This document shows positions 1-57,592 of a stretch of 57,592 nt of DNA, one piece after another (the first letter of the stretch is position 1; each line of letters starts with the position of its first letter). A program made the translations under genes and the position numbers. The stretch spans positions 1 through 57,592 of the forward strand of contig JAUWPV010000009.1 in the NCBI GenBank assembly GCA_030611385.1, in the 5' to 3' direction. The notes below the pieces were generated by a model that saw nothing but the letters and a program-made list of their open reading frames with translations, had not been told where the DNA came from and searched no databases. The stretch is from Bacillota bacterium (GTDB lineage Bacteria > Bacillota > Dethiobacteria > DTU022).

Positions 1-94
1 CCACACCCGTTCCCATACCGAACACGGAAGTTAAGCCCTCCAGCGCCGATGGTACTCGGGGCGCGAGCCCCCGGGAGAGTAGGTCCCCGCCGGG
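1..94 (+). rRNA. rrf: 5S ribosomal RNA, 3' part
   Basis: The first bases match the conserved 5S core (CCGAACACGGAAGTTAAGC, then the CAGCGCCGATGGTA block and GGGAGAGTAGG near the 3' end). The 5' end lies outside the window, so the gene is partial. It presumably closes an rRNA operon, because a terminator follows within 15 bases. The exact 3' end is estimated. Confidence 0.95.
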
Positions 95-107
95 AAATAT
101 TTCAAAC

Positions 108-140
108 AGGCCTCCCTATGAACACGAGGGAGGCCTTCTT
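108..140 (+). terminator. Rho-independent terminator of the rRNA operon
   Basis: A perfect 10-bp stem (AGGCCTCCCT at 108-117 with AGGGAGGCCT at 127-136) with a 9-base loop is followed by TCTTATTA. It lies directly after the 5S gene. Confidence 0.85.
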
Positions 141-219
141 ATTAGAGGTCAGAAGTGACTTGCCGGTGTTTATCACATACAATAGCGCTGTTAACTGCAA
201 CAGGCCGAAAGGAACAAAC

Positions 220-870
220 ATGGAAAACGCCAGGCGCATAAAAGTTATCAATGAGATCGCCAATTCGGTGACTCATGGGATCGGAACGCTGCTGGCGATA
301 GCAGCATTAGTATTACTGATTGTATTTGCATGTATCTATGGAAACGTCTGGCACGTAGTCAGTTTCAGCATTTATGGATCGACTCTCGTTATGCTTTACC
401 TGGCGTCAACCCTCTATCACAGTGTTCAAAAGAAACGCCCCAAATATATTTTACGCATTATTGATCATTCGGCCATCTATCTGCTTATTGCCGGCACCTA
501 TACCCCGTTCATGCTGGTTACTCTGCAGGGAAACAAAGGGTGGGCAATGTTCGGTGTAATCTGGGCGCTGGCGGTAGCCGGTATTCTCTACAAGGTTTTC
601 TTTATAAACAGACATGTAGTCATCTCCAGTCTCTTTTACCTGGCTATGGGTTGGTTGATTATTTTTTCTATCCGTGATCTATTCACTAATCTGCCGTTAA
701 ACGGGATAATCCTGCTCGGAGTGGGCGGTCTTTCCTATACTCTCGGCATGATATTTTATGCCTACCGTGAAAAGCTGCTTATGCATGCTGTATGGCATCT
801 TTTTGTCCTTGGCGGCAGTATCTGCCATTTCTTTTCAATCCTATTCTATGTCCTGCCACTGAAATCATAA
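220..870 (+). CDS. Hemolysin III / PAQR family membrane protein
   Basis: A 216-residue integral membrane protein with about seven hydrophobic segments. It carries the family's conserved residues: STLYHS after the second segment, RIIDHSAIYLLIAGTYTPF in the middle, and the C-terminal HAVWHLFVLGGSICH with the spaced histidines thought to bind zinc. Family members are called hemolysin III; by analogy with PAQR receptors they may be lipid hydrolases, but the bacterial role is unclear. I chose the ATG at 220, behind AAAGG, because it gives the usual N-terminus; a longer in-frame reading would run back into the 5S gene. It sits just downstream of the rRNA terminator. Confidence 0.9.
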   Translation: MENARRIKVINEIANSVTHGIGTLLAIAALVLLIVFACIYGNVWHVVSFSIYGSTLVMLYLASTLYHSVQKKRPKYILRIIDHSAIYLLIAGTYTPFMLVTLQGNKGWAMFGVIWALAVAGILYKVFFINRHVVISSLFYLAMGWLIIFSIRDLFTNLPLNGIILLGVGGLSYTLGMIFYAYREKLLMHAVWHLFVLGGSICHFFSILFYVLPLKS

Positions 871-897
871 TAAAATAATTCAGGAGGAGACATATGG

Positions 898-1566
898 TTG
901 ATGGATTTTGTGAACGGGCTATTGTTAGGTATGACATTGCAGTTTTCTCTGGGTCCCGTTTTCTTTGCGGTGCTGCATAAAGCTGTTACCGCAGGAAGCA
1001 GGGAGGCTGTAAAAATATCTTTGGGTGCGGCAATGGTCGATGCTTTATATATAGGTTTGTCTTTCACAGGTATCGCTTTTTTGCTGCAGATTAAAATCTT
1101 GCAAAGTGTTGTTCTGGCAATAGGAGCCTTAGTTTTAATAATATTTGGCTTGACCTATATTAGAAAGGCCAGAGCCTATAAGAACAAAAATAAAGCAAAA
1201 ACAACAGAAGCACTTTCTATCGATGATTCTGAAAAGGCGATTTGGGCAAATTTGGATGGAAACAGTTTTGCCCTTGGCTTAAAGTTAACTGCGATTAACC
1301 CTCTCACCATCATCTTCTGGTCAGGAACATTTGGGGTCCTCCTGACGACCGGAGTTCTTGGCAGCTTCAAAGAAGCTCTGCAGTACGCTGCCGGATGTGT
1401 TTCAGCAACATTAATATTTCTCGGCTCAGTCAGCGTTATTGCTCCCCATATTCCTATTCGGCGCAATCAAAATTTAGAAATCATGTTTGGTTATATTGTC
1501 GGTATTGTCCTGATTATTTTTGGTGTATTTATGTTATACCGCTTTGTTTATTTGATAATTAAATAA
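898..1566 (+). CDS. LysE family exporter
   Basis: About 222 residues with six predicted membrane helices, typical in length for the LysE/RhtB amino acid exporters. The N-terminus contains GMTLQFSLGPVFFAVL, matching the family's conserved G-x-x-x-GP motif in helix 1. A second hallmark is AINPLTIIFWSG around residue 130, the conserved NP before helix 4. A charged, lysine-rich loop near residues 90-115 separates the two halves. The start is a TTG at 898 or the ATG at 901; AGGAGG at 882-887 fits either. The likely role is efflux of an amino acid or similar metabolite; the substrate cannot be told. It lies 27 bases after the hemolysin III gene and may be co-transcribed with it. Confidence 0.88.
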   Translation: MMDFVNGLLLGMTLQFSLGPVFFAVLHKAVTAGSREAVKISLGAAMVDALYIGLSFTGIAFLLQIKILQSVVLAIGALVLIIFGLTYIRKARAYKNKNKAKTTEALSIDDSEKAIWANLDGNSFALGLKLTAINPLTIIFWSGTFGVLLTTGVLGSFKEALQYAAGCVSATLIFLGSVSVIAPHIPIRRNQNLEIMFGYIVGIVLIIFGVFMLYRFVYLIIK

Positions 1567-1608
1567 AGGCTGATCTATTCTAAAAAAAACAGAAAAACAG
1601 AATGTTTG

Positions 1609-1637
1609 TTGACATTAGCTGTGTTTTCTATTATAAT
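1609..1637 (+). promoter_or_regulatory. Sigma-A type promoter of the LIV transporter operon
   Basis: A consensus TTGACA (1609-1614) and TATAAT (1632-1637) are separated by exactly 17 bases. It stands about 220 bases upstream of the substrate-binding protein gene and so implies a long 5' leader. Within that leader, AAGGAGGTGAAT at about 1733 could serve a nine-codon leader peptide, but no known riboswitch was recognised. Confidence 0.8.
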
Positions 1638-1860
1638 ACATTATTATCCCGCCGAACGGCACTTATGTCCAAAAAACGCGCTATAATGGTTTTCGACCTA
1701 TAAGGTTTAATGCTTTTCACCTGAATTCAGCAAGGAGGTGAATACCAAGAGGTTAAACTATCGGTAAGGAAGATTGTTGGCAAATAAAGTTGTTTTGGGT
1801 TCAGAAGTTGGACTAGTGTTTTGTTTTCTAGGTATTAAACAATTGAAGGGGGTTTCTTAA

Positions 1861-3120
1861 GTGAGAAGTAAGTTAATAGTTTTGATTCTTGTAGGCCTTC
1901 TGGCAACAGCGCTAATTGCTGGTTGCGGCCCGAGCGATGACGGAGCTACCGATGAGGTTACAACTCACACAGTCGTCGCTATTTTACCGCTGACCGGTGC
2001 TCTAAGCACTTTTGGTGAAAATAGCTCTACAGCAGCTAAACTGGCTGCTGATGATGTAAACGCATGGTTAGAAGCAGAAGGAAAAGATTGGACCCTGAGG
2101 TTAGAAATCGACGATTCCCAAACCGAAGGTCCTGTTGGTTTACGTAAAATGCAGAGTTGGTTCGGTGAAGGTGTAAAGTTTTTTGTTGGGCCGCAGGCTA
2201 GCGGTGTTGCACAAGAGATGCTTTCTTTTGCCAACTCCAACCAAATTCTCTATATCTCACCTTCCTCAACTTCTCCCGCACTGGCTATCCCTGACGACTA
2301 TTTATTACGCTTCTGCACCACAGATTTAGTCCAGGGCCCGGCCATTGGTGCGATTGCTGAAGCAGCTGGTGTTGAACACCTTATTTTTAGCTGGCAGATA
2401 GACACATGGGGAGACGGCCTGCAGGCTGCTGCGGAAGCGTCAGTTGTAGAAGCGGGAATCTCTATTTACCCTCAAAAACTAGGCTTTGATCCACTGAAGG
2501 AAGACTTTACCACCGATGTTGCTTTGCTAGATGGGTATGTAAGCGACTTGGTTGCACAGGGAGTGTCCCTGGACAAAATTGGTGTTAACCTGATTACTTT
2601 TGAACAGGCTGCGCCGTACTTGGCAGAAGTGGCCAAGTATCCGCAACTTCTTGAACTGGTCTGGATTGGCAGTGATGGAACTGCTGTTTCTGAAGCCATC
2701 AAACAACACCCAGTTGCGTCCCAGGTAGCTGCTGATGTTAAATTCATCAACTCGATGAACCGTCCGGCAGAAGCTACAGCAGAGTCGAACTTCGATAATG
2801 TCAAGAATCATATCCAAGAGGAACTCGGCCGTGAAACTGATTCTTATGCCTATAACACCTATGACATGGTCTGGGCTATCGCAATGGCTATCGATGCAGT
2901 CGGTTACGATGCCGCGGCAGCTAAAGAAGCTATGCCCGGGGTTGTTGACGAGTGGTCAAAAGTATACGGTGCCAGCGGTCATGTCGTTTTAAATGCAGAC
3001 GGGGACCGGGCGTTTGCTGATTATGACTACTGGTTGCTGAATGATGCTTTTGAGTGGGTAACTGTTGGTTATTTCAGTGGTGGCACAGGAACCATTGAAT
3101 GGACACAGGAAATCTACTAG
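1861..3120 (+). CDS. Branched-chain amino acid type ABC transporter, substrate-binding lipoprotein
   Basis: A 419-residue type 1 periplasmic-binding fold protein (LivJ-like). The first 21 residues form a lipoprotein signal ending in ALIAGC, so Cys22 would be lipidated and the protein anchored outside the membrane. The mature start, VVAILPLTGALSTFGE, is the typical first strand and loop of LivJ-like receptors, and ADDVNAWLE and FVGPQASGVAQ follow as expected. The start is GTG behind GAAGGGGG. It is followed by the ATPase and permease genes of the same system. The LivJ family binds leucine, isoleucine, valine and also urea, amides or aromatic compounds, so the ligand is uncertain. Confidence 0.9.
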   Translation: MRSKLIVLILVGLLATALIAGCGPSDDGATDEVTTHTVVAILPLTGALSTFGENSSTAAKLAADDVNAWLEAEGKDWTLRLEIDDSQTEGPVGLRKMQSWFGEGVKFFVGPQASGVAQEMLSFANSNQILYISPSSTSPALAIPDDYLLRFCTTDLVQGPAIGAIAEAAGVEHLIFSWQIDTWGDGLQAAAEASVVEAGISIYPQKLGFDPLKEDFTTDVALLDGYVSDLVAQGVSLDKIGVNLITFEQAAPYLAEVAKYPQLLELVWIGSDGTAVSEAIKQHPVASQVAADVKFINSMNRPAEATAESNFDNVKNHIQEELGRETDSYAYNTYDMVWAIAMAIDAVGYDAAAAKEAMPGVVDEWSKVYGASGHVVLNADGDRAFADYDYWLLNDAFEWVTVGYFSGGTGTIEWTQEIY

Positions 3121-3144
3121 GTAGTGCAGATTGGAAATGAAAAC

Positions 3145-3175
3145 GGGGGTCGGGGTATTTTCTCCGACCCCCATT
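3145..3175 (+). terminator. Hairpin after the binding-protein gene
   Basis: GGGGGTCGG (3145-3153) pairs with CCGACCCCC (3164-3172), a 9-bp GC-rich stem. There is no good U tract after it. It lies between the binding-protein gene and the ATPase gene, so it probably gives partial termination or protects the upstream mRNA, making the binding protein the more abundant product. Confidence 0.6.
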
Positions 3176-3190
3176 TAAGGTGGTGAACAG

Positions 3191-3958
3191 ATGAGTAATA
3201 TACTGGTAACAGAAAATGTTACAAAAAAGTTTGAAGGTTTAGTGGCTGTTAATAAGGCAAATATTGTGGTGAAAGAAAATTCATTCACATTGTTAATAGG
3301 TCCTAACGGGAGTGGCAAGACGACTTTGATCAACTGCTGTACCGGTATCCTTAAACCGACTTCCGGCCGGGTGATGCTAGGTGATACTGATATTACCGGG
3401 TGGAAACCTCATCAGATTTACGATGTGGGATTTGTGAGAACCTTTCAAATTCCACTTCCCTTTATCGGACTCACTGTTCTGGATAATGTTCTGGGTGCGA
3501 TGAGAAATATAGGGGAGTCACCGGTTAAGGCGATCTCAAAGCGCACATGGGTTGAGGAAGAAGAAAAAAACATGATACACGCGATGGAGATCCTGGCAAA
3601 GGTAGGTCTGGATAAACACTGGAATCTGCCGAGCGGTGCCCTCGGTGCTGCACAACTTAAGCTATTAGAAGTGGCTAAGGGCCTCTCTTCAGGAGCTAAG
3701 ATTATTGCTCTGGATGAACCGATCGGCGGGGTTGACCCTGCTTCGGCACACGAAATCCTTTCCCATGTGGCTGAACTCAAAAGCGAGGGTTTGACTTTCC
3801 TGGTGGTCGAGCACCGTATCGATATTGCCGCACCCTTTGCCGACTATATCTATGCAATGGACCTTGGCACGATCATATCCGAAGGGCCTCCCGAGCAGGT
3901 GCTTAATGACCCTAAGGTGATCGAGGTCTATATTGGTAAGGGGGTAGAAGCATGCTGA
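3191..3958 (+). CDS. livG: ABC transporter ATP-binding protein, LivG-like
   Basis: A 255-residue cytoplasmic ATPase. The Walker A motif is GPNGSGKTT near residue 40. Walker B is IIALDEPIGGVDP near residue 175, and the H-loop is in VVEHRIDI near residue 203. The C-terminal LivG-type extension is present. The signature motif is unusual: the expected LSGGQ or LSYGQ position reads GALGAAQLKLLEVAKGL. The protein would pair with the next gene, LivF, whose signature is normal, so one composite ATP site would be degenerate. Its stop overlaps the livF start. RBS AAGGTGGTG precedes the ATG. Confidence 0.92.
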   Translation: MSNILVTENVTKKFEGLVAVNKANIVVKENSFTLLIGPNGSGKTTLINCCTGILKPTSGRVMLGDTDITGWKPHQIYDVGFVRTFQIPLPFIGLTVLDNVLGAMRNIGESPVKAISKRTWVEEEEKNMIHAMEILAKVGLDKHWNLPSGALGAAQLKLLEVAKGLSSGAKIIALDEPIGGVDPASAHEILSHVAELKSEGLTFLVVEHRIDIAAPFADYIYAMDLGTIISEGPPEQVLNDPKVIEVYIGKGVEAC

Positions 3959-4716
3959 TAGTAAAAAATCTGAATTCCGGGTACGGTAAACTCCAGATTC
4001 TTTTTGATCTGAATATCGAAGTGCCTGATAAGGGACTTACTGTCGTGGTCGGACCAAACGGCGCCGGAAAAACAACGCTCTTATGCAGCATCATGGGTAT
4101 CGCCAATATATTTTCTGGAGAAATTATGTTTAATAATATCCCACTGGCCGGTGAGCTAACCTACAATCTGGCCAAGAAAGGGATTTCTTACGTTCCCCAG
4201 ATGGGCAATGTTTTCGCCGAACTGACGGTTCTAGATAATCTGCATATGGCCGGTTACCTGATGCCAAGGGACGAGGCAAAAGATAAGGCCGCTCAGATGA
4301 CCGATATATTCCCAGTGCTCAAGAAATTTATCCTACGCAAGGCAGGAACTTTGAGCGGTGGAGAAAGAAGAATGCTGGCTATCGCCATGGGTTTAATGAA
4401 AAATCCAAAACTGATGCTTCTTGATGAACTCAGTACTGACCTGGCACCGATCATAGCAGAAAAAGTTATGATGGAAGTATCGAGGTTAAGAGATGAACTT
4501 GGAATCACGATCTTGATGGTCGAGCAGATGGCCAAGAGGGCGCTCGAAATTGGCGATACAGCATATCTACTGGTAAGTGGCGAGGTGAGGTATAAGGGTA
4601 AGGCTGATAGTTTACTCCACGAACCGGAGCTCTGTTCGATGTACCTGGGGATCAAACCGCCAGCGGATAAAAAAAATAGTTATGCATTACCAACACCGGA
4701 AGAGGGGAGTGAGTAA
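3952..4716 (+). CDS. livF: ABC transporter ATP-binding protein, LivF-like
   Basis: A 254-residue ATPase partner of LivG. It shows Walker A GPNGAGKTT, a standard signature LSGGERRMLAIAMGLM, and Walker B LMLLDELSTDLAP. A glutamate follows the aspartate as required, though DEL replaces the common DEP. The start codon overlaps the end of livG by seven bases, indicating translational coupling. It energises uptake through the LivH/LivM-like permeases just downstream. Confidence 0.92.
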   Translation: MLIVKNLNSGYGKLQILFDLNIEVPDKGLTVVVGPNGAGKTTLLCSIMGIANIFSGEIMFNNIPLAGELTYNLAKKGISYVPQMGNVFAELTVLDNLHMAGYLMPRDEAKDKAAQMTDIFPVLKKFILRKAGTLSGGERRMLAIAMGLMKNPKLMLLDELSTDLAPIIAEKVMMEVSRLRDELGITILMVEQMAKRALEIGDTAYLLVSGEVRYKGKADSLLHEPELCSMYLGIKPPADKKNSYALPTPEEGSE

Positions 4717-4721
4717 ATCCA

Positions 4722-5660
4722 ATGACGCCTTGGATGTCAAGTGGTTTAATCTATGCGAGCGGCTTGGCTTTGACGGCCGGTAGCGTAACACTGATTTATA
4801 TAACAACACGTACTTTTAACTTTGCTGTTGCCAGTATGGCAACAATCGGTTTTTATGTGAGCTATACCGGTGTTATTCTTTACGGCGGTCTTCCCTATAA
4901 ATATTATCCTTTTGTTATTATTATAGGATCCATAGTAGGATTGATCTGCTACTATGGGTTAAACCGGCATTTGTTGCGCCGACGGGCTGCGGAAATCACA
5001 TTGATGATGTCTACACTGGGTTATGATCTTGTTTTGTTGTCCATGATCCAGATGTATACCGACTTCCTGACAAAAACCTACAAGCTATTTCCACGTCGGG
5101 TAACTATGAACATCTACGACTTTGAACTCTTTGGCGAAAAAGCAGCAGCTTTTATTCTGCCGTTTATTGCTATTGTATTCCTGATGGGACTCCATATGTT
5201 CTTAACCAAGACCAAGTTTGGAGTGGCGATGCGGGCGACAATTGAAAACCCGGTTCTGGCCGGAGCATCAGGGATAAACTCAGATCGGGTCTACCTGGTA
5301 GCTTGGGTCATTGGCGGTGGCATGGCAGCACTCGGTGGAGCCTTTATAGCTATGGCTCAGACAGGAACTCCGGTTATGGGCATGTTCATAATACCGTTAA
5401 TGTTTGCCGGAGCTATTCTTGGCGGTCTGGGCAGTTTATACGGAGGGATTCTTGGCGGTTTTGTGATCGGAATGACCGAGTATGCCGGTGTATTTTACTT
5501 AGCGCAACGCTTTGGCCCCTGGGTACTCGGATACCGCATGGGAATACCGCTTATGCTTATGGCCATAACTCTGCTTATATTCCCAAGAGGATTGGCCGGT
5601 ATTCCCCTGGTTAAGCTTTTTGGTTTGTTAGCCGGGAAGAAAAGAGGTGTAAACGCGTGA
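4722..5660 (+). CDS. livH: Branched-chain amino acid type ABC permease, LivH-like
   Basis: A 312-residue membrane protein with about eight hydrophobic helices. The N-terminal segment GLIYASGLALTAGSVTLIY and the C-terminal FAGAILGGLGSLYGGILGG match the LivH-type permeases, which form the pore with LivM. It starts five bases after livF and its stop overlaps the next permease, consistent with one operon. Confidence 0.9.
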   Translation: MTPWMSSGLIYASGLALTAGSVTLIYITTRTFNFAVASMATIGFYVSYTGVILYGGLPYKYYPFVIIIGSIVGLICYYGLNRHLLRRRAAEITLMMSTLGYDLVLLSMIQMYTDFLTKTYKLFPRRVTMNIYDFELFGEKAAAFILPFIAIVFLMGLHMFLTKTKFGVAMRATIENPVLAGASGINSDRVYLVAWVIGGGMAALGGAFIAMAQTGTPVMGMFIIPLMFAGAILGGLGSLYGGILGGFVIGMTEYAGVFYLAQRFGPWVLGYRMGIPLMLMAITLLIFPRGLAGIPLVKLFGLLAGKKRGVNA

Positions 5661-6817
5661 CCACCAAAAATGGTATGATCACAAAGATCAAAGATTACAT
5701 GCTGTTAAGAGAAGTAATGGTTATACTGGTAATCCTGGCTTTACTTACATTTCTTTTCACCAGCCGTGGAGTCCCGATTATACTGACCATATTTATTGAC
5801 TTTGCAATATTTGCGATCATTACGATGAGCTTGAACCTGGAAACCGGTTATACCGGTATTCCTCAGTTTGGCCGTGTAGCTGCAGTCATTGTCGGTGCTT
5901 TCGCAGTGGGTTCTATTCCCGGTCGGATAATGGCCAGATTTATGGGCTTTCCCTGGGGAATTGAATACGCTTCTGATACGGTTAACTTCAAGGTTGTCCC
6001 TCAAATAACCGCGCTTTTAGCGAGCAACTGGTTGCTTTCCCTGGGGTTTTTAGTTTTAAGCCTCACCGTTGCTGCTTTGAGTGGTGCTGCTATCGGTTGG
6101 CTTATATCCCGTCCGGCGATCCGGCTGAAAGAGGCCTATCTCGGAATTTCGTTGCTGGCTTTCGGTGACTTTTTCATGTGGGTAGGACACAACTGGAAAG
6201 GAATGGTTGGAGGAAGTGTCCCGGTCAATGTTCCTGATCCTTTCCGGATATTTGCTGGAAATCGCTTTACGATTATAGTTTTGGTTATATTTACTATTGC
6301 CTTTTTGGTTTTTGTTTTCCTGAACAAATTGACCAAGTCTCCATTTGGGCGCTCGCTGCGGATGATCAGAGATAATGATATGGCAGCAGCAGCCGCCGGG
6401 AAAAATATCGTCACTGTAAGAACTCGGAGTCTGGTTATTGGTTCGGCACTGGCCGCTATCGGAGGGGGTCTCTATGTGCTTTATGTCGGCTCTGTTGCTT
6501 CGATCGGTTTTTCCAGGCTGACCTTTACTTTCTGGCCCTGGGCTTTTATGATGCTGGGTGGTATCGGTAGCAATATTGGTGTACTATTAGGCGTATTTTT
6601 GCTCTGCATTCTCAGGACAATGATTGTAATTTTTCGTTCCCAGTGGTTTGGATTTCTCCTGGTGGTCGGTATAGACCCACTCTGGTTGGAGTTCACCCTG
6701 ATGGGTGCGGTGATTATTGGAGTCATATTGTTTCTGCCGTACGGCTTGGTTCCTGAAAAGATCGAACCGATGCTACCGGCAAATAGAGTAAAGAGGGTAC
6801 TTGCAGGAAGACAGTAA
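5657..6817 (+). CDS. livM: Branched-chain amino acid type ABC permease, LivM-like
   Basis: A 386-residue membrane protein, the second pore subunit. The central part carries LKEAYLGISLLAFGDF and, further on, SPFGRSLRMIRDNDMAAAAAGKN, the coupling region that LivM proteins present to the ATPases. About ten hydrophobic segments are visible. It starts with GTG overlapping the livH stop by four bases. It is the last gene of the transporter operon and is followed by a strong terminator. Confidence 0.9.
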   Translation: MTTKNGMITKIKDYMLLREVMVILVILALLTFLFTSRGVPIILTIFIDFAIFAIITMSLNLETGYTGIPQFGRVAAVIVGAFAVGSIPGRIMARFMGFPWGIEYASDTVNFKVVPQITALLASNWLLSLGFLVLSLTVAALSGAAIGWLISRPAIRLKEAYLGISLLAFGDFFMWVGHNWKGMVGGSVPVNVPDPFRIFAGNRFTIIVLVIFTIAFLVFVFLNKLTKSPFGRSLRMIRDNDMAAAAAGKNIVTVRTRSLVIGSALAAIGGGLYVLYVGSVASIGFSRLTFTFWPWAFMMLGGIGSNIGVLLGVFLLCILRTMIVIFRSQWFGFLLVVGIDPLWLEFTLMGAVIIGVILFLPYGLVPEKIEPMLPANRVKRVLAGRQ

Positions 6818-6846
6818 TATGTTAAGCACAATGTAATAAATGAAAA

Positions 6847-6876
6847 AGTGGGGCCCGATTGGGCCTCACTTTTTTT
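6847..6876 (+). terminator. Terminator of the LIV operon, probably bidirectional
   Basis: A 10-bp stem (AGTGGGGCCC with GGGCCTCACT, one G-T pair) has a GATT loop and is followed by seven T. On the other strand the stem is followed by CTTTTTC, so it may also stop the convergent EamA transcript. Confidence 0.88.
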
Positions 6877-6919
6877 ATACAGCATGAGTCTTTCCGCAAA
6901 CTTACCAGCTCATTGATAT

Positions 6920-7801
6920 TTAACTGCCAATCGGCGCTTCTCCAACAACTGTTTTACTGGAGTAGATGTTGCGGAGGGTCACGGCTGTCAGAACGATAGC
7001 ACCGCCAACAATAGCCCATTTGCCCGGCGCTTCTCCGATTATTAGCCATACCCAGATTGGATTAAGAAGTGGGTCTATGGTTTGGATCAAGATAGCTTCA
7101 AGAGCAGCAACATACTTTATTGCTGTTGAGTAAATTACGAAAGACAACCCTATTTGCAACACACCCAGGTAAAGCAAGACAATCCAATCAATAACAGCGG
7201 GTGCTTGCTGAAAATAAAAGGGCAGGCAGATAATCATTGTAATCAGATTACCGATCAATACGGTTTCCAGAGGCGAAGCATTTTTTTGCATGCGCATGCA
7301 GATAATAAAGTATGACATGGTAATGCCACTTCCGACAGCCATAATATTCCCCCAAAAACCGCTTAGAGATAATCTGTCGAAGAAAAAGAGGAACATGCCT
7401 CCAATTACTACAGCAATGATCGTCCAATCAAAACGTTTTACTTTTTCTTTGAGAAGCCAGGCGCCCAGCAGTGCTGTGAAAACAGGAGCGTTATACTGCA
7501 GCAAAATCGCGTTGGCTGCAGTAGTCATCTTGGTTGCCGAAACAAATAAAATCATTGTTAGCGCATAGGCTATTGCTCCGGATACCTTGGGAAAAGATAG
7601 GGTAAAATTCAGTTTGCCACGCATTACTAATAAAATAACAGCTGCGGCTATGGCGCTGCGTAAACCGGCAATGGCTAAGGGATTTAGTCCAATTAGCTTA
7701 ATGAACAATCCACTGGTGCTCCACAGGGTGGCTGAAAAAGCGATGTAGAGTAATGCTCTATTCGGATGGATTTCTTTAGCTTCAAAAATTGCTTTGAACA
7801 T
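6920..7801 (-). CDS. EamA/DMT family transporter
   Basis: A 293-residue protein with ten hydrophobic helices arranged as two five-helix EamA repeats. Typical family stretches are LWSTSGLFIKLIGLNPLAI at the start of repeat one and ILIQTIDPLLNPIWVWLIIGE near the end of repeat two, the usual position for a conserved proline-rich loop. DMT transporters export or import metabolites across the inner membrane; the substrate is unknown. I chose the ATG at 7801, preceded by GGAGG, over a longer form whose N-terminus is not family-like. It lies 77 bases downstream of the aminotransferase gene on the same strand and may be the last gene of that operon. Confidence 0.87.
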   Translation of the reverse strand: MFKAIFEAKEIHPNRALLYIAFSATLWSTSGLFIKLIGLNPLAIAGLRSAIAAAVILLVMRGKLNFTLSFPKVSGAIAYALTMILFVSATKMTTAANAILLQYNAPVFTALLGAWLLKEKVKRFDWTIIAVVIGGMFLFFFDRLSLSGFWGNIMAVGSGITMSYFIICMRMQKNASPLETVLIGNLITMIICLPFYFQQAPAVIDWIVLLYLGVLQIGLSFVIYSTAIKYVAALEAILIQTIDPLLNPIWVWLIIGEAPGKWAIVGGAIVLTAVTLRNIYSSKTVVGEAPIGS

Positions 7802-7878
7802 CAGGCTTCCTCCACTAGTAGAATTATAGTTTAATTCCTGGTGCAAAATAAATATGACAGGATTAAATTGAAACATCC

Positions 7879-9063
7879 TTAATTAACAAGCCCGACGATC
7901 TCTTTTATAGCGCCGATCAGGTAGTCAATATCGTTTTTGTTGGAAAAATACCCGGGACTTAAGCGGACGGTGCCCTCAGGAAAGGTTCCAATAGCCTTGT
8001 GGGCCAGAGGCGCACAGTGCAGGCCGGTCCGGCATAGTATGCCATAACTGTTTTCCAGGATATAGCCTACTTCTCCACAGTCGGTGTTATCAATGGTAAA
8101 AGAGACGATACTCGAACAAAGTTCCGAATCTGCCGGTCCGTATAGCTTAATACTTTTTATTGCCTGCAGCTGTGTAAAGAGATTGGTACGGATGGACTTC
8201 TCATGGTCTCTGATCAGGGTGATACCCTGTTGTTGAATAAAATTTATTCCTTCCAGCAGTCCGGCCAGGCCGACGCTGTTCAGAGTACCCGCTTCAAGCC
8301 TTTCCGGCATGGTTTCAGGGTGCCTATCCTGATCGGACTGGCTTCCGGTGCCGCCCTCGCGCAGTGTTTTCAGGTCAAGCCCAGGCCTCACATAGAGGCC
8401 GCCGGTTCCCGTTGGGCCAAGCAATCCTTTATGCCCGGTAAATGCAAGCAGATCGATATTTTCACTCTGCGCATCGATTTTAATTGTCCCAGCAGTTTGC
8501 GAGGCATCGACCAGGACCTTAACTCCCCTGCTGTGTGCCGAGTCGATCATCTTTTTCAAAGGGGCAATTGTTCCAGTAACATTTGAGGCATGGTTGCAAA
8601 CAAGCAGGCGTGTATCAGGCTGGTAAGCCTTTTCCAGAAAATCTAAATCAGGGCAACCTTCTTTTGTAGAGAGTATTTCTGTGATAGTGACAAGTCCTTC
8701 CCGCTGTAAGCGCGCCAGCGGACGCAGGACAGAGTTATGCTCCATGGCAGTAAATAAAACATGATCGCCGGGTTCAAGGAAACCCTTCAGGGCGATATTC
8801 AATGCATCTGTGGCGTTGAGTGTGAAAATAATCCGGGCGGGATCGGCAATGTTAAATAAAGCAGCTACGGCTTCTCTGGTACGGTAAATCAGGCGATCCG
8901 CTTCAAGTGTGCGGGTATGCCCGGAACGTCCGGGGTTACCGCAGGCCTGGCGCATCTGAATCTCCCCAGCCTTATATACCGCTTCCGGTTTTGGCCATGA
9001 AGTAGCGGCATTATCGAAATAGCGATTATATTTACTGCCCGTCTGTTCTTCAAATTTACTCAT
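7879..9063 (-). CDS. Class V aminotransferase, cysteine desulfurase / selenocysteine lyase-like
   Basis: A 394-residue PLP enzyme. The N-terminus YFDNAATSWPKPEAV is typical of this desulfurase subfamily. The PLP lysine is in FTGHKGLLGPTGTGGLY near residue 200, and the catalytic-loop cysteine is in RTGLHCAP near residue 360. The family removes sulfur (or selenium) from cysteine (or selenocysteine) and passes it to a carrier. The neighbours upstream on the same strand, DUF3343, a TusA-like carrier and YedE, form a known set linked to selenium or sulfur handling, which supports that role. The start at 9063 has GGAGGAGC upstream and overlaps the DUF3343 gene by eight bases. Confidence 0.88.
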   Translation of the reverse strand: MSKFEEQTGSKYNRYFDNAATSWPKPEAVYKAGEIQMRQACGNPGRSGHTRTLEADRLIYRTREAVAALFNIADPARIIFTLNATDALNIALKGFLEPGDHVLFTAMEHNSVLRPLARLQREGLVTITEILSTKEGCPDLDFLEKAYQPDTRLLVCNHASNVTGTIAPLKKMIDSAHSRGVKVLVDASQTAGTIKIDAQSENIDLLAFTGHKGLLGPTGTGGLYVRPGLDLKTLREGGTGSQSDQDRHPETMPERLEAGTLNSVGLAGLLEGINFIQQQGITLIRDHEKSIRTNLFTQLQAIKSIKLYGPADSELCSSIVSFTIDNTDCGEVGYILENSYGILCRTGLHCAPLAHKAIGTFPEGTVRLSPGYFSNKNDIDYLIGAIKEIVGLVN

Positions 9064-9328
9064 TAAATTGCAGCTCCTCCACGCTGGAAACCTGAAGTCC
9101 AATCTCTTCAAGTCTGTACAAGCCTTCAAGCTCTAACCCGTTATGCATCAGATATTCTCTTACAGCAGTGATTTCTTCACAACCACAGCGCAGCGCCGTA
9201 CCGCAGCTTGAGCTGATCCTGCGTGGTACCGGGACCATCTTAAACACAAAAGGTTGATTTTTAAGCAGGCTTTCCGCTTTTATTGCAAAAAAGGTAGTCG
9301 GAAAGGTTATGTAGCAGTTTGCGGTCAT
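9056..9328 (-). CDS. DUF3343 protein (putative Se/S carrier-like)
   Basis: A 90-residue protein. It begins MTANCYITFPTTFFAIKAE and contains RRISSSCGTALRCGCEE with a cysteine cluster near residues 41-49, as in DUF3343 proteins. The family is annotated as a putative selenium/sulfur carrier and occurs beside YedF/TusA, YedE and class V aminotransferases; its biochemical role is not established. The start at 9328 is preceded by AGAGG; longer readings lack a ribosome binding site. It is translationally coupled to the aminotransferase. Confidence 0.82.
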   Translation of the reverse strand: MTANCYITFPTTFFAIKAESLLKNQPFVFKMVPVPRRISSSCGTALRCGCEEITAVREYLMHNGLELEGLYRLEEIGLQVSSVEELQFNE

Positions 9329-9387
9329 AAAATTTCCTCTCGTGAAAAACCAGGCCGGGCGGTTTAAGAAACCCGGCATAATATATT

Positions 9388-9600
9388 CTACTGATACAGT
9401 TTTATTTTATAACCGTTCCCGTCATTTTCAACGTTTACTTTCCAACCCATACTTTTTGCGGCACGTGCGACATTATCACGGGCCACGGCGTTGCTAACCA
9501 ATACTTTAAGCGAGCTGCCGGAAGCTTGCTGTATAGCCTGCCTGGTCATAAGAACTGGTTCAGGACAAGATAAACCACGACAATCAACTAATTCAGACAT
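9388..9600 (-). CDS. TusA/YedF-like sulfur (selenium) carrier
   Basis: A 70-residue single-domain protein with the TusA signature DCRGLSCPEPVLMTRQAI. The cysteine of CPEP is the persulfide (or perselenide) carrier residue. The protein ends shortly after the single domain, so it lacks the C-terminal part of full-length YedF. Starting at 9600 it is preceded by GGGAGGG. It sits between YedE and DUF3343, and probably takes sulfur or selenium from the lyase or from the YedE importer. Confidence 0.9.
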   Translation of the reverse strand: MSELVDCRGLSCPEPVLMTRQAIQQASGSSLKVLVSNAVARDNVARAAKSMGWKVNVENDGNGYKIKLYQ

Positions 9601-9697
9601 AAGCGACCCTCCCATCATTTATATTTTAGCTTAAGCGCCAGGTTAGTCAATCATTTGTATATCCGTTATTATACTATGAAGCGTCCTTTTCACTATT

Positions 9698-10756
9698 TTA
9701 TTTTGCTTTTGTACGGGTTCTAATGTTAGCTGTGCCAATTATAAACAGAAGCACCAGGGATATAATAACGATAGCCTGGCCAGCAGGGGAAACGCTGGCC
9801 GGGCTGGCGGCCAATCCGAAGTTGTGCATAAAGGCAGCTCCGCAAAACATACCTACAACTGTTATCAGGGCATCGCCCTGTCCTTCACCGGTTAGGATCA
9901 GCTGTCGCAGGGGACATCCACCGGCAAGCACTGCCGCGAATCCGACTACGGTCATACCAAGAAAATTCCACAGGCTCTCCGTATGGGCTACCGGTTGCCC
10001 CTCAAACCCGGGTATTAGTTTACCGGTAATCAAGTTACCGATCAAGACAACAACGAATATAGCGGCCAATCCGAGGAAAAGATGATAATCTTTAAAGAGA
10101 ATGAGGTCGCGAATAGCACCCATGGTGCAGAGCCGGGTACGTTGTGCCAGAACCCCAACCAGCAAGCCCGCGCCTAAAGAAATAATCAGCGGCGCATGCA
10201 TTGAACCGGGGCCTTCTGCGCTGAAAAAGATAAAAGCCGGTGCTGTAACCAGTAAAATCAAAAACACTACTGCAAAAAATGGACCGGCAAAGCCGTTAAC
10301 AGGCGTTTGCTCCTGGCTGCGGCCCAGAGTGTATCCCCTTTTCAGGAATTGCGTGCCGAGCCATATCCCTAAAACATATCCCGGCAGGCCGACAAGTGCG
10401 TTCCAGTCTCCGCCGGCAAGGCGCAAAATCATACGCAGTGGGCATCCGAGAAATATAAGTGCTCCTACCATCATCAGCATTCCTAATATGAAACGTATAA
10501 CCGGGCTGGACCCGGCAGTTGATTTAAATTCACGTCCATGAAGAGCGATGATAAAAGCGCCGAGGACCAACCCGATTATTTCCGGTCGTAAATACTGCAC
10601 TACCACTGATCTGTGTAGTCCTAAACCACCGGCGGTATCCCTGATAAAACAGGCGATACAAAAACCCATATTAGCCGGGTTGCCAAACAAAACCAGGATT
10701 AACGCCAACAAGCCGACAATACCTCCGGCAATGATGATAAATAATCTATCGCGCAT
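9698..10756 (-). CDS. yedE: YedE-type sulfur/selenium transporter
   Basis: A 352-residue membrane protein with about ten helices. Two related halves each carry a cysteine-proline motif: FLGCPLRMILRLAGGDWNAL in the first half and LAGGCPLRQLILTGEGQGD in the second, which is the hallmark of the YeeE/YedE family. A cysteine pair also occurs near the N-terminus (FCIACFIRD). Members import thiosulfate, and a YedE subgroup is associated with selenium metabolism because it co-occurs with YedF and DUF3343. It is the first gene of this minus-strand cluster, with GGGAGG upstream, and faces a divergent LysR regulator. Confidence 0.87.
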   Translation of the reverse strand: MRDRLFIIIAGGIVGLLALILVLFGNPANMGFCIACFIRDTAGGLGLHRSVVVQYLRPEIIGLVLGAFIIALHGREFKSTAGSSPVIRFILGMLMMVGALIFLGCPLRMILRLAGGDWNALVGLPGYVLGIWLGTQFLKRGYTLGRSQEQTPVNGFAGPFFAVVFLILLVTAPAFIFFSAEGPGSMHAPLIISLGAGLLVGVLAQRTRLCTMGAIRDLILFKDYHLFLGLAAIFVVVLIGNLITGKLIPGFEGQPVAHTESLWNFLGMTVVGFAAVLAGGCPLRQLILTGEGQGDALITVVGMFCGAAFMHNFGLAASPASVSPAGQAIVIISLVLLFIIGTANIRTRTKAK

Positions 10757-10795
10757 AATTAACCTCCCTGCATATTAATGTTTTAAACTGCTTCT

Positions 10796-10902
10796 ATTAT
10801 AATGGAAGGCAAATTTATGATTAAATAAGAATTATTAATAGGAGAGTTCAACGTTATTAGGCAAGTAAAAACATAGACGGGATTTAAGATTAAACGTATA
10901 AT
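10796..10902. promoter_or_regulatory. Divergent promoters between yedE and the LysR gene
   Basis: On the minus strand a TATAAT lies at 10801-10796, about 40 bases upstream of yedE. On the plus strand TATAAT at 10897-10902 follows a weak -35 (TAGACG, 10874-10879) with 17-base spacing, serving the LysR gene. The AT-rich stretch between them is a likely LysR binding region, but I cannot single out the operator. Confidence 0.55.
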
Positions 10903-10929
10903 AGTAAAAAGATCGAAAGGTAGTGACAA

Positions 10930-11844
10930 ATGGATTTCGATCAGATCCGGGTTTTTTTAAATGTCGCTTCTCTGAAGAGTTTTTCCGAAACCGGGGAAAA
11001 GATGTTTATCAGCCAACCATCTGTCAGTGTCAGAATTAAAGCATTAGAAGAAGAGCTGGGTGTGGTCCTGTTTGACCGCTCCAAGGCCAGGGAACCATCC
11101 TTAACCGAAGCCGGTCGCATTTACCTCGATTATGCCCAGGCTTTTGTCAACTTGGAAGAAGAAAGTAGAGAAAAGCTGTCCCGACAAATTGAAGAAGCTG
11201 TCGGGTCAGTAAACATCGGGGCAAGTACTGTGCCGGGTACTTACTTACTACCTTCACTTCTGGCACGGTTCCGGGAATATACTTCTAAACAAGAATTTAA
11301 TATTAACATCCTCGATACAAGTGCAGTATTGGAAGGGGTCCTCAATTATAGTTACGATCTCGGTTTTGTCGGACTGACGAAACCGGATGAGCGTTTTGTA
11401 TTTATTCCATTGTTGGAAGATGAAATAGTTCTTTGTACACCAAAAGGCCTGTTTCTGAGTAGCCGCTTTCCAGATGGGGTGCCGATGGAACTCTGTTTTT
11501 CACACTATCTTCTGATGCGGGAAAAAGGATCGGCAACGCGACAGTTGTTTGAAAAAGCCCTGGTTAAGAACTGTTTATCGGTAGACAAGTTTAAAGGGGT
11601 AACTTATCTAAACAGTCTTGAAGGAATCAAACAAGGGGTTAAGCATAATCTCGGGGTAGCTTTTGTATCAAAACTTTCAGTACAGGATATGGCCGATACT
11701 GGTGCAGTTGATATTTTTCCAGTCAAAGAGCTGAATCTACGCCGTTTGCTATATCTTGTCTATCATCACAGCCGGATTCTCGGGGGGGCAGCCCGTAGAT
11801 TCAAAGATTTTACTATAGCGGAACACTGTTTAGAAACTGAATAA
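10930..11844 (+). CDS. LysR family transcriptional regulator
   Basis: A 304-residue protein with an N-terminal winged helix-turn-helix (MDFDQIRVFLNVASLKSFSE, then SQPSVSVRIKALEEELGVVL at residues 29-48) and a LysR effector-binding domain from about residue 90 (GSVNIGASTVPGTYLLPSLL). It is transcribed away from yedE. LysR regulators typically control the divergent operon, so it probably responds to sulfur or selenium status; the ligand is not visible from sequence. Confidence 0.92.
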   Translation: MDFDQIRVFLNVASLKSFSETGEKMFISQPSVSVRIKALEEELGVVLFDRSKAREPSLTEAGRIYLDYAQAFVNLEEESREKLSRQIEEAVGSVNIGASTVPGTYLLPSLLARFREYTSKQEFNINILDTSAVLEGVLNYSYDLGFVGLTKPDERFVFIPLLEDEIVLCTPKGLFLSSRFPDGVPMELCFSHYLLMREKGSATRQLFEKALVKNCLSVDKFKGVTYLNSLEGIKQGVKHNLGVAFVSKLSVQDMADTGAVDIFPVKELNLRRLLYLVYHHSRILGGAARRFKDFTIAEHCLETE

Positions 11845-11933
11845 TCCATAATAACGCCGATGCACAGTTGCATTTTAGTGGGTAGCCAAACTGATTATTA
11901 CTTTTTATTTGAGACAGATATTTTTATTATAGC

Positions 11934-11970
11934 GAGGGCAGGTCGCAGACACCCTGCTTAAAAAACAAGG
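11934..11970 (+). ncRNA. PreQ1-I riboswitch
   Basis: The stretch fits the preQ1 class I pattern: a 5-bp P1 stem (GCAGG / CCTGC), a loop with ACACCC, and an A-rich tail TTAAAAAACAAGG that folds back as an H-type pseudoknot. The last AAGG also acts as ribosome binding site for queT 16 bases later, so preQ1 binding would hide it and lower translation. It is next to a known preQ1 regulon gene, which makes the call solid. Confidence 0.9.
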
Positions 11971-11986
11971 CTAACAGGTAATATTA

Positions 11987-12460
11987 ATGGAAAAAACGGG
12001 ATTTCCGATTAACTATTGGACAAAGGCAGCTATGATCGGAGCAGTATATGCACTTTTAACAGTAATCTTTGCCCCAATTAGCTATGGGATGATCCAGGTT
12101 CGCATTTCAGAAATGCTAATGATTCTACCTTTTTTTACAGCGGCAGCAATACCGGGTCTTTTTGTCGGCTGTGTTATCGCCAATATTATTGGCGGTTACG
12201 GTATCCTTGATGTTGTATTCGGCAGTTTAGCTACACTGATATCAGCTTATCTGGTTTCAAAAATTAGCAATAAGTACCTTGTTCCACTGCCTCCGGTAAT
12301 TATTAACGCTGTTGTAGTCGGCCTGATTCTGCATCTTGTTTTGGATTTGCCTTTCTACCTGACCGCAATATGGATAGGTCTTGGCCAGCTGATTGCCTGT
12401 TATGGCTTGGGGCTTCCTCTGTTATTCTTACTGGCAAGGCACCGTCACATATTTGATTAA
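11987..12460 (+). CDS. queT: QueT queuosine precursor transporter
   Basis: A 157-residue membrane protein with five to six helices and the QueT family pattern: [20 protein letters not shown] near residue 35 and [20 protein letters not shown] near residue 65. It serves as the substrate-binding S component of an ECF transporter for queuosine precursors such as preQ1. The preQ1-I riboswitch directly upstream gives feedback control. The queuosine enzymes queA and tgt lie 3.7-6 kb downstream in this window. The ECF energising module is not in the window. Confidence 0.92.
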
Positions 12461-12489
12461 AGATTATTATAACCCGAGGAGGTATGCGA

Positions 12490-13239
12490 ATGTCAGGTCA
12501 TTCCAAATGGGCCAATACCAAACACAGAAAAGCCAGAGTAGATGAGCAAAAAGGTAAAATATTTACCAAAATTGCCCGGGAAATTTTAGTGGCTGCCCGT
12601 GTAGGTGGCGAAGATCCTAATGCTAATTTCCGCCTCAGGCTGGCGTTGCAAAAAGCGCGTGACAACAACATGCCAAACGATAATATTCAGCGCGCCATTC
12701 AAAAAGGGGTCGGCAGTCAGGATGGATCAATCTATGAACAGTCAAACTATGAAGGGTATGCCGCCGGTGGTGTCGCAGTGCTGCTTGAGGTAATGACTGA
12801 CAATAAAAATCGCACTGTTGCGGAAATCCGACATATCTTTTCCCGCCATGGTGGTAGCCTCGGTGAGACCGGCTGTGTCTCGTGGATGTTTAGTCGAAAA
12901 GGGCTATTGTCTGTCAATGAAAGCGAACTGGCTATGGATGAAGACGATTTGATGCTGGCAGCTCTCGATGCGGGAGCTGAGGATGTTGAACTTGATGATG
13001 GCGGTAGCTACAGCATATCTGCGGAACTGGATAAATTTGAAACAGTCAGGCAGCAGCTGCAAGATCAGGGTATTCCGATTGCTTCATTCGAGGTAGCCAT
13101 GCTTCCCAGTACATCAATCGAAGTCACCGATCCAGAGATGGCCGCCAGAATTATCAGGTTAATGGAGGCTCTCGAAGATCACGACGACGTTCAGAATGTC
13201 TATGCCAATTTTGACATCCCTGATGCACTGCTGGCCTAA
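12490..13239 (+). CDS. YebC/PmpR family protein
   Basis: A 249-residue protein starting [14 protein letters not shown], the invariant N-terminus of the YebC/PmpR family. The three-domain fold is visible through [14 protein letters not shown] and [14 protein letters not shown]. Members bind DNA or, in some bacteria, assist translation of proline-rich stretches. I chose the ATG at 12490, eight bases from GGAGG, over the one at 12484. It is upstream of ruvC, a gene order common in bacteria. Confidence 0.93.
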
Positions 13240-13276
13240 AAACATTCTTGTATGTTTAGAAAGTACAGGTGAATCG

Positions 13277-13777
13277 ATGCGTGTTATCGGGATAGATCCG
13301 GGTGTTGCTATAACCGGTTACGCTGTAGTCGAAGAATGCGGCAGCGATTATACATGTATTTCCTCCGGCTGCATTCTGACAAAGAGTGATTTGTCTGCTG
13401 CTGTGCGGTTAGAAGCGATCCATAATCAGGTCTTTGAGCTGATCTCGCTCTACAGCCCGCAAGCTTTGGTCATTGAGAAAATATTTTTTAGTAAAAATGT
13501 CCGCACCGCATTCCAGGTTGGTGAGGCACGCGGTGTGATCATTCTTGCTGCCGCCCGTTGCAACCTTCAGCTTTTTGAATATACACCCCTGCAGGTAAAA
13601 CAGGCTGTTGCCGGTTACGGCAGGGCGGAAAAGGTGCAGGTGCAAAAGATGGTTCAGATACTGCTTAAACTTCCACAGCAGCCTGCTGTTGACGATGAAG
13701 CAGATGCCATGGCTATTGCCCTCTGCTACCTGCAAAATCGCCGCTTTCAGGAAGCGGTAAAAGGAGGCCGGTCTTAA
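13277..13777 (+). CDS. ruvC: Holliday junction endonuclease RuvC
   Basis: A 166-residue RNase H-fold resolvase. The four metal-binding acids are in place: Asp7 (IGIDPG), Glu67 (LVIEKIFF), and Asp140 and Asp143 (VDDEADAMAIALCY). It cuts Holliday junctions in complex with RuvAB. The start at 13277 gives the standard MRVIGIDPG N-terminus, with AGGTGA upstream. The ruvA start follows with no gap. Confidence 0.95.
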   Translation: MRVIGIDPGVAITGYAVVEECGSDYTCISSGCILTKSDLSAAVRLEAIHNQVFELISLYSPQALVIEKIFFSKNVRTAFQVGEARGVIILAAARCNLQLFEYTPLQVKQAVAGYGRAEKVQVQKMVQILLKLPQQPAVDDEADAMAIALCYLQNRRFQEAVKGGRS

Positions 13778-14383
13778 ATGATCGATTATTTAAAAGGATC
13801 TCTAATCGCGGTGAACCCCGGAAGAGCGATTCTTGAGATTGGCGGTATCGGGATTTCCCTCGAGATGCCTCCGGCTGAAAATGGCCTGCACGCCCTGATT
13901 GGACAGGAGGTAACCCTCTATACCCGCCTGATGATTAAAGAAGACGAACTGTTTATCTATGGTTTTCGGGCAGCAGAAGAACGTAAACTTTTTAACCTTA
14001 TTTTGAGTGTCGGCGGGTTCGGACCGCGCCTGGCGCTTTCTTTATTGAGCATTTTTACCGTTTCACAGCTTTATGTTGCGGTTTTGGAAGAAAACATAGC
14101 GCAGCTTTGTCGCGCCCACGGAGTCGGGCGTAAAGCTGCCCAGCGCCTGGTGCTGGAGCTTAAAGAAAAACTACCAAAAGTGATCTCAACCGAAGAACTG
14201 GTAGCGGGTTCTGTTTCCCGGGCTGGTTCTTCGGTTTTAAATGATATTACCGAAGCGCTTTGTGCTCTCGGTTATTCCCCCGGGGAAGCGGCAGCCGCTG
14301 TCAGTAAAGTTGATGAGCAGAACAAGCAAGCTTCACGTGAAGAGTTATTGAAGCTTGCCTTAAAGAGTATGGCCAATAGTTAG
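13778..14383 (+). CDS. ruvA: Holliday junction branch migration protein RuvA
   Basis: A 201-residue protein with the three RuvA domains: an N-terminal OB fold (MIDYLKGSLIAVNPGRAILE), central helix-hairpin-helix repeats (LSVGGFGPRLALSLLS and AHGVGRKAAQRLVLELKEKL), and a C-terminal domain that binds RuvB (ALCALGYSPGEAAAAV). It is encoded directly after ruvC with GGAGG inside the ruvC end. Confidence 0.95.
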   Translation: MIDYLKGSLIAVNPGRAILEIGGIGISLEMPPAENGLHALIGQEVTLYTRLMIKEDELFIYGFRAAEERKLFNLILSVGGFGPRLALSLLSIFTVSQLYVAVLEENIAQLCRAHGVGRKAAQRLVLELKEKLPKVISTEELVAGSVSRAGSSVLNDITEALCALGYSPGEAAAAVSKVDEQNKQASREELLKLALKSMANS

Positions 14384-14420
14384 GTGAATGAACTGAATGC
14401 TCTTCTGAGAGGAGAAGCAG

Positions 14421-15443
14421 ATGCAGGAAAGGATTGTATCGGCGCTACATCAATCTGAAGACGATCCGCAAATTGAAATCGGCCTCAGGCCGCGTTCCCT
14501 GCAGGAATACGTCGGGCAGGAAAAAATAAAGGAAAAGCTCAAGATATATATCCAGGCTGCTCTGGAAAGAAAAGAGGCTTTGGATCATGTTTTACTTTAT
14601 GGTCCGCCGGGCCTCGGTAAAACAACACTCGCCCACATTATAGCCTGGGAACTGGGTGTAAGTATTCGCATCACTGCCGGGCCGGCTATTGAACGACCCG
14701 GTGATCTGGCTGCGATATTGACTAACCTGGGTCACGGTGATGTGCTTTTTATCGATGAAATTCACCGCCTCAGCCACTCAGTCGAAGAAATTCTCTACCC
14801 GGCAATGGAAGATAATGCACTTGATATAATTATCGGTAAGGGACCGGGTGCCCGCTCACTGCGCCTTGACCTGCCACCATTTACCTTGATCGGCGCTACC
14901 GTTCGAGCCGGATTACTCACCTCACCACTGCGCGATCGTTTTGGCGTAGTTGAACGGCTTGATTTTTACTCTCCTGCTGAATTGAAACAGATCATCTTGC
15001 GCTCGGCGAACATTCTCAATGTAAAAATAGAAAATGAAGGTTCCGAAAACATTGCCCGGGCCTCGCGAGGCACGCCACGTGTGGCTAACCGTCTGCTAAA
15101 ACGGGTGCGCGATTATGCCCAGGTAAAGGCAGACAATGTAATAACCGGTGTCGTAGCCGACGCAGCATTGCAGATGCTGCAGTTGGATCAGAAGGGCCTT
15201 GATGAAATCGACCGCCGTTTGTTAACTGCTTTAGTAGAGAAATTTGATGGTGGTCCAGTTGGCCTCGATACATTAGCTGCCTGTATCAGTGAGGAACCGG
15301 AAACGCTTGAAGACGTTTATGAACCTTACTTGATGCAGCTGGGTTTGCTTAAGAGAACTGCACGGGGGCGCATGGCGACAAGCGAAGTTTATACCTACTT
15401 AAACTTGAAAACCAAAGCTGATCCCCAACAGAAATTGTGGTAA
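14421..15443 (+). CDS. ruvB: Holliday junction branch migration helicase RuvB
   Basis: A 340-residue AAA+ motor. It has the N-terminal [19 protein letters not shown], Walker [13 protein letters not shown], Walker [10 protein letters not shown], sensor 1 [11 protein letters not shown], the arginine finger in SPLRDRFG, and the C-terminal winged helix ending near [16 protein letters not shown]. It pumps DNA through RuvA-bound junctions. Confidence 0.96.
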
Positions 15444-15461
15444 ACAGCGGAGGGCTCTAAA

Positions 15462-15680
15462 ATGCCTGCTCTCGAATCACTCGGCAGAATGCTTTTGATC
15501 GGCGGCGGCTTGCTTGCCGGTGCCGGGCTGGTTCTTATTCTCTTCGGCCGCTTAGGATTAGGCCGTCTGCCCGGAGATATCTTTATCCAGAGAGATAATA
15601 TTAGTTTTTACTTTCCCCTGGCTACTATGCTCCTGGTCAGCATTGTGCTGACTCTGCTGGTTAATCTGTTCAGACGTTAA
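15462..15680 (+). CDS. DUF2905 small membrane protein
   Basis: A 72-residue protein with two hydrophobic helices and the conserved loop GLGRLPGDIFIQRDN between them, which is the DUF2905 signature. Such proteins are often encoded just after ruvB in Firmicutes. The function is unknown. Confidence 0.85.
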   Translation: MPALESLGRMLLIGGGLLAGAGLVLILFGRLGLGRLPGDIFIQRDNISFYFPLATMLLVSIVLTLLVNLFRR

Positions 15681-15697
15681 TAAAGAATAGGAGTCTA

Positions 15698-16729
15698 ATG
15701 GAATACGGTAAATTAAGCGACTACGATTACCACCTGCCCCCTGAACTTATCGCCCAGGAGCCGCTTTTGCAAAGAGACAAATCAAGGATGCTCGTTTTAA
15801 ACCGCAGTAATAAAAGCACTGAACATACCACTTTTAATCAACTTCCTGCTTACCTGCAGACCGGCGATCTACTTGTTTTGAACAATACCAGGGTTATACC
15901 GGCTCGATTGATCGGTAAGATTCCCGGAAGAGCAACTGATGTGGAATTATTACTTCTCCATAAGCTAGCCAACGGTAACTGGGTTGCCATGGCCAAGCCT
16001 GGGCGAAAACTTAGGCCGGGTACAAAAGTGGAAATGGCCTACGCAGTCGAAGCTTATATCGTTGATTATGTGGATGGTGGCCTACGGGAAGTTCAGTTTT
16101 CTGCTCCCGAGCCTTTCGAACAGATTCTGCCCCGTTTGGGAAAGGTTCCACTGCCTCCATATATCAAAAAAGAAGTAGAAGATCCCGCTCAGTATCAAAC
16201 TATCTATGCGACTGAAGACGGTTCGGCAGCAGCGCCGACAGCAGGCTTTCATTTCACCGACACGGTATTTAACGCACTGCAAGAAAAAGGAATCACCTGG
16301 ACCTTTATTACTCTTCATATCGGCCCGGGCACCTTCCAGCCGGTGAAAGTCGAAGATATTCGCGACCATGTCATGCATCAGGAATACTTTCGGATCGATT
16401 CTGCTACAGCTTCCCAACTTAACCGGGCCAGAGAGGGTGGTAGGCGCATCATCGCTGTTGGGACCACTGCCTGCCGGGTCCTCGAAACTGCTGCCGACAG
16501 TGCGGGAATCTTTAAAGCGCAGGAAGGATGGAGCGGCTTGTATATCTATCCCGGTTTCACCTTTCGTGCGGTTGACGCTATGCTCACAAACTTTCATTTG
16601 CCGCATTCTTCATTGCTGATGTTGGTCACAGCCCTGGCCGGGCACAAGGCAATTATGTCTGCATACCGGGAGGCTGTGGAAAAAAAATACCGTTTTTTCA
16701 GTTTTGGCGATTGCATGTTGATATTGTAA
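15698..16729 (+). CDS. queA: S-adenosylmethionine:tRNA ribosyltransferase-isomerase QueA
   Basis: A 343-residue enzyme of queuosine synthesis that transfers and rearranges the ribosyl group of SAM onto preQ1 in tRNA to form epoxyqueuosine. The family blocks are present: DYHLPPELIAQEPLLQRDKS at the N-terminus, LVLNNTRVIPARL near residue 65, GSAAAPTAGFHFT near residue 175, and LTNFHLPHSSLLMLV near the end. It is followed by tgt, the preceding step of the pathway. Confidence 0.95.
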   Translation: MEYGKLSDYDYHLPPELIAQEPLLQRDKSRMLVLNRSNKSTEHTTFNQLPAYLQTGDLLVLNNTRVIPARLIGKIPGRATDVELLLLHKLANGNWVAMAKPGRKLRPGTKVEMAYAVEAYIVDYVDGGLREVQFSAPEPFEQILPRLGKVPLPPYIKKEVEDPAQYQTIYATEDGSAAAPTAGFHFTDTVFNALQEKGITWTFITLHIGPGTFQPVKVEDIRDHVMHQEYFRIDSATASQLNRAREGGRRIIAVGTTACRVLETAADSAGIFKAQEGWSGLYIYPGFTFRAVDAMLTNFHLPHSSLLMLVTALAGHKAIMSAYREAVEKKYRFFSFGDCMLIL

Positions 16730-16828
16730 ACCCTTATATTAATGAACTTACCGGAAATAAAGGAAGCAAGCAGCGTATCGCAAAATGTAATTGACAGTAA
16801 AACCTGCTTAAGATAAGCTATAGACTGG

Positions 16829-17965
16829 ATGAATGATATGCCCATAAAATTTACAATAATCCAAAAGTGTCCCGATACCCGTGCACGTTTGGGCACGCTG
16901 CAAACAGCACACGGGACAGTCAAAACCCCGGCTTTTATGCCGGTCGGGACACAGGGAACGGTCAAAGCCATAACTGTCGACGAATTAGGCGAAATGGGCA
17001 TCGGCCTGATCTTGAGCAACTGTTACCACCTGTTTTTACGTCCGGGTATCGAAGTAATTGCCCGGCACGGCGGATTGCACCGGTTTATGAACTGGGATGG
17101 TGCTATCCTTACCGACAGCGGTGGCTTCCAGATATTTAGTCTCGGTGGACTGCGGAAGATTGACGATCAGGGAGTTACTTTTACCTCTCATATTGATGGT
17201 TCAACACACTTTCTGACACCGGAAAGGGTAACGCGTCTCCAGAATATGCTCGGTTCCGATATCGCCATGGTTCTCGACCAGTGTCCACCCTATCCCGCCG
17301 GGCAGAACGAAGTCAGAGAAGCGGTTAAACGCTCCGGGAAGTGGGCCCGTCGCTGTAAACAGGCTCACTTGCGGGAAGATCAAGCTCTTTTTGCTATTGT
17401 CCAGGGCGGAGTTTACGAAAATTTACGCCGGGAATCAGCCGCCGAACTGGCTGAAATCGGTTTTGACGGCTTCGCCATCGGTGGTTTGAGTGTCGGTGAA
17501 CCAAAAGAGCTGATGTACGCGGCCTTGAATTATACAGTTCCGCAGTTGCCACCGGAAAAGGTCCATTACCTGATGGGGGTAGGCTCGCCGGACGCTTTGC
17601 TAGAAGGAGTTAGGTTGGGAATCGATATCTTCGATTGCGTTCTGCCGACCCGCATCGCCCGCAATGGCCGGGTGATGACCGCGCAAGGCTACCTGCCCAT
17701 CCGAAACAGTATTTACTCGACCGACCTTTCTCCGCTCGATGAAGCTTGCAGTTGCCCTGTTTGCAATAGTTACAGCAGGGCTTATATACGGCATCTGCTC
17801 AATGCTGGAGAAATTCTGGGCTTAAGGTTAACAACGTATCACAACCTTTACTACCTGGATCGGCTAATGCAAGAAATCAGGAAAGCCGTTAGCGAGAATC
17901 GTTTTGAACAGTATTACCGAGAAGTGAGTCCATCACTTAAAAAAATGTATGGAGGTGTTGTTTAG
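16829..17965 (+). CDS. tgt: tRNA-guanine transglycosylase
   Basis: A 378-residue enzyme that exchanges guanine 34 of Asn, Asp, His and Tyr tRNAs for preQ1. It shows the catalytic Asp in LTDSGGFQIFSL, the nucleophile Asp in FDCVLPTRIARNG, and the zinc site CSCPVC plus a downstream histidine (YIRHLL). The start may be ATG 16829 or ATG 16838. A weak promoter-like TTGACA lies at about 16790. Its stop overlaps the GTG start of yajC. Confidence 0.95.
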   Translation: MNDMPIKFTIIQKCPDTRARLGTLQTAHGTVKTPAFMPVGTQGTVKAITVDELGEMGIGLILSNCYHLFLRPGIEVIARHGGLHRFMNWDGAILTDSGGFQIFSLGGLRKIDDQGVTFTSHIDGSTHFLTPERVTRLQNMLGSDIAMVLDQCPPYPAGQNEVREAVKRSGKWARRCKQAHLREDQALFAIVQGGVYENLRRESAAELAEIGFDGFAIGGLSVGEPKELMYAALNYTVPQLPPEKVHYLMGVGSPDALLEGVRLGIDIFDCVLPTRIARNGRVMTAQGYLPIRNSIYSTDLSPLDEACSCPVCNSYSRAYIRHLLNAGEILGLRLTTYHNLYYLDRLMQEIRKAVSENRFEQYYREVSPSLKKMYGGVV

Positions 17966-18243
17966 TGGAAGCTTTAGGTAATCTCCAAGGTTTTATTCCC
18001 CTTATTTTGCTGTTTGTTATTTTTTATTTTTTGCTGATTCGGCCACAACAGAAACAGCAAAAACAGCGCAAGGAAATGTTGAAAAATGTTAAGAAAGGTG
18101 ACCGTATTGTTACCATCGGGGGTGTTTATGGGGTAATTAAAGAGATTGACGAAAAGGTAATCTCTTTGAATGTTGCCGATAAGTTAAACCTGAAGTATGC
18201 TCGCGCGGCGATAGAAAGAATTGTCCAGGGTGAAAATGAGTAG
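17965..18243 (+). CDS. yajC: Preprotein translocase subunit YajC
   Basis: A 92-residue protein with one N-terminal membrane helix (residues 8-28), then the family motif FLLIRPQQKQQK and a small cytoplasmic domain with GDRIVTIGGVYGVI. It belongs to the SecDF-YajC accessory complex of the Sec translocon. The GTG start overlaps the tgt stop (TAGTG), with GGAGGTG upstream. secD and secF, which often follow, are not found here: a terminator comes next. Confidence 0.93.
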   Translation: MEALGNLQGFIPLILLFVIFYFLLIRPQQKQQKQRKEMLKNVKKGDRIVTIGGVYGVIKEIDEKVISLNVADKLNLKYARAAIERIVQGENE

Positions 18244-18295
18244 ATTTCTGTAGACAACCGGAAAACAAACCGGCGCGAAAAGAAATGCCTATTTT

Positions 18296-18348
18296 AAAAA
18301 GACACTCCTTTCAAGCACCGGACTGGTGTTGGAAGAGAGTGTCTTTTT
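18296..18348 (+). terminator. Rho-independent terminator after yajC
   Basis: A long stem pairs AAAAAGACACTC (18296-18307) with GAGTGTCTTTTT (18337-18348), with an inner AGCACC/GGTGTT helix in the loop. A and T runs on both sides make it work in either direction. The following 130 bases to the next gene hold nothing I recognise. Confidence 0.9.
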
Positions 18349-18480
18349 AAGCGTGCGGGGTAAAGCAACGTGGTTAAAGTTTGTGCCTGGAAGCGCGGAT
18401 CTGGTTAACCTCAACAATTAGATTTAAGCCCAAAAATGATCAGGTAATTACAAACGATAATTGCGGGAAAGAGTGAACCG

Positions 18481-19104
18481 ATGCCTGACGATCTTATCTA
18501 TTTTTCTCCGTGTAAAAAAGTGCGTTGCCAATTTTCTGTATTGGGCTCACGGTTTATCGCTACGCTTGCTCCTGTGGTTGCTGAGATCGCCTCCCGACAG
18601 ATCATTGATGCAGTAAACGCTGAATTCCCTGATGCTACTCACAATACTTATGCCTACCGCATCGGGGCCGGCAATTCTTTAATCGAGCGAGCTTTCGATG
18701 ATCGCGAGCCGGCCGGTACTGCCGGAGCGCCGATGCTGCAAATCTTGAAGGGTCATAATATAGCTGATGCGGTTGTAATCGCGACACGTTACTTTGGCGG
18801 CACCAAGCTCGGTATCGGCGGTCTGACCAGGGCCTACCGCGATTGCGCCCGCCTCAGTCTTGAAAAAGCGGTTCTTATAAATAGAGAGCCTCTTGAAACC
18901 ATCCAGATCACCTTGAACTATGAAGATTTGGGTGCAGTGACCAGGCTTCTCGAAAGTCTTGGCGGAAAAGTATTGGACGTTGATTACAGCGATTTAGTGA
19001 CTATGCGTGTACAAATCCCCACCCGCGAAAGTGAAAAATTATTCAATGGTTTTGAATCAGCCTGCCGCGGCCGCGGTTCGTATAAGTTGATAACCCCTCC
19101 GTGA
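18481..19104 (+). CDS. YigZ/IMPACT family protein
   Basis: A 207-residue protein of the YigZ family. The N-terminal UPF0029 domain carries DREPAGTAGAPML and the motif YFGGTKLGIGGLTRAYRDCA near residues 100-120. The C-terminal ferredoxin-like half (residues 135-205) includes LNYEDLGAVTRLLE. Eukaryotic IMPACT regulates Gcn2; the bacterial role is unclear. There is no good ribosome binding site apart from GAGTGAACCG before the ATG. Confidence 0.88.
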   Translation: MPDDLIYFSPCKKVRCQFSVLGSRFIATLAPVVAEIASRQIIDAVNAEFPDATHNTYAYRIGAGNSLIERAFDDREPAGTAGAPMLQILKGHNIADAVVIATRYFGGTKLGIGGLTRAYRDCARLSLEKAVLINREPLETIQITLNYEDLGAVTRLLESLGGKVLDVDYSDLVTMRVQIPTRESEKLFNGFESACRGRGSYKLITPP

Positions 19105-19119
19105 GTCCCTTTACTTTCA

Positions 19120-19149
19120 TTGACAGGGCTTCTTTATTACAGATATAAT
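19120..19149 (+). promoter_or_regulatory. Promoter of alaS
   Basis: TTGACA (19120-19125) and TATAAT (19144-19149) with an 18-base spacer lie 28 bases upstream of the alaS start. The short leader leaves no room for a T-box. Confidence 0.75.
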
Positions 19150-19177
19150 TGCGATAACCCAAAAGGGAGGTTTAAGG

Positions 19178-21811
19178 ATGCAAACCAGCGTTATACGCGA
19201 ACTATTTTTAGATTATTTTAACTCAAAAGATCATCTGATCGTGCCAAGCTTTCCGCTCATCCCGCAGAACGATCCGACGCTGTTATTAATCGGTGCTGGC
19301 ATGGCTCCTTTAAAACCTTACTTTACCGGAGAGAAAAAACCACCGCAACCAAGAATGGCTAACTGCCAGAAATGTGTCAGAACCCCGGATATTGACCGTG
19401 TTGGCCATACGGGGAGGCATGCTACATTTTTTGAAATGCTCGGTAATTTTTCTTTTGGCGATTATTTCAAAGAAGAAGCAATCGCCTGGGCTTGGGACCT
19501 GGTGTTAAATGGTTACCACTTGCCTGTAGATCGGTTATGGGTCAGTATTTATCTTGAGGATGACGAAGCTTTCAAGATCTGGAATGAAAGAATCGGTGTT
19601 CCATCCGAACGCATTATCAGGCTGGGCGCAGAAGATAACTTTTGGGAAATAGGGCTCGGTCCCTGCGGCCCCTGTTCTGAAATCTATTATGATTTGGGTG
19701 AGCAGGCGGGATGCGGAAGCCCTGACTGCGCCGTCGGTTGCGATTGTGACCGCTACCTGGAAATATGGAACCTGGTTTTTACCCAATTCAGCCGCGAAGC
19801 ATCCGGAGAGTTGGTTGAACTGAAACAGAAAAACATCGATACCGGTGCCGGTCTTGAGCGGCTGGCCATGGCTCTGCAAGGGGTAACCTCTTTTTACCAG
19901 ACAGACCAGATCAAACCTCTCTACAGCCATTTCTCGGGGATTGCTGATCCTGAGCGCAGAAACCAGGAAATACCCCTGCGCATTGTCACCGAACACAGTC
20001 GGGGAACAGCTTTTCTCATTGCCGATGGGTTAATCCCCTCCAACGAGGGTCGCGGTTATGTTCTGCGCCGCCTGCTGCGCCGGGCTGTGCGTTATGGTAA
20101 ACTGCTCGGTATTGAAGGTAATTTTATGGCTGATGCCGTTTCTCTGGTTGTCGAAACAATGGGTTCAACCTACCCTGAACTACACGAACGTCATGATTAT
20201 ATACGCCAGGTTGTCAGACTTGAAGAACAAAAATTCCAGGAAACCCTCGCCCAGGGCATCGAAATTCTCGATGGTTATCTCGAAAAGATGCGCCAGCAGG
20301 GAGAAAACGTTCTGCCGGGTGATCTTGCCTTCAAACTCTACGATACTTATGGTTTTCCACTTGACTTAACTGCTGAGATTATTGAGGAACAGGGTTTTGA
20401 AGTTGCCCGTGAATCGTTCGCAAGCAGCCTCAAAATACAACAGGATCGAGCCCGATCTGCCGCCCGCTTATCTTCCAGATCGGACAGTGCTGATCAGTAC
20501 ACGGCAGCAGCAAATATTACGACCATATTTACCGGCTACGAAACGCTGGAACAGGAAGCGAAACTGCTGCTGGCGTTTGTTGACGGGAAAACCCGTATGG
20601 AAATAAAACTGGGAGAAAAGGTGGAGGTGCTGCTCGACCAGACACCTTTTTATGCTGAAGCCGGTGGGCAGCTCGGTGATACCGGTTCAATTGAATCATC
20701 CCAGGGTCGCATTATTGTCGAAAATACTTTTTATACATTGACAGGCCATATCGTCCACCAGGGCCGCGTAGCAGAAGGGCGATTATCGCTCGAAGAGACT
20801 GTTACAGCGAAAGTCGACAGCGGACGACGGCAGGGCATCTGCCGCGGTCATACAGCCACTCACCTGCTGCACCGTGCTCTACGCCTTGAACTGGGCAATC
20901 ACGTTAACCAGGCCGGCTCCCTGGTTGCTGCTGACCGATTACGCTTTGATTTTAACCATTTTTCTGGTTTAAGTCGGGATCAACTGGAGGCGATTGAAGC
21001 GGCAGTCAATAAAATGGTGTTGGCCAATGCAGCCGTTCAGGTGACTGAAACTTCACTCGAAGCGGCCAAACAGCTCGGTGCGACAGCTATATTTACTGAT
21101 AAATATGAAGAAAAGTCGGTGCGGATGATCTCAGCCGGAGAATATACCCGGGAACTTTGTGGAGGGACCCATGTTTTGGCGACAGGTGAAATCGGTCTTT
21201 TTAAAATAGTTTCTGAAGAGGGAATCGGTTCCGGACTGCGCCGGATCGAAGCAACGGTCGGTATGAACGCTTACCGTCAGACTGTCGATCAGGAGCGGCT
21301 GCTGGAAAAGTTAGCCCTTGCGCTGAATACAGCGGGAGGCCACCTGGAGGGAAAATTTGATGAACATCTGACCGAGTACAAGCTGCTGCAGAAAACGACC
21401 CAGGATCTTAAAAAACGCCTGGCTGGCTATGAAGTCAAAGATCTCCTTTCAACGGTAAAAGATATTGATGGGGCAAAAATGCTTAGTGCGATGGTTTCTG
21501 CTGACAGCTTCGAGTCGTTACGAATGGTAATGGATGAGGTTAAGAGCAACCTCGGCTCGGTTGCCGTAGTGCTTGGTGCTATTACCGATGGAAAAGTGAT
21601 TCTGGTCGGTTCGGTCACCCCCGACCTGGTAAAACGCGGCATCGACGCTCATAAAATGATCAAAGAGGTTGCCCGGCAAGTTGACGGAGGTGGCGGGGGC
21701 AAACCTGAACTGGCCCAGGCCGGGGGCAAAGAGGCCACTGCTCTACCGGCAGCCTTAAATACTGTTGAAGATCTGATTCGCAATCAGCTTAAATCCGCAG
21801 GCAATGCGTGA
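19178..21811 (+). CDS. alaS: Alanyl-tRNA synthetase
   Basis: An 877-residue class II synthetase of normal length. The catalytic core includes the class II motif with [20 protein letters not shown] near residue 85. The editing domain has the zinc-binding HxxxH ([12 protein letters not shown], near residue 565) and CGGTHV (near residue 660). The C-Ala domain ends with the glycine-rich [15 protein letters not shown]. It starts with ATG behind GGGAGG. Confidence 0.97.
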
Positions 21812-21839
21812 TCAAATAAGTAACCGGGAGGGACCAATC

Positions 21840-22115
21840 GTGAAAGACAATCATGAAGAAACCGTTCTATTTCGGGTAGATGGTGAAGAGGTCGCTAATA
21901 AATCCAGGAAGGTTCTGATCGCTGTTTATCAGGCCTTGAAAGAGAAAGGCTACAACCCTTTGAACCAACTGGTTGGCTATCTGCTTTCAGGAGATCCGGC
22001 TTATATCACCAGTCATCAAAATGCGCGCAGTATGATCAGGCAGGTTGAACGCGATGAACTTTTGGAAGAGATTGTCGGCACTTACATAGATCTGGCTGAG
22101 CAAGATAAACTTTGA
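21840..22115 (+). CDS. ireB: IreB family regulatory phosphoprotein
   Basis: A 91-residue protein of the IreB family (formerly UPF0297/DUF965). Typical stretches are [11 protein letters not shown] and [20 protein letters not shown]. In enterococci IreB is phosphorylated on threonine by the PASTA kinase IreK and affects cephalosporin resistance; no kinase is in this window. The GTG at 21840, behind GGGAGGG, gives the family-like N-terminus, and the alaS-ireB-ruvX order is conserved in Firmicutes. Confidence 0.92.
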
Positions 22116-22129
22116 AAAGGATTTAAAAA

Positions 22130-22537
22130 ATGCGTATACTCGGCTTAGATTTCGGTGAAAAGCGCATCGGTGTTGCCATTACCGATCCCCTGGGTATTAC
22201 TGCACAGGGGATTGATGTGATTACCTATGCCACTTCAGATGAGGCTTTCGGGAGGATTGAAGTAATTTGCCGCAGCTACGGTGTTGAAAAGGTGGTTGTT
22301 GGAAACCCGCTCAATATGAACGGTACTAAAGGAGCCGTCGCTGAAAACGCCCTGCTTTTTGCCAACCGGCTTAAAAAATTATTGAATATACCGGTAGTTT
22401 TGATCGATGAGCGGCTGACCTCGGTTAGCGCCGAGAAAACCCTTATTGCCGGAGGAGTCAGCCGTAAAAAACGCCGGGAGGTCAAAGATAAACTGGCGGC
22501 GGCCCTGATTCTGGAATTATATATGTCATTACAATAA
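22130..22537 (+). CDS. ruvX: RuvX/YqgF family Holliday junction resolvase-like protein
   Basis: A 135-residue RNase H-like protein. It begins MRILGLDFGEKRIGVAITD, and later shows VVGNPLNMNG and IDERLTSVSAEKTL, all diagnostic for YqgF. Members act in 16S rRNA 5'-end maturation and perhaps in junction resolution. It lies 14 bases after ireB. Confidence 0.93.
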   Translation: MRILGLDFGEKRIGVAITDPLGITAQGIDVITYATSDEAFGRIEVICRSYGVEKVVVGNPLNMNGTKGAVAENALLFANRLKKLLNIPVVLIDERLTSVSAEKTLIAGGVSRKKRREVKDKLAAALILELYMSLQ

Positions 22538-22586
22538 AGTAATTGTCGATATACCGAGTAATCAAGCGAAAATGAGGTGCTTATCT

Positions 22587-22910
22587 GTGAACGACAACGG
22601 TGAAGAAAACGCAGATGTTATAATCCTGGTGGATGAAGAGGGCAATGAACATGATTTTGCCATGGTCGATCGCTTCCCGGTTAACCTGAAAGAATATGCT
22701 ATCCTGATTCCGGTTTTGTATCTTGAAGATGATGAAGATGATGAAGCGATTGATCTCGAGGATGAAGCGTTTATCTTTCGCATCGACCTCAACGAAGGCG
22801 AAGAAATACTGGTGGAAGTTGAAGATGAAATTGAATGGAATAAAGTGGCCGCTGTGTGGAAAGAGCGGGCCCAGAGCTACGATTACGAAGATGATGAAGA
22901 TCTGTTATAG
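22587..22910 (+). CDS. DUF1292 acidic protein
   Basis: A 107-residue acidic protein. The first half matches DUF1292 (VIILVDEEGNEHDFAMVDRF, then YAILIPV), and the second half is very rich in Asp and Glu. It normally follows ireB and ruvX. The GTG at 22587 has GAGGTG upstream and removes an atypical five-residue extension. The function is unknown. Confidence 0.85.
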   Translation: MNDNGEENADVIILVDEEGNEHDFAMVDRFPVNLKEYAILIPVLYLEDDEDDEAIDLEDEAFIFRIDLNEGEEILVEVEDEIEWNKVAAVWKERAQSYDYEDDEDLL

Positions 22911-22925
22911 GAGGATACCCTGTTA

Positions 22926-23981
22926 ATGTTCAGACGCATGATCATTACTGCTGTAGTATTGCTGGTGTTGCTGCTGATCACTGCAGCAGGGCTTACTTAT
23001 ATCTATAACGGTATGCTTGAACCGATTGATCCCGCGGCGGTCGAAGACTACCAGGTTGTCGAGATCCCTCCGGGCGCAAGCTCCGAGATTATCGGCGCTA
23101 TCCTTTATGACAACGGTTTGATTCAAAACCAGTTTGTTTTCTGGATTTACGTGCGCCAAAGTAATCTCGGCCAGAGTTTTATCGCCGGAAAATACAGTCT
23201 GAGTCCAGGGATGAGCTTGCCCCAGATTGTAAATAAAATTCAGTCCGGCGATGCCTATTTTGAAACAACCTGGTTTGTGATTCCAGAAGGTTTTACAGTC
23301 GAAGAAATCGCATCTATTTTGGATGAAAAAGGCCTGATCGATAATGAACTATTTTTAGAATTAGCCCGTCAGCCTTCCGAGAGTATTTTGGAGAGCTTTC
23401 CTTTCTTAAAGGAAGTCGACGATCACGAAGTCAAATATATACTGGAAGGCTATCTCTTCCCGGATACTTATGAAGTATATCCTGATGCCGGTGAAGAGGA
23501 AATTATCCGAATTATGCTGAGTCGGATGGATCAGATTATTAATGAAACTTACCGGCAGCGGATTATTGAACTGAACAGTACTATATACGCGGTACTGACC
23601 ATCGCCTCCATGGTTGAGCGCGAAGCTCGTGTAGATTATGAGCGCAGTATTGTCGCTGGTATCTTTTATAACCGCCTGCGTACCGGGATGCCCCTCGAAT
23701 CATGTGCCACAATCCAGTATATTCTCGGTGAAACAAAAGAATATCTCACTTTCCAGGATCTCGAGATACCCTCACCCTATAACACTTACCAAAATGGCGG
23801 TTTACCGCCGGGGCCGATCGCAGCACCCGGTGAAACTTCAATCACTGCTGCCCTCTATCCCGAAGAAACAGATTTTTATTATTTTAACTTCAAATACGAC
23901 GGTAGCGGCGAACACTACTTCTCACATACCTACCAGGAACACCTGGAAAATATTAACAAAGCCGAAGTGAACATCAGGTAA
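22926..23981 (+). CDS. mltG: Endolytic murein transglycosylase MltG
   Basis: A 351-residue cell wall enzyme that cuts nascent glycan strands at the membrane. A single N-terminal helix (residues 4-26) anchors it, a LysM-like region follows, and the YceG catalytic domain carries the active glutamate in ASMVEREARVDYER near residue 230. NGGLPPGPIAAPG near residue 300 is also conserved. It has AGGAGG upstream and ends the alaS-to-mltG block. Confidence 0.93.
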   Translation: MFRRMIITAVVLLVLLLITAAGLTYIYNGMLEPIDPAAVEDYQVVEIPPGASSEIIGAILYDNGLIQNQFVFWIYVRQSNLGQSFIAGKYSLSPGMSLPQIVNKIQSGDAYFETTWFVIPEGFTVEEIASILDEKGLIDNELFLELARQPSESILESFPFLKEVDDHEVKYILEGYLFPDTYEVYPDAGEEEIIRIMLSRMDQIINETYRQRIIELNSTIYAVLTIASMVEREARVDYERSIVAGIFYNRLRTGMPLESCATIQYILGETKEYLTFQDLEIPSPYNTYQNGGLPPGPIAAPGETSITAALYPEETDFYYFNFKYDGSGEHYFSHTYQEHLENINKAEVNIR

Positions 23982-24088
23982 CCACTTATCGAAAATTAGT
24001 AAGGGAATTTATAACTCGGGTTGCAATTAATGTATAATAATGATATAGTGCAAATGTTAGAACAATGATGCAATAAGTGGGGATTCTG

Positions 24089-25333
24089 ATGGCCATGACA
24101 CATATGATTACCCGGGAAGAAAAGGTCTACATCTACACCCTCGGTAAGTTTTTTATCCGCCAGGGGGATGCTGTTATTTCGGAAAATACCAGCCGTTCAA
24201 AAAAAATGTGGGAAGTATTCAAGTATTTACTTTCAAACCGCGATAAATCATTATTTCCTGAAACAATATTGGACAACATCTGGCCTGAGAAAGACTACGC
24301 CGATCCCAACACAATCATGAGAGCCCAGATGTTCCGGTTAAGGCAGGCCTTACATACTGATCACGCAAGCCTGTCTCTGGCTGCCAATATAGTGTTTTCA
24401 CAGGGATGCTATCATTGGGAAAACAAGGTTGACTGTTGGATCGATGTTGATGAATTTGAAAAATTGGCCACCAGGGCCAAGATGCAAGCCGGTAAAAACC
24501 AGGAAGAAGCGATCGAGATCTATGATCAGGCAATCAAACACTATGTTGGAGATTACCTCCCAGAGTCTGCATTCAGTGAATGGATTACTCCCCTGCGTTC
24601 TTACTATCATGATATCTATCTGAGTTGTGTCTTCGAATTGGTTGATTTGTTGATCAAGAATCACGCTTATAAAGAAATAATCAAACTCTGCGAACAGGCA
24701 TTGTCAATTGATTATTTTGAAGAAAAAATACATATTCGGTTGATCGAAGCTCTTCTGGCCGAGGGGCTTACTGTCAGGGCGCGGGCCCATTATAATGAGG
24801 CAACATCAGCTTTTTACAGGGAAATGGGTATCAAGCCATCCGATGCCATGAAAAGCCTTTACCGGTTGGTCGGCATGGAAACAGGCAGCTTTGAGCTTGA
24901 TCTGAACACTATTCAAGAAGGTTTAAAAGGCAAAGATATAGTCAACGGTGCCTACCTCTGTGACGCCGAACTGTTTCGTTATTTCTATAAACTGGAACGC
25001 CTGCGGGGCGAAAGAAGCGGTCAATCCGTTCTGCTTTGCCTGATGACCCTGATTACTCAGGACTATTCCCAGCCACCTGGAAATACACTCAGAGAAGTTG
25101 TGCAAAGCCTGCAGGATGTAATCATGGACTCTTTGAGAAAAGGTGACCTGGTTACCAGGTGGAATGAAGCGCAATTCCTGCTGATGCTTCCCGGTTTAAA
25201 CAGAGAGCAGGCCGCTCTGGTGATGGAAAGAATTGAGAAATCTTTTGCCAGCCAATATTCGTTAAAAGGATTGAAATTGCAAAAAAAAGTAGAGACCCTC
25301 TTTCCCCTGGAAGGCGACACCCACTTCAACTAA
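24089..25333 (+). CDS. BTAD-type transcriptional regulator with degenerate GGDEF-like tail
   Basis: A protein of about 414 residues. Residues 10-100 form an OmpR-like winged helix (YIYTLGKFFIRQGDAVI, then TIMRAQMFRLRQAL). Residues 115-260 are a bacterial transcriptional activation domain (BTAD) of TPR-like helices. The last 110 residues resemble a diguanylate cyclase fold but the GGDEF motif reads WNEAQF at residues 358-363, following RKGDLVTR, so it would lack cyclase activity. The start at 24089 has GTGGGG six bases before it. It opens the surface-protein locus and is the obvious candidate regulator. The tail assignment is an inference from the pattern around the motif. Confidence 0.78.
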   Translation: MAMTHMITREEKVYIYTLGKFFIRQGDAVISENTSRSKKMWEVFKYLLSNRDKSLFPETILDNIWPEKDYADPNTIMRAQMFRLRQALHTDHASLSLAANIVFSQGCYHWENKVDCWIDVDEFEKLATRAKMQAGKNQEEAIEIYDQAIKHYVGDYLPESAFSEWITPLRSYYHDIYLSCVFELVDLLIKNHAYKEIIKLCEQALSIDYFEEKIHIRLIEALLAEGLTVRARAHYNEATSAFYREMGIKPSDAMKSLYRLVGMETGSFELDLNTIQEGLKGKDIVNGAYLCDAELFRYFYKLERLRGERSGQSVLLCLMTLITQDYSQPPGNTLREVVQSLQDVIMDSLRKGDLVTRWNEAQFLLMLPGLNREQAALVMERIEKSFASQYSLKGLKLQKKVETLFPLEGDTHFN

Positions 25334-25464
25334 AGAATTCCACATATTTATAACGCTACCCGGACTACTCCTTTTTTAATTATGCCCAATTTGTAACAAA
25401 CTTATAACAACATTTTCTTATAATTAAATCATAGATATGATCATTATGACAAAAGGAACCGACT

Positions 25465-25701
25465 ATGCTTTTAAAAACAGATAAAAAAACCAGTCAGCAG
25501 GGGCACGGCTCCGGTTTCATCATCAGGGTCAGCAGTGGCCACGGGATTTCAATAAAAGGTAAAATTGAATTCATCAAGACTGGCCAGGTTCAATATTTCA
25601 ATGATTTCCTGGAAATGATTTTATTAATTCAGTCAAAGCTTGATCAGAATAATTATCCGCAGAGTGATTCGGAATTGCGCACTTTTTGTGTCCAGGGCTA
25701 A
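25465..25701 (+). CDS. Small protein, related to the next gene
   Basis: A 78-residue protein with no domain I can name. It has no signal peptide and is probably cytoplasmic. The core (GFIIRVSSGHGISIKGKIEF, then FNDFLEMILLIQSKL) shows the same beta-strand then helix pattern as the next gene, so the two look like distant paralogues. AAAGGAACC precedes the ATG. Confidence 0.65.
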   Translation: MLLKTDKKTSQQGHGSGFIIRVSSGHGISIKGKIEFIKTGQVQYFNDFLEMILLIQSKLDQNNYPQSDSELRTFCVQG

Positions 25702-25718
25702 TCCTGGAGAGGATACGG

Positions 25719-25967
25719 ATGAACAATGACCTTAAAAATAAAACATCCAAAAATGAAGATACAGTCTTTTTTTTGCGTGTTCAGTTTCGCCGTAATACCA
25801 GTTGGCAGGGAACACTACAGTGTTTAAACAGCAGAGAAACCCGTATTTTCAGAAGTGTTTTGGAACTCGGTTCACTAATGAGCGAGGCGGTTGCCGGGAC
25901 AGCGGGTGTTGATGGAGATAAAAAACCGGATCTGTCAGTCTGGGAAGATAAAGAAAGCGTTTCCTGA
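25719..25967 (+). CDS. Small protein of the FLRVQFRRNTSWQG type
   Basis: An 82-residue protein. The segment VFFLRVQFRRNTSWQGTLQC followed by TRIFRSVLELGSLMSEAV recalls a small uncharacterised protein type that I associate with Firmicutes (from memory, not searched). It aligns in pattern with the preceding gene. The start at 25719 has GGAGAGG upstream. The function is unknown. It lies directly before the first SipW-type substrate. Confidence 0.68.
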   Translation: MNNDLKNKTSKNEDTVFFLRVQFRRNTSWQGTLQCLNSRETRIFRSVLELGSLMSEAVAGTAGVDGDKKPDLSVWEDKESVS

Positions 25968-26030
25968 ATAACATTACGATAAGTGGAAATTAGATTATTA
26001 AATAAATAACCTTAAGACTGAGGAATTAAC

Positions 26031-28562
26031 ATGAAAGAAGAATCGGTGATAATGAGAATTAAAAAAATAAGCAAGATAACTACAAGCATACTTTTTGTTA
26101 TGTTTATAATAGCTGCATCAGTCACCGGTTCTTCGAACGCCTGGTTTAATGCTATCTCTGATGTTACCAATACTTTTACAGCTGGCACGGTGCTCATTGA
26201 GGCCGGTGAGCCTGCCGGTGATCCTGAAGGTATGCTGGAGATCAGGGGATTAAGTTCAGAAGGATGCAGTGAAGTTGAGTTGACAGTTACCAACACAGGT
26301 ACAAAATATGCTTACGTTCGTGCAATATTTGATGGTAAGTGGAGGGCTGCATACCATCAGAATACCGCAACAGTAACCGCCAGTTATCAAAATAGTAGCG
26401 GCGTGGATGTTAATATTTCCAGCAGTGATTCCACTCACTATATCGATGGTACATATACTGGAGATGGTACAGAACCCTCCTTCGGAACCATATCGCCTTC
26501 TTCCTGGTTTACCGCAACTGATTCTACTCTCCCGTTACTGATAGAACCTTCGTTTCCTGTTTACTTTGAAAACGGTGTTCCGGTGAGCTCTGCTGCTTCA
26601 GGAGATATTGTTTTCACAGGGGAGCCTTTGTCGGGAAGCTTGCTCAAGCAGGTTGCAGATATTGGGCTCCAATCGTTTAGTTTAACCTCTACATCAACTG
26701 GCCCACCGATAGTAGACGGGTTGTTCTACGGCGATGGAGATGATCAACTATACACACTCATCGGGGTTGGAGAATACGGCAGCAAAGTTTATTACTATAT
26801 GCACGAAACTGCTCCTGGCGATGTTGATAATAATAGATATATTTTGTATGGGGTTATGGTTGTTGACCGTAACTTCAACGATAACGCGTTTGATGGGGAT
26901 AGAAAAAACCCAACCGACAATAGTACTTACATGGGAAGTGCAGGTTGGAGCGACGCATGGGGCGGAAAAGCGCGTTCTTTTTTTGCTCTAACCAATTCTG
27001 AATATGTGACGTTTAATTTAAAAGTTGATGGGAATACCTATGAGTGGGGACAGTACTATGCTGCTGAAAATAATAACTTGCTTCCAGAATCTCAAGATTG
27101 GGCTAAAGGTGCAATTTTTGATAGCAACGTACCCTTAAGCTTAAGTTTAACTTCCGCAAGCTCCATAATATGGAACATGAATAATTCTGTATGGGCAAAT
27201 GAAGGATATGTAATACAGAGTAATGGAGACTGGAAGTCACCATACGTAGACGAGTTCCCAGATGATGTTACCAAAGTTGACGGCTATCCGTATCCGGTAA
27301 GCGAGCCGATTACATTTAACTATCTATATCAATGGGAATGGCCGATGGTATACGAGTTTTCTGTAGATTTGACTGATGTGCTTGGTGTTTCTAAGACTAT
27401 TGAAATTCTTACAGGCCTTTCTCACCATTCTCCTTCTAAGATTGATGGTGAAGATGAAGAGAATTACACATCACTAGATTGGGGCGATCTGCCTTCGTCC
27501 TCCTACAATACTTTGATGAGCCAAAATGGCCCCCGGCATAATATTGTAATTGGTGGGGCGTACCTTGGCACCCCGCCTGATCCTGAACTGGATGGTCCGC
27601 TTAACTCCGACGCGCTTGGGGATGATTTGAATGGCACAGACGATGAAGATGGCATTGATTTTCTCACACCTTTCGTCTCAGGTAGTACAGCTCAGATTCG
27701 GGTAACTGCCGGAACAGCTGGTTACTTAAGCGCCTGGATTGACTTCAACGGTGACGGTAACCTTACTCCTGTTGAATTAATTTCATCTACAGGAGTTGTT
27801 GGCGACCTGCCTCTTTCCGGACCAGGAGTACATATACTTAATATTGAAGTTCCCGATAATATTGAAGTTGCCGTAAATATTTACTCCCGCTGGCGTTATA
27901 CTAATGAATCAGGTCAGGGAGGGAATTCGCTTACCGGTCTTGCAGAAACAGGGGAGATCGAAGACTACCTGTATATAAATCTGGAACCGGGCATCACCAT
28001 CGAGAAGTTTGTTTCGTTAAACGATGGTATAAGTTGGGAGCTGGCAAATGAAGAACCATTCCCGCTGCTGCTGGAAGGCAATGTCCCCATTTTCAAATTT
28101 GTAATAACCAATACAGGTCTTATTCCACTGTATGTTAGTGGAGTGGACGATACTGTATTTGAGATCGATATAAGTGACGTAGACAATTTGACACCCCTTG
28201 TAGTGGGCGGTTCTGTAGACATCTTTTATCCAAATGAAGAAGGCAACTGGGGAGGTGAAGACTGGAAGGCATATCTGAATGTTGAGACGGGTGATGTTAG
28301 TGTAACACTTTGTGAGAATCCTAACGGTGATTGGGTGCTACATGATGGTTACTTTTATTACACTCAACCGCTTGCTTCTGGTGCTTCGACATCAGTACTT
28401 TGTGTGGAGATCTGTCCGCTTGGTGTCGATCCGGAATTTATGGGCATTGAGATTATCTATCTCAAAGCTTATACTGAAGCGGTTCAGGCTTCTAATGATG
28501 CAATAAATGATGTATGGTTCGGAGGATCCGAGCCTCCGATTGATTTTATACCAAAACCTTAG
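26031..28562 (+). CDS. SipW-type signal peptide surface protein with GEVED domain
   Basis: An 843-residue secreted protein. The N-terminal hydrophobic segment followed by NAWFNAISDVTNTFTAGTV matches the SipW-dependent signal peptide type (A-x-F then TFTAGT), as in TasA and camelysin. Residues around 500-650 form a GEVED-type domain: DLNGTDDEDGIDFLTP, LSAWIDFNGDGNLTP, and EIEDYLYINLEPG. The C-terminal part is a TasA-like beta domain with VFKFVITNTG-like spacing. It is presumably cut by the SipW-type peptidase encoded 2.8 kb downstream and forms part of an extracellular matrix. Composition is rich in Asp, Gly, Thr and Ser, as in surface proteins. The ligand and partners are unknown. Confidence 0.82.
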   Translation: MKEESVIMRIKKISKITTSILFVMFIIAASVTGSSNAWFNAISDVTNTFTAGTVLIEAGEPAGDPEGMLEIRGLSSEGCSEVELTVTNTGTKYAYVRAIFDGKWRAAYHQNTATVTASYQNSSGVDVNISSSDSTHYIDGTYTGDGTEPSFGTISPSSWFTATDSTLPLLIEPSFPVYFENGVPVSSAASGDIVFTGEPLSGSLLKQVADIGLQSFSLTSTSTGPPIVDGLFYGDGDDQLYTLIGVGEYGSKVYYYMHETAPGDVDNNRYILYGVMVVDRNFNDNAFDGDRKNPTDNSTYMGSAGWSDAWGGKARSFFALTNSEYVTFNLKVDGNTYEWGQYYAAENNNLLPESQDWAKGAIFDSNVPLSLSLTSASSIIWNMNNSVWANEGYVIQSNGDWKSPYVDEFPDDVTKVDGYPYPVSEPITFNYLYQWEWPMVYEFSVDLTDVLGVSKTIEILTGLSHHSPSKIDGEDEENYTSLDWGDLPSSSYNTLMSQNGPRHNIVIGGAYLGTPPDPELDGPLNSDALGDDLNGTDDEDGIDFLTPFVSGSTAQIRVTAGTAGYLSAWIDFNGDGNLTPVELISSTGVVGDLPLSGPGVHILNIEVPDNIEVAVNIYSRWRYTNESGQGGNSLTGLAETGEIEDYLYINLEPGITIEKFVSLNDGISWELANEEPFPLLLEGNVPIFKFVITNTGLIPLYVSGVDDTVFEIDISDVDNLTPLVVGGSVDIFYPNEEGNWGGEDWKAYLNVETGDVSVTLCENPNGDWVLHDGYFYYTQPLASGASTSVLCVEICPLGVDPEFMGIEIIYLKAYTEAVQASNDAINDVWFGGSEPPIDFIPKP

Positions 28563-28750
28563 GCTGAAAAAGCTGTGAAAAATTAGCCGGCACCTCTCGT
28601 TAAGAGAGGGAAGGTTTAAAAATAAATTGAATTGAATTACAAATATTACAATATGGATCTGAGTTAAGGATGTGGTGCTCATTAAACAAAAAAGATTTAT
28701 TGTTTCAGAAAGCATAGTGTAAAACTGAAATAGGAACCGCAATAAAACGA

Positions 28751-28827
28751 AAAAGGCAAACCTGCCGTGAGACAGGGACGCAAAGCTAAAGGGCCTTCAT
28801 TTTGCAAGGCAGCCTGGCCGCCGGAAA
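28751..28827 (+). ncRNA. Cyclic di-GMP-I riboswitch (GEMM) upstream of the TasA-like gene
   Basis: It carries the class I core GGCAAACC, a GNRA loop in P2 (GTGA), GGGACGCAAAGC, then GGGCC and the 3' part GGCAGCCTGGCCGCC. The G just before CAAACC, equivalent to G20 of Vc2, is kept, so c-di-GMP rather than cGAMP is the expected ligand. The ribosome binding site GGAGGG of the next gene lies 15 bases beyond. No U-rich terminator is visible, so control may be at translation. Confidence 0.93.
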
Positions 28828-28854
28828 ATAAAAAACAAAATGGAGGGAAAGAAA

Positions 28855-29589
28855 ATGAAAAAGAAGGTATATTTAAGTGTGGCAATACTCTTGTTGGCCG
28901 TTGCCATAGTCGGCGGCGCAACCATGGCTTGGTTTACGGCGGAAGCTTCAATTACCGATAATGTTTTTACTGCTGGAACCGTTGTCTTGAATGCTGAAGA
29001 TTCCTGGTTCCAAAACGAAAGCCTTGAGGTTAATAACTGGAACCCCGGCGATTGTTCGCCAAAAATGGTCACAGTAACATATGAAGGCTCCAAAAGAGCC
29101 TTTCTGCGCATGCAAATAGAAGAGACATGGGTACTAACGGACGGATCTGGTGGTTTCGAAAGTCCCACAGAGTATGTTTATCGTGATGCACCCAATGTTG
29201 ACTGGAAAATATATACCGGAACCATCGAGGCTTATAAGTCAATTGACTGGGCTACTTATATTTATGTTGAATCCCACTGGGAAGATTGGAACGCAGCTGG
29301 CAAATGGAAATATCATGCAGACTGGTGGTACTATGATGGTGATGATGCAACCACAACTACATTAGTAGGAACTCATACTATCCATGCTATCAGCGGTGTT
29401 GACCCAGCCCCCGAAACAACTGTAATGATCATTGGCAGGGTATGTTTAGACGGCCCCGGTACCGATAACAATTACCAGGGTGCGCAGTATACAATCAGCG
29501 CAACATTCCAGGCAATCCAGGCTTCCCACGCAGATGAGTGGAACTGGGATGATGTTGATTTTGAAACCGGATTGGAACTAACACCGTAG
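28855..29589 (+). CDS. TasA/camelysin-like SipW-dependent matrix protein
   Basis: A 244-residue secreted protein. The signal region reads KKVYLSVAILLLAV followed by GGATMAWFTAEASITDNVFT and AGTV, a textbook SipW-type cleavage region. After it come NWNPGDCSPKMVTVTYEGSK and FLRMQIEETW, the TasA-type start of the mature beta domain. It is rich in Trp and Tyr. The family forms biofilm fibres in Bacillus. It starts at 28855, behind GGAGGG, directly after a c-di-GMP riboswitch, so matrix production is likely tied to c-di-GMP. Confidence 0.87.
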   Translation: MKKKVYLSVAILLLAVAIVGGATMAWFTAEASITDNVFTAGTVVLNAEDSWFQNESLEVNNWNPGDCSPKMVTVTYEGSKRAFLRMQIEETWVLTDGSGGFESPTEYVYRDAPNVDWKIYTGTIEAYKSIDWATYIYVESHWEDWNAAGKWKYHADWWYYDGDDATTTTLVGTHTIHAISGVDPAPETTVMIIGRVCLDGPGTDNNYQGAQYTISATFQAIQASHADEWNWDDVDFETGLELTP

Positions 29590-29634
29590 TTAACAGTCAA
29601 CTAACTAATTAACTTATTGTTGATCGGGCATAAA

Positions 29635-29662
29635 GGGGGCGGGGTTTGGGCTCCGCTCCCGG
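29635..29662 (+). terminator. Intercistronic hairpin after the TasA-like gene
   Basis: GGGGGCGG pairs with CCGCTCCC (one G-T pair) around a 10-base loop. It is followed only by GGATTTAAAAATT, so it may terminate weakly or protect the upstream mRNA. Confidence 0.5.
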
Positions 29663-29686
29663 ATTTAAAAATTGGAGAAAATGAAA

Positions 29687-31147
29687 ATGAAAAAGTACAG
29701 CTCAAAAATGGTCATTCTGGGTTCATTGCTGGTAATCTTCAGCTTAATGCTGATGTTTCAGCCGCTGTTTACGTGGGCCCAGATAGTGACTGATGCTCAC
29801 CCCTGCCGGGTAGCCCTTGATCCAACTGAAAATCTCTTCGAATTGGAGAATATGAACCCGGGTGATATTTATTCCCGAACTGTTGAAGTTACCAAAACCG
29901 GTACATCGTCAGCGAACCTCTATATGACATGGGACTTTATCAGTGGAACTCCCGGACTTGGAGAACTGGGCAGCCTTTTTGAGCAGTTAATTCTTGTAAT
30001 CAGTTATAAAGGTGATGAACTTTACAGGGGGCCGATGGTCGGTGGACCAAGAGCTGGTGATCCCTCTTCTATTAATGATGCCTTATACATTGCTTTTATG
30101 AATTATGGTGACGTACTCCTGCTTGATTTTAAAGTTATTTTACCAGGACCTGAAACCGACAATGAATTCCAAGGTTCAACCCTTGTGACGAAACTGGTAT
30201 TCTATACTATTTGCTCAGATGAACCTGATACACCTTCTATAAGAATTGAGAAAGCGACCAACGGTGTTGATGCTGACGTGCCAACAGGTCCATCTATTCC
30301 GGTCGGAAACGCGGTTAACTGGACTTACGTAGTCACCAACCCGGGTAGTGTTCCCCTAAGTAATATTGTGGTAACTGATAGCAGGGCGGGCGTGAATCCT
30401 GTCTATCTCAGCGGCGATATCAACAGCGACAGTATTCTGCAGGTTGGCGAGACCTGGATTTACCAGGCCAACGGAGTGGCCGTGGTCGGACAGTACTCGA
30501 ACATTGGAACAGTAGTCGGAACACCCCCGCTAGGATCCAACGTTATTGACAGTGACCCCAGTCACTACTACGGAATAACCTTGGACGAAACAGTGATCAA
30601 TATTGAAAAATCTACCAACGGGATTGATGCTGATCTGCCGACGGGACCTCAAATCGCTGTGGGCGGTAATGTTACCTGGACTTACGTTGTCACCAACCCG
30701 AACACGATACCTTTATACAACATTGTGGTTACCGATAACCGCACGGGCGTTAGTCCTGTTTATATAAGCGGTGATGTAAATGGAGACAATGTTTTGCAGC
30801 CCGGCGAGGTATGGACCTATAGGGCTACCGGCATTGCTGTTTCCGGGCAATATTCGAACATCGGTTCCGTAACCGGCGCATCGGTAAGCGGAAAAGTTGT
30901 TACAGACAGTGACCCCAGTCACTACTATGGGGTAGCAACACCAGAGGAAGTGGTGGTAGAACCTGACGAGCCTGAGGTTGAACCGGAAGAACTAATTATA
31001 CCTCCAGAAGGGCCAAAAGTGGATCCACCGCTGCCGAGAACTGATGGATTTTCGATTGCTCTATTTCTTATCGGCGCACTATTCCTATTATCCGGGTTGA
31101 TTTTGAAAAAAAGTTTGGCTAAAAATCAACACGAACATACTTTTTAA
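29687..31147 (+). CDS. Cell-surface repeat protein with DUF11-like repeats and LPRTD anchor
   Basis: A 486-residue protein. A signal anchor (SKMVILGSLLVIFSLMLMF) precedes a TasA-like region with ENMNPGDIYSRTVEVTKTG. Two repeats of about 115 residues follow, each starting IEKATNGVDADVPTGP or IEKSTNGIDADLPTGP and ending with SDPSHYYG; they match the DUF11-like fold that often carries isopeptide or adhesin roles. The end has PLPRTDG, a hydrophobic stretch and KKSLAKN, the layout of a sortase signal. No sortase is in the window. I prefer the ATG at 29687 because GGAG then has a nine-base spacer. Confidence 0.82.
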   Translation: MKKYSSKMVILGSLLVIFSLMLMFQPLFTWAQIVTDAHPCRVALDPTENLFELENMNPGDIYSRTVEVTKTGTSSANLYMTWDFISGTPGLGELGSLFEQLILVISYKGDELYRGPMVGGPRAGDPSSINDALYIAFMNYGDVLLLDFKVILPGPETDNEFQGSTLVTKLVFYTICSDEPDTPSIRIEKATNGVDADVPTGPSIPVGNAVNWTYVVTNPGSVPLSNIVVTDSRAGVNPVYLSGDINSDSILQVGETWIYQANGVAVVGQYSNIGTVVGTPPLGSNVIDSDPSHYYGITLDETVINIEKSTNGIDADLPTGPQIAVGGNVTWTYVVTNPNTIPLYNIVVTDNRTGVSPVYISGDVNGDNVLQPGEVWTYRATGIAVSGQYSNIGSVTGASVSGKVVTDSDPSHYYGVATPEEVVVEPDEPEVEPEELIIPPEGPKVDPPLPRTDGFSIALFLIGALFLLSGLILKKSLAKNQHEHTF

Positions 31148-31178
31148 GCTGAAAATACTAAAATAGGCAAAATAAGTA

Positions 31179-31207
31179 TTGACAAAATAAAGTAAATAAT
31201 ATATGTT
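31179..31207 (+). promoter_or_regulatory. Promoter upstream of the receiver-signal peptidase riboswitch
   Basis: TTGACA (31179-31184) and TATGTT (31202-31207) are separated by 17 bases in a very AT-rich stretch, about 35 bases before the riboswitch. Confidence 0.6.
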
Positions 31208-31242
31208 TTACATATTATATAATAATTTTAGACCTGATCGGT

Positions 31243-31327
31243 CATGCAAACCTGTTGGAAAACCGGGGTGCAAAGCTGGCAGGTCTGAAGATCTTAGATG
31301 AGCAAAGACAACTTGGCCGGCCGAAAT
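31243..31327 (+). ncRNA. Cyclic di-GMP-I riboswitch upstream of the receiver-signal peptidase gene
   Basis: The core is recognisable but less standard: ATGCAAACC, GGAAAACC loop, GGGGTGCAAAGC in place of GGGACGCAAAGC, AGGTCTGAAG, then ACTTGGCCGGCCGAAA at the 3' end. The G before CAAACC is present. GGCCGGC recurs at 31350-31356 and can pair with GCCGGCC at the end of the aptamer, and a run of seven T lies between them, which may form the expression platform. Confidence 0.82.
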
Positions 31328-31374
31328 AGATTTTTTTAGATACAGACAGGCCGGCTTAACAGGGGGAAAAACAG

Positions 31375-33381
31375 TTGTATTTGTTGCTTGTTGAAAACAA
31401 CTTCATATCTTCACGTGAAATTAAAGGCTTATTGGACAAGAACAGCATCAAGTGTGAAATTGTTAACTGTTCATCCAGTGAAGCCTTGTCGGTTGTTGCT
31501 GAAAAGCTATCGCCGGATATTGTGATAATTGATTTTGATTTCTTTATCGACGATTCAGCGGAAATTGTAAGAAAGCTTCGCAATTATAGTCCGAAGGCGT
31601 ATATTCTGGCCTTTATTGATCCCGATCACTACGAAAAACTGCATCTGGCTATAGAACTGGGCATCGATGATTATCTGGTTAAACCACTACAGCGTGATGA
31701 TGTTATGCTCAGAATTAAAATGGGCTTACAGCGTAAAAACGTTCAATTTACGCAAATTGATGCAATGGATACGCCTGTTGATGCCGATATACAGGCTGAC
31801 GAACAAAGTAAAAAGCTTATTCTCGATAGTAACGATACTTTTGGGCAGCAGTATAAGACGGTTGAAAAGTCGTTTTTTACTGCACAAGAGGTTGAAAATA
31901 AAATTGAGCAGCTGTCGGAGTCTGAGAATAAAATTGAGCAGCTGTCGGAGGAAGAGGATGGCGGTTTTGAGGTAGTTACTGAGATCCCGGACATGTTCCC
32001 TCAGGAAGGGCCATTGCTTGAGCAAGCAGTTTCAGAGGAAACAGTTGAAAAAGAAATAATTGGTGAGTTTGATAATGATAGTTATGAAGATGAGCTATTT
32101 TCTATTCAACCTGAATTGCAACAGGATCAATTTGCTATTGGCGAACTATGGAATGAGCCTGAGTATAGTGATGCAGAATTACCTGTTAATGATAAAGAGC
32201 AAGCCGATTTGTCCCGAGGTGAAACGGATAGTTTAAGCGATCACAATCAGGATTATGATGGTGATTCACAGTATTTTGATGAACTGTTTAGAACGCGATC
32301 TGATTCGGAACCAGCTGATATTGCCATTGAAATCGAAGAGCCGATCTTCTCTAAAACCGGATTGCCCGATCAACAAGCGAAAAGTAAAATCGGATTAACC
32401 GAAGAAAGTTCCGGCAAACTTGATGATTCCAAGCTGTTTGGAATGAGCCGGAAAGAAAGAACTGTCGATACGAAATCTTTTGAAGAAATATTTGGTACTG
32501 CCAATGTCAAGAACAAGAGAAAAACAAAAGCATCATCCGAGCATAGAACAGAAAAAGATAAACCGGGTAAAGTAGAATATCTTTTTTCGGCTAATACGGT
32601 GTCCGCAGAAGTTAAAACCACTTCATCAGAGAGGGCTGTAAATCATGACCTATTCGGTGAAGATAGTTATGTTAAACCAACTACTCATCGGCAAGACAGG
32701 GGATATTCCCAAAAAGCCAAAGGTAGCATTTTTTTAAAAATTGCCGGGAATGTTTTAACCGCATCACTCCTGGTTTTACTGATTACCCTTTCTTTTTTCC
32801 TGATTCAGAGCAAAATAAGCGGTGGTACTCCGGCCCTGGCCGGTTATAAAATGTATGTGGTTTTAAGTGGAAGCATGAGCCCGGCTTTTAATACCGGAAG
32901 CTTGGTATTTGTCAAATCAACTGACCCGGTTAATATTACCGAAGGTGATATTATTACTTTTAGCAGCGCTAATGCCTCTGAACGTCTGACCACACATCGT
33001 GTTGTTGGGATAAACCGGGAAAACGATCTTAGCTTCATTACCCGTGGGGATGCAAATAATGTAAATGATCCAAACCCGGTAGCAGCAGAAAACATCGTCG
33101 GCAGAGTCACCGGTTCCATCCCCTATATCGGCTACCTGCTCGGTTACGCTCAAACCAGGCAGGGATTGATATTGATGGTTTTCATTCCCGGATTTTTAAT
33201 CCTTATATTTGAATTGAGAAAGTTATATGGTTATATGGTTGAAGCGAAAACTAATAAATTAACCGGTAATCCACCCGAGAAACCTTCTGTTCCGGTTTAC
33301 CAGGCGAATCGACAAAATATAGATGCCGTTTTTGGTGGATTTGATATTTCGGGTGAGCCTTATCGCCAGCGGAGTAAATAA
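31375..33381 (+). CDS. Response-regulator receiver domain fused to a SipW-type signal peptidase
   Basis: A 668-residue protein. Residues 1-122 are a CheY-like receiver: LLLVENNF, the phospho-acceptor position Asp53 (PDIVIIDFD), and the lysine in DDYLVKPL. The acidic pair is Glu7-Asn8, so metal binding may be weakened. Residues 123-445 are a long acidic, low-complexity cytoplasmic linker. Membrane helices flank an extracytoplasmic signal peptidase domain: catalytic Ser500 in LSGSMSPAF, catalytic His541 in RLTTHRVVGI (His in place of Lys marks the SipW/ER type), and the FITRGDANNVND box. The TTG start lies behind AGGGGG and matches the ATG of the paralogue at 36889. It would process the SipW-type substrates encoded upstream. 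Confidence 0.88.
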   Translation: MYLLLVENNFISSREIKGLLDKNSIKCEIVNCSSSEALSVVAEKLSPDIVIIDFDFFIDDSAEIVRKLRNYSPKAYILAFIDPDHYEKLHLAIELGIDDYLVKPLQRDDVMLRIKMGLQRKNVQFTQIDAMDTPVDADIQADEQSKKLILDSNDTFGQQYKTVEKSFFTAQEVENKIEQLSESENKIEQLSEEEDGGFEVVTEIPDMFPQEGPLLEQAVSEETVEKEIIGEFDNDSYEDELFSIQPELQQDQFAIGELWNEPEYSDAELPVNDKEQADLSRGETDSLSDHNQDYDGDSQYFDELFRTRSDSEPADIAIEIEEPIFSKTGLPDQQAKSKIGLTEESSGKLDDSKLFGMSRKERTVDTKSFEEIFGTANVKNKRKTKASSEHRTEKDKPGKVEYLFSANTVSAEVKTTSSERAVNHDLFGEDSYVKPTTHRQDRGYSQKAKGSIFLKIAGNVLTASLLVLLITLSFFLIQSKISGGTPALAGYKMYVVLSGSMSPAFNTGSLVFVKSTDPVNITEGDIITFSSANASERLTTHRVVGINRENDLSFITRGDANNVNDPNPVAAENIVGRVTGSIPYIGYLLGYAQTRQGLILMVFIPGFLILIFELRKLYGYMVEAKTNKLTGNPPEKPSVPVYQANRQNIDAVFGGFDISGEPYRQRSK

Positions 33382-33430
33382 TCGCAAAATAATATTATTT
33401 TCAAATAAGGCTATGAGTAAATAATTAGCG

Positions 33431-34960
33431 GGGGTTTAAAGAGAAGGTCTGTATCTAAGCAGGAAAAGAGAGACCTCGTTCCAGAAAAGGTATTTTACTA
33501 CAAAACACCAGGAACGGAGGCCTCTCAATAATGGAAGAACAAATTAAATTAAACTTTTCCGCTTTAGAGAAACTGGTTTGGCATGCTGCTTTAGAAACAT
33601 TTCAACGGTCGATGGTAGAAATCCTTTCTATGTTGGACACATATTTAATGGCCCAACGAAATAAAAGCAGATATGAATACAAAGAGCGGAAACAAAGGAC
33701 CTGTATTACTATGCTTGGCCCGATCACCATAAAAAGGCGTTACTACTGGGATAGAGATAAAAAAGAGTGGGTTTTTCTATTAGACGATCTCTTAGGGCTG
33801 GAAAGCTCAGCAGTTAGCGATGTCCTAAAAGAGCTGGTGGTGATCTGGGCGACCAAGGGCCCATCTTACCGCGATGTGCGTGACCGTCTTGATGATCTTT
33901 TTGGTGGTCAGGTTTTATGCCATGAAAAAATACGGCAATTGCTCATCGAGTCATCGGACCTTCTAAAAAAGACCGTTGCGCCTGAAGAGCAGAAAAAGAA
34001 AGCAGACATTCTATTTATTGAAGCAGACGGGTTTTGGACCGGAGTCCAGAGACGTGGTCGCAGAATCAGCAAAAAGCGTGAAACCAAGCTTGTAGTTGTT
34101 CATGAGGGTTGGGAGAAGAGGCAGGCTAATGATTACCAGCTCAAAAACCCCATGTATATTACCTCTGATACCTTAGAGAAAGCAGAAGAGCTTTGGGACA
34201 GAGTCTATTTAAGGATATGGGCGAAGTATCAGGACATTAACAGCATTCCGATCATTATCAACGGTGATTTTGCCTCCTGGATCCGTGGTGGTGTGGATTA
34301 TTTTAAAAATGCCATCTATCAATACGACCGTTTTCACCTTAAGCGCGACATTAGAAAGGTGCTTCTGAAAAGGGGAGATTTTTGCGAGCAGGCCCTTTTA
34401 TCTGTCACGAACAATGCCCCTGAAAAGCTGCTGCAGGTGCTGGACGAAGCTTATGTTTTTACTAAAGACGAAAAGATAGCGGAGCTTAAAGAACGTCTGC
34501 AACCCCATCAAGAATCGATCATTGACTACCGTGAACGCCTTAGTTCTAAAGGCTTTAAAATATCAGATACCTTAAGAGGTATGGGTGCTGCCGAATCTAG
34601 CGTGGACCGCTTTAAGTTAAGGACCTCGAAACGAGGTCGCTCATGGTCAGCAAAAGGCCTGGAAGCCATCTTAAACATGTTAGGCATGCTCTATGAAGGC
34701 GTGTTAAAAGATGCAATTGCCGGACTGGATTCAGCTTTATTCACCAGCCCGCAGACAGAAGAAATGATTGAAATGAGTGCGGGGCAGGTAGCCAAACAAG
34801 TAGGGGTAAAGGTTTTAAATGTCCGTAAAGGTGGTTTCCCGGGCATTAACAAAGGTTCTACCCAGGGTTATTCAAAATTATTACGCCAGATGCTTGAGGT
34901 GCAAATGCTTTAGAAAGCTGTTTATTTAAAACTTGATGAAAGGAAGCAGCAATATCAGCT
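33431..34960 (+). mobile_element. ISLre2-type insertion sequence (ends uncertain)
   Basis: The element carries one transposase gene. The left edge is placed near GAGAAGGTCTGTATCTAAGC (33441), before the gene's leader hairpin. I could not find the inverted copy on the right, so the right edge is a guess. CTCGTTCCAG at 33475-33484 recurs inverted at 35097-35106, a possible remnant of an end. It splits the two receiver-signal peptidase genes. Confidence 0.6.
33531..34913 (+). CDS. ISLre2 family (UPF0236) transposase
   Basis: A 460-residue transposase, full length for the family. It shows the N-terminal RTCITMLGPITIKRRYYWD, the acidic residue in LFIEADGFWTGVQ, INGDFASWIRGG, and YDRFHLKRDI, all typical of UPF0236 proteins. 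The C-terminal end is rich in charged residues. It is intact with GGAGG upstream, so it may still be active. Confidence 0.92.
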   Translation: MEEQIKLNFSALEKLVWHAALETFQRSMVEILSMLDTYLMAQRNKSRYEYKERKQRTCITMLGPITIKRRYYWDRDKKEWVFLLDDLLGLESSAVSDVLKELVVIWATKGPSYRDVRDRLDDLFGGQVLCHEKIRQLLIESSDLLKKTVAPEEQKKKADILFIEADGFWTGVQRRGRRISKKRETKLVVVHEGWEKRQANDYQLKNPMYITSDTLEKAEELWDRVYLRIWAKYQDINSIPIIINGDFASWIRGGVDYFKNAIYQYDRFHLKRDIRKVLLKRGDFCEQALLSVTNNAPEKLLQVLDEAYVFTKDEKIAELKERLQPHQESIIDYRERLSSKGFKISDTLRGMGAAESSVDRFKLRTSKRGRSWSAKGLEAILNMLGMLYEGVLKDAIAGLDSALFTSPQTEEMIEMSAGQVAKQVGVKVLNVRKGGFPGINKGSTQGYSKLLRQMLEVQML

Positions 34961-35152
34961 ATGATTTAGGTAGGTGCAGAATTAATATGGCTTTTTCGAA
35001 CTATCTAGCGCTTTTGTAAATGACTATCAAACAGAAGTATATCAAAGGCGACTGAGAACGTTTTAAATCTTTGAAACTTAAGAGAATATATCTGTGCTGG
35101 AACGAGAGACAAAAAAATTACCCGCTAGGTATTGACTCAGTGCAAATAAGGC
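34961..35152. other. Stretch without a recognised gene
   Basis: About 190 bases between the IS and the next promoter. I see no gene here; a 68-codon reading frame at 35071-35277 runs through the promoter and leader that follow and is not convincing. Confidence 0.5.
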
Positions 35153-35181
35153 TTGACATAGTTTTTCAAAGAGTATATGAT
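35153..35181 (+). promoter_or_regulatory. Promoter of the transglutaminase-like gene
   Basis: TTGACA (35153-35158) and TATGAT (35176-35181) have a 17-base spacer. Transcription from it would start about 120 bases before the riboswitch aptamer, leaving a leader with small hairpins such as AGAGTT/AACTCT near 35250. Confidence 0.7.
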
Positions 35182-35305
35182 AATCTTGGTAGTGGTGTAA
35201 GTTTATTTTATACCAAGGTGGTGAAAGTCAAGAAAGTTTTTATGCTGAGAGTTGTGGAAAACTCTGAATTTGATTGAATGGTTAGTGTCAATAATACTGA
35301 TACCT

Positions 35306-35395
35306 GACCGACAAAGGCAAACCTGTTGAAAGACAGGGGCGCAATGCTAAGGGTCTAAGGCTCTGAAAAGAGCTACGATAGCCTGGCTGCCGAAA
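35306..35395 (+). ncRNA. Cyclic di-GMP-I riboswitch upstream of the transglutaminase-like gene
   Basis: The class I core is clear: AAAGGCAAACC, a GAAA loop in P2, GGGGCGCAATGC, and GATAGCCTGGCTGCCGAAA at the 3' end. The 5' strand GACCGACAAAG (35306-35316) is exactly complementary to CTTTGTCGGTC (35415-35425) in the expression platform, so the aptamer and platform can compete. Confidence 0.92.
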
Positions 35396-35422
35396 CGGGT
35401 TTTATTTGTTTCAACTTTGTCG

Positions 35423-35446
35423 GTCCCTCTGAAGGAGGGACTTTTT
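35423..35446 (+). terminator. Switchable hairpin hiding the ribosome binding site
   Basis: GTCCCTC (35423-35429) pairs with GAGGGAC (35435-35441) and is followed by TTTTT, the form of a terminator. The stem contains the AGGAGGG ribosome binding site of the gene starting at 35448, so it would block either transcription or translation. Pairing of 35415-35425 with the riboswitch 5' strand would open it. Confidence 0.8.
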
Positions 35447-35447
35447 G

Positions 35448-36632
35448 ATGAAGAAGAAATTAGGATGGATAATAAGTATAAGCATCTGCCTGGCAGTTTT
35501 AACGACAATGATTGGAGTGGGCTTTTTACTGCTGGCAGATGAAAGTGAAATCGCAACTGCAGACAGCAAAGTGGAGGCTGTCCTGTACGAGCAGGGAAAT
35601 CGGGTAGATTTTATATCGAAAACGCCGGGTAATGATCTGGCTGTGGAAACAGATAGCGATACCGGTATACCGGTTGCTGGGGTAAACACCGAGTTTAATG
35701 ATAGCAGGACAGAACCGATCGTAATAAGCGAAACAACGGCCCCTCATGAAACTGAAAATACTAAAGATAATAACGCGTTGCCCGTTGAGCAAAAGGCTTC
35801 AGAAAAACCGGTAATCAAGATAGCGTCCAGCGCGCCGGTCGACTATAGAACTATTGATGATTCTGCGCAAACAAACACTGAAAATCGACCTGGGGAGACT
35901 CAAAATGAGCAGCCGGCAGCTTCTCCGGTAGTTGTAGAACTCGCCGCTGAAATCGGGGAACAGGCACAGCCTGTAGCAGCAGTGCCGGTAACCTATTCCT
36001 GGGGTACAGCGAGTAATTATGTCTTCAGGATACAAGTTAAAGTGACCAATAACGGTAGTGAACAATCCCGTAGCGTTATTGTTTCGGTTCCTCTTCTCGA
36101 AAACAGCTCTCCTTATCAGTCCACAACGTTTAAATCTGCTAACTATACGGTGGTATCGACATCCGGCAGAATCAGCACATTTGATCTTGGTGAACTGGCA
36201 CCTGGTGAAACCAAAACGATTATTGCCGATTTTGATATAAGCGTGATTCCTATATCGATTAATTCTACCAACGAAACCATAGAAAAAGCACGGATTGCTT
36301 ACGAACAGTATGCTGTCAGCGGTAACTGCCGTACACTGGCCCTGGGGTTTATCAACAGGTGTCGTGAAATGGGCATCACAGCCAGAGAAGTAATCGGTTT
36401 TGCCAGGACGCAGCGCGGACCGATGACTTCCGGTTCTCTTCAGGGTGCCCGTCATAGTTGGGCCGAAGTCTATGTAGATGGTCTGGGATGGGTTCCCGTT
36501 GACCTGACCTTCCAATATTTCGGAGCTTTTCCGCACTCTTCGCACATTGTTGAAAGCTACAGTGATCAGTCGATTAAAGTTAACTATGCAGGCGGCAATC
36601 TAAGCGCAAGTTGGAGCAATATAATCCTTTAA
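35448..36632 (+). CDS. Secreted transglutaminase-like protein
   Basis: A 394-residue protein. An N-terminal helix (residues 5-28) anchors or exports it. A Glu/Ser/Thr-rich spacer (residues 30-180) leads to a NEW-like beta domain (TNNGSEQSRSVIVSVPLL) and a transglutaminase-like domain. The catalytic set is seen as Cys in SGNCRTLALGF, His in ARHSWAEVYVDGLGW, and Asp in PVDLTF. Such proteins cross-link or cut surface proteins. Control by a c-di-GMP riboswitch with a predicted off-platform implies that it is made when c-di-GMP is low. Its target is unknown; the matrix proteins nearby are candidates. Confidence 0.83.
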   Translation: MKKKLGWIISISICLAVLTTMIGVGFLLLADESEIATADSKVEAVLYEQGNRVDFISKTPGNDLAVETDSDTGIPVAGVNTEFNDSRTEPIVISETTAPHETENTKDNNALPVEQKASEKPVIKIASSAPVDYRTIDDSAQTNTENRPGETQNEQPAASPVVVELAAEIGEQAQPVAAVPVTYSWGTASNYVFRIQVKVTNNGSEQSRSVIVSVPLLENSSPYQSTTFKSANYTVVSTSGRISTFDLGELAPGETKTIIADFDISVIPISINSTNETIEKARIAYEQYAVSGNCRTLALGFINRCREMGITAREVIGFARTQRGPMTSGSLQGARHSWAEVYVDGLGWVPVDLTFQYFGAFPHSSHIVESYSDQSIKVNYAGGNLSASWSNIIL

Positions 36633-36667
36633 GTGCATCCCTCCTTCAAATGTTTCAAGAGATGCAA

Positions 36668-36725
36668 TTATCACTCAGAAAGAGGCCTCGGTACTCCACT
36701 ACCGGGGCCTCTTTCTGAGTGATAA
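36668..36725 (+). terminator. Long palindrome, likely terminator
   Basis: TTATCACTCAGAAAGAGGCC and its inverted copy form a 26-bp stem (one G-T mismatch) around ACTCCA. The inner half, AGAAAGAGGCC...GGCCTCTTTCT, looks like a bidirectional terminator. The outer half is unusually long for that purpose and could be part of a small mobile element. Confidence 0.65.
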
Positions 36726-36848
36726 CTCGGTAAGACAAAAGGAAAGTATAGCCTTATAAGGATCAGGTTGAGTTGACAGCCCGGTAAGTTGGCCACAGGT
36801 ATTTTTTGTGCAATCCACGTGACGGATTCTATTTTCTGAAAGATCTGT

Positions 36849-36854
36849 TATAAT
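36849..36854 (+). promoter_or_regulatory. Extended -10 promoter element before the second receiver-signal peptidase
   Basis: TGTTATAAT gives an extended -10 (TGnTATAAT) 34 bases upstream of the start. No good -35 is seen, and no riboswitch precedes this gene. Confidence 0.5.
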
Positions 36855-36888
36855 TACAGAAAGTATATTGTTATTGGGAGGGCTACCA

Positions 36889-38604
36889 ATGTATCTTTTA
36901 TTAGTTGATCAAGATTTTGTTTCGTCCACAAATATTCAGGAAATGGTCAGGAAGTCTCATGATAATACTGATATAGTGCAGTGTTACTCAACGGATGCCC
37001 TACTAAATATTGCCGAAAAACTCTCTCCCGATATAATCGTTACTGATTTTGATTTGATTGAGGGCGACTATATCGAATATTTTAGAACTCTTCGCAGTCA
37101 ATGTGCTATGGCTCACCTATTGGTCCTCATCAACCCCGATAATTTCGAGAACCTTAATGTACTGATTGAACAAGATGGAATCGATGCATATATGGTAAAA
37201 CCAATAAACCATGATGATTTCCTGGCCCGTATTCATATTACCACCAGAAAAAAAGGGTCAGTCGGGCAAAAAAAGATTGAACCGCCAATCCATAAGGAAA
37301 CAGCAAGCATAAGAACCTCATTTGATTCGATCGAAATTGAGGAGACTGGTGAAGAAACCTTTCACGGAGAACAGCTCGCGGATGAAGCTCTTTTTGGTAC
37401 AAAATTGGAATCTACTCATGGAATACCAGATTCAGGAGAAGAAAAAGTTTATGAAGGTATTTCTGAGACAGAAAATGGTTTTACCAGTAATTTTGACGAT
37501 GAGTCTGATGAGCCCGATGATCGTCAAAATAAACCTGTTAATGATGGCATCAAGTCATTCGAAGATATATTAAACGGCAAAAAAGAAGAGTTCTCCACGT
37601 GGGATTTACAGCCAAATGATTACTCTGATCGTAAGACAGAATCAAATCCGGCTGTCGTGAGACCGGCAGAAGAATTCCTCAGTGAATTTGCACCGCGCGA
37701 CAGTTCAGACCATGCTACAGATTCGGCGGTAACTGACGATCAATACTTTGATCAAATATTTCATGATAAACGTGATAATGTAGAGAAAACTGAACCAACA
37801 GGATCTCCGCGATCCGGTCAGGAAAGAACCGATTACAGTAAGCAATCTTACACGGCTCCTCTAACTAACCGCCAGGAACAGAGGCAGCATTTCTCTTCGA
37901 TTCAAGGAGAGGATCAGGAATTTATGTTTGAAGAAAACGAATGGCGAGATGACTATTACAACCGGGAACAAACAGATGACTATACCGGGTATGGCGATAA
38001 AAATGTATTAAGGGGCCGGCGGGAGGGAAAGCAGAAACCAGACGGTAGTGGATTCGCCAGGTTTTTCTCGGTAATCGGCAATATTATTTTTGGACTGCTG
38101 CTCCTGATGATGGCTGTAATTTCTTTTTTCCTGATTCAGGGCAAAGTGCTAGAAAGCGTTCCACAGGTGGCTGGTTACCAGGTACATATTCATATGAATG
38201 GAAACATGAATCCGGAATTTGCCAGTGGCAGTCTGACTTTTGTACGTGAGATTGAACCAGAGCAGATTGCAGCGGGCGATATCATTACTTTTCACAGCCA
38301 GACTGATTCAGATTTAATATTTACCAGCCGTGTTATTGGAATCGATCGGGAAGATGGGCAAAGGTTTCTAACAAGAGGTGACGCCAATAGCTTTAATGAC
38401 TCCACTCCGGTGCTTGCCGTAAATATAATTGGTAGAGTAACCGGTTCATTGCCCTATGCCGGATATGTAATGGATTATGCTCAGACCCGTCAGGGCTTGA
38501 TTGTGCTTATCTTTGTTCCCGGCATCTTAATCATTGTTTTTCAACTGGTTAAAATCATTAAAAATATTTCCAGAGGTGGTCAGCGCAGGAGGCGGGAAAC
38601 GTAA
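36889..38604 (+). CDS. Receiver domain fused to a catalytically dead SipW-type signal peptidase
   Basis: A 571-residue paralogue of the protein at 31375. Residues 1-122 are a receiver (LLLVDQDF, Asp53 in PDIIVTDFD, lysine in DAYMVKPI). An acidic linker of about 280 residues follows, then two helices flanking the peptidase-like domain. The catalytic serine position reads HMNGNMNPEF, so Ser is Asn439, and the histidine position reads IFTSRVIGI, so His is Ser480. The LTRGDANSFND box is kept. It is therefore a pseudoenzyme that may bind but not cut, perhaps a regulator of the active paralogue. The linker repeats YFDQIF and FEDIL motifs seen in the other protein. The ATG at 36889 has GGGAGGG upstream. 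Confidence 0.86.
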   Translation: MYLLLVDQDFVSSTNIQEMVRKSHDNTDIVQCYSTDALLNIAEKLSPDIIVTDFDLIEGDYIEYFRTLRSQCAMAHLLVLINPDNFENLNVLIEQDGIDAYMVKPINHDDFLARIHITTRKKGSVGQKKIEPPIHKETASIRTSFDSIEIEETGEETFHGEQLADEALFGTKLESTHGIPDSGEEKVYEGISETENGFTSNFDDESDEPDDRQNKPVNDGIKSFEDILNGKKEEFSTWDLQPNDYSDRKTESNPAVVRPAEEFLSEFAPRDSSDHATDSAVTDDQYFDQIFHDKRDNVEKTEPTGSPRSGQERTDYSKQSYTAPLTNRQEQRQHFSSIQGEDQEFMFEENEWRDDYYNREQTDDYTGYGDKNVLRGRREGKQKPDGSGFARFFSVIGNIIFGLLLLMMAVISFFLIQGKVLESVPQVAGYQVHIHMNGNMNPEFASGSLTFVREIEPEQIAAGDIITFHSQTDSDLIFTSRVIGIDREDGQRFLTRGDANSFNDSTPVLAVNIIGRVTGSLPYAGYVMDYAQTRQGLIVLIFVPGILIIVFQLVKIIKNISRGGQRRRRET

Positions 38605-38658
38605 TAATATTCCCGTCCGACTGAAGATCAGGGTAATCGATAATTTTTAAAGATTCTT

Positions 38659-38697
38659 AAAAAAGACCCCGCTTGCTTGAAAACGGGGTCGACTCTT
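38659..38697 (-). terminator. Terminator of the minus-strand acyl-CoA operon
   Basis: GACCCCG (38665-38671) pairs with CGGGGTC (38684-38690); on the minus strand the stem is followed by CTTTTTTAAG. It is placed between convergent genes and could stop the plus-strand gene weakly too. Confidence 0.82.
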
Positions 38698-38724
38698 TGT
38701 AAATCACGGAATAAGTATTATTTG

Positions 38725-39201
38725 CTATAACGGCTTGAAATATTTTATATCTTCGATTCCACCACGCCGTTCTGCTTTTGGTTTGAATTCGGCCTTGACC
38801 GGCATGCCGATTTGAATGTCTTCAACACTACAGCCGTTCAAACGGTGAATCAGCAGGCCATCGGCGATTTTTACTGCGACTATGATCGAAGGACTCTCTT
38901 TTGGTTTGCCGCTTTTAGTTTTATAGACGACAGTGAATGAATAGATTGTGCCTTCCGTGCCGACATCAACCCACTCTTCCAGACGCTCGAAACATCTTTC
39001 ACAATAAATGCGGGCAGGAACATAGGTGATTTTACAGGATTGGCATTTTGAGCCGAAAATCTTCCCGTTTTCCTTGATCTCTTTAAAAAACCGCTGGCCC
39101 GCCATACCGGCAGTATACCGGTTTTTTACCGGGAAGGCTTCACTGCCCGGATCCCAGAAGCGATTATCGATGTTCCTGGTTATTCTTTCCAGTATTGCCA
39201 T
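38725..39201 (-). CDS. DUF35 zinc-ribbon/OB-fold acyl-CoA-associated protein
   Basis: A 158-residue protein. A zinc ribbon (GSKCQSCKITYVP, then YCERCFERLEEW) is followed by the OB fold (EGTIYSFTVVYKTKSGKP). DUF35 proteins act as partners of thiolase-fold enzymes, as in BbsAB of toluene degradation and ChsH2-Ltp2 of steroid degradation. It starts at 39201 behind GGGAGGG and is last in the five-gene minus-strand operon. Confidence 0.87.
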   Translation of the reverse strand: MAILERITRNIDNRFWDPGSEAFPVKNRYTAGMAGQRFFKEIKENGKIFGSKCQSCKITYVPARIYCERCFERLEEWVDVGTEGTIYSFTVVYKTKSGKPKESPSIIVAVKIADGLLIHRLNGCSVEDIQIGMPVKAEFKPKAERRGGIEDIKYFKPL

Positions 39202-39214
39202 TGTCTTCCCTCCC

Positions 39215-39730
39215 TTAGATCGGTTTGAAGTACTTGATATCCGTAATGGAACCGGTGCGTTCATTTTCCGGTTTCCAAACCGCTTTTACTTTCATCCCAA
39301 ACTTGATCTTTTCAGGTTCAACCTCACCGAGCAGCTGCATTATGCCCATACCCGCCGAAGCGCCGTCAATCTCAATTACTGCTGGCAGGTATGGCTTTTC
39401 GCCTTCTTTAATACGGCTGGCGTCCCAGTGGACATGACATATTGAAAAAGTGTTGACCACTCCTGTATCATTTATATAGACCCAACCACTACTCGGTTTG
39501 AAGCAGAGCTCACAGAAGAGACGAGGTGGCAGCATGATCCGGTTGCAATGCCGGCATTCTGTGGCGATGATCCTGCCGTTTTTCAATTCAGTCAGATAAC
39601 GGTTTATTGCTACCCCGGTATCCCAGGCGAATGCACAGTCAAGACTGTCTTCGGTCATAAATATTTCCCCCGAGTGGACATCCTGCTCTGAAAGCGCTGT
39701 TCCTCCGGAAACATGAACTTTTTCCTGCAT
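39215..39730 (-). CDS. Second DUF35 zinc-ribbon/OB-fold protein
   Basis: A 171-residue protein with the ribbon ATECRHCNRIMLPP and FCELCFKPSSGW and an OB fold with GVVNTFSICHVHWDASR. It is related to its neighbour at 38725 but the two are clearly different. Two DUF35 proteins and two thiolase-fold proteins in one operon suggest two one-to-one complexes, or one larger one. GGAGG precedes the ATG. Confidence 0.87.
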   Translation of the reverse strand: MQEKVHVSGGTALSEQDVHSGEIFMTEDSLDCAFAWDTGVAINRYLTELKNGRIIATECRHCNRIMLPPRLFCELCFKPSSGWVYINDTGVVNTFSICHVHWDASRIKEGEKPYLPAVIEIDGASAGMGIMQLLGEVEPEKIKFGMKVKAVWKPENERTGSITDIKYFKPI

Positions 39731-39777
39731 TTAAGAAAACCTCCTTTGCTTCTATACTATTAAGATGATCTTTGTTT

Positions 39778-40935
39778 CTAGTTACCGACTACAACCACTG
39801 AACTTACCTGCATCAGGTCACCCCAGGCCTGGGCTACGCCGAGTCGCGGGTTACCGGGCACCTGTCGTTCGCCTGCTTCACCACGCAGCTGCCAGAAAAG
39901 CTCGCAAACTTTCATTGTGCCGGCAGCGGCAATCGGGTTACCGACACCGAGCAGGCCGCCCGAAGGACACATCGGCAGGTTGCCGTCAAGAGCAAAATGT
40001 CCGTCACGCAATAGTTCAACCGTTTTACCGCGCGGAGAAAGCTGCAAACCTTCCATGTGATGCAGTGCTTTGTAGCCGAAGGGGTCATAGGGTTCGGCAA
40101 TATTGATTTGCTTCGCCGGTTCCCTGATTCCGGCCATCTCGTAAGCCATGCGCGCTGCTTTATCGAGATAACGCGGATAGTAGAGGTCACGAGTCCCCCA
40201 GTAGGCGGTATCGAGGGTCCAGCCGACCCCTTCGATCCAGATCGGTTTATCGGTAAGACGCCGGGCGACCGGCTCGGCAGCGAGTACAATAGCAGCGGCG
40301 CCGTCTGATACCGGGCTGACGTCGAGACGGCTGACCGGGTAGGCCATAATCTCAGAATTTAAGACATCTTCTACCGTAACTTCATCTTTAAACTGTGAAG
40401 CCGGGTTTTTTAATCCATTCCGCTTATTATTTACAGCCACCAGGGCCATATCTTCCTTGGTGTAACCGTAGCGCTGCATATAACGGTTCATTTCCAGAGC
40501 GAAGATCCATAATAGGTTCGGATGCAGAGAACGCTCAGTAATGGCATCGAAGATGGTTAAGAAGAAGCCTTGGGCATGCGGCATGGCGCTCGACATCTTC
40601 TCTTCGCAGACAACCAAGCACGTGTCAAACATACCGGAAGCAATATGATGCCAGCCGTGGATTATGGCATGAACGCCGGTGCCTCCACCGACATAAACGC
40701 GCATTGTTGGTTTGTTCCAACCACCGCAGCCATCAGCGAGGTATTCGCCTTTTTGGTGAATACCATCAAACGCATCGGGAGCACTGCCGTGGGCAACACA
40801 ATCGATATCTTCCAACCTCAGGTCGCAGCTGTCCAGAGCTGTCTTTGTTGCTTCGTACGCGAGCTCTTTGGGGGTTTCCAGGGCTCTGCGGACAAATTTG
40901 GTCATTCCGGCTCCCACTATAGCTACTTTTCTCAT
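39778..40935 (-). CDS. Thiolase-fold acyl-CoA enzyme without the nucleophilic Cys (first copy)
   Basis: A 385-residue SCPx/lipid-transfer type thiolase-fold protein, beginning MRKVAIVGAGMTKFVRR. The place of the usual nucleophile (C-x-S-G) reads RVYVGGGTGVHA, so the Cys is Gly. The C-terminal SGGLLGVGNPIAAAG has Asn in place of the GHP histidine. It therefore is unlikely to act as a standard thiolase; the related Ltp2 works as an aldolase with DUF35 partners. It lies between the DUF35 genes and the second copy. Confidence 0.85.
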   Translation of the reverse strand: MRKVAIVGAGMTKFVRRALETPKELAYEATKTALDSCDLRLEDIDCVAHGSAPDAFDGIHQKGEYLADGCGGWNKPTMRVYVGGGTGVHAIIHGWHHIASGMFDTCLVVCEEKMSSAMPHAQGFFLTIFDAITERSLHPNLLWIFALEMNRYMQRYGYTKEDMALVAVNNKRNGLKNPASQFKDEVTVEDVLNSEIMAYPVSRLDVSPVSDGAAAIVLAAEPVARRLTDKPIWIEGVGWTLDTAYWGTRDLYYPRYLDKAARMAYEMAGIREPAKQINIAEPYDPFGYKALHHMEGLQLSPRGKTVELLRDGHFALDGNLPMCPSGGLLGVGNPIAAAGTMKVCELFWQLRGEAGERQVPGNPRLGVAQAWGDLMQVSSVVVVGN

Positions 40936-40960
40936 TATTCAACCCTCCATTTTATAAAAA

Positions 40961-42124
40961 TTAAGGCCGGTTGCTTAAAATTACAGCTGCGCCGGTAGCC
41001 GTGGGCACTCCACGCCACGCAAAAGCCAGGCCGGTTTCAACTCCCGACAGCTGTCTTTTACCAGCTTCACCACGAAGCTGCAGAACTAATTCTAAAACAC
41101 GCTGCAGCCCATTTGCCTCGTGCAGATAGCCGACGCCTAAACTTCCGCCGGATACATTTACCGGCAAATCACCGGTGGCGGCAAAACAGCCGAGCTCCAG
41201 CAGTTTGCCTGCCTCACCAGGCCCGCACAGCCGCAGCGCTTCCAGATGCTGCAGTTCTTTGTAGGAGAAGGTGTCATCAACCTCGGCAAAATCTATTTCG
41301 TTGCCAGGTGTGGTAATTCCGGCCATGGCATAAGCCTTTTCGGCCGCCAATTTCGCGTAAACTGCGGTTCCCAGGCCTTCGATCCGGGAGTCAAGGTTCG
41401 GTGTATCGGTAGCCCAGCCGATCCCTTTAATCCAGATTGGTTTATCGTTTAGTTCCCGGGCTTTATCTTCAGATGCCAACAGCAGAACGATTGCTCCGTC
41501 CAGGTGTCCGCTAACATCTAAAACACCGAGCGGTGCGCTTAACAGGGGGCCGCCGATTACATCATCTATGGTAATCTTAGCTCCATATACTGCACTTGGG
41601 TTTGCCAGTGCGTTATACTTGTTTTTCACGACAACTGTCGCACATTGCTCCCTGGTAGTTCCGGTTTCATAGAGATAGCGATTCATCTCCAGCCCGGCAA
41701 TAAAGTAGGGGTGTTCATTTAAAGGGCGGATATAAGCAGGGTCTGTGGCATAAGCCGCCACATGTTCGTAGTGCGAAAGATTGGAAACCTTGGAAAAGGC
41801 CGAAGTGGCGACAATGCTTTGCTGTCCTGTCTTGATCTGCATAACTGCCGAAGCTAATCCCTGAATACTGTCACCGGCAATGGTTTGAACAGGCTTCAAC
41901 ACAGCGCCAAGCTGGTCAGGTACATATTCGTCGGCAATGCTGATCCCTTCCATGAAATCTTCCGCCGAGGCCACAAAAGAGTCAATCGACTGGGGGTGGA
42001 TCCCCCCGGCATCTTCGTAGCATTTGGTTGCGGCTTCAAAAATCATTTCCCGGTAGGATAGATCGGCGGACGTAGTTCGGAAGCCGGAGTAGCCAATGCC
42101 AACTATGGCAACTCTTTTACTCAT
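40961..42124 (-). CDS. Thiolase-fold acyl-CoA enzyme without the nucleophilic Cys (second copy)
   Basis: A 387-residue protein related to its neighbour (MSKRVAIVGIGYSGFRTT at the start). The nucleophile region reads AGDSIQGLASA, so Cys is Ser, and the C-terminal motif is SGGSLGVGYLHEANG, with Tyr where thiolases have His. A tyrosine base would fit retro-aldol chemistry of the Ltp2 kind, but that is inference. The acyl-CoA dehydrogenase gene is 30 bases upstream. Confidence 0.85.
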   Translation of the reverse strand: MSKRVAIVGIGYSGFRTTSADLSYREMIFEAATKCYEDAGGIHPQSIDSFVASAEDFMEGISIADEYVPDQLGAVLKPVQTIAGDSIQGLASAVMQIKTGQQSIVATSAFSKVSNLSHYEHVAAYATDPAYIRPLNEHPYFIAGLEMNRYLYETGTTREQCATVVVKNKYNALANPSAVYGAKITIDDVIGGPLLSAPLGVLDVSGHLDGAIVLLLASEDKARELNDKPIWIKGIGWATDTPNLDSRIEGLGTAVYAKLAAEKAYAMAGITTPGNEIDFAEVDDTFSYKELQHLEALRLCGPGEAGKLLELGCFAATGDLPVNVSGGSLGVGYLHEANGLQRVLELVLQLRGEAGKRQLSGVETGLAFAWRGVPTATGAAVILSNRP

Positions 42125-42154
42125 CTTTTTTCAATACCTCCTTAAACATTTTGC

Positions 42155-43294
42155 TTAACATCCCAGCTGTCTGGCGATCACCAGTCGCTGAATTTCAGAG
42201 GTGCCTTCACCTATCTCCATCAATTTGGCGTCCCGTAAGTAGCGCTCAACCGGATATTCATTGGTATAGCCGTAACCGCCAAAGATCTGGATTGCTTCAA
42301 GCGCTGATTTTACAGCTGTTTCTGAAGCAAAAAGCTTGGCAATTGCCGATTCCCTGGTAAAGGGTAGACCCTGATCTTTCAACCAGGCCGCCTGGTAAAC
42401 GGCCAAACGGGCCAGCTCAATTGCCATGGCCATATCGGCCAGTTTAAACTGGATTGCCTGAAACTTTGATATCGGCTGACCAAACTGCTTGCGCTCTTTG
42501 GCATAAGCTAGCGCCGCATCGAGACAGGCCTGAGCGATACCGACAGACAGGGCCCCGATACTGATGCGGCCGCAGTCTAACACCTTCATGAATTGTTTAA
42601 AACCATCACCCCGCTTTCCCAGTAGGCAGTCTTGTGGAATACGGACATCTTCCAGGATAATTTCCGCTGTATCAGAAGCTCTCAGGCCCAGCTTTTTATA
42701 AGGGGCTGAAACTGAAAAGCCGGAAATATCCCGGGGGACGATAAATGAGCTGATCCCACGTGTGCCCTGTCCCGGTTCGGTAACTGCAGTAATGATCACA
42801 ACTCCTGCATAAGTGGCATTGGTTATGAAGCATTTACTGCCATTAATTACCCACTGCTTGCCATCAGATACAGCTGTTGTTTTTGTTCCACCGGCATCGG
42901 ACCCGGCATCGGGCTCAGTCAAACCGAAAGCAGCCAGCATTTCACCCTTTGCGCAGGGCACAACCCATTTCTTCTTCTGTTCCTCGGTTCCGAACAGATA
43001 AATCGGCCCGGTACCGATTGAACAGTGTGCTGCATAGGTAATCCCTGTTGAAGCGCAGGCGCGCGAGATCTCTTCGACTGCAAGCACATAGGCCAGATAG
43101 CCATCACCAGTGCCGCCGTATTCTTCACTGAACGGTAAGGCGAACAGGTCTAACTTGGCCATTTTGTCGATGATCTCCCGGGGGAACCTTTCTTCCCGGT
43201 CCAGGTCAGCAGCAATCGGCGCCAGCTCTTTTTGAGCAAAATCGCGAACCATATGCTGAATCATTACCTGGCTTTCATTGAGCTCAAAATCCAT
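42155..43294 (-). CDS. Acyl-CoA dehydrogenase
   Basis: A 379-residue flavoenzyme. Family marks are [17 protein letters not shown] (FAD and substrate loop), [25 protein letters not shown], and [20 protein letters not shown] near the end with the glutamate in [17 protein letters not shown]. It makes the alpha-beta double bond in an acyl-CoA, which fits the thiolase-fold genes after it. The start at 43294 has AAAGGAGG and drops a seven-residue extension. It is the first gene of the operon. Confidence 0.92.
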
Positions 43295-43704
43295 TAAGCA
43301 TGCCTCCTTTAACATATGCTAGTAAACTTACTTCCGCCTCTTATTTATTAAAAGCAATGATTGCGCCAGGTTGCAAGCATTTTTAGATAGCATGAAAATG
43401 CTTCTAAACAACGCTAGTTAATAGTAGTGCTGTTTAGATAGATTATAACAGTGTCTTAAATAGAGGACAAATAGAGGACATCTGTAAGCATAAGGATACA
43501 CTTAAGAGAGGACAGCGCAGTCGAAATACTGTTACCGGACGTGTCAATTCACCTGAAAATCTCACCCAACGATGTGTCCCGCTCTTGGCGGCAGTTGTAT
43601 TCTTAATGGTTAAGCGATATGATTTAAATGCCGGGCTGTGACAAACAACAGGTTGTTGAAAGAGTAGTTTACCATCGATAGACGATCTTGTGGGGAGGGA
43701 GCAA
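43295..43704. other. Long intergenic stretch
   Basis: About 410 bases between divergent genes. It holds two close copies of AAATAGAGGAC near 43455-43480. I recognise no gene, tRNA or riboswitch. Promoters of both operons must lie here. Confidence 0.5.
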
Positions 43705-44595
43705 ATGATGGGTTATCCTTTGTATCTGGTTGATGTATTTGCTGAAACTAAATATGCTGGTAACCAGCTGGCTGTTGTCAGAAATGCAAGCGGCCTTTCG
43801 GTTGTTGACATGCAGAAGATTGCCAGGGAAATGAACTACTCAGAAACAACTTTTATTATCTCCGATCAAGAGCGCAACGGTGGTTATGATGTGCGTATCT
43901 TTTCTTTCGATGAAGAGCTGCCATTTGCCGGGCACCCGACATTGGGTACCGCATATATCATTCAACAGATCTTAATCGGCAAAGCGGTGGCGGAAGTTAA
44001 GCTTAACCTGAAAGTCGGTCAAATTATAGTCAGTTTCAACTATACGGAAGGAAGTCCCGATATTCTGTGGATGAAACAGATTGCTCCAACCTTCGGCCGG
44101 ATATTTGAGGTTGCTGATGTAGCCAGAGCTTTAAATATAGGGGAGGAATTGATCGATCAGCGTTTCCCGGTACAGCAAGTTTCAACCGGCCTGCCCTTTA
44201 TTATCGTGCCTCTTAAAAACCTCAATGCGGTAAGAGCCAGCTATATTGACCGGGTCGGTTTTCTTAAGCTTATTGATCAGGCTGAGGCGAAATCACTATT
44301 TGTATTTTGCCCGGAAACATACAATCCTGAGAATCAGATCAATGCCCGAATGTTTGACGATTACCACGGCATTTCAGAAGATCCGGCCACCGGCAGTGCC
44401 AGTGGCTGCCTGGCAGCTTACCTGGTCAAAAATCGCTACTACGGAGCTGCCGAAATAGATGTCAGAGTAGAACAGGGCTATGAAATAGCCCGCCCCTCAC
44501 TGCTCCTGCTCAGAGCGCAGGAAGAGGAGGGCGGCGCTATAGGCGTCTCTGTCGGCGGTAAGGTAATCATGGTCGCCAGAGGCGAGTTGGAGTAA
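43705..44595 (+). CDS. PhzF family isomerase-like protein
   Basis: A 296-residue protein with the PhzF fold. It has the catalytic glutamate in REMNYSETTFII, the motif LPFAGHPTLGTAYI, and the C-terminal EDPATGSASGCLAAYL. Members catalyse isomerisation in phenazine synthesis or act as epimerases of unknown substrate. The start at 43705 or 43708 lies behind GGGAGGG. No phenazine genes are nearby, so a specific role cannot be given. Confidence 0.92.
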   Translation: MMGYPLYLVDVFAETKYAGNQLAVVRNASGLSVVDMQKIAREMNYSETTFIISDQERNGGYDVRIFSFDEELPFAGHPTLGTAYIIQQILIGKAVAEVKLNLKVGQIIVSFNYTEGSPDILWMKQIAPTFGRIFEVADVARALNIGEELIDQRFPVQQVSTGLPFIIVPLKNLNAVRASYIDRVGFLKLIDQAEAKSLFVFCPETYNPENQINARMFDDYHGISEDPATGSASGCLAAYLVKNRYYGAAEIDVRVEQGYEIARPSLLLLRAQEEEGGAIGVSVGGKVIMVARGELE

Positions 44596-44604
44596 AGCAG
44601 GATT

Positions 44605-44657
44605 CCGGCGGCAGGGAAAAGGTCAAGAGTCATCGAGGCACGGCGTGCCGCCGCCGG
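44605..44657. repeat. GC-rich inverted repeat between convergent genes
   Basis: CCGGCGGCA (44605-44613) and TGCCGCCG (about 44646-44653) are complementary, and GGCACGGCGTGCC (44637-44649) folds inside. It lies between PhzF and the dehydrogenase on the other strand, but no T run is seen. Confidence 0.55.
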
Positions 44658-44673
44658 GGTGAAATAGCTTCGG

Positions 44674-45723
44674 TTACAATGCTTCAGCCACCAAATCACC
44701 AACCTCGGCAGTGCTGTAGCCCATCTGTCCGGCATTGAGTGATTTCAACTTGGTGCCGCAAACCGCGATTACCGCTTTCTCGATGCAGTCGGCAGCGGCG
44801 GTTTCTCCGAGATGATTGAGCATCATTGCGCCGGCGCAGATCGCGGCCAATGGGTTGATAACCCCTTTTCCAGTATATTTTGGAGCCGATCCACCGATTG
44901 GTTCGAATATCGATACCCGTCCGGGGTGGATATTCCCTCCGGCAGCAATGCCCATACCGCCCTGGATCATTGCCCCCAAATCAGTAATGATATCTCCAAA
45001 CAAGTTATCGGTAACAATAACGTCAAACCATTCCGGGTTCTTAATCATCCACATGGTGATGGCATCGACATGAGCATAATCACATTTAACTTCAGGGTAA
45101 GTCGGGCTGATTTCATGGAAAGCTCTTTCCCAGAGATCAAAGGCATAGGTTAGAACATTGGTTTTTCCACAGAGGGTTAATTTCTGGCGCTGGCGCTGAT
45201 CGCGGCAGTATTCAAAGGCATAGCGCAGGCAGCGCTCAACACCGAAACGGGTGTTAACCGACTCCTGGATGGCCACTTCATGAGGAGTGCCTTTGCGCAG
45301 GAAGCCTCCTGCGCCGGCGTAGAGACCTTCAGTGTTTTCTCGTATTACCACGAAATCAATATCATCCGGTCCCTTATCCTTAATGGGGGTTAAGACCCCG
45401 GGGAAAAGTTTAACCGGGCGCAGGTTTATATATAGATCGAGCGCAAAACGCAGCTGAAGCAGCAGACCTCTTTCCAGGATGCCCGGTTTGACATCCGGGT
45501 GGCCGATTGCTCCTAAATATATGGCATCAAAATTCTTTAATTCTTCCAGCACACTGTCGGGCAATATTTCTCCAGAGCGCAGGTATCTTTCGCCACCCAG
45601 ATCAAAATGAAATGTTTCCATTTTAAAATTAAATTTATGCTGAGCAGCATTGAGGACCTTGACTCCTTCGGTGACCTGTTCAAGGCCTGTTCCGTCACCT
45701 GGTATTACAGCAATTTTGTACAC
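44674..45723 (-). CDS. Isocitrate/isopropylmalate dehydrogenase family enzyme
   Basis: A 349-residue NAD-dependent decarboxylating dehydrogenase. It has KIAVIPGDGTGLEQVTEG, VVIRENTEGLYAG, VTDNLFGDIITDLGAMIQGG, and FEPIGGSAPKYTGKG, typical of 3-isopropylmalate and related dehydrogenases. It stands alone without leuA, leuC or leuD, so leucine synthesis is not proven; tartrate or homoisocitrate dehydrogenases have the same fold. GGAGG lies upstream. Confidence 0.88.
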   Translation of the reverse strand: MYKIAVIPGDGTGLEQVTEGVKVLNAAQHKFNFKMETFHFDLGGERYLRSGEILPDSVLEELKNFDAIYLGAIGHPDVKPGILERGLLLQLRFALDLYINLRPVKLFPGVLTPIKDKGPDDIDFVVIRENTEGLYAGAGGFLRKGTPHEVAIQESVNTRFGVERCLRYAFEYCRDQRQRQKLTLCGKTNVLTYAFDLWERAFHEISPTYPEVKCDYAHVDAITMWMIKNPEWFDVIVTDNLFGDIITDLGAMIQGGMGIAAGGNIHPGRVSIFEPIGGSAPKYTGKGVINPLAAICAGAMMLNHLGETAAADCIEKAVIAVCGTKLKSLNAGQMGYSTAEVGDLVAEAL

Positions 45724-45918
45724 TAATAATGCCTCCTGTTCTGATTGATAAACCCTATCGCCTTTTATAATACTGTATTATACCTATCCTTGAAAAGAGC
45801 AGGCCGGGTAAAAAGCAGAAAAACTTTCTCTGCTGTAAAAAAGGGGTTTGATATGATAGAGTTAACGGGATGGAGCTGAAAGAAATAGTTTTTAATTGAC
45901 TCACTGGAGGCATCTTAT

Positions 45919-46398
45919 TTGCACAAGCTACTTTCCCCAAACCTGCATCTTAATAATATTTTCGAAATAGATGCGGATTACCTGCTGTCCCTGGGCATCA
46001 AGGGCATTATCACTGATATGGATAACACTCTGGTGCCCTGGAGCGACCGTACCGTCCACCCGCGGTTGGCTGAATGGTTTGCCAACCTGAAAAATAAGGG
46101 CTTTAAACTATTCATTATTTCCAACAACAGCAAAGATCGCGGATGGCAGTTGGCCCGCGAACTTGACATTCCCGCTATCTGGTCTGCCATCAAGCCAAGA
46201 CGGCGCTCTTTTCGTAAGGCGCTTGAACAAATGCATCTTTCGCCGGAAGCGGTTGCGGTTGTCGGCGATCAGATCTTTACCGATGTTCTCGGCGGTAACC
46301 GCCTCGGCCTCTATACGATTCATGTCAACCCAATATTTGAGAAAGAATTCATCTGGACGAAACTTATGCGGCTGCTGGAGAGGTTTGTTCTGAAATAG
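45919..46398 (+). CDS. YqeG family HAD IIIA phosphatase
   Basis: A 159-residue HAD-fold protein. Motif I is TDMDNTLVPW (nucleophile Asp), motif II ISNNS, the motif III lysine lies in the IKPRRRSF region, and motif IV is VGDQIFTDVLGGNR. Members act as phosphatidylglycerophosphate phosphatases in some bacteria. The TTG start has GGAGG nine bases upstream; the usual neighbours yqeH and aroE are not here. Confidence 0.9.
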   Translation: MHKLLSPNLHLNNIFEIDADYLLSLGIKGIITDMDNTLVPWSDRTVHPRLAEWFANLKNKGFKLFIISNNSKDRGWQLARELDIPAIWSAIKPRRRSFRKALEQMHLSPEAVAVVGDQIFTDVLGGNRLGLYTIHVNPIFEKEFIWTKLMRLLERFVLK

Positions 46399-46575
46399 TT
46401 AAATGAGATAATAGGCAATACAGAGAATGGAGAGGGTGCGTGGAAAATAATATAAATTTATAGCAGGAAATAGTAAAATATAACCGAATATGACAAATAA
46501 GAGATTTATGGGTTATATTCCGGTTATTTTCATAAAACAATTAACAGTAATTTTCACATATATTAGTAAATACTG

Positions 46576-46603
46576 TTGATTATGCTACAAAATGTGGTAA
46601 AAT
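46576..46603 (+). promoter_or_regulatory. Promoter of the pilus operon
   Basis: TTGATT (46576-46581) and TAAAAT (46598-46603), with a 16-base spacer, stand 35 bases before the riboswitch aptamer. The 170 bases between the yqeG stop and this site are AT-rich and hold nothing else I recognise. Confidence 0.65.
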
Positions 46604-46637
46604 ACATAAATACAAGAATATTTTAAGGCTTGGTCGA

Positions 46638-46722
46638 TTAAAGGCAAACTTTCCGAAAGGAAGAGACGCAAAGCTATGGGTTTGTAGCCCGTATAGGGGT
46701 ATGATTGCCAGGTTGCCGAAAC
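46638..46722 (+). ncRNA. Cyclic di-GMP-I riboswitch upstream of the pilus operon
   Basis: The class I core is present: AAAGGCAAACT, GAAA loop, GAGACGCAAAGC, ATGGGTTTGTAGCCCG and GATTGCCAGGTTGCCGAAA. The G before CAAAC is kept, so c-di-GMP is the expected ligand. It would set expression of the pilus operon by c-di-GMP. I could not identify the platform; no clear terminator follows. Confidence 0.93.
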
Positions 46723-46771
46723 AGGTACTTTCTGTTTGAAAATATGTTCATTGATTGCGGGGTGTTGGTCG

Positions 46772-47341
46772 GTGAATAGGGATAAAGATGATCCGGGTAA
46801 GGCACTGGATTTTAAAACGCTGCAAATATTTAAAAATAAGCGATTCTTGATCATTGTCGGCGCGATTCTGCTTTTAGCTGTCGCCGGGGGAATCTATAGC
46901 ATTATTGTCTTTGCGGATCGCACAGCTTCGGAATCGAGTATCGCCGAACCGGATGCGACCGGCTTGGCACCAGGTGATTCCGACGCTGCTGATCTGGTTG
47001 AAGTACTTCCGCAGCAGCGACGTGATAATGAAGATAGTGAAGAACAAACCTGGACCACGTTTGATCCGATGACAGATCCTTTTGCTGAACCGATGAAACT
47101 GACCGGTGTAGTGATCGGCGGACGTGGCGGTGCCATGGCAATCATCGAATCGGGCGGCAGTTCTTATATCGTTGCTGTGGGAGACTATGTTGATGATTTA
47201 TGGGCAGTCTATCAGATCACACGAGGCATGGTAGTATTACGCACCCATAATCAGGAGGTTAGCCTCTATCTGGATCAACCGCCGGTAACCAGATCACTGG
47301 ACAGTAACTCAGATGAGAATGATCAGGAGGAGGGTGCGTAA
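46772..47341 (+). CDS. Pilus assembly protein, PilP-like
   Basis: A protein of about 189 residues. A single helix (near residues 27-49) and an acidic spacer are followed by a beta-domain of about 70 residues with LTGVVIGGRGGAMAIIESGG and a segment with the PilP/GspC-like pattern. It may link the PilNO complex with the secretin N-domain protein encoded next. The GTG at 46772 behind GGGGTG is the best start; TTG at 46736 or 46751 are alternatives. Identification rests on the fold-like pattern and the context. Confidence 0.62.
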   Translation: MNRDKDDPGKALDFKTLQIFKNKRFLIIVGAILLLAVAGGIYSIIVFADRTASESSIAEPDATGLAPGDSDAADLVEVLPQQRRDNEDSEEQTWTTFDPMTDPFAEPMKLTGVVIGGRGGAMAIIESGGSSYIVAVGDYVDDLWAVYQITRGMVVLRTHNQEVSLYLDQPPVTRSLDSNSDENDQEEGA

Positions 47342-48808
47342 TTGAGAAGAAAACGCAGCAAGAGCGCTGAATTCACAATCAATCGGTGCTTATTATTCGG
47401 AACGATTGGTTTGTTGGCCCTTGCCCTTGTCACTGTTAACTGCACCCTGAACCTTGACGATATTTCGATTATGGATATTCCAGCTGCCGAATCTGAGGAT
47501 AGCGGATTAATTGACGCTGTTGGCTTAGTTATGGACGAAACGCAAATTAATCCGCTGCCGCTTGCTGATGGATCGGCGTTTATGTCCGGTGATCTATGGG
47601 CCGATATTACCGATACAATTACAACCCCACAACCGGCCCATACCAGCCCTACCAACATTTCGCTTGATGTCAGTGACGCCAATCTGCTCGATATCCTATC
47701 TCTCCTTGCCTACAAGCTTGATGTTAATATAATATTCTTAGGAGTGCCTACCGCGGTAACCTTGAAAACCGAAAGTCTTTCTCCGAGCACTACCTTCCAG
47801 CTTGTCTTACAGAAAGAAGGGCTCGATTACCTGGTCGTCGGCCGCAATTACATTGTTGCTGAAAGGGGGCGGCTCTACGGAAGCTTTGATAACCGTATGC
47901 TGCTGACCCGCTACAGCCTTTTCTATGTATCGGCCAGCGCTATGCAGGGTTATATTTCCGAGCTCGGCGTACCGGTGCAGAGCCTTACTGTCGACCCAAA
48001 CCAGCAGGCTATCTGGATGCAGGGCACGCCAATGACCCTCGGTAAAGCCCGGGAATTGATTAATTCGCTCGATATCATGGAGAATGCCGCTTTTGCCGAA
48101 GGGGGTGCCCGTAAGATTAGAATGCCGGTAGCTACCGCAACCGGTTCGCGGGCCGAAGAAGAACTGGAAGCATTAATCGATCTACTGAGCATCCTGCTAG
48201 ATGGCTTCCGCGATGGGCGGACTGAAATGGGTTGGGTTACCTGGGATCACCCCGATCCGATCCCGTACATTTACATGGATTGGGAAAACCCGATCGTCAA
48301 GCCTTATGATATTATGATGAAAATTACCCGTGATTTCGCCAATGATTACAACAGCCAGATTCGCTACCTGATCGCCGAAGGAACACCCGATAATATTGAA
48401 CTGGTCAACCAAATGATTGCGGCGATTGCCGGCACTCCCAGTTCACCATTTTCTTTCCCGGGTGAGCCCGAAACAAATGAGACCGTGCAGTGGATCCCCA
48501 GTGTACCGCAATCGACTAACCTCCCGGTCTATTCGGTTACGCTAAAAGCTGTTCCCGCCGAAGGCGGAATTTTAAGCGGTAACGGTGCATACTCACAGGG
48601 TTTGAGTGTCACAATCTCCGTTTCGCCGACTGAAGGATATGACTTTGTGCGCTGGATCGAAAATGGATTTGAAATATCCACCGATAAGACATATATTTTT
48701 CCAATCTATGCTAACCGGAGCCTTGAAGCGGTTTTTATAAAAAACAATTTAAACAGTGATCAAGTCAATAATAGTGACGATGCTACCGCTGATCTGGAAT
48801 CAGAATAG
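47342..48808 (+). CDS. Secretin N-domain protein lacking the pore domain
   Basis: A 488-residue protein with an N-terminal helix (residues 16-34). Residues 105-180 form a secretin N0/STN domain (ISLDVSDANLLDILSLLAYK, then VTLKTESLS). Residues 188-250 are an N1-like domain (SASAMQGYISELGVPVQSLT and IWMQGTPMTLGKARELI). No secretin beta-barrel follows. The C-terminal part holds an InlB B-repeat-like domain (VPAEGGILSGNGAYSQG, then EGYDFVRWIENG). This fits a pilus alignment factor in a cell without outer membrane. It directly follows the PilP-like gene. Confidence 0.72.
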   Translation: MRRKRSKSAEFTINRCLLFGTIGLLALALVTVNCTLNLDDISIMDIPAAESEDSGLIDAVGLVMDETQINPLPLADGSAFMSGDLWADITDTITTPQPAHTSPTNISLDVSDANLLDILSLLAYKLDVNIIFLGVPTAVTLKTESLSPSTTFQLVLQKEGLDYLVVGRNYIVAERGRLYGSFDNRMLLTRYSLFYVSASAMQGYISELGVPVQSLTVDPNQQAIWMQGTPMTLGKARELINSLDIMENAAFAEGGARKIRMPVATATGSRAEEELEALIDLLSILLDGFRDGRTEMGWVTWDHPDPIPYIYMDWENPIVKPYDIMMKITRDFANDYNSQIRYLIAEGTPDNIELVNQMIAAIAGTPSSPFSFPGEPETNETVQWIPSVPQSTNLPVYSVTLKAVPAEGGILSGNGAYSQGLSVTISVSPTEGYDFVRWIENGFEISTDKTYIFPIYANRSLEAVFIKNNLNSDQVNNSDDATADLESE

Positions 48809-48831
48809 AGTGATGTAGGGAAGGGAAAAAA

Positions 48832-49929
48832 ATGAGCACAGATAATAAATATCCACTGAGTATAGATCAGATTTTAAGGATGGCGGTTGAGCAGGGCGCA
48901 TCGGATGTGCATATAGTACCTTTTGAGCCGCCAATATTTAGAATTAACCGTGATATGGTCAAACTCGATTTTCCGGTGCTCCGTCCGGAAAATGTTAAGG
49001 AATTATTGATCCAGGTTATCAAGCCGTACCAGGGTGAAATGCTAAAAAAAGATCTGGAACTGGATTTTTCGTATTCGATACCGTCGGTAGCCCGTTTTCG
49101 TGGTAACGTTATGTTCCAGCGCGGCACACCTACTCTGGCTATGCGCATTGTGCCCTTCAAGGTGCCGAATATTGACGACCTCGGAGTACTTCCCGGGGTC
49201 CGGGATCTTTGTTTCCTGCCCAGGGGACTGGTTTTGGTTACCGGTCCTACGGGAAGCGGTAAGTCGACTACCCTGGCGGCAATGATTGATATAATCAACA
49301 GTGAACGTAATTTAAATATTGTCACTGTTGAAGATCCGATTGAGTTTTTGCATTCACATAAGCAGTCGTCGATTAAACAGCGAGAAGTCGGTATTGACAC
49401 CCACTCCTTTGCAAATGCCCTGCGCCATGTTTTACGGCACGATCCCGATGTTATTTTAATTGGAGAGATGCGCGACCTGGAAAGTATCGGCATCGCACTG
49501 ACTGCTGCAGAAACCGGACACATTGTTTTTTCAACTCTTCATACGCAAACCGCACCTTTGACGATTAACCGGATCATCGATGCCTTTGCCGATCATCAAC
49601 GTGACCAGGTACGCCAACAGCTGGCCGGATCACTGCAGGCAGTTCTTTCACAACAGTTAATCCCAAATGTTCAGGGTGACGGACGTGTATTGGCTATGGA
49701 GTTTCTGAAAACTAACACTGCTGTGCGCACCCTGATTCGCGAGGGGAAAGAGCACCAACTTTATTCGGTTATGCAGGCCAACCAGGCTAGCGGTATGAGG
49801 ACAATGGATCAATCGCTGGCGGAACTGTGCCTGGCAGGCAAGATAAACCGAAACGAAGCCTTGGAGAAATGTATAGATACGATAGAAATGGAAAGATTGC
49901 TGCAGAGCCATCCTTTCACCGGTACATAG
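48832..49929 (+). CDS. pilT: Type IV pilus retraction ATPase PilT (first copy)
   Basis: A 365-residue hexameric ATPase. It has Walker A GPTGSGKSTT, the Walker B and Asp box in DPDVILIGEMRDLESI, the His box in STLHTQTA, and the C-terminal TAVRTLIREGK, which matches the AIRNLIRE motif needed for retraction. It drives pilus disassembly. It is a PilT, not a PilB, judging by the missing N-terminal MshEN domain. Confidence 0.93.
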   Translation: MSTDNKYPLSIDQILRMAVEQGASDVHIVPFEPPIFRINRDMVKLDFPVLRPENVKELLIQVIKPYQGEMLKKDLELDFSYSIPSVARFRGNVMFQRGTPTLAMRIVPFKVPNIDDLGVLPGVRDLCFLPRGLVLVTGPTGSGKSTTLAAMIDIINSERNLNIVTVEDPIEFLHSHKQSSIKQREVGIDTHSFANALRHVLRHDPDVILIGEMRDLESIGIALTAAETGHIVFSTLHTQTAPLTINRIIDAFADHQRDQVRQQLAGSLQAVLSQQLIPNVQGDGRVLAMEFLKTNTAVRTLIREGKEHQLYSVMQANQASGMRTMDQSLAELCLAGKINRNEALEKCIDTIEMERLLQSHPFTGT

Positions 49930-49959
49930 CAGCAGGCCATTGCAGGGAGATGAGTCTTA

Positions 49960-51162
49960 ATGGGTTCTTACTACTACGAAGCAATCAAAAGAACAGGTGA
50001 GACGGTAAAAGGTAAGTTTGAAGCCGATAACGAATCAAGAGTTGTTGAGCGGTTGCGCGGTATGGGCTTGATGGCTGTGAATATTAAGGAAATTAAACAG
50101 TCTTCGTTGGACAGCTTGTTTAAACGTGGCAAGAAAGTGAAACTGGGAGACCTGAGCCTGTTTAGCCGTCAGATGGCGGCGATGTTAAATTCAGGCATTC
50201 CGCTTACCAGGGCTCTTTATACTCTGAGTAGGCAGGTTACGAACAAGACTTTGGGAGGAGCTTTAACTCAGGTCGCGTTGAATGTTGAAAGCGGAGTCAG
50301 TTTCAGTGAAGCGCTGAAAGGTTATCCACTAATATTTTCACCAATTTATTTAAACATGGTTGAAGCCGGTGAAACGGGAGGAACTTTAGAGAAAACCTTA
50401 ACTAGGCTTTCGTTACAATTGCAAAAAGATAAAGAACTACGGGACAGTATTCATTCTGCTACTTTCTATCCGATTGCCGTTTTCGGTTTTGCGTTGGTCA
50501 TTTTTTTTGCGATGCTCTTTTTTTTGGTACCGATCTTCGTCGGGTTTTTTCCGGCAGGTGCTGTGCTGCCTTTACCTACACGGATTATTATCGGAGCATC
50601 TGATCTTCTCAAAGGTTATTGGTATATTTTGTTTCCCATTTTCATTCTTATTTTTATTGGACTGCGGTCATATGCCAAAAGTACCGAGGGTAAAAAGAGA
50701 CTTGATCGCCTCAAGCTTAAGTTGCCTGTTTTTGGTCCGCTGATCCAAAAAACGGTAGTAGCCAGTTTCGCACGAACTTTTTCTACGCTGACTTCAACGG
50801 GCATTCCGATTGTACAGGCACTTGGTATTTCCGGAAAAGCTTCCGGGAATACGGTGATCATTGAAGCGACTTACAATGCCAGTTTGAAAATTCAGGAAGG
50901 CAGCAACGTATCATCACCACTGGTGGAAAGCGGCGTTTTCCCGCCGATGGTTACGCACATGATCTCTGTTGGTGAAGAAACCGGTGCAATGTCTGAGATG
51001 CTTGATAAGATAGCCGAGTTTTATGAAGAAGAGGTTACCACAATGACCAAGGGCTTAACTGCCCTGATTGAACCGCTGATGTTGATTGTTGTCGGCATTC
51101 TTGTTGGCGGCATACTGATATCCCTTTATCTCCCAATCTTTACTGTTATCACACAGATCTAA
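49960..51162 (+). CDS. pilC: Type IV pilus inner-membrane platform protein PilC
   Basis: A 400-residue protein with two GspF domains. It starts SYYYEAIKRTGETVKGK, and each half has a motif of the type LSLFSRQMAAMLNSGIPLTR and SFARTFSTLTSTGIPIVQAL. Three membrane helices are visible, at about residues 170-195, 225-245 and 370-395. It links the PilB and PilT motors to the pilus. It is 30 bases after pilT. Confidence 0.93.
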   Translation: MGSYYYEAIKRTGETVKGKFEADNESRVVERLRGMGLMAVNIKEIKQSSLDSLFKRGKKVKLGDLSLFSRQMAAMLNSGIPLTRALYTLSRQVTNKTLGGALTQVALNVESGVSFSEALKGYPLIFSPIYLNMVEAGETGGTLEKTLTRLSLQLQKDKELRDSIHSATFYPIAVFGFALVIFFAMLFFLVPIFVGFFPAGAVLPLPTRIIIGASDLLKGYWYILFPIFILIFIGLRSYAKSTEGKKRLDRLKLKLPVFGPLIQKTVVASFARTFSTLTSTGIPIVQALGISGKASGNTVIIEATYNASLKIQEGSNVSSPLVESGVFPPMVTHMISVGEETGAMSEMLDKIAEFYEEEVTTMTKGLTALIEPLMLIVVGILVGGILISLYLPIFTVITQI

Positions 51163-51179
51163 AAAGGGGTTGTCCATAG

Positions 51180-52199
51180 ATGGCATCAGGCATGCAAAAC
51201 CGGGCTATTGGACTGGAAATCGACACCGGAACCGCTCGAGTGGTAGAGCTTACCGGTAAGGTCGGTGCGCCCAATTTGGCTAATTTGGGACGCATTACGC
51301 TGCCGGAAGGTGCTGTAAACGAAGGGCTGATATTACAACCCGATCTGGTTGGTGCTGCCCTTAAAAAACTCTGGCAGAAAGCCGGTTTCAGCAAACGCGA
51401 AGTGATTCTTGGTGTCTCCAATCAGAGTGTGCTGGTACGTCATATTACTATACCGAAAATGCCAATGGCAAAAATAAAGAATGTGATTATGTATCAGGCC
51501 CAGGAGCATCTGCCGATACCCCTTGAAAGCGTGGTTCTTGACTACCTGGTTCTTGGTGAAACCGCCGTTTCCGGTAATGCTGAAATTACTTTGGATGTTA
51601 TATTGGTGGCTGCAAAAAGGGATATGCTCGAAAATTTTCTAGAAGCGCTCAAAATAGCTCAACTTGAGCCCCTTGATATTGATGTCTCCAGTATAGTTCT
51701 AATCAGCTTATTACCACAAAAGGCTATGCGCATGACCGTTGCCCTGGTTAATGTTGCGAATGGGCAAAACAGTATATTGGTTTCGGCAGAGGGGAAACCG
51801 CGTCTGGCTCGCCTTGGCTTGGTTAAAGTTAACGATTTAGCTGATAACCTGGGTTGTCCTCTTGATAAAATAAGCTATACTCAGGCTGGCGATGATAGTA
51901 GATCAGCTGAAATATTGGCCAACTGGATCGATAATTTGGCTAAGGAGATTCGCTCATCTTTAACATATTACCAGGATCTGCCCGGTTCATCCAGGGTTGA
52001 GGGAATACTGCTGAGCGGCAGGGGCGCTCTTTTTCGGGGGATTGCTGAGCAACTGGAAGAATACCTTGATCTGCCGGTCCGCAATTTTAACCCTTTGGGA
52101 ATTTACGCTCCGGCTAAACGAAGATTATTAAGGTCAGACAGTGATGCTCTGGAATTTGCGATCAGCACAGGCTTGGCCATCAGGGGTTTGGAGGGATAA
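51180..52199 (+). CDS. pilM: Type IV pilus assembly ATPase PilM
   Basis: A 339-residue actin-like protein. The start AIGLEIDTGTARVVEL carries the phosphate-binding loop, followed by an SHS2-type insertion; the conserved IPKMPMAKIKNVI lies near residue 100. It binds the cytoplasmic tail of PilN and completes the PilMNO ring. Confidence 0.9.
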   Translation: MASGMQNRAIGLEIDTGTARVVELTGKVGAPNLANLGRITLPEGAVNEGLILQPDLVGAALKKLWQKAGFSKREVILGVSNQSVLVRHITIPKMPMAKIKNVIMYQAQEHLPIPLESVVLDYLVLGETAVSGNAEITLDVILVAAKRDMLENFLEALKIAQLEPLDIDVSSIVLISLLPQKAMRMTVALVNVANGQNSILVSAEGKPRLARLGLVKVNDLADNLGCPLDKISYTQAGDDSRSAEILANWIDNLAKEIRSSLTYYQDLPGSSRVEGILLSGRGALFRGIAEQLEEYLDLPVRNFNPLGIYAPAKRRLLRSDSDALEFAISTGLAIRGLEG

Positions 52200-52787
52200 T
52201 TGTTGAAACATGTCAGTTTATTGCCTCCGGAAATAAAAATTCAACGACTAACCAGACACAAAAAGCAGAGATATTTTCTTGCGCTGATCATTGTGTTGAT
52301 AGTTGTAGTGGCTGTAAATGCATTATTTTTGATTAACTCAATTCTGGTCCGGGAGAACCTGAAATCCCTGCAATATGAAAGGTCAGTAGTAGATAACCAG
52401 GCTGCCTCTTTGCAAGAATATGAAGAACTGTATCAACTACTTAGCAGAACTGAAAACCTTGTCAACGATGCTATGGGAACAGTACCACTTTGGAGTGTGC
52501 TATTGAGTGATATCAGCCATACTTTGCCCATCGGAACCCAGTTATCAGATTTGAGGATTGACTATAGCGATCAAAGTGGCACAGTAACGATGCGCGGATG
52601 GGTCTATGATCACAGCAGCCTTGCTGGTATGCTCGATCAGCTGTTTACAATTGAACAGATGGATCAAATCCTCTGCCGGGTTTCTACGGAATCAAATTAT
52701 CAAGGCCGTGAAGTTGTCCAGTTTCTTGTTGACAGTATCCTCCTGACCGGGCCCAGCTTTTTACCTGATAACGAGAGCGGTGAATAA
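52200..52787 (+). CDS. pilN: Type IV pilus assembly protein PilN
   Basis: A 195-residue protein. The short N-terminal tail HVSLLPPEIKIQRLTRHK resembles the PilM-binding INLLP motif. One helix (residues 26-49) leads to an extracytoplasmic coiled coil and a ferredoxin-like domain. It starts with a TTG (52200 or 52203) after GGAGG. Confidence 0.87.
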   Translation: MLKHVSLLPPEIKIQRLTRHKKQRYFLALIIVLIVVVAVNALFLINSILVRENLKSLQYERSVVDNQAASLQEYEELYQLLSRTENLVNDAMGTVPLWSVLLSDISHTLPIGTQLSDLRIDYSDQSGTVTMRGWVYDHSSLAGMLDQLFTIEQMDQILCRVSTESNYQGREVVQFLVDSILLTGPSFLPDNESGE

Positions 52788-53340
52788 AGTGGCATTAAAT
52801 CTGGCACCATCACGTAAGGCACTACTGATTACTGCTCTGGCCGTAGTGGCGGTTATTGTCGGGTTAGCTCTGATCTATTTACAGGCTTATAGTTTACGCG
52901 GCTTGAACGCTGAAGTGGAAAATGAAAAAATTGCGCTGGCTCAATCAGAAGCCATTTTAATCAAAAGGTTGGAACATCAAAAAAATGCGTTAGTTTACCA
53001 GGAAAATTATGCTAAACTTAAGCTGATGATACCGGACAATCCGGAAGAAGAAGAAATCCTGCGTTATTTTGCTTATCTGGCGGAAGAATATGATCTCAGC
53101 GTTCCCGAGATACGTTTTAGAGAAAGAGTCGCTAATGAAGAGCAGGGTTATATCCGGATGCCTTTGGAGATCACCATAGAAGGGCGTTATCGTGAGCTCG
53201 TCGCGCTATTAGATCATTTGAACCGGGGAGAAAGAGCAGTTCGCATTAATACTATAGGCATAACCCTTTCCAGTGGCGAAACTGCCCAACTTCGAATAGT
53301 AGTTTCAGCCAGCGCTTTTCACGGTATAAACGTGCAATAA
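52780..53340 (+). CDS. pilO: Type IV pilus assembly protein PilO
   Basis: A 186-residue protein. One helix (residues 13-35) is followed by a coiled coil and a C-terminal ferredoxin-like domain, with EEEILRYFAYLAEEYDLS and MPLEITIEGRYRELVALL. It pairs with PilN. The GTG start overlaps the pilN stop by eight bases. The last 95 residues resemble the end of the sigma-like protein encoded at 56546, which bears on a recent domain copy. Confidence 0.87.
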   Translation: MNKVALNLAPSRKALLITALAVVAVIVGLALIYLQAYSLRGLNAEVENEKIALAQSEAILIKRLEHQKNALVYQENYAKLKLMIPDNPEEEEILRYFAYLAEEYDLSVPEIRFRERVANEEQGYIRMPLEITIEGRYRELVALLDHLNRGERAVRINTIGITLSSGETAQLRIVVSASAFHGINVQ

Positions 53341-53412
53341 GAATATATTTTACTTATGCTGTTGCCCTGAGTAAAATAGCTTGTACTGGTAGTTAAAAAA
53401 GGGAGCAGGCTA

Positions 53413-55119
53413 GTGGAAACAGCAAGAACAAATAGAGGTAGCGATAAAAGAATCGGCCATTTACTTTTTGAAAATGGTTCGATTTCACGTGAACAGCTTA
53501 AGGAAGCTCTTGATATACATGAGTCGGCCAAAAGCAACGGTGAAAAGAAATTGCTGGGGCAGACTCTGATCGAACTCGGCTTCACAACGGAAGAAAAAGT
53601 AACCCGGGCCATTGCCGCACAGGCTGGCGTTGATTATATCTCTCTTGAAGCAAGTAATATTGACAGTGCTGCCGCCTCTTTGATTGATCCAGATTCATCC
53701 AGACGCTACCGTTCGTTACCGATTGGTTTTGATAATAATCGTCTGGTTGTCGCCATGCTTGATCCCAATGATATTCTGGCAATCGATGATATACGCCTGA
53801 TTACCGGTTACGAAATTAAACCGATTTGTGTTTCCAGTAGTAACTTAAGGGCAGCAATCGACCAGTATAGCCGTGCGACCAGCGTCATGGAAGCTGAGGA
53901 AGACGAAGAACAACAACCTGTAGAACAAGAAGAAGTGCAGACCCTTTCAGTTAGCAAACCGGCTGTCCAGCTGGCCAATTTAATTTTCAATCAGGCTGCC
54001 CGTGATGGAGTCAGCGACATCCATATTGAACCGCAGGAAAAGAGCTTACGGATTCGCTTCAGAATTGATGGCGTTCTCCACGAAGTGATGCAGCCGCCCC
54101 AACGGCTGTACCTGCCACTTGTTTCAAGAATTAAGGTTATTGCCAATATGGATATTGCCAACCGACGCATACCCCAGGATGGGCGAATCACGATGAAAAT
54201 AGATCGGAAAGTGATCGATTTTAGGGTTGCTTCTCTGCCGACAGCATACGGTGAAAAGCTTACCCTGCGTTTGCTAGATCGAAGCTCCCGAGTGATCACT
54301 CTACCTGAACTGGGTTTTCCTGAATCTCAGTTAAAGTATTTCCGTAAGATGATCAACATTCCACACGGTTGTGTTCTGGTAACCGGACCTACCGGAAGTG
54401 GAAAAACAACCACTCTTTATGCCGTTTTATCTGAATTAAATCAAATTGAAAAACACATTATTACAGTCGAAGACCCAATAGAGTATCGCTTGGCTGGGAT
54501 TAACCAGGTTCAGGTTAACCAGCAGGCCGGTCTTACTTTTGCAACCGGGCTTCGTTCAATTCTGCGCAATGACCCTGATATTATTATGGTCGGTGAGATC
54601 AGGGATCGCGAAACAGCGCGCATCGCTGTTGAATCTGCGTTGACCGGTCACCTGGTTCTTTCGACCCTTCATACCAACGATGCCGCCGGTGCGATCACCC
54701 GCCTAGGCGAGATGGGTATTGAGTCATATCTTACGGCTTCATCGCTTGTTGCTGTTCTGGCCCAACGTCTGATCAGGCAGCTTTGCAAACAGTGCCGTAA
54801 AGAATATAAGATACGGCGGGAAGAACTTCTATCTGCTGTACCTGATTTTCCCGTAACTCAAAATGAATCCGAGATAACCCTTTTTAAACCAGTTGGTTGT
54901 TTGCAATGCAGCAATACCGGTTATCGGGGAAGAAAAGGTGTCTATGAGTTATTGATCGTCAGCGATAAAATAAAAAATCTAACTCTGCAGAACCGCTCTT
55001 CTGGAGAGATTGCCGAAACAGCGGTTGCCGAAGGCATGGTTACTCTGCGCCAGGATGGACTTTATAAGGTAAAGATGGGTCTGACATCCCTTGAAGAAGT
55101 CCTACGTATTTTAGCTTAG
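53413..55119 (+). CDS. pilB: Type IV pilus extension ATPase PilB with MshEN domain
   Basis: A 568-residue motor. The N-terminal MshEN domain (residues 14-150) has the tandem motif of c-di-GMP-binding MshEN proteins: RIGHLLFENGSISREQL then LLGQTLIELGFTTEEKV. The ATPase core has GPTGSGKTTTLYAV, DPDIIMVGEIRDRETA and STLHTNDA. A zinc site CKQCRKEY and CLQCSNTGYRGRKG is near residue 490. It should be stimulated by c-di-GMP directly, as known for MshE. The GTG start has GGGAG upstream. Confidence 0.93.
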   Translation: METARTNRGSDKRIGHLLFENGSISREQLKEALDIHESAKSNGEKKLLGQTLIELGFTTEEKVTRAIAAQAGVDYISLEASNIDSAAASLIDPDSSRRYRSLPIGFDNNRLVVAMLDPNDILAIDDIRLITGYEIKPICVSSSNLRAAIDQYSRATSVMEAEEDEEQQPVEQEEVQTLSVSKPAVQLANLIFNQAARDGVSDIHIEPQEKSLRIRFRIDGVLHEVMQPPQRLYLPLVSRIKVIANMDIANRRIPQDGRITMKIDRKVIDFRVASLPTAYGEKLTLRLLDRSSRVITLPELGFPESQLKYFRKMINIPHGCVLVTGPTGSGKTTTLYAVLSELNQIEKHIITVEDPIEYRLAGINQVQVNQQAGLTFATGLRSILRNDPDIIMVGEIRDRETARIAVESALTGHLVLSTLHTNDAAGAITRLGEMGIESYLTASSLVAVLAQRLIRQLCKQCRKEYKIRREELLSAVPDFPVTQNESEITLFKPVGCLQCSNTGYRGRKGVYELLIVSDKIKNLTLQNRSSGEIAETAVAEGMVTLRQDGLYKVKMGLTSLEEVLRILA

Positions 55120-55167
55120 ATCTTGAAAGCGTTAAAATGTCATGCGTAATTTGAGAGGTAATATATT

Positions 55168-56235
55168 GTGCTTAAGCAACTGTTAATAGAAGCCCTTGAA
55201 ATTAATGCTTCCGATGTTCATCTTACTGTTGGCCTTCCTCCGGTACTGAGAGTTGATGGCCATCTGGTTTACATGAAAAAATCTGCCCTCGATGAATTGC
55301 AGCTGCGCAGGTTGGCTGAAGAAATTATTGGAACCGATAGGCTGGAGCACTTGCACGGTAACGGTGAACTTGATATTTCGTACGAATACCCTTCACTTGG
55401 TTCCTTCCGAATTAACATATACCATCAGCGTGGTATGATAGGTATTGCTTTACGGATAATCAGAACAAAAATGCCTACCCTTGCGGAACTGGGTATACCT
55501 GATGCCGTGGCAACTTTAACCCGTCGTAAAAATGGCCTCATCCTGATGACTGGTCCGGCCGGTAGTGGCAAATCGACTACACTGGCGGCGATGACCGATT
55601 TGATCAATAGTGAAAAAGAGTATCATATTATTACTTTGGAAGACCCTATCGAATATATTCACCATAATAAAAAGTCTATGGTAACACAGCGGGAAATCGG
55701 ACGAGACAGCAGATCATACCCAACAGCGCTGCGGGCGGCCCTGCGTCAGGATCCCGATGTTATTTTGGTTGGAGAAATGAGGGATATTGAGACTATTTCG
55801 ATAGCGGTTACTGCAGCTGAAACAGGCCACCTGGTCATGGCTACTTTACATACGATCAACTCTGCTCAAACTGTTGAACGGATTATCAATGGTTTCCCAT
55901 CAAACCAGCAGGAACAGATTCGTATTCAACTGGCAAATTCCCTGGCTGGTGTAATTTCACAGCGGTTAATTCGTTGCAAAAACGGCAAAGGACGCATTCC
56001 GGCTGTCGAAATAATGATTTGTACACCAGCAATAAGGAGCCTGATTCGGGAAGGAAAAGTCCACCAGATCAATTCATTTATTCAGGCTGGTTCACGCTAT
56101 GGTATGCAGACAATGGATAAGCATCTGCAGAATCTACGGGAAGAGGGTCTTATATCGTCTCAGGAAGCTCTTGATTACGCAATAGATCGGGAAAGCATGC
56201 TCAAAATAATAAAACCGATGAGTGAGAATGTTTAA
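55168..56235 (+). CDS. Type IV pilus retraction ATPase PilT (second copy)
   Basis: A 355-residue paralogue of the first PilT. Walker A is GPAGSGKSTT and Walker B DPDVILVGEMRDIETI; ATLHTINS and the retraction motif PAIRSLIREGK are kept. The GTG start has GAGAGG upstream. Two PilT genes suggest separate retraction behaviours or division of labour. Confidence 0.92.
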   Translation: MLKQLLIEALEINASDVHLTVGLPPVLRVDGHLVYMKKSALDELQLRRLAEEIIGTDRLEHLHGNGELDISYEYPSLGSFRINIYHQRGMIGIALRIIRTKMPTLAELGIPDAVATLTRRKNGLILMTGPAGSGKSTTLAAMTDLINSEKEYHIITLEDPIEYIHHNKKSMVTQREIGRDSRSYPTALRAALRQDPDVILVGEMRDIETISIAVTAAETGHLVMATLHTINSAQTVERIINGFPSNQQEQIRIQLANSLAGVISQRLIRCKNGKGRIPAVEIMICTPAIRSLIREGKVHQINSFIQAGSRYGMQTMDKHLQNLREEGLISSQEALDYAIDRESMLKIIKPMSENV

Positions 56236-56310
56236 AATAATTAGTATAAAAATAAATATATTGCTTGACTATTTAGGAATATTATGAAAAAATGTATGCA
56301 GAGTGAATTT

Positions 56311-56395
56311 ATAAAAGCAAAGCCATCGAAAGGTGGTCACGCAAAGCTAAAGGGGCTAATGTGCGCGCAGCGCCACTGCCAGCCAGCTGCCGGAT
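56311..56395 (+). ncRNA. Cyclic di-GMP-I riboswitch upstream of the sigma-PilO fusion gene
   Basis: It carries AAAGCAAAGCC (one base more than the consensus GCAAACC), CCATC/GGTGG around GAAA, TCACGCAAAGC, GGGGCTAATGTGC, and AGCCAGCTGCCGG. The order and spacing match class I. A terminator follows 20 bases later, which makes it a likely transcriptional switch. Confidence 0.88.
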
Positions 56396-56415
56396 ATTGT
56401 TGAAGCATACACACA

Positions 56416-56450
56416 TACCCCACCTAAACCGGCAGGTGGGGTATTTATTT
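56416..56450 (+). terminator. Terminator in the riboswitch platform
   Basis: TACCCCACCT (56416-56425) pairs perfectly with AGGTGGGGTA (56434-56443) and is followed by TTTATTT. Its 5' arm CCCACCT could also pair with AGGTGG of the aptamer P2 stem, so the two may compete. Confidence 0.85.
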
Positions 56451-56454
56451 AGAT

Positions 56455-56540
56455 TTCCGCTCTCACTGACAGGAAGAAGGGTGAGGACCAATACAGATTA
56501 TTTCCTCTCTGCGGGAGAGGGTCAGGGTGAGGGGGGGGGC
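56455..56540 (+). repeat. REP-like element ending in a G9 tract
   Basis: CTCTCACTGAC (56460-56470) and GTCAGGGTGAG (56521-56531) are inverted copies. The inner CCTCTC/GGAGAGG hairpin and the composition recall REP/MITE-type repeats with CCCTCTCCC motifs. It ends with nine G (56531-56539), overlapping the ribosome binding site of the next gene. Confidence 0.55.
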
Positions 56541-56545
56541 GTTAA

Positions 56546-57592
56546 ATGAACCCGAAACAGGCAATAAACGAAGCACCGGACTTGGAAGCAGCCGTACAGG
56601 ATTATCTAAAAACCGGTAGTTTGGAAGCTAAACAAAATGTTGTCACAGTAGGCCAGGTAATGGTAAATTACTTTGCCGGAATCTACAGTCCTGGCAAACT
56701 CGACGAAGCTCTGAGAAAGGCTGCGAATGATGGATTTCTTCGTGCCCTGAATCTTTACGATCCTGTCCACAAGATCTTATTTACAACTTATGCAACCAAC
56801 TGTATTATCAGTGAGATAAGACAGGAACTAAGAACCAGAAAGATATTCAGCATGCCGGAATGGTTAAAACGACTCCAGAACGAAGTGATTAACGCTACAG
56901 AAGAACTGGCTCAAGACAACTGTTCGTTGCCCACCCTCGAGGTTATTGCCAAAAAACTTAACGTTGCCGAAAACGGGATCACTGAAGTGATGCAGGCTGG
57001 AAGTGTTTCACTAAAAGAGATCGATCTCAAAGCTATTAAAAGCCTGCGTCATGAAACCTTTAAACTGCCGATCGAAGATGTGATCACGATTCGGAAATCT
57101 ATGGATCGTCTTAGTAATATTCAAAAAAAAGTTTTATCTTTAATATCAGTTAATCTAAGTGAGCTGAGTCTGGCTATAGAAGAAGAAGAACAGGCTTTAT
57201 CAAAAACCCAGGCCCAACATATTCAGCTGGCTGAAAATGGTAACAGTGTTTCTGCCGAACAGGAATACCGGAACGGTTTTAAAATGAAGTATCCTGAAGA
57301 CTATTCTGAGAGCGAAGTACTACGCTATTTTGAAGTGCTATCTGATGAGTTTGGTTTACGTTTGGTAGATCTTCGTAACAGGGGAAAACCTAAACAAGAA
57401 GATAAGTCTTATATAAGCATTCCCCTGGAGATTGATCTAGAGGGACGTTACAGGGGTTTGTTGCAGCTTCTGGATTATTTGCGCAAAGGGGAAAGAGCAA
57501 TTCGCGTTGAACGGGTTCGAACAGCCCGTAATGAAAATGTGCCAGCCAGGATCAACATAAATATTATCCTGAGCGCATATTTCCGCAAAGAT
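56546..57592 (+). CDS. Sigma-70-like protein fused to a PilO C-terminal domain (partial, runs off the window)
   Basis: The frame stays open for 349 codons to the window end. Residues 30-145 match sigma-70 regions 2 and 3: GFLRALNLYDPVHKILFTTY, ATNCIISEIRQELRTRK, MPEWLKRLQNEV and LPTLEVIAKKLNV. Residues 180-225 look like a worn region 4 (MDRLSNIQKKVLSLISVNLS). From about residue 255 the protein resembles PilO at 52780: SEVLRYFEVLSDEFGLR, IPLEIDLEGRYRGLLQLLDY and KGERAIRVERV. No membrane helix is present, so the PilO-like part would be cytoplasmic. It could be a sigma factor steered by the pilus machine. ATG 56546 follows GAGGGGGGGGGC. Confidence 0.85.
   Translation, partial: MNPKQAINEAPDLEAAVQDYLKTGSLEAKQNVVTVGQVMVNYFAGIYSPGKLDEALRKAANDGFLRALNLYDPVHKILFTTYATNCIISEIRQELRTRKIFSMPEWLKRLQNEVINATEELAQDNCSLPTLEVIAKKLNVAENGITEVMQAGSVSLKEIDLKAIKSLRHETFKLPIEDVITIRKSMDRLSNIQKKVLSLISVNLSELSLAIEEEEQALSKTQAQHIQLAENGNSVSAEQEYRNGFKMKYPEDYSESEVLRYFEVLSDEFGLRLVDLRNRGKPKQEDKSYISIPLEIDLEGRYRGLLQLLDYLRKGERAIRVERVRTARNENVPARININIILSAYFRKD

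Follow-up and report, generated by a model that had tools for sequence, protein, structure and literature searches.

In the alphaproteobacterial general stress response, PhyR is a mimic in which a sigma-like domain is combined with a second domain (PMC4598750). The sigma-like part of PhyR, which comprises ECF-type sigma2 and sigma4, is no longer a sigma factor; its second domain is a receiver that is phosphorylated, and the anti-sigma in this system is NepR. Incomplete sigma-like proteins can also act with a partner and keep core binding, i.e. the split sigma factor SigO/RsoA of B. subtilis and gp55/gp33 of phage T4, in which gp33 stands in for region 4 with gp55. In WhiG-RsiG, c-di-GMP binds a protein anti-sigma; the structure 6pfv, which came up in our comparisons, we take to be WhiG-RsiG-c-di-GMP of Streptomyces. 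We know of no answer to the question of how pilin supply is matched to the type IV pilus (T4P) machine in monoderm bacteria.

Here, we analysed a stretch of 57,592 nucleotides from a Bacillota bacterium (the window, which is the whole of contig G000:C37), in which a T4P cluster is followed by a gene that joins a sigma-like half to a PilO domain (Table 1). In its logic, the fusion fits a comparison with PhyR in that a sigma-like domain is joined to a second domain; by contrast, its sigma-like part is sigma2-sigma3 of the SigB/SigF/SigG type, its second domain is PilO, and a Pfam scan of the fusion found no receiver domain. Regions 2-3 are homologous to those of SigB, SigF and SigG; however, the fusion is without the region 4 helix-turn-helix and its region 2.2 signature is eroded. 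The eroded core-binding signature also separates it from SigO/RsoA and gp55/gp33, with which it has in common that its set of sigma regions is incomplete. With type IVa PilO (2rjz), a direct relative in the same family, the fusion has the coil and the ferredoxin-like domain in common but not the N-terminal membrane helix. Finally, the locus resembles WhiG-RsiG-c-di-GMP in that c-di-GMP is coupled to a related group of sigma factors, by a protein anti-sigma there and by riboswitches here. The reading that we favour, at a probability of roughly 0.45, is that the fusion is a cytoplasmic pseudo-sigma that regulates an intact sister sigma factor and so the output of a pilin promoter.

Table 1. Positions in the window of the fusion gene, its parts, its leader and the upstream T4P cluster.
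Feature	Position	Strand	Basis or remark
c-di-GMP-I riboswitch ahead of T4P cluster	46633..46720	+	RF01051, 68.4 bits
T4P cluster upstream of fusion: PilP-like, secretin-N protein, PilT, PilC, PilM, PilN, PilO, PilB, second PilT	46736..56235	+	
pilO of same T4P cluster, relative of the C-terminal half of the fusion	52780..53340	+	profile, BLASTP and tree
Candidate sigma-A-type promoter TTGACT, 17 nt, AAAAAT with TG	56265..56293	+	consensus match only
c-di-GMP-I riboswitch aptamer, fusion leader	56306..56394	+	RF01051, 62.5 bits, gathering score 35
Intrinsic terminator after aptamer (expression platform)	56415..56444	+	
Sigma-PilO fusion gene	56546..57592	+	ATG start, 349 codons to contig end, no stop in assembly
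Sigma regions 2-3, residues 10-160	56573..57025	+	NCBIfam SigBFG, SigB/SigF structures
Region 2.2, residues 53-70, eroded D-L-x-Q-x-G core-binding signature	56702..56755	+	comparison with canonical T4P sigmas
Sigma region 4 remnant, first helix, residues 176-201, without helix-turn-helix	57071..57148	+	alignment with intact sister sigmas
PilO coil and ferredoxin-like domain, without membrane helix, residues 202-349	57149..57592	+	profile, BLASTP, structure, hydropathy

Two domains in one frame

The sigma half matched the NCBIfam SigBFG profile (TIGR02980) over residues 27-160 (E = 1.1e-15) at 57.9 bits relative to a cut-off of 234, and a profile of the fusion family matched the structures of S. 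aureus SigB (8x6g, E = 2e-16) and SigF (1l0o, E = 7e-13). Pfam alone was weak on this half, with E-values of 0.15 for region 2 and 0.0037 for region 3, both below the cut-offs. The C-terminal half was 34% identical to the PilO of the same cluster over 150 residues (BLASTP, E = 3e-26), and PF04350 scored 21.7 bits in hmmscan (cut-off 22) and 23.8 bits in a six-frame search. Moreover, the AlphaFold model of the PilO half resembled P. aeruginosa PilO (2rjz; target-normalised TM 0.59, 3.1 A); the model of the fusion, made as a single chain, was moderate overall (mean pLDDT 69.8, pTM 0.39), with block pLDDT in the PilO part mostly 81-91 from residue 251 on. These matches confirm the sigma regions 2-3 and the PilO domain that a preliminary description of the sequence had named, and they extend the latter beyond the ~95 residues given there.

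The frame of the fusion is cut by the contig end. The ends of homologues fall ~0-12 residues from this point, and the stop lies past it. In the upstream cluster, the names PilB, PilT and PilC come from sequence motifs and homology. Positions 47342-48808 of this cluster encode a protein with Secretin_N and an InlB-like repeat, in which no Pfam secretin pore domain was found; its host family is thought to be monoderm.

Distribution, origin and selection

Full-length homologues with the same junction and an uninterrupted frame were found in twelve genomes, the window included, from six genera of one Syntrophomonadaceae-type family, and were 51-62% identical to the window protein. Most of the genomes compared were MAGs. 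The named relatives are Syntrophomonadaceae or Bacillota MAGs, uncultured and mostly with soda-lake-sediment isolate names; a data set of such kind is described in PMC6146748. A scan of one collection found no fusion outside these MAGs. The same fusion in other genomes, for which the preliminary description proposed a search, was thus found, albeit in one family only.

In close pairs of fusions, dN/dS was 0.03-0.08 for the sigma half and 0.18-0.35 for the PilO half, which shows that the fusion is under purifying selection, with the sigma half as the more constrained of the two. Since the frame is cut by the contig end, one might suspect that two genes were joined by an error in sequencing or assembly, but twelve genomes, independent assemblies included, have the same junction, and dN/dS is well below 1; such an error is ruled out. 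We conclude that the sigma-PilO fusion is genuine.

In the trees of each half, all fusions formed one clade (100/100). In the sigma-half tree the sister group of this clade was the family's T4P sigmas, and in the PilO-half tree the clade lay among, or beside, the family's PilOs. Hence a single origin, in which neighbouring sigma and PilO genes of one T4P locus were duplicated and fused, is the simplest account. A foreign origin was ruled out because both halves group with genes of this family.

The fusion sits in the T4P locus in most genomes, and is apart from T4P genes in G034 and G007. Fusion carriers tested also have PilC genes, while two genomes without a PilC match are also without the fusion. 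G007, where no PilO was found, was considered as a genome without T4P; a PilC fragment at a contig end ruled this out. The usual location in the T4P locus would suit a component of the T4P machine, structural or moonlighting, that takes no part in transcription; however, the two genomes with the fusion elsewhere and the stronger constraint on the sigma half make such a component very improbable.

Losses in the sigma half

The two halves join within sigma region 4, such that the first helix is kept and the PilO coil takes the place of the helix-turn-helix; the latter is missing in all 12 fusions, whereas intact sister sigmas keep region 4 (Pfam Sigma70_r4, E = 7.6e-13). In region 2.2, none of the 12 fusions has kept the D found in 22 of 23 canonical T4P sigmas (E in the other one), and only the G007 fusion has kept the Q found in all 23, which the other 11 have lost; the glycine after this Q is A in every fusion. 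These positions correspond to D403, Q406 and G408 of sigma70, of which we take D403 and Q406 to be core-binding residues. Residues 55-70 hold six of the 13 group-specific changes (p = 1e-4). Moreover, G89 and H93 of region 2.4, which are invariant in canonical T4P sigmas, are altered in most fusions; regions 2.3-2.4 and 3 are otherwise well conserved.

We infer from these residues that core binding by the fusion has been lost. Normal sigma function is unlikely because of the changes in regions 4, 2.2 and 2.4, and rather than a working sigma factor the fusion is probably a regulator of sigma origin. The preliminary view of the fusion as a sigma factor would therefore hold for the homology of regions 2-3 and not for function. 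The conservation of regions 2.3-2.4 and 3 under strong purifying selection could instead point to an active sigma factor without region 4, which would bind core polymerase and read the -10 only, either with the PilO domain, or a partner bound to this domain, in place of region 4, as with gp33, or as part of a split sigma like SigO/RsoA; but with the D of region 2.2 lost in every fusion, the Q in all but one, and G89 and H93 changed in most, we consider an active sigma factor unlikely.

A PilO domain without its membrane helix

Maximum 19-residue hydropathy was 0.95 for the window fusion and 3.0 for the true PilO of the cluster, compared with 0.6-1.2 among fusions and 2.4-3.4 among complete PilOs. 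This agrees with the preliminary description, in which no membrane helix separates the parts. Because the PilO membrane helix is gone, the PilO domain of the fusion should be cytoplasmic.

The same description proposed that the fusion senses pilus assembly or pairs with PilN/PilM. In such a sensor, the PilO domain would bind PilN, PilM or PilO and report the assembly state to the sigma half; the ancestry that it shares with the PilO of the same locus, and the presence of PilC in the fusion carriers tested and the lack of the fusion in two PilC-less genomes, would be in line with this. However, PilN and PilO normally have their globular domains on the outer side of the membrane, where a PilO copy in the cytoplasm would not meet them. 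On steric grounds, the fusion is unlikely to touch PilN or PilO once the machine is assembled; a domain with no membrane helix could meet only nascent or unexported partners or PilM. The sensor proposal is thus unsupported, and we regard it as quite unlikely. In the pseudo-sigma that we favour, the PilO domain may be a dimerisation or docking module.

An intact sister sigma factor

In six of the nine genomes with enough downstream sequence, the next gene after the fusion encodes an intact SigB/F/G-type sigma of ~237-246 aa, at a spacing of ~20 nt in two of them (L101, L102). Where the contig reaches far enough (G002, G062), a pilin gene follows the sister sigma. In G012, the sigma-pilin pair is present and the fusion was not found. 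No sister sigma was visible beside the fusion in G034, G064 and G007, which is not proof of absence because these are draft genomes. In the window genome's own assembly, neither the sister sigma nor a major pilin was found, and the end of the window contig reappears in no other contig of that genome. Several assemblies (window, L007, L023, L027 and L104) tend to stop at the fusion/sigma pair or shortly beyond it, and do not reach the pilin. In L027 (positions 6217-6927), region 4 of the G030 sister sigma reads EKKKKKLG where relatives have EEAAKKLG, which may be a base-run error or a real change.

The PilO-less sigma is far wider in distribution than the fusion. Its gene is the one immediately downstream of pilC, and pilM-pilN, pilD or a pilin often comes next; it was found in a sister family and in other Bacillota including Acidaminobacter and Desulfoscipio, as well as in Armatimonadota, Eremiobacterota, CPR1 and Chloroflexi MAGs. 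Intact SigB/F/G-type sigmas adjacent to pilC occur at loci L044, L045, L049-L056, L058 and L196-L210. In the open-access literature we found no description of a T4P-operon sigma factor in Bacillota, and nowhere found 'PilO domain' and 'sigma factor' together. The pilC-adjacent sigmas are possibly an overlooked T4P sigma family.

With an intact sister sigma, the fusion could also be a dominant-negative inhibitor that occupies the promoter complex of the sister sigma or forms dead heterodimers with it, lowering pilin expression. The two proteins are close paralogues, their genes have a common leader type and they are probably in one operon in two genomes; but the residues for competition at core polymerase are eroded and the heterodimers only hypothetical, and we find an inhibitor of this type rather unlikely.

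A candidate pilin promoter

Upstream of pilins we found a candidate promoter, GTCTAA-N14-GGTATAAC, which reads GTCTAAA and then GGTATAAC, with a constant gap of 14 nt after GTCTAA. It is present in families f1 and f5 and in other Bacillota (L045, L052), and as GTCTCA in BWSM_10 (L049). The fusion and sigma genes have sigma-A-like boxes before their riboswitches, whereas major pilin genes are without such boxes.

The exact 14-base pattern was present in 11 of the 71 genomes of the order, once in each, compared with three for a reversed control pattern. It was found in 8 of 11 order genomes with an intact sigma and in 3 of 60 others (Fisher p = 2e-6). Because the motif was discovered in some of the same genomes, this test has some circularity for five to seven of the eight. 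In the three sigma carriers without the exact promoter, the contigs stop before any pilin. The three non-carriers with it are G034, which has the fusion and in which the promoter precedes a pilin, G033 and G023; in G023, neither a T4P sigma nor PilC was detected. Among order-level genomes with the motif, the promoter is nearly always at a pilin gene. In G033 (L160, 1929-1956) and G023 (L158, 1472-1499), the pilin-type promoter, with a c-di-GMP riboswitch-like leader after it, precedes a PilT-like gene and a secreted-protein gene, respectively.

A sample of the phylum gave a more independent test. The exact promoter was present in 4 of 298 genomes, each time directly before a pilin, and three of the four carry the sigma; sigma absences in this sample are soft because at most nine candidates per genome were scored. 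A universal motif was rejected: the order and class keep the exact motif, and most sigma carriers in more distant Bacillota are without it, for which reason we presume that it has drifted there.

In total, these observations suggest that the sister sigma is likely to recognise GTCTAA-N14-GGTATAAC and to switch on the pilin gene. The link to pilin control made in the preliminary description is upheld by the sister sigma next door and the promoter at pilin genes; the control of pilin genes that it considered for the fusion itself would pass to a separate intact protein, usually encoded by the next gene, as the likely pilin sigma.

c-di-GMP riboswitch leaders

The c-di-GMP riboswitch reported ahead of the fusion was recovered as RF01051 with 62.5 bits, and TTGAC boxes recur ahead of the riboswitch in related leaders. 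A riboswitch lies directly upstream of the fusion in 7 of 12 genomes and between fusion and sigma in four others. A terminator, GC-rich in most cases, follows the aptamer in 13 of 13 fusion and sigma riboswitch leaders (fusion 7/7, sigma 6/6). From the shared leader type and riboswitch placement, it is therefore probable that fusion and sister sigma are switched in the same sense by c-di-GMP. In these leaders, the aptamer end overlaps a possible antiterminator, with helices that vary; they are suggestive of leaders that would be OFF at high c-di-GMP, a sign that we do not claim. Pilin leaders use another platform, with UGACGAUA/UAUCGUCA long-range pairing and no clear terminator in four of five. 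In the window, a G-rich stretch, ggagagggtcagggtgagggggggggcg, lies between the terminator and the start codon of the fusion (56500-56540) and looks like a repeated extragenic element.

A proposed pseudo-sigma in pilin control

We suggest that a SigB/F/G-type sigma copy of the T4P locus was duplicated, lost the region 4 helix-turn-helix and the core-binding signature, and would have gained the PilO domain as an interaction module. The fusion could then sequester a negative partner of the sister sigma, by PhyR-like mimicry, or bind directly to the sister sigma or to the promoter complex of that sigma, and would thereby set the output of the major pilin promoter, the likely target of the sister sigma. 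The concentration of erosion in region 2.2, the adjacent intact sigma, the common leader type and the co-occurrence of sigma and promoter support this scheme. By contrast, regions 2.4 and 3 are kept such that contact with DNA or polymerase is possible, G007 keeps Q, no anti-sigma gene was noticed among the genes adjoining the fusion or the sister sigma, and G023 has the promoter with no sister sigma detected. The three draft genomes in which the fusion stands without a visible sister sigma, and the lack of this sigma in the assembly of the window genome, also speak against the scheme. We infer the regulatory role of the fusion and a partner of its PilO domain; in that role the fusion could free, block or support the sister sigma.

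More tentatively, the fusion could be a sigma mimic whose cytoplasmic PilO arm, as a sensor or interaction module, gates the T4P sigma, with c-di-GMP riboswitches at mimic, sigma and pilin and with pilin output matched to the machine; we hold this fuller scheme to be possible but doubtful. The locus suggests a novel coupling between the pilus machine and the expression of pilus genes. It offers a system open to tests: pilins would be transcribed from a sharp promoter with a sigma of their own from within the pilus operon, with c-di-GMP riboswitches on several of these genes and with a PilO-bearing sigma-derived partner. The sister sigma and promoter are testable in cultured Bacillota.

Further features of the window

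Two further c-di-GMP-I riboswitches lie in the window, one at 28746-28826 before a camelysin (M73) gene (28840) and one at 35306-35394 before a gene for a 395-aa protein (35445). Finally, positions 31375-33381 and 36868-38604 each encode an N-terminal response-regulator receiver fused to a C-terminal signal-peptidase (S26) domain; these fusions, which are odd in themselves, lie beside camelysin-like surface proteins and riboswitches.
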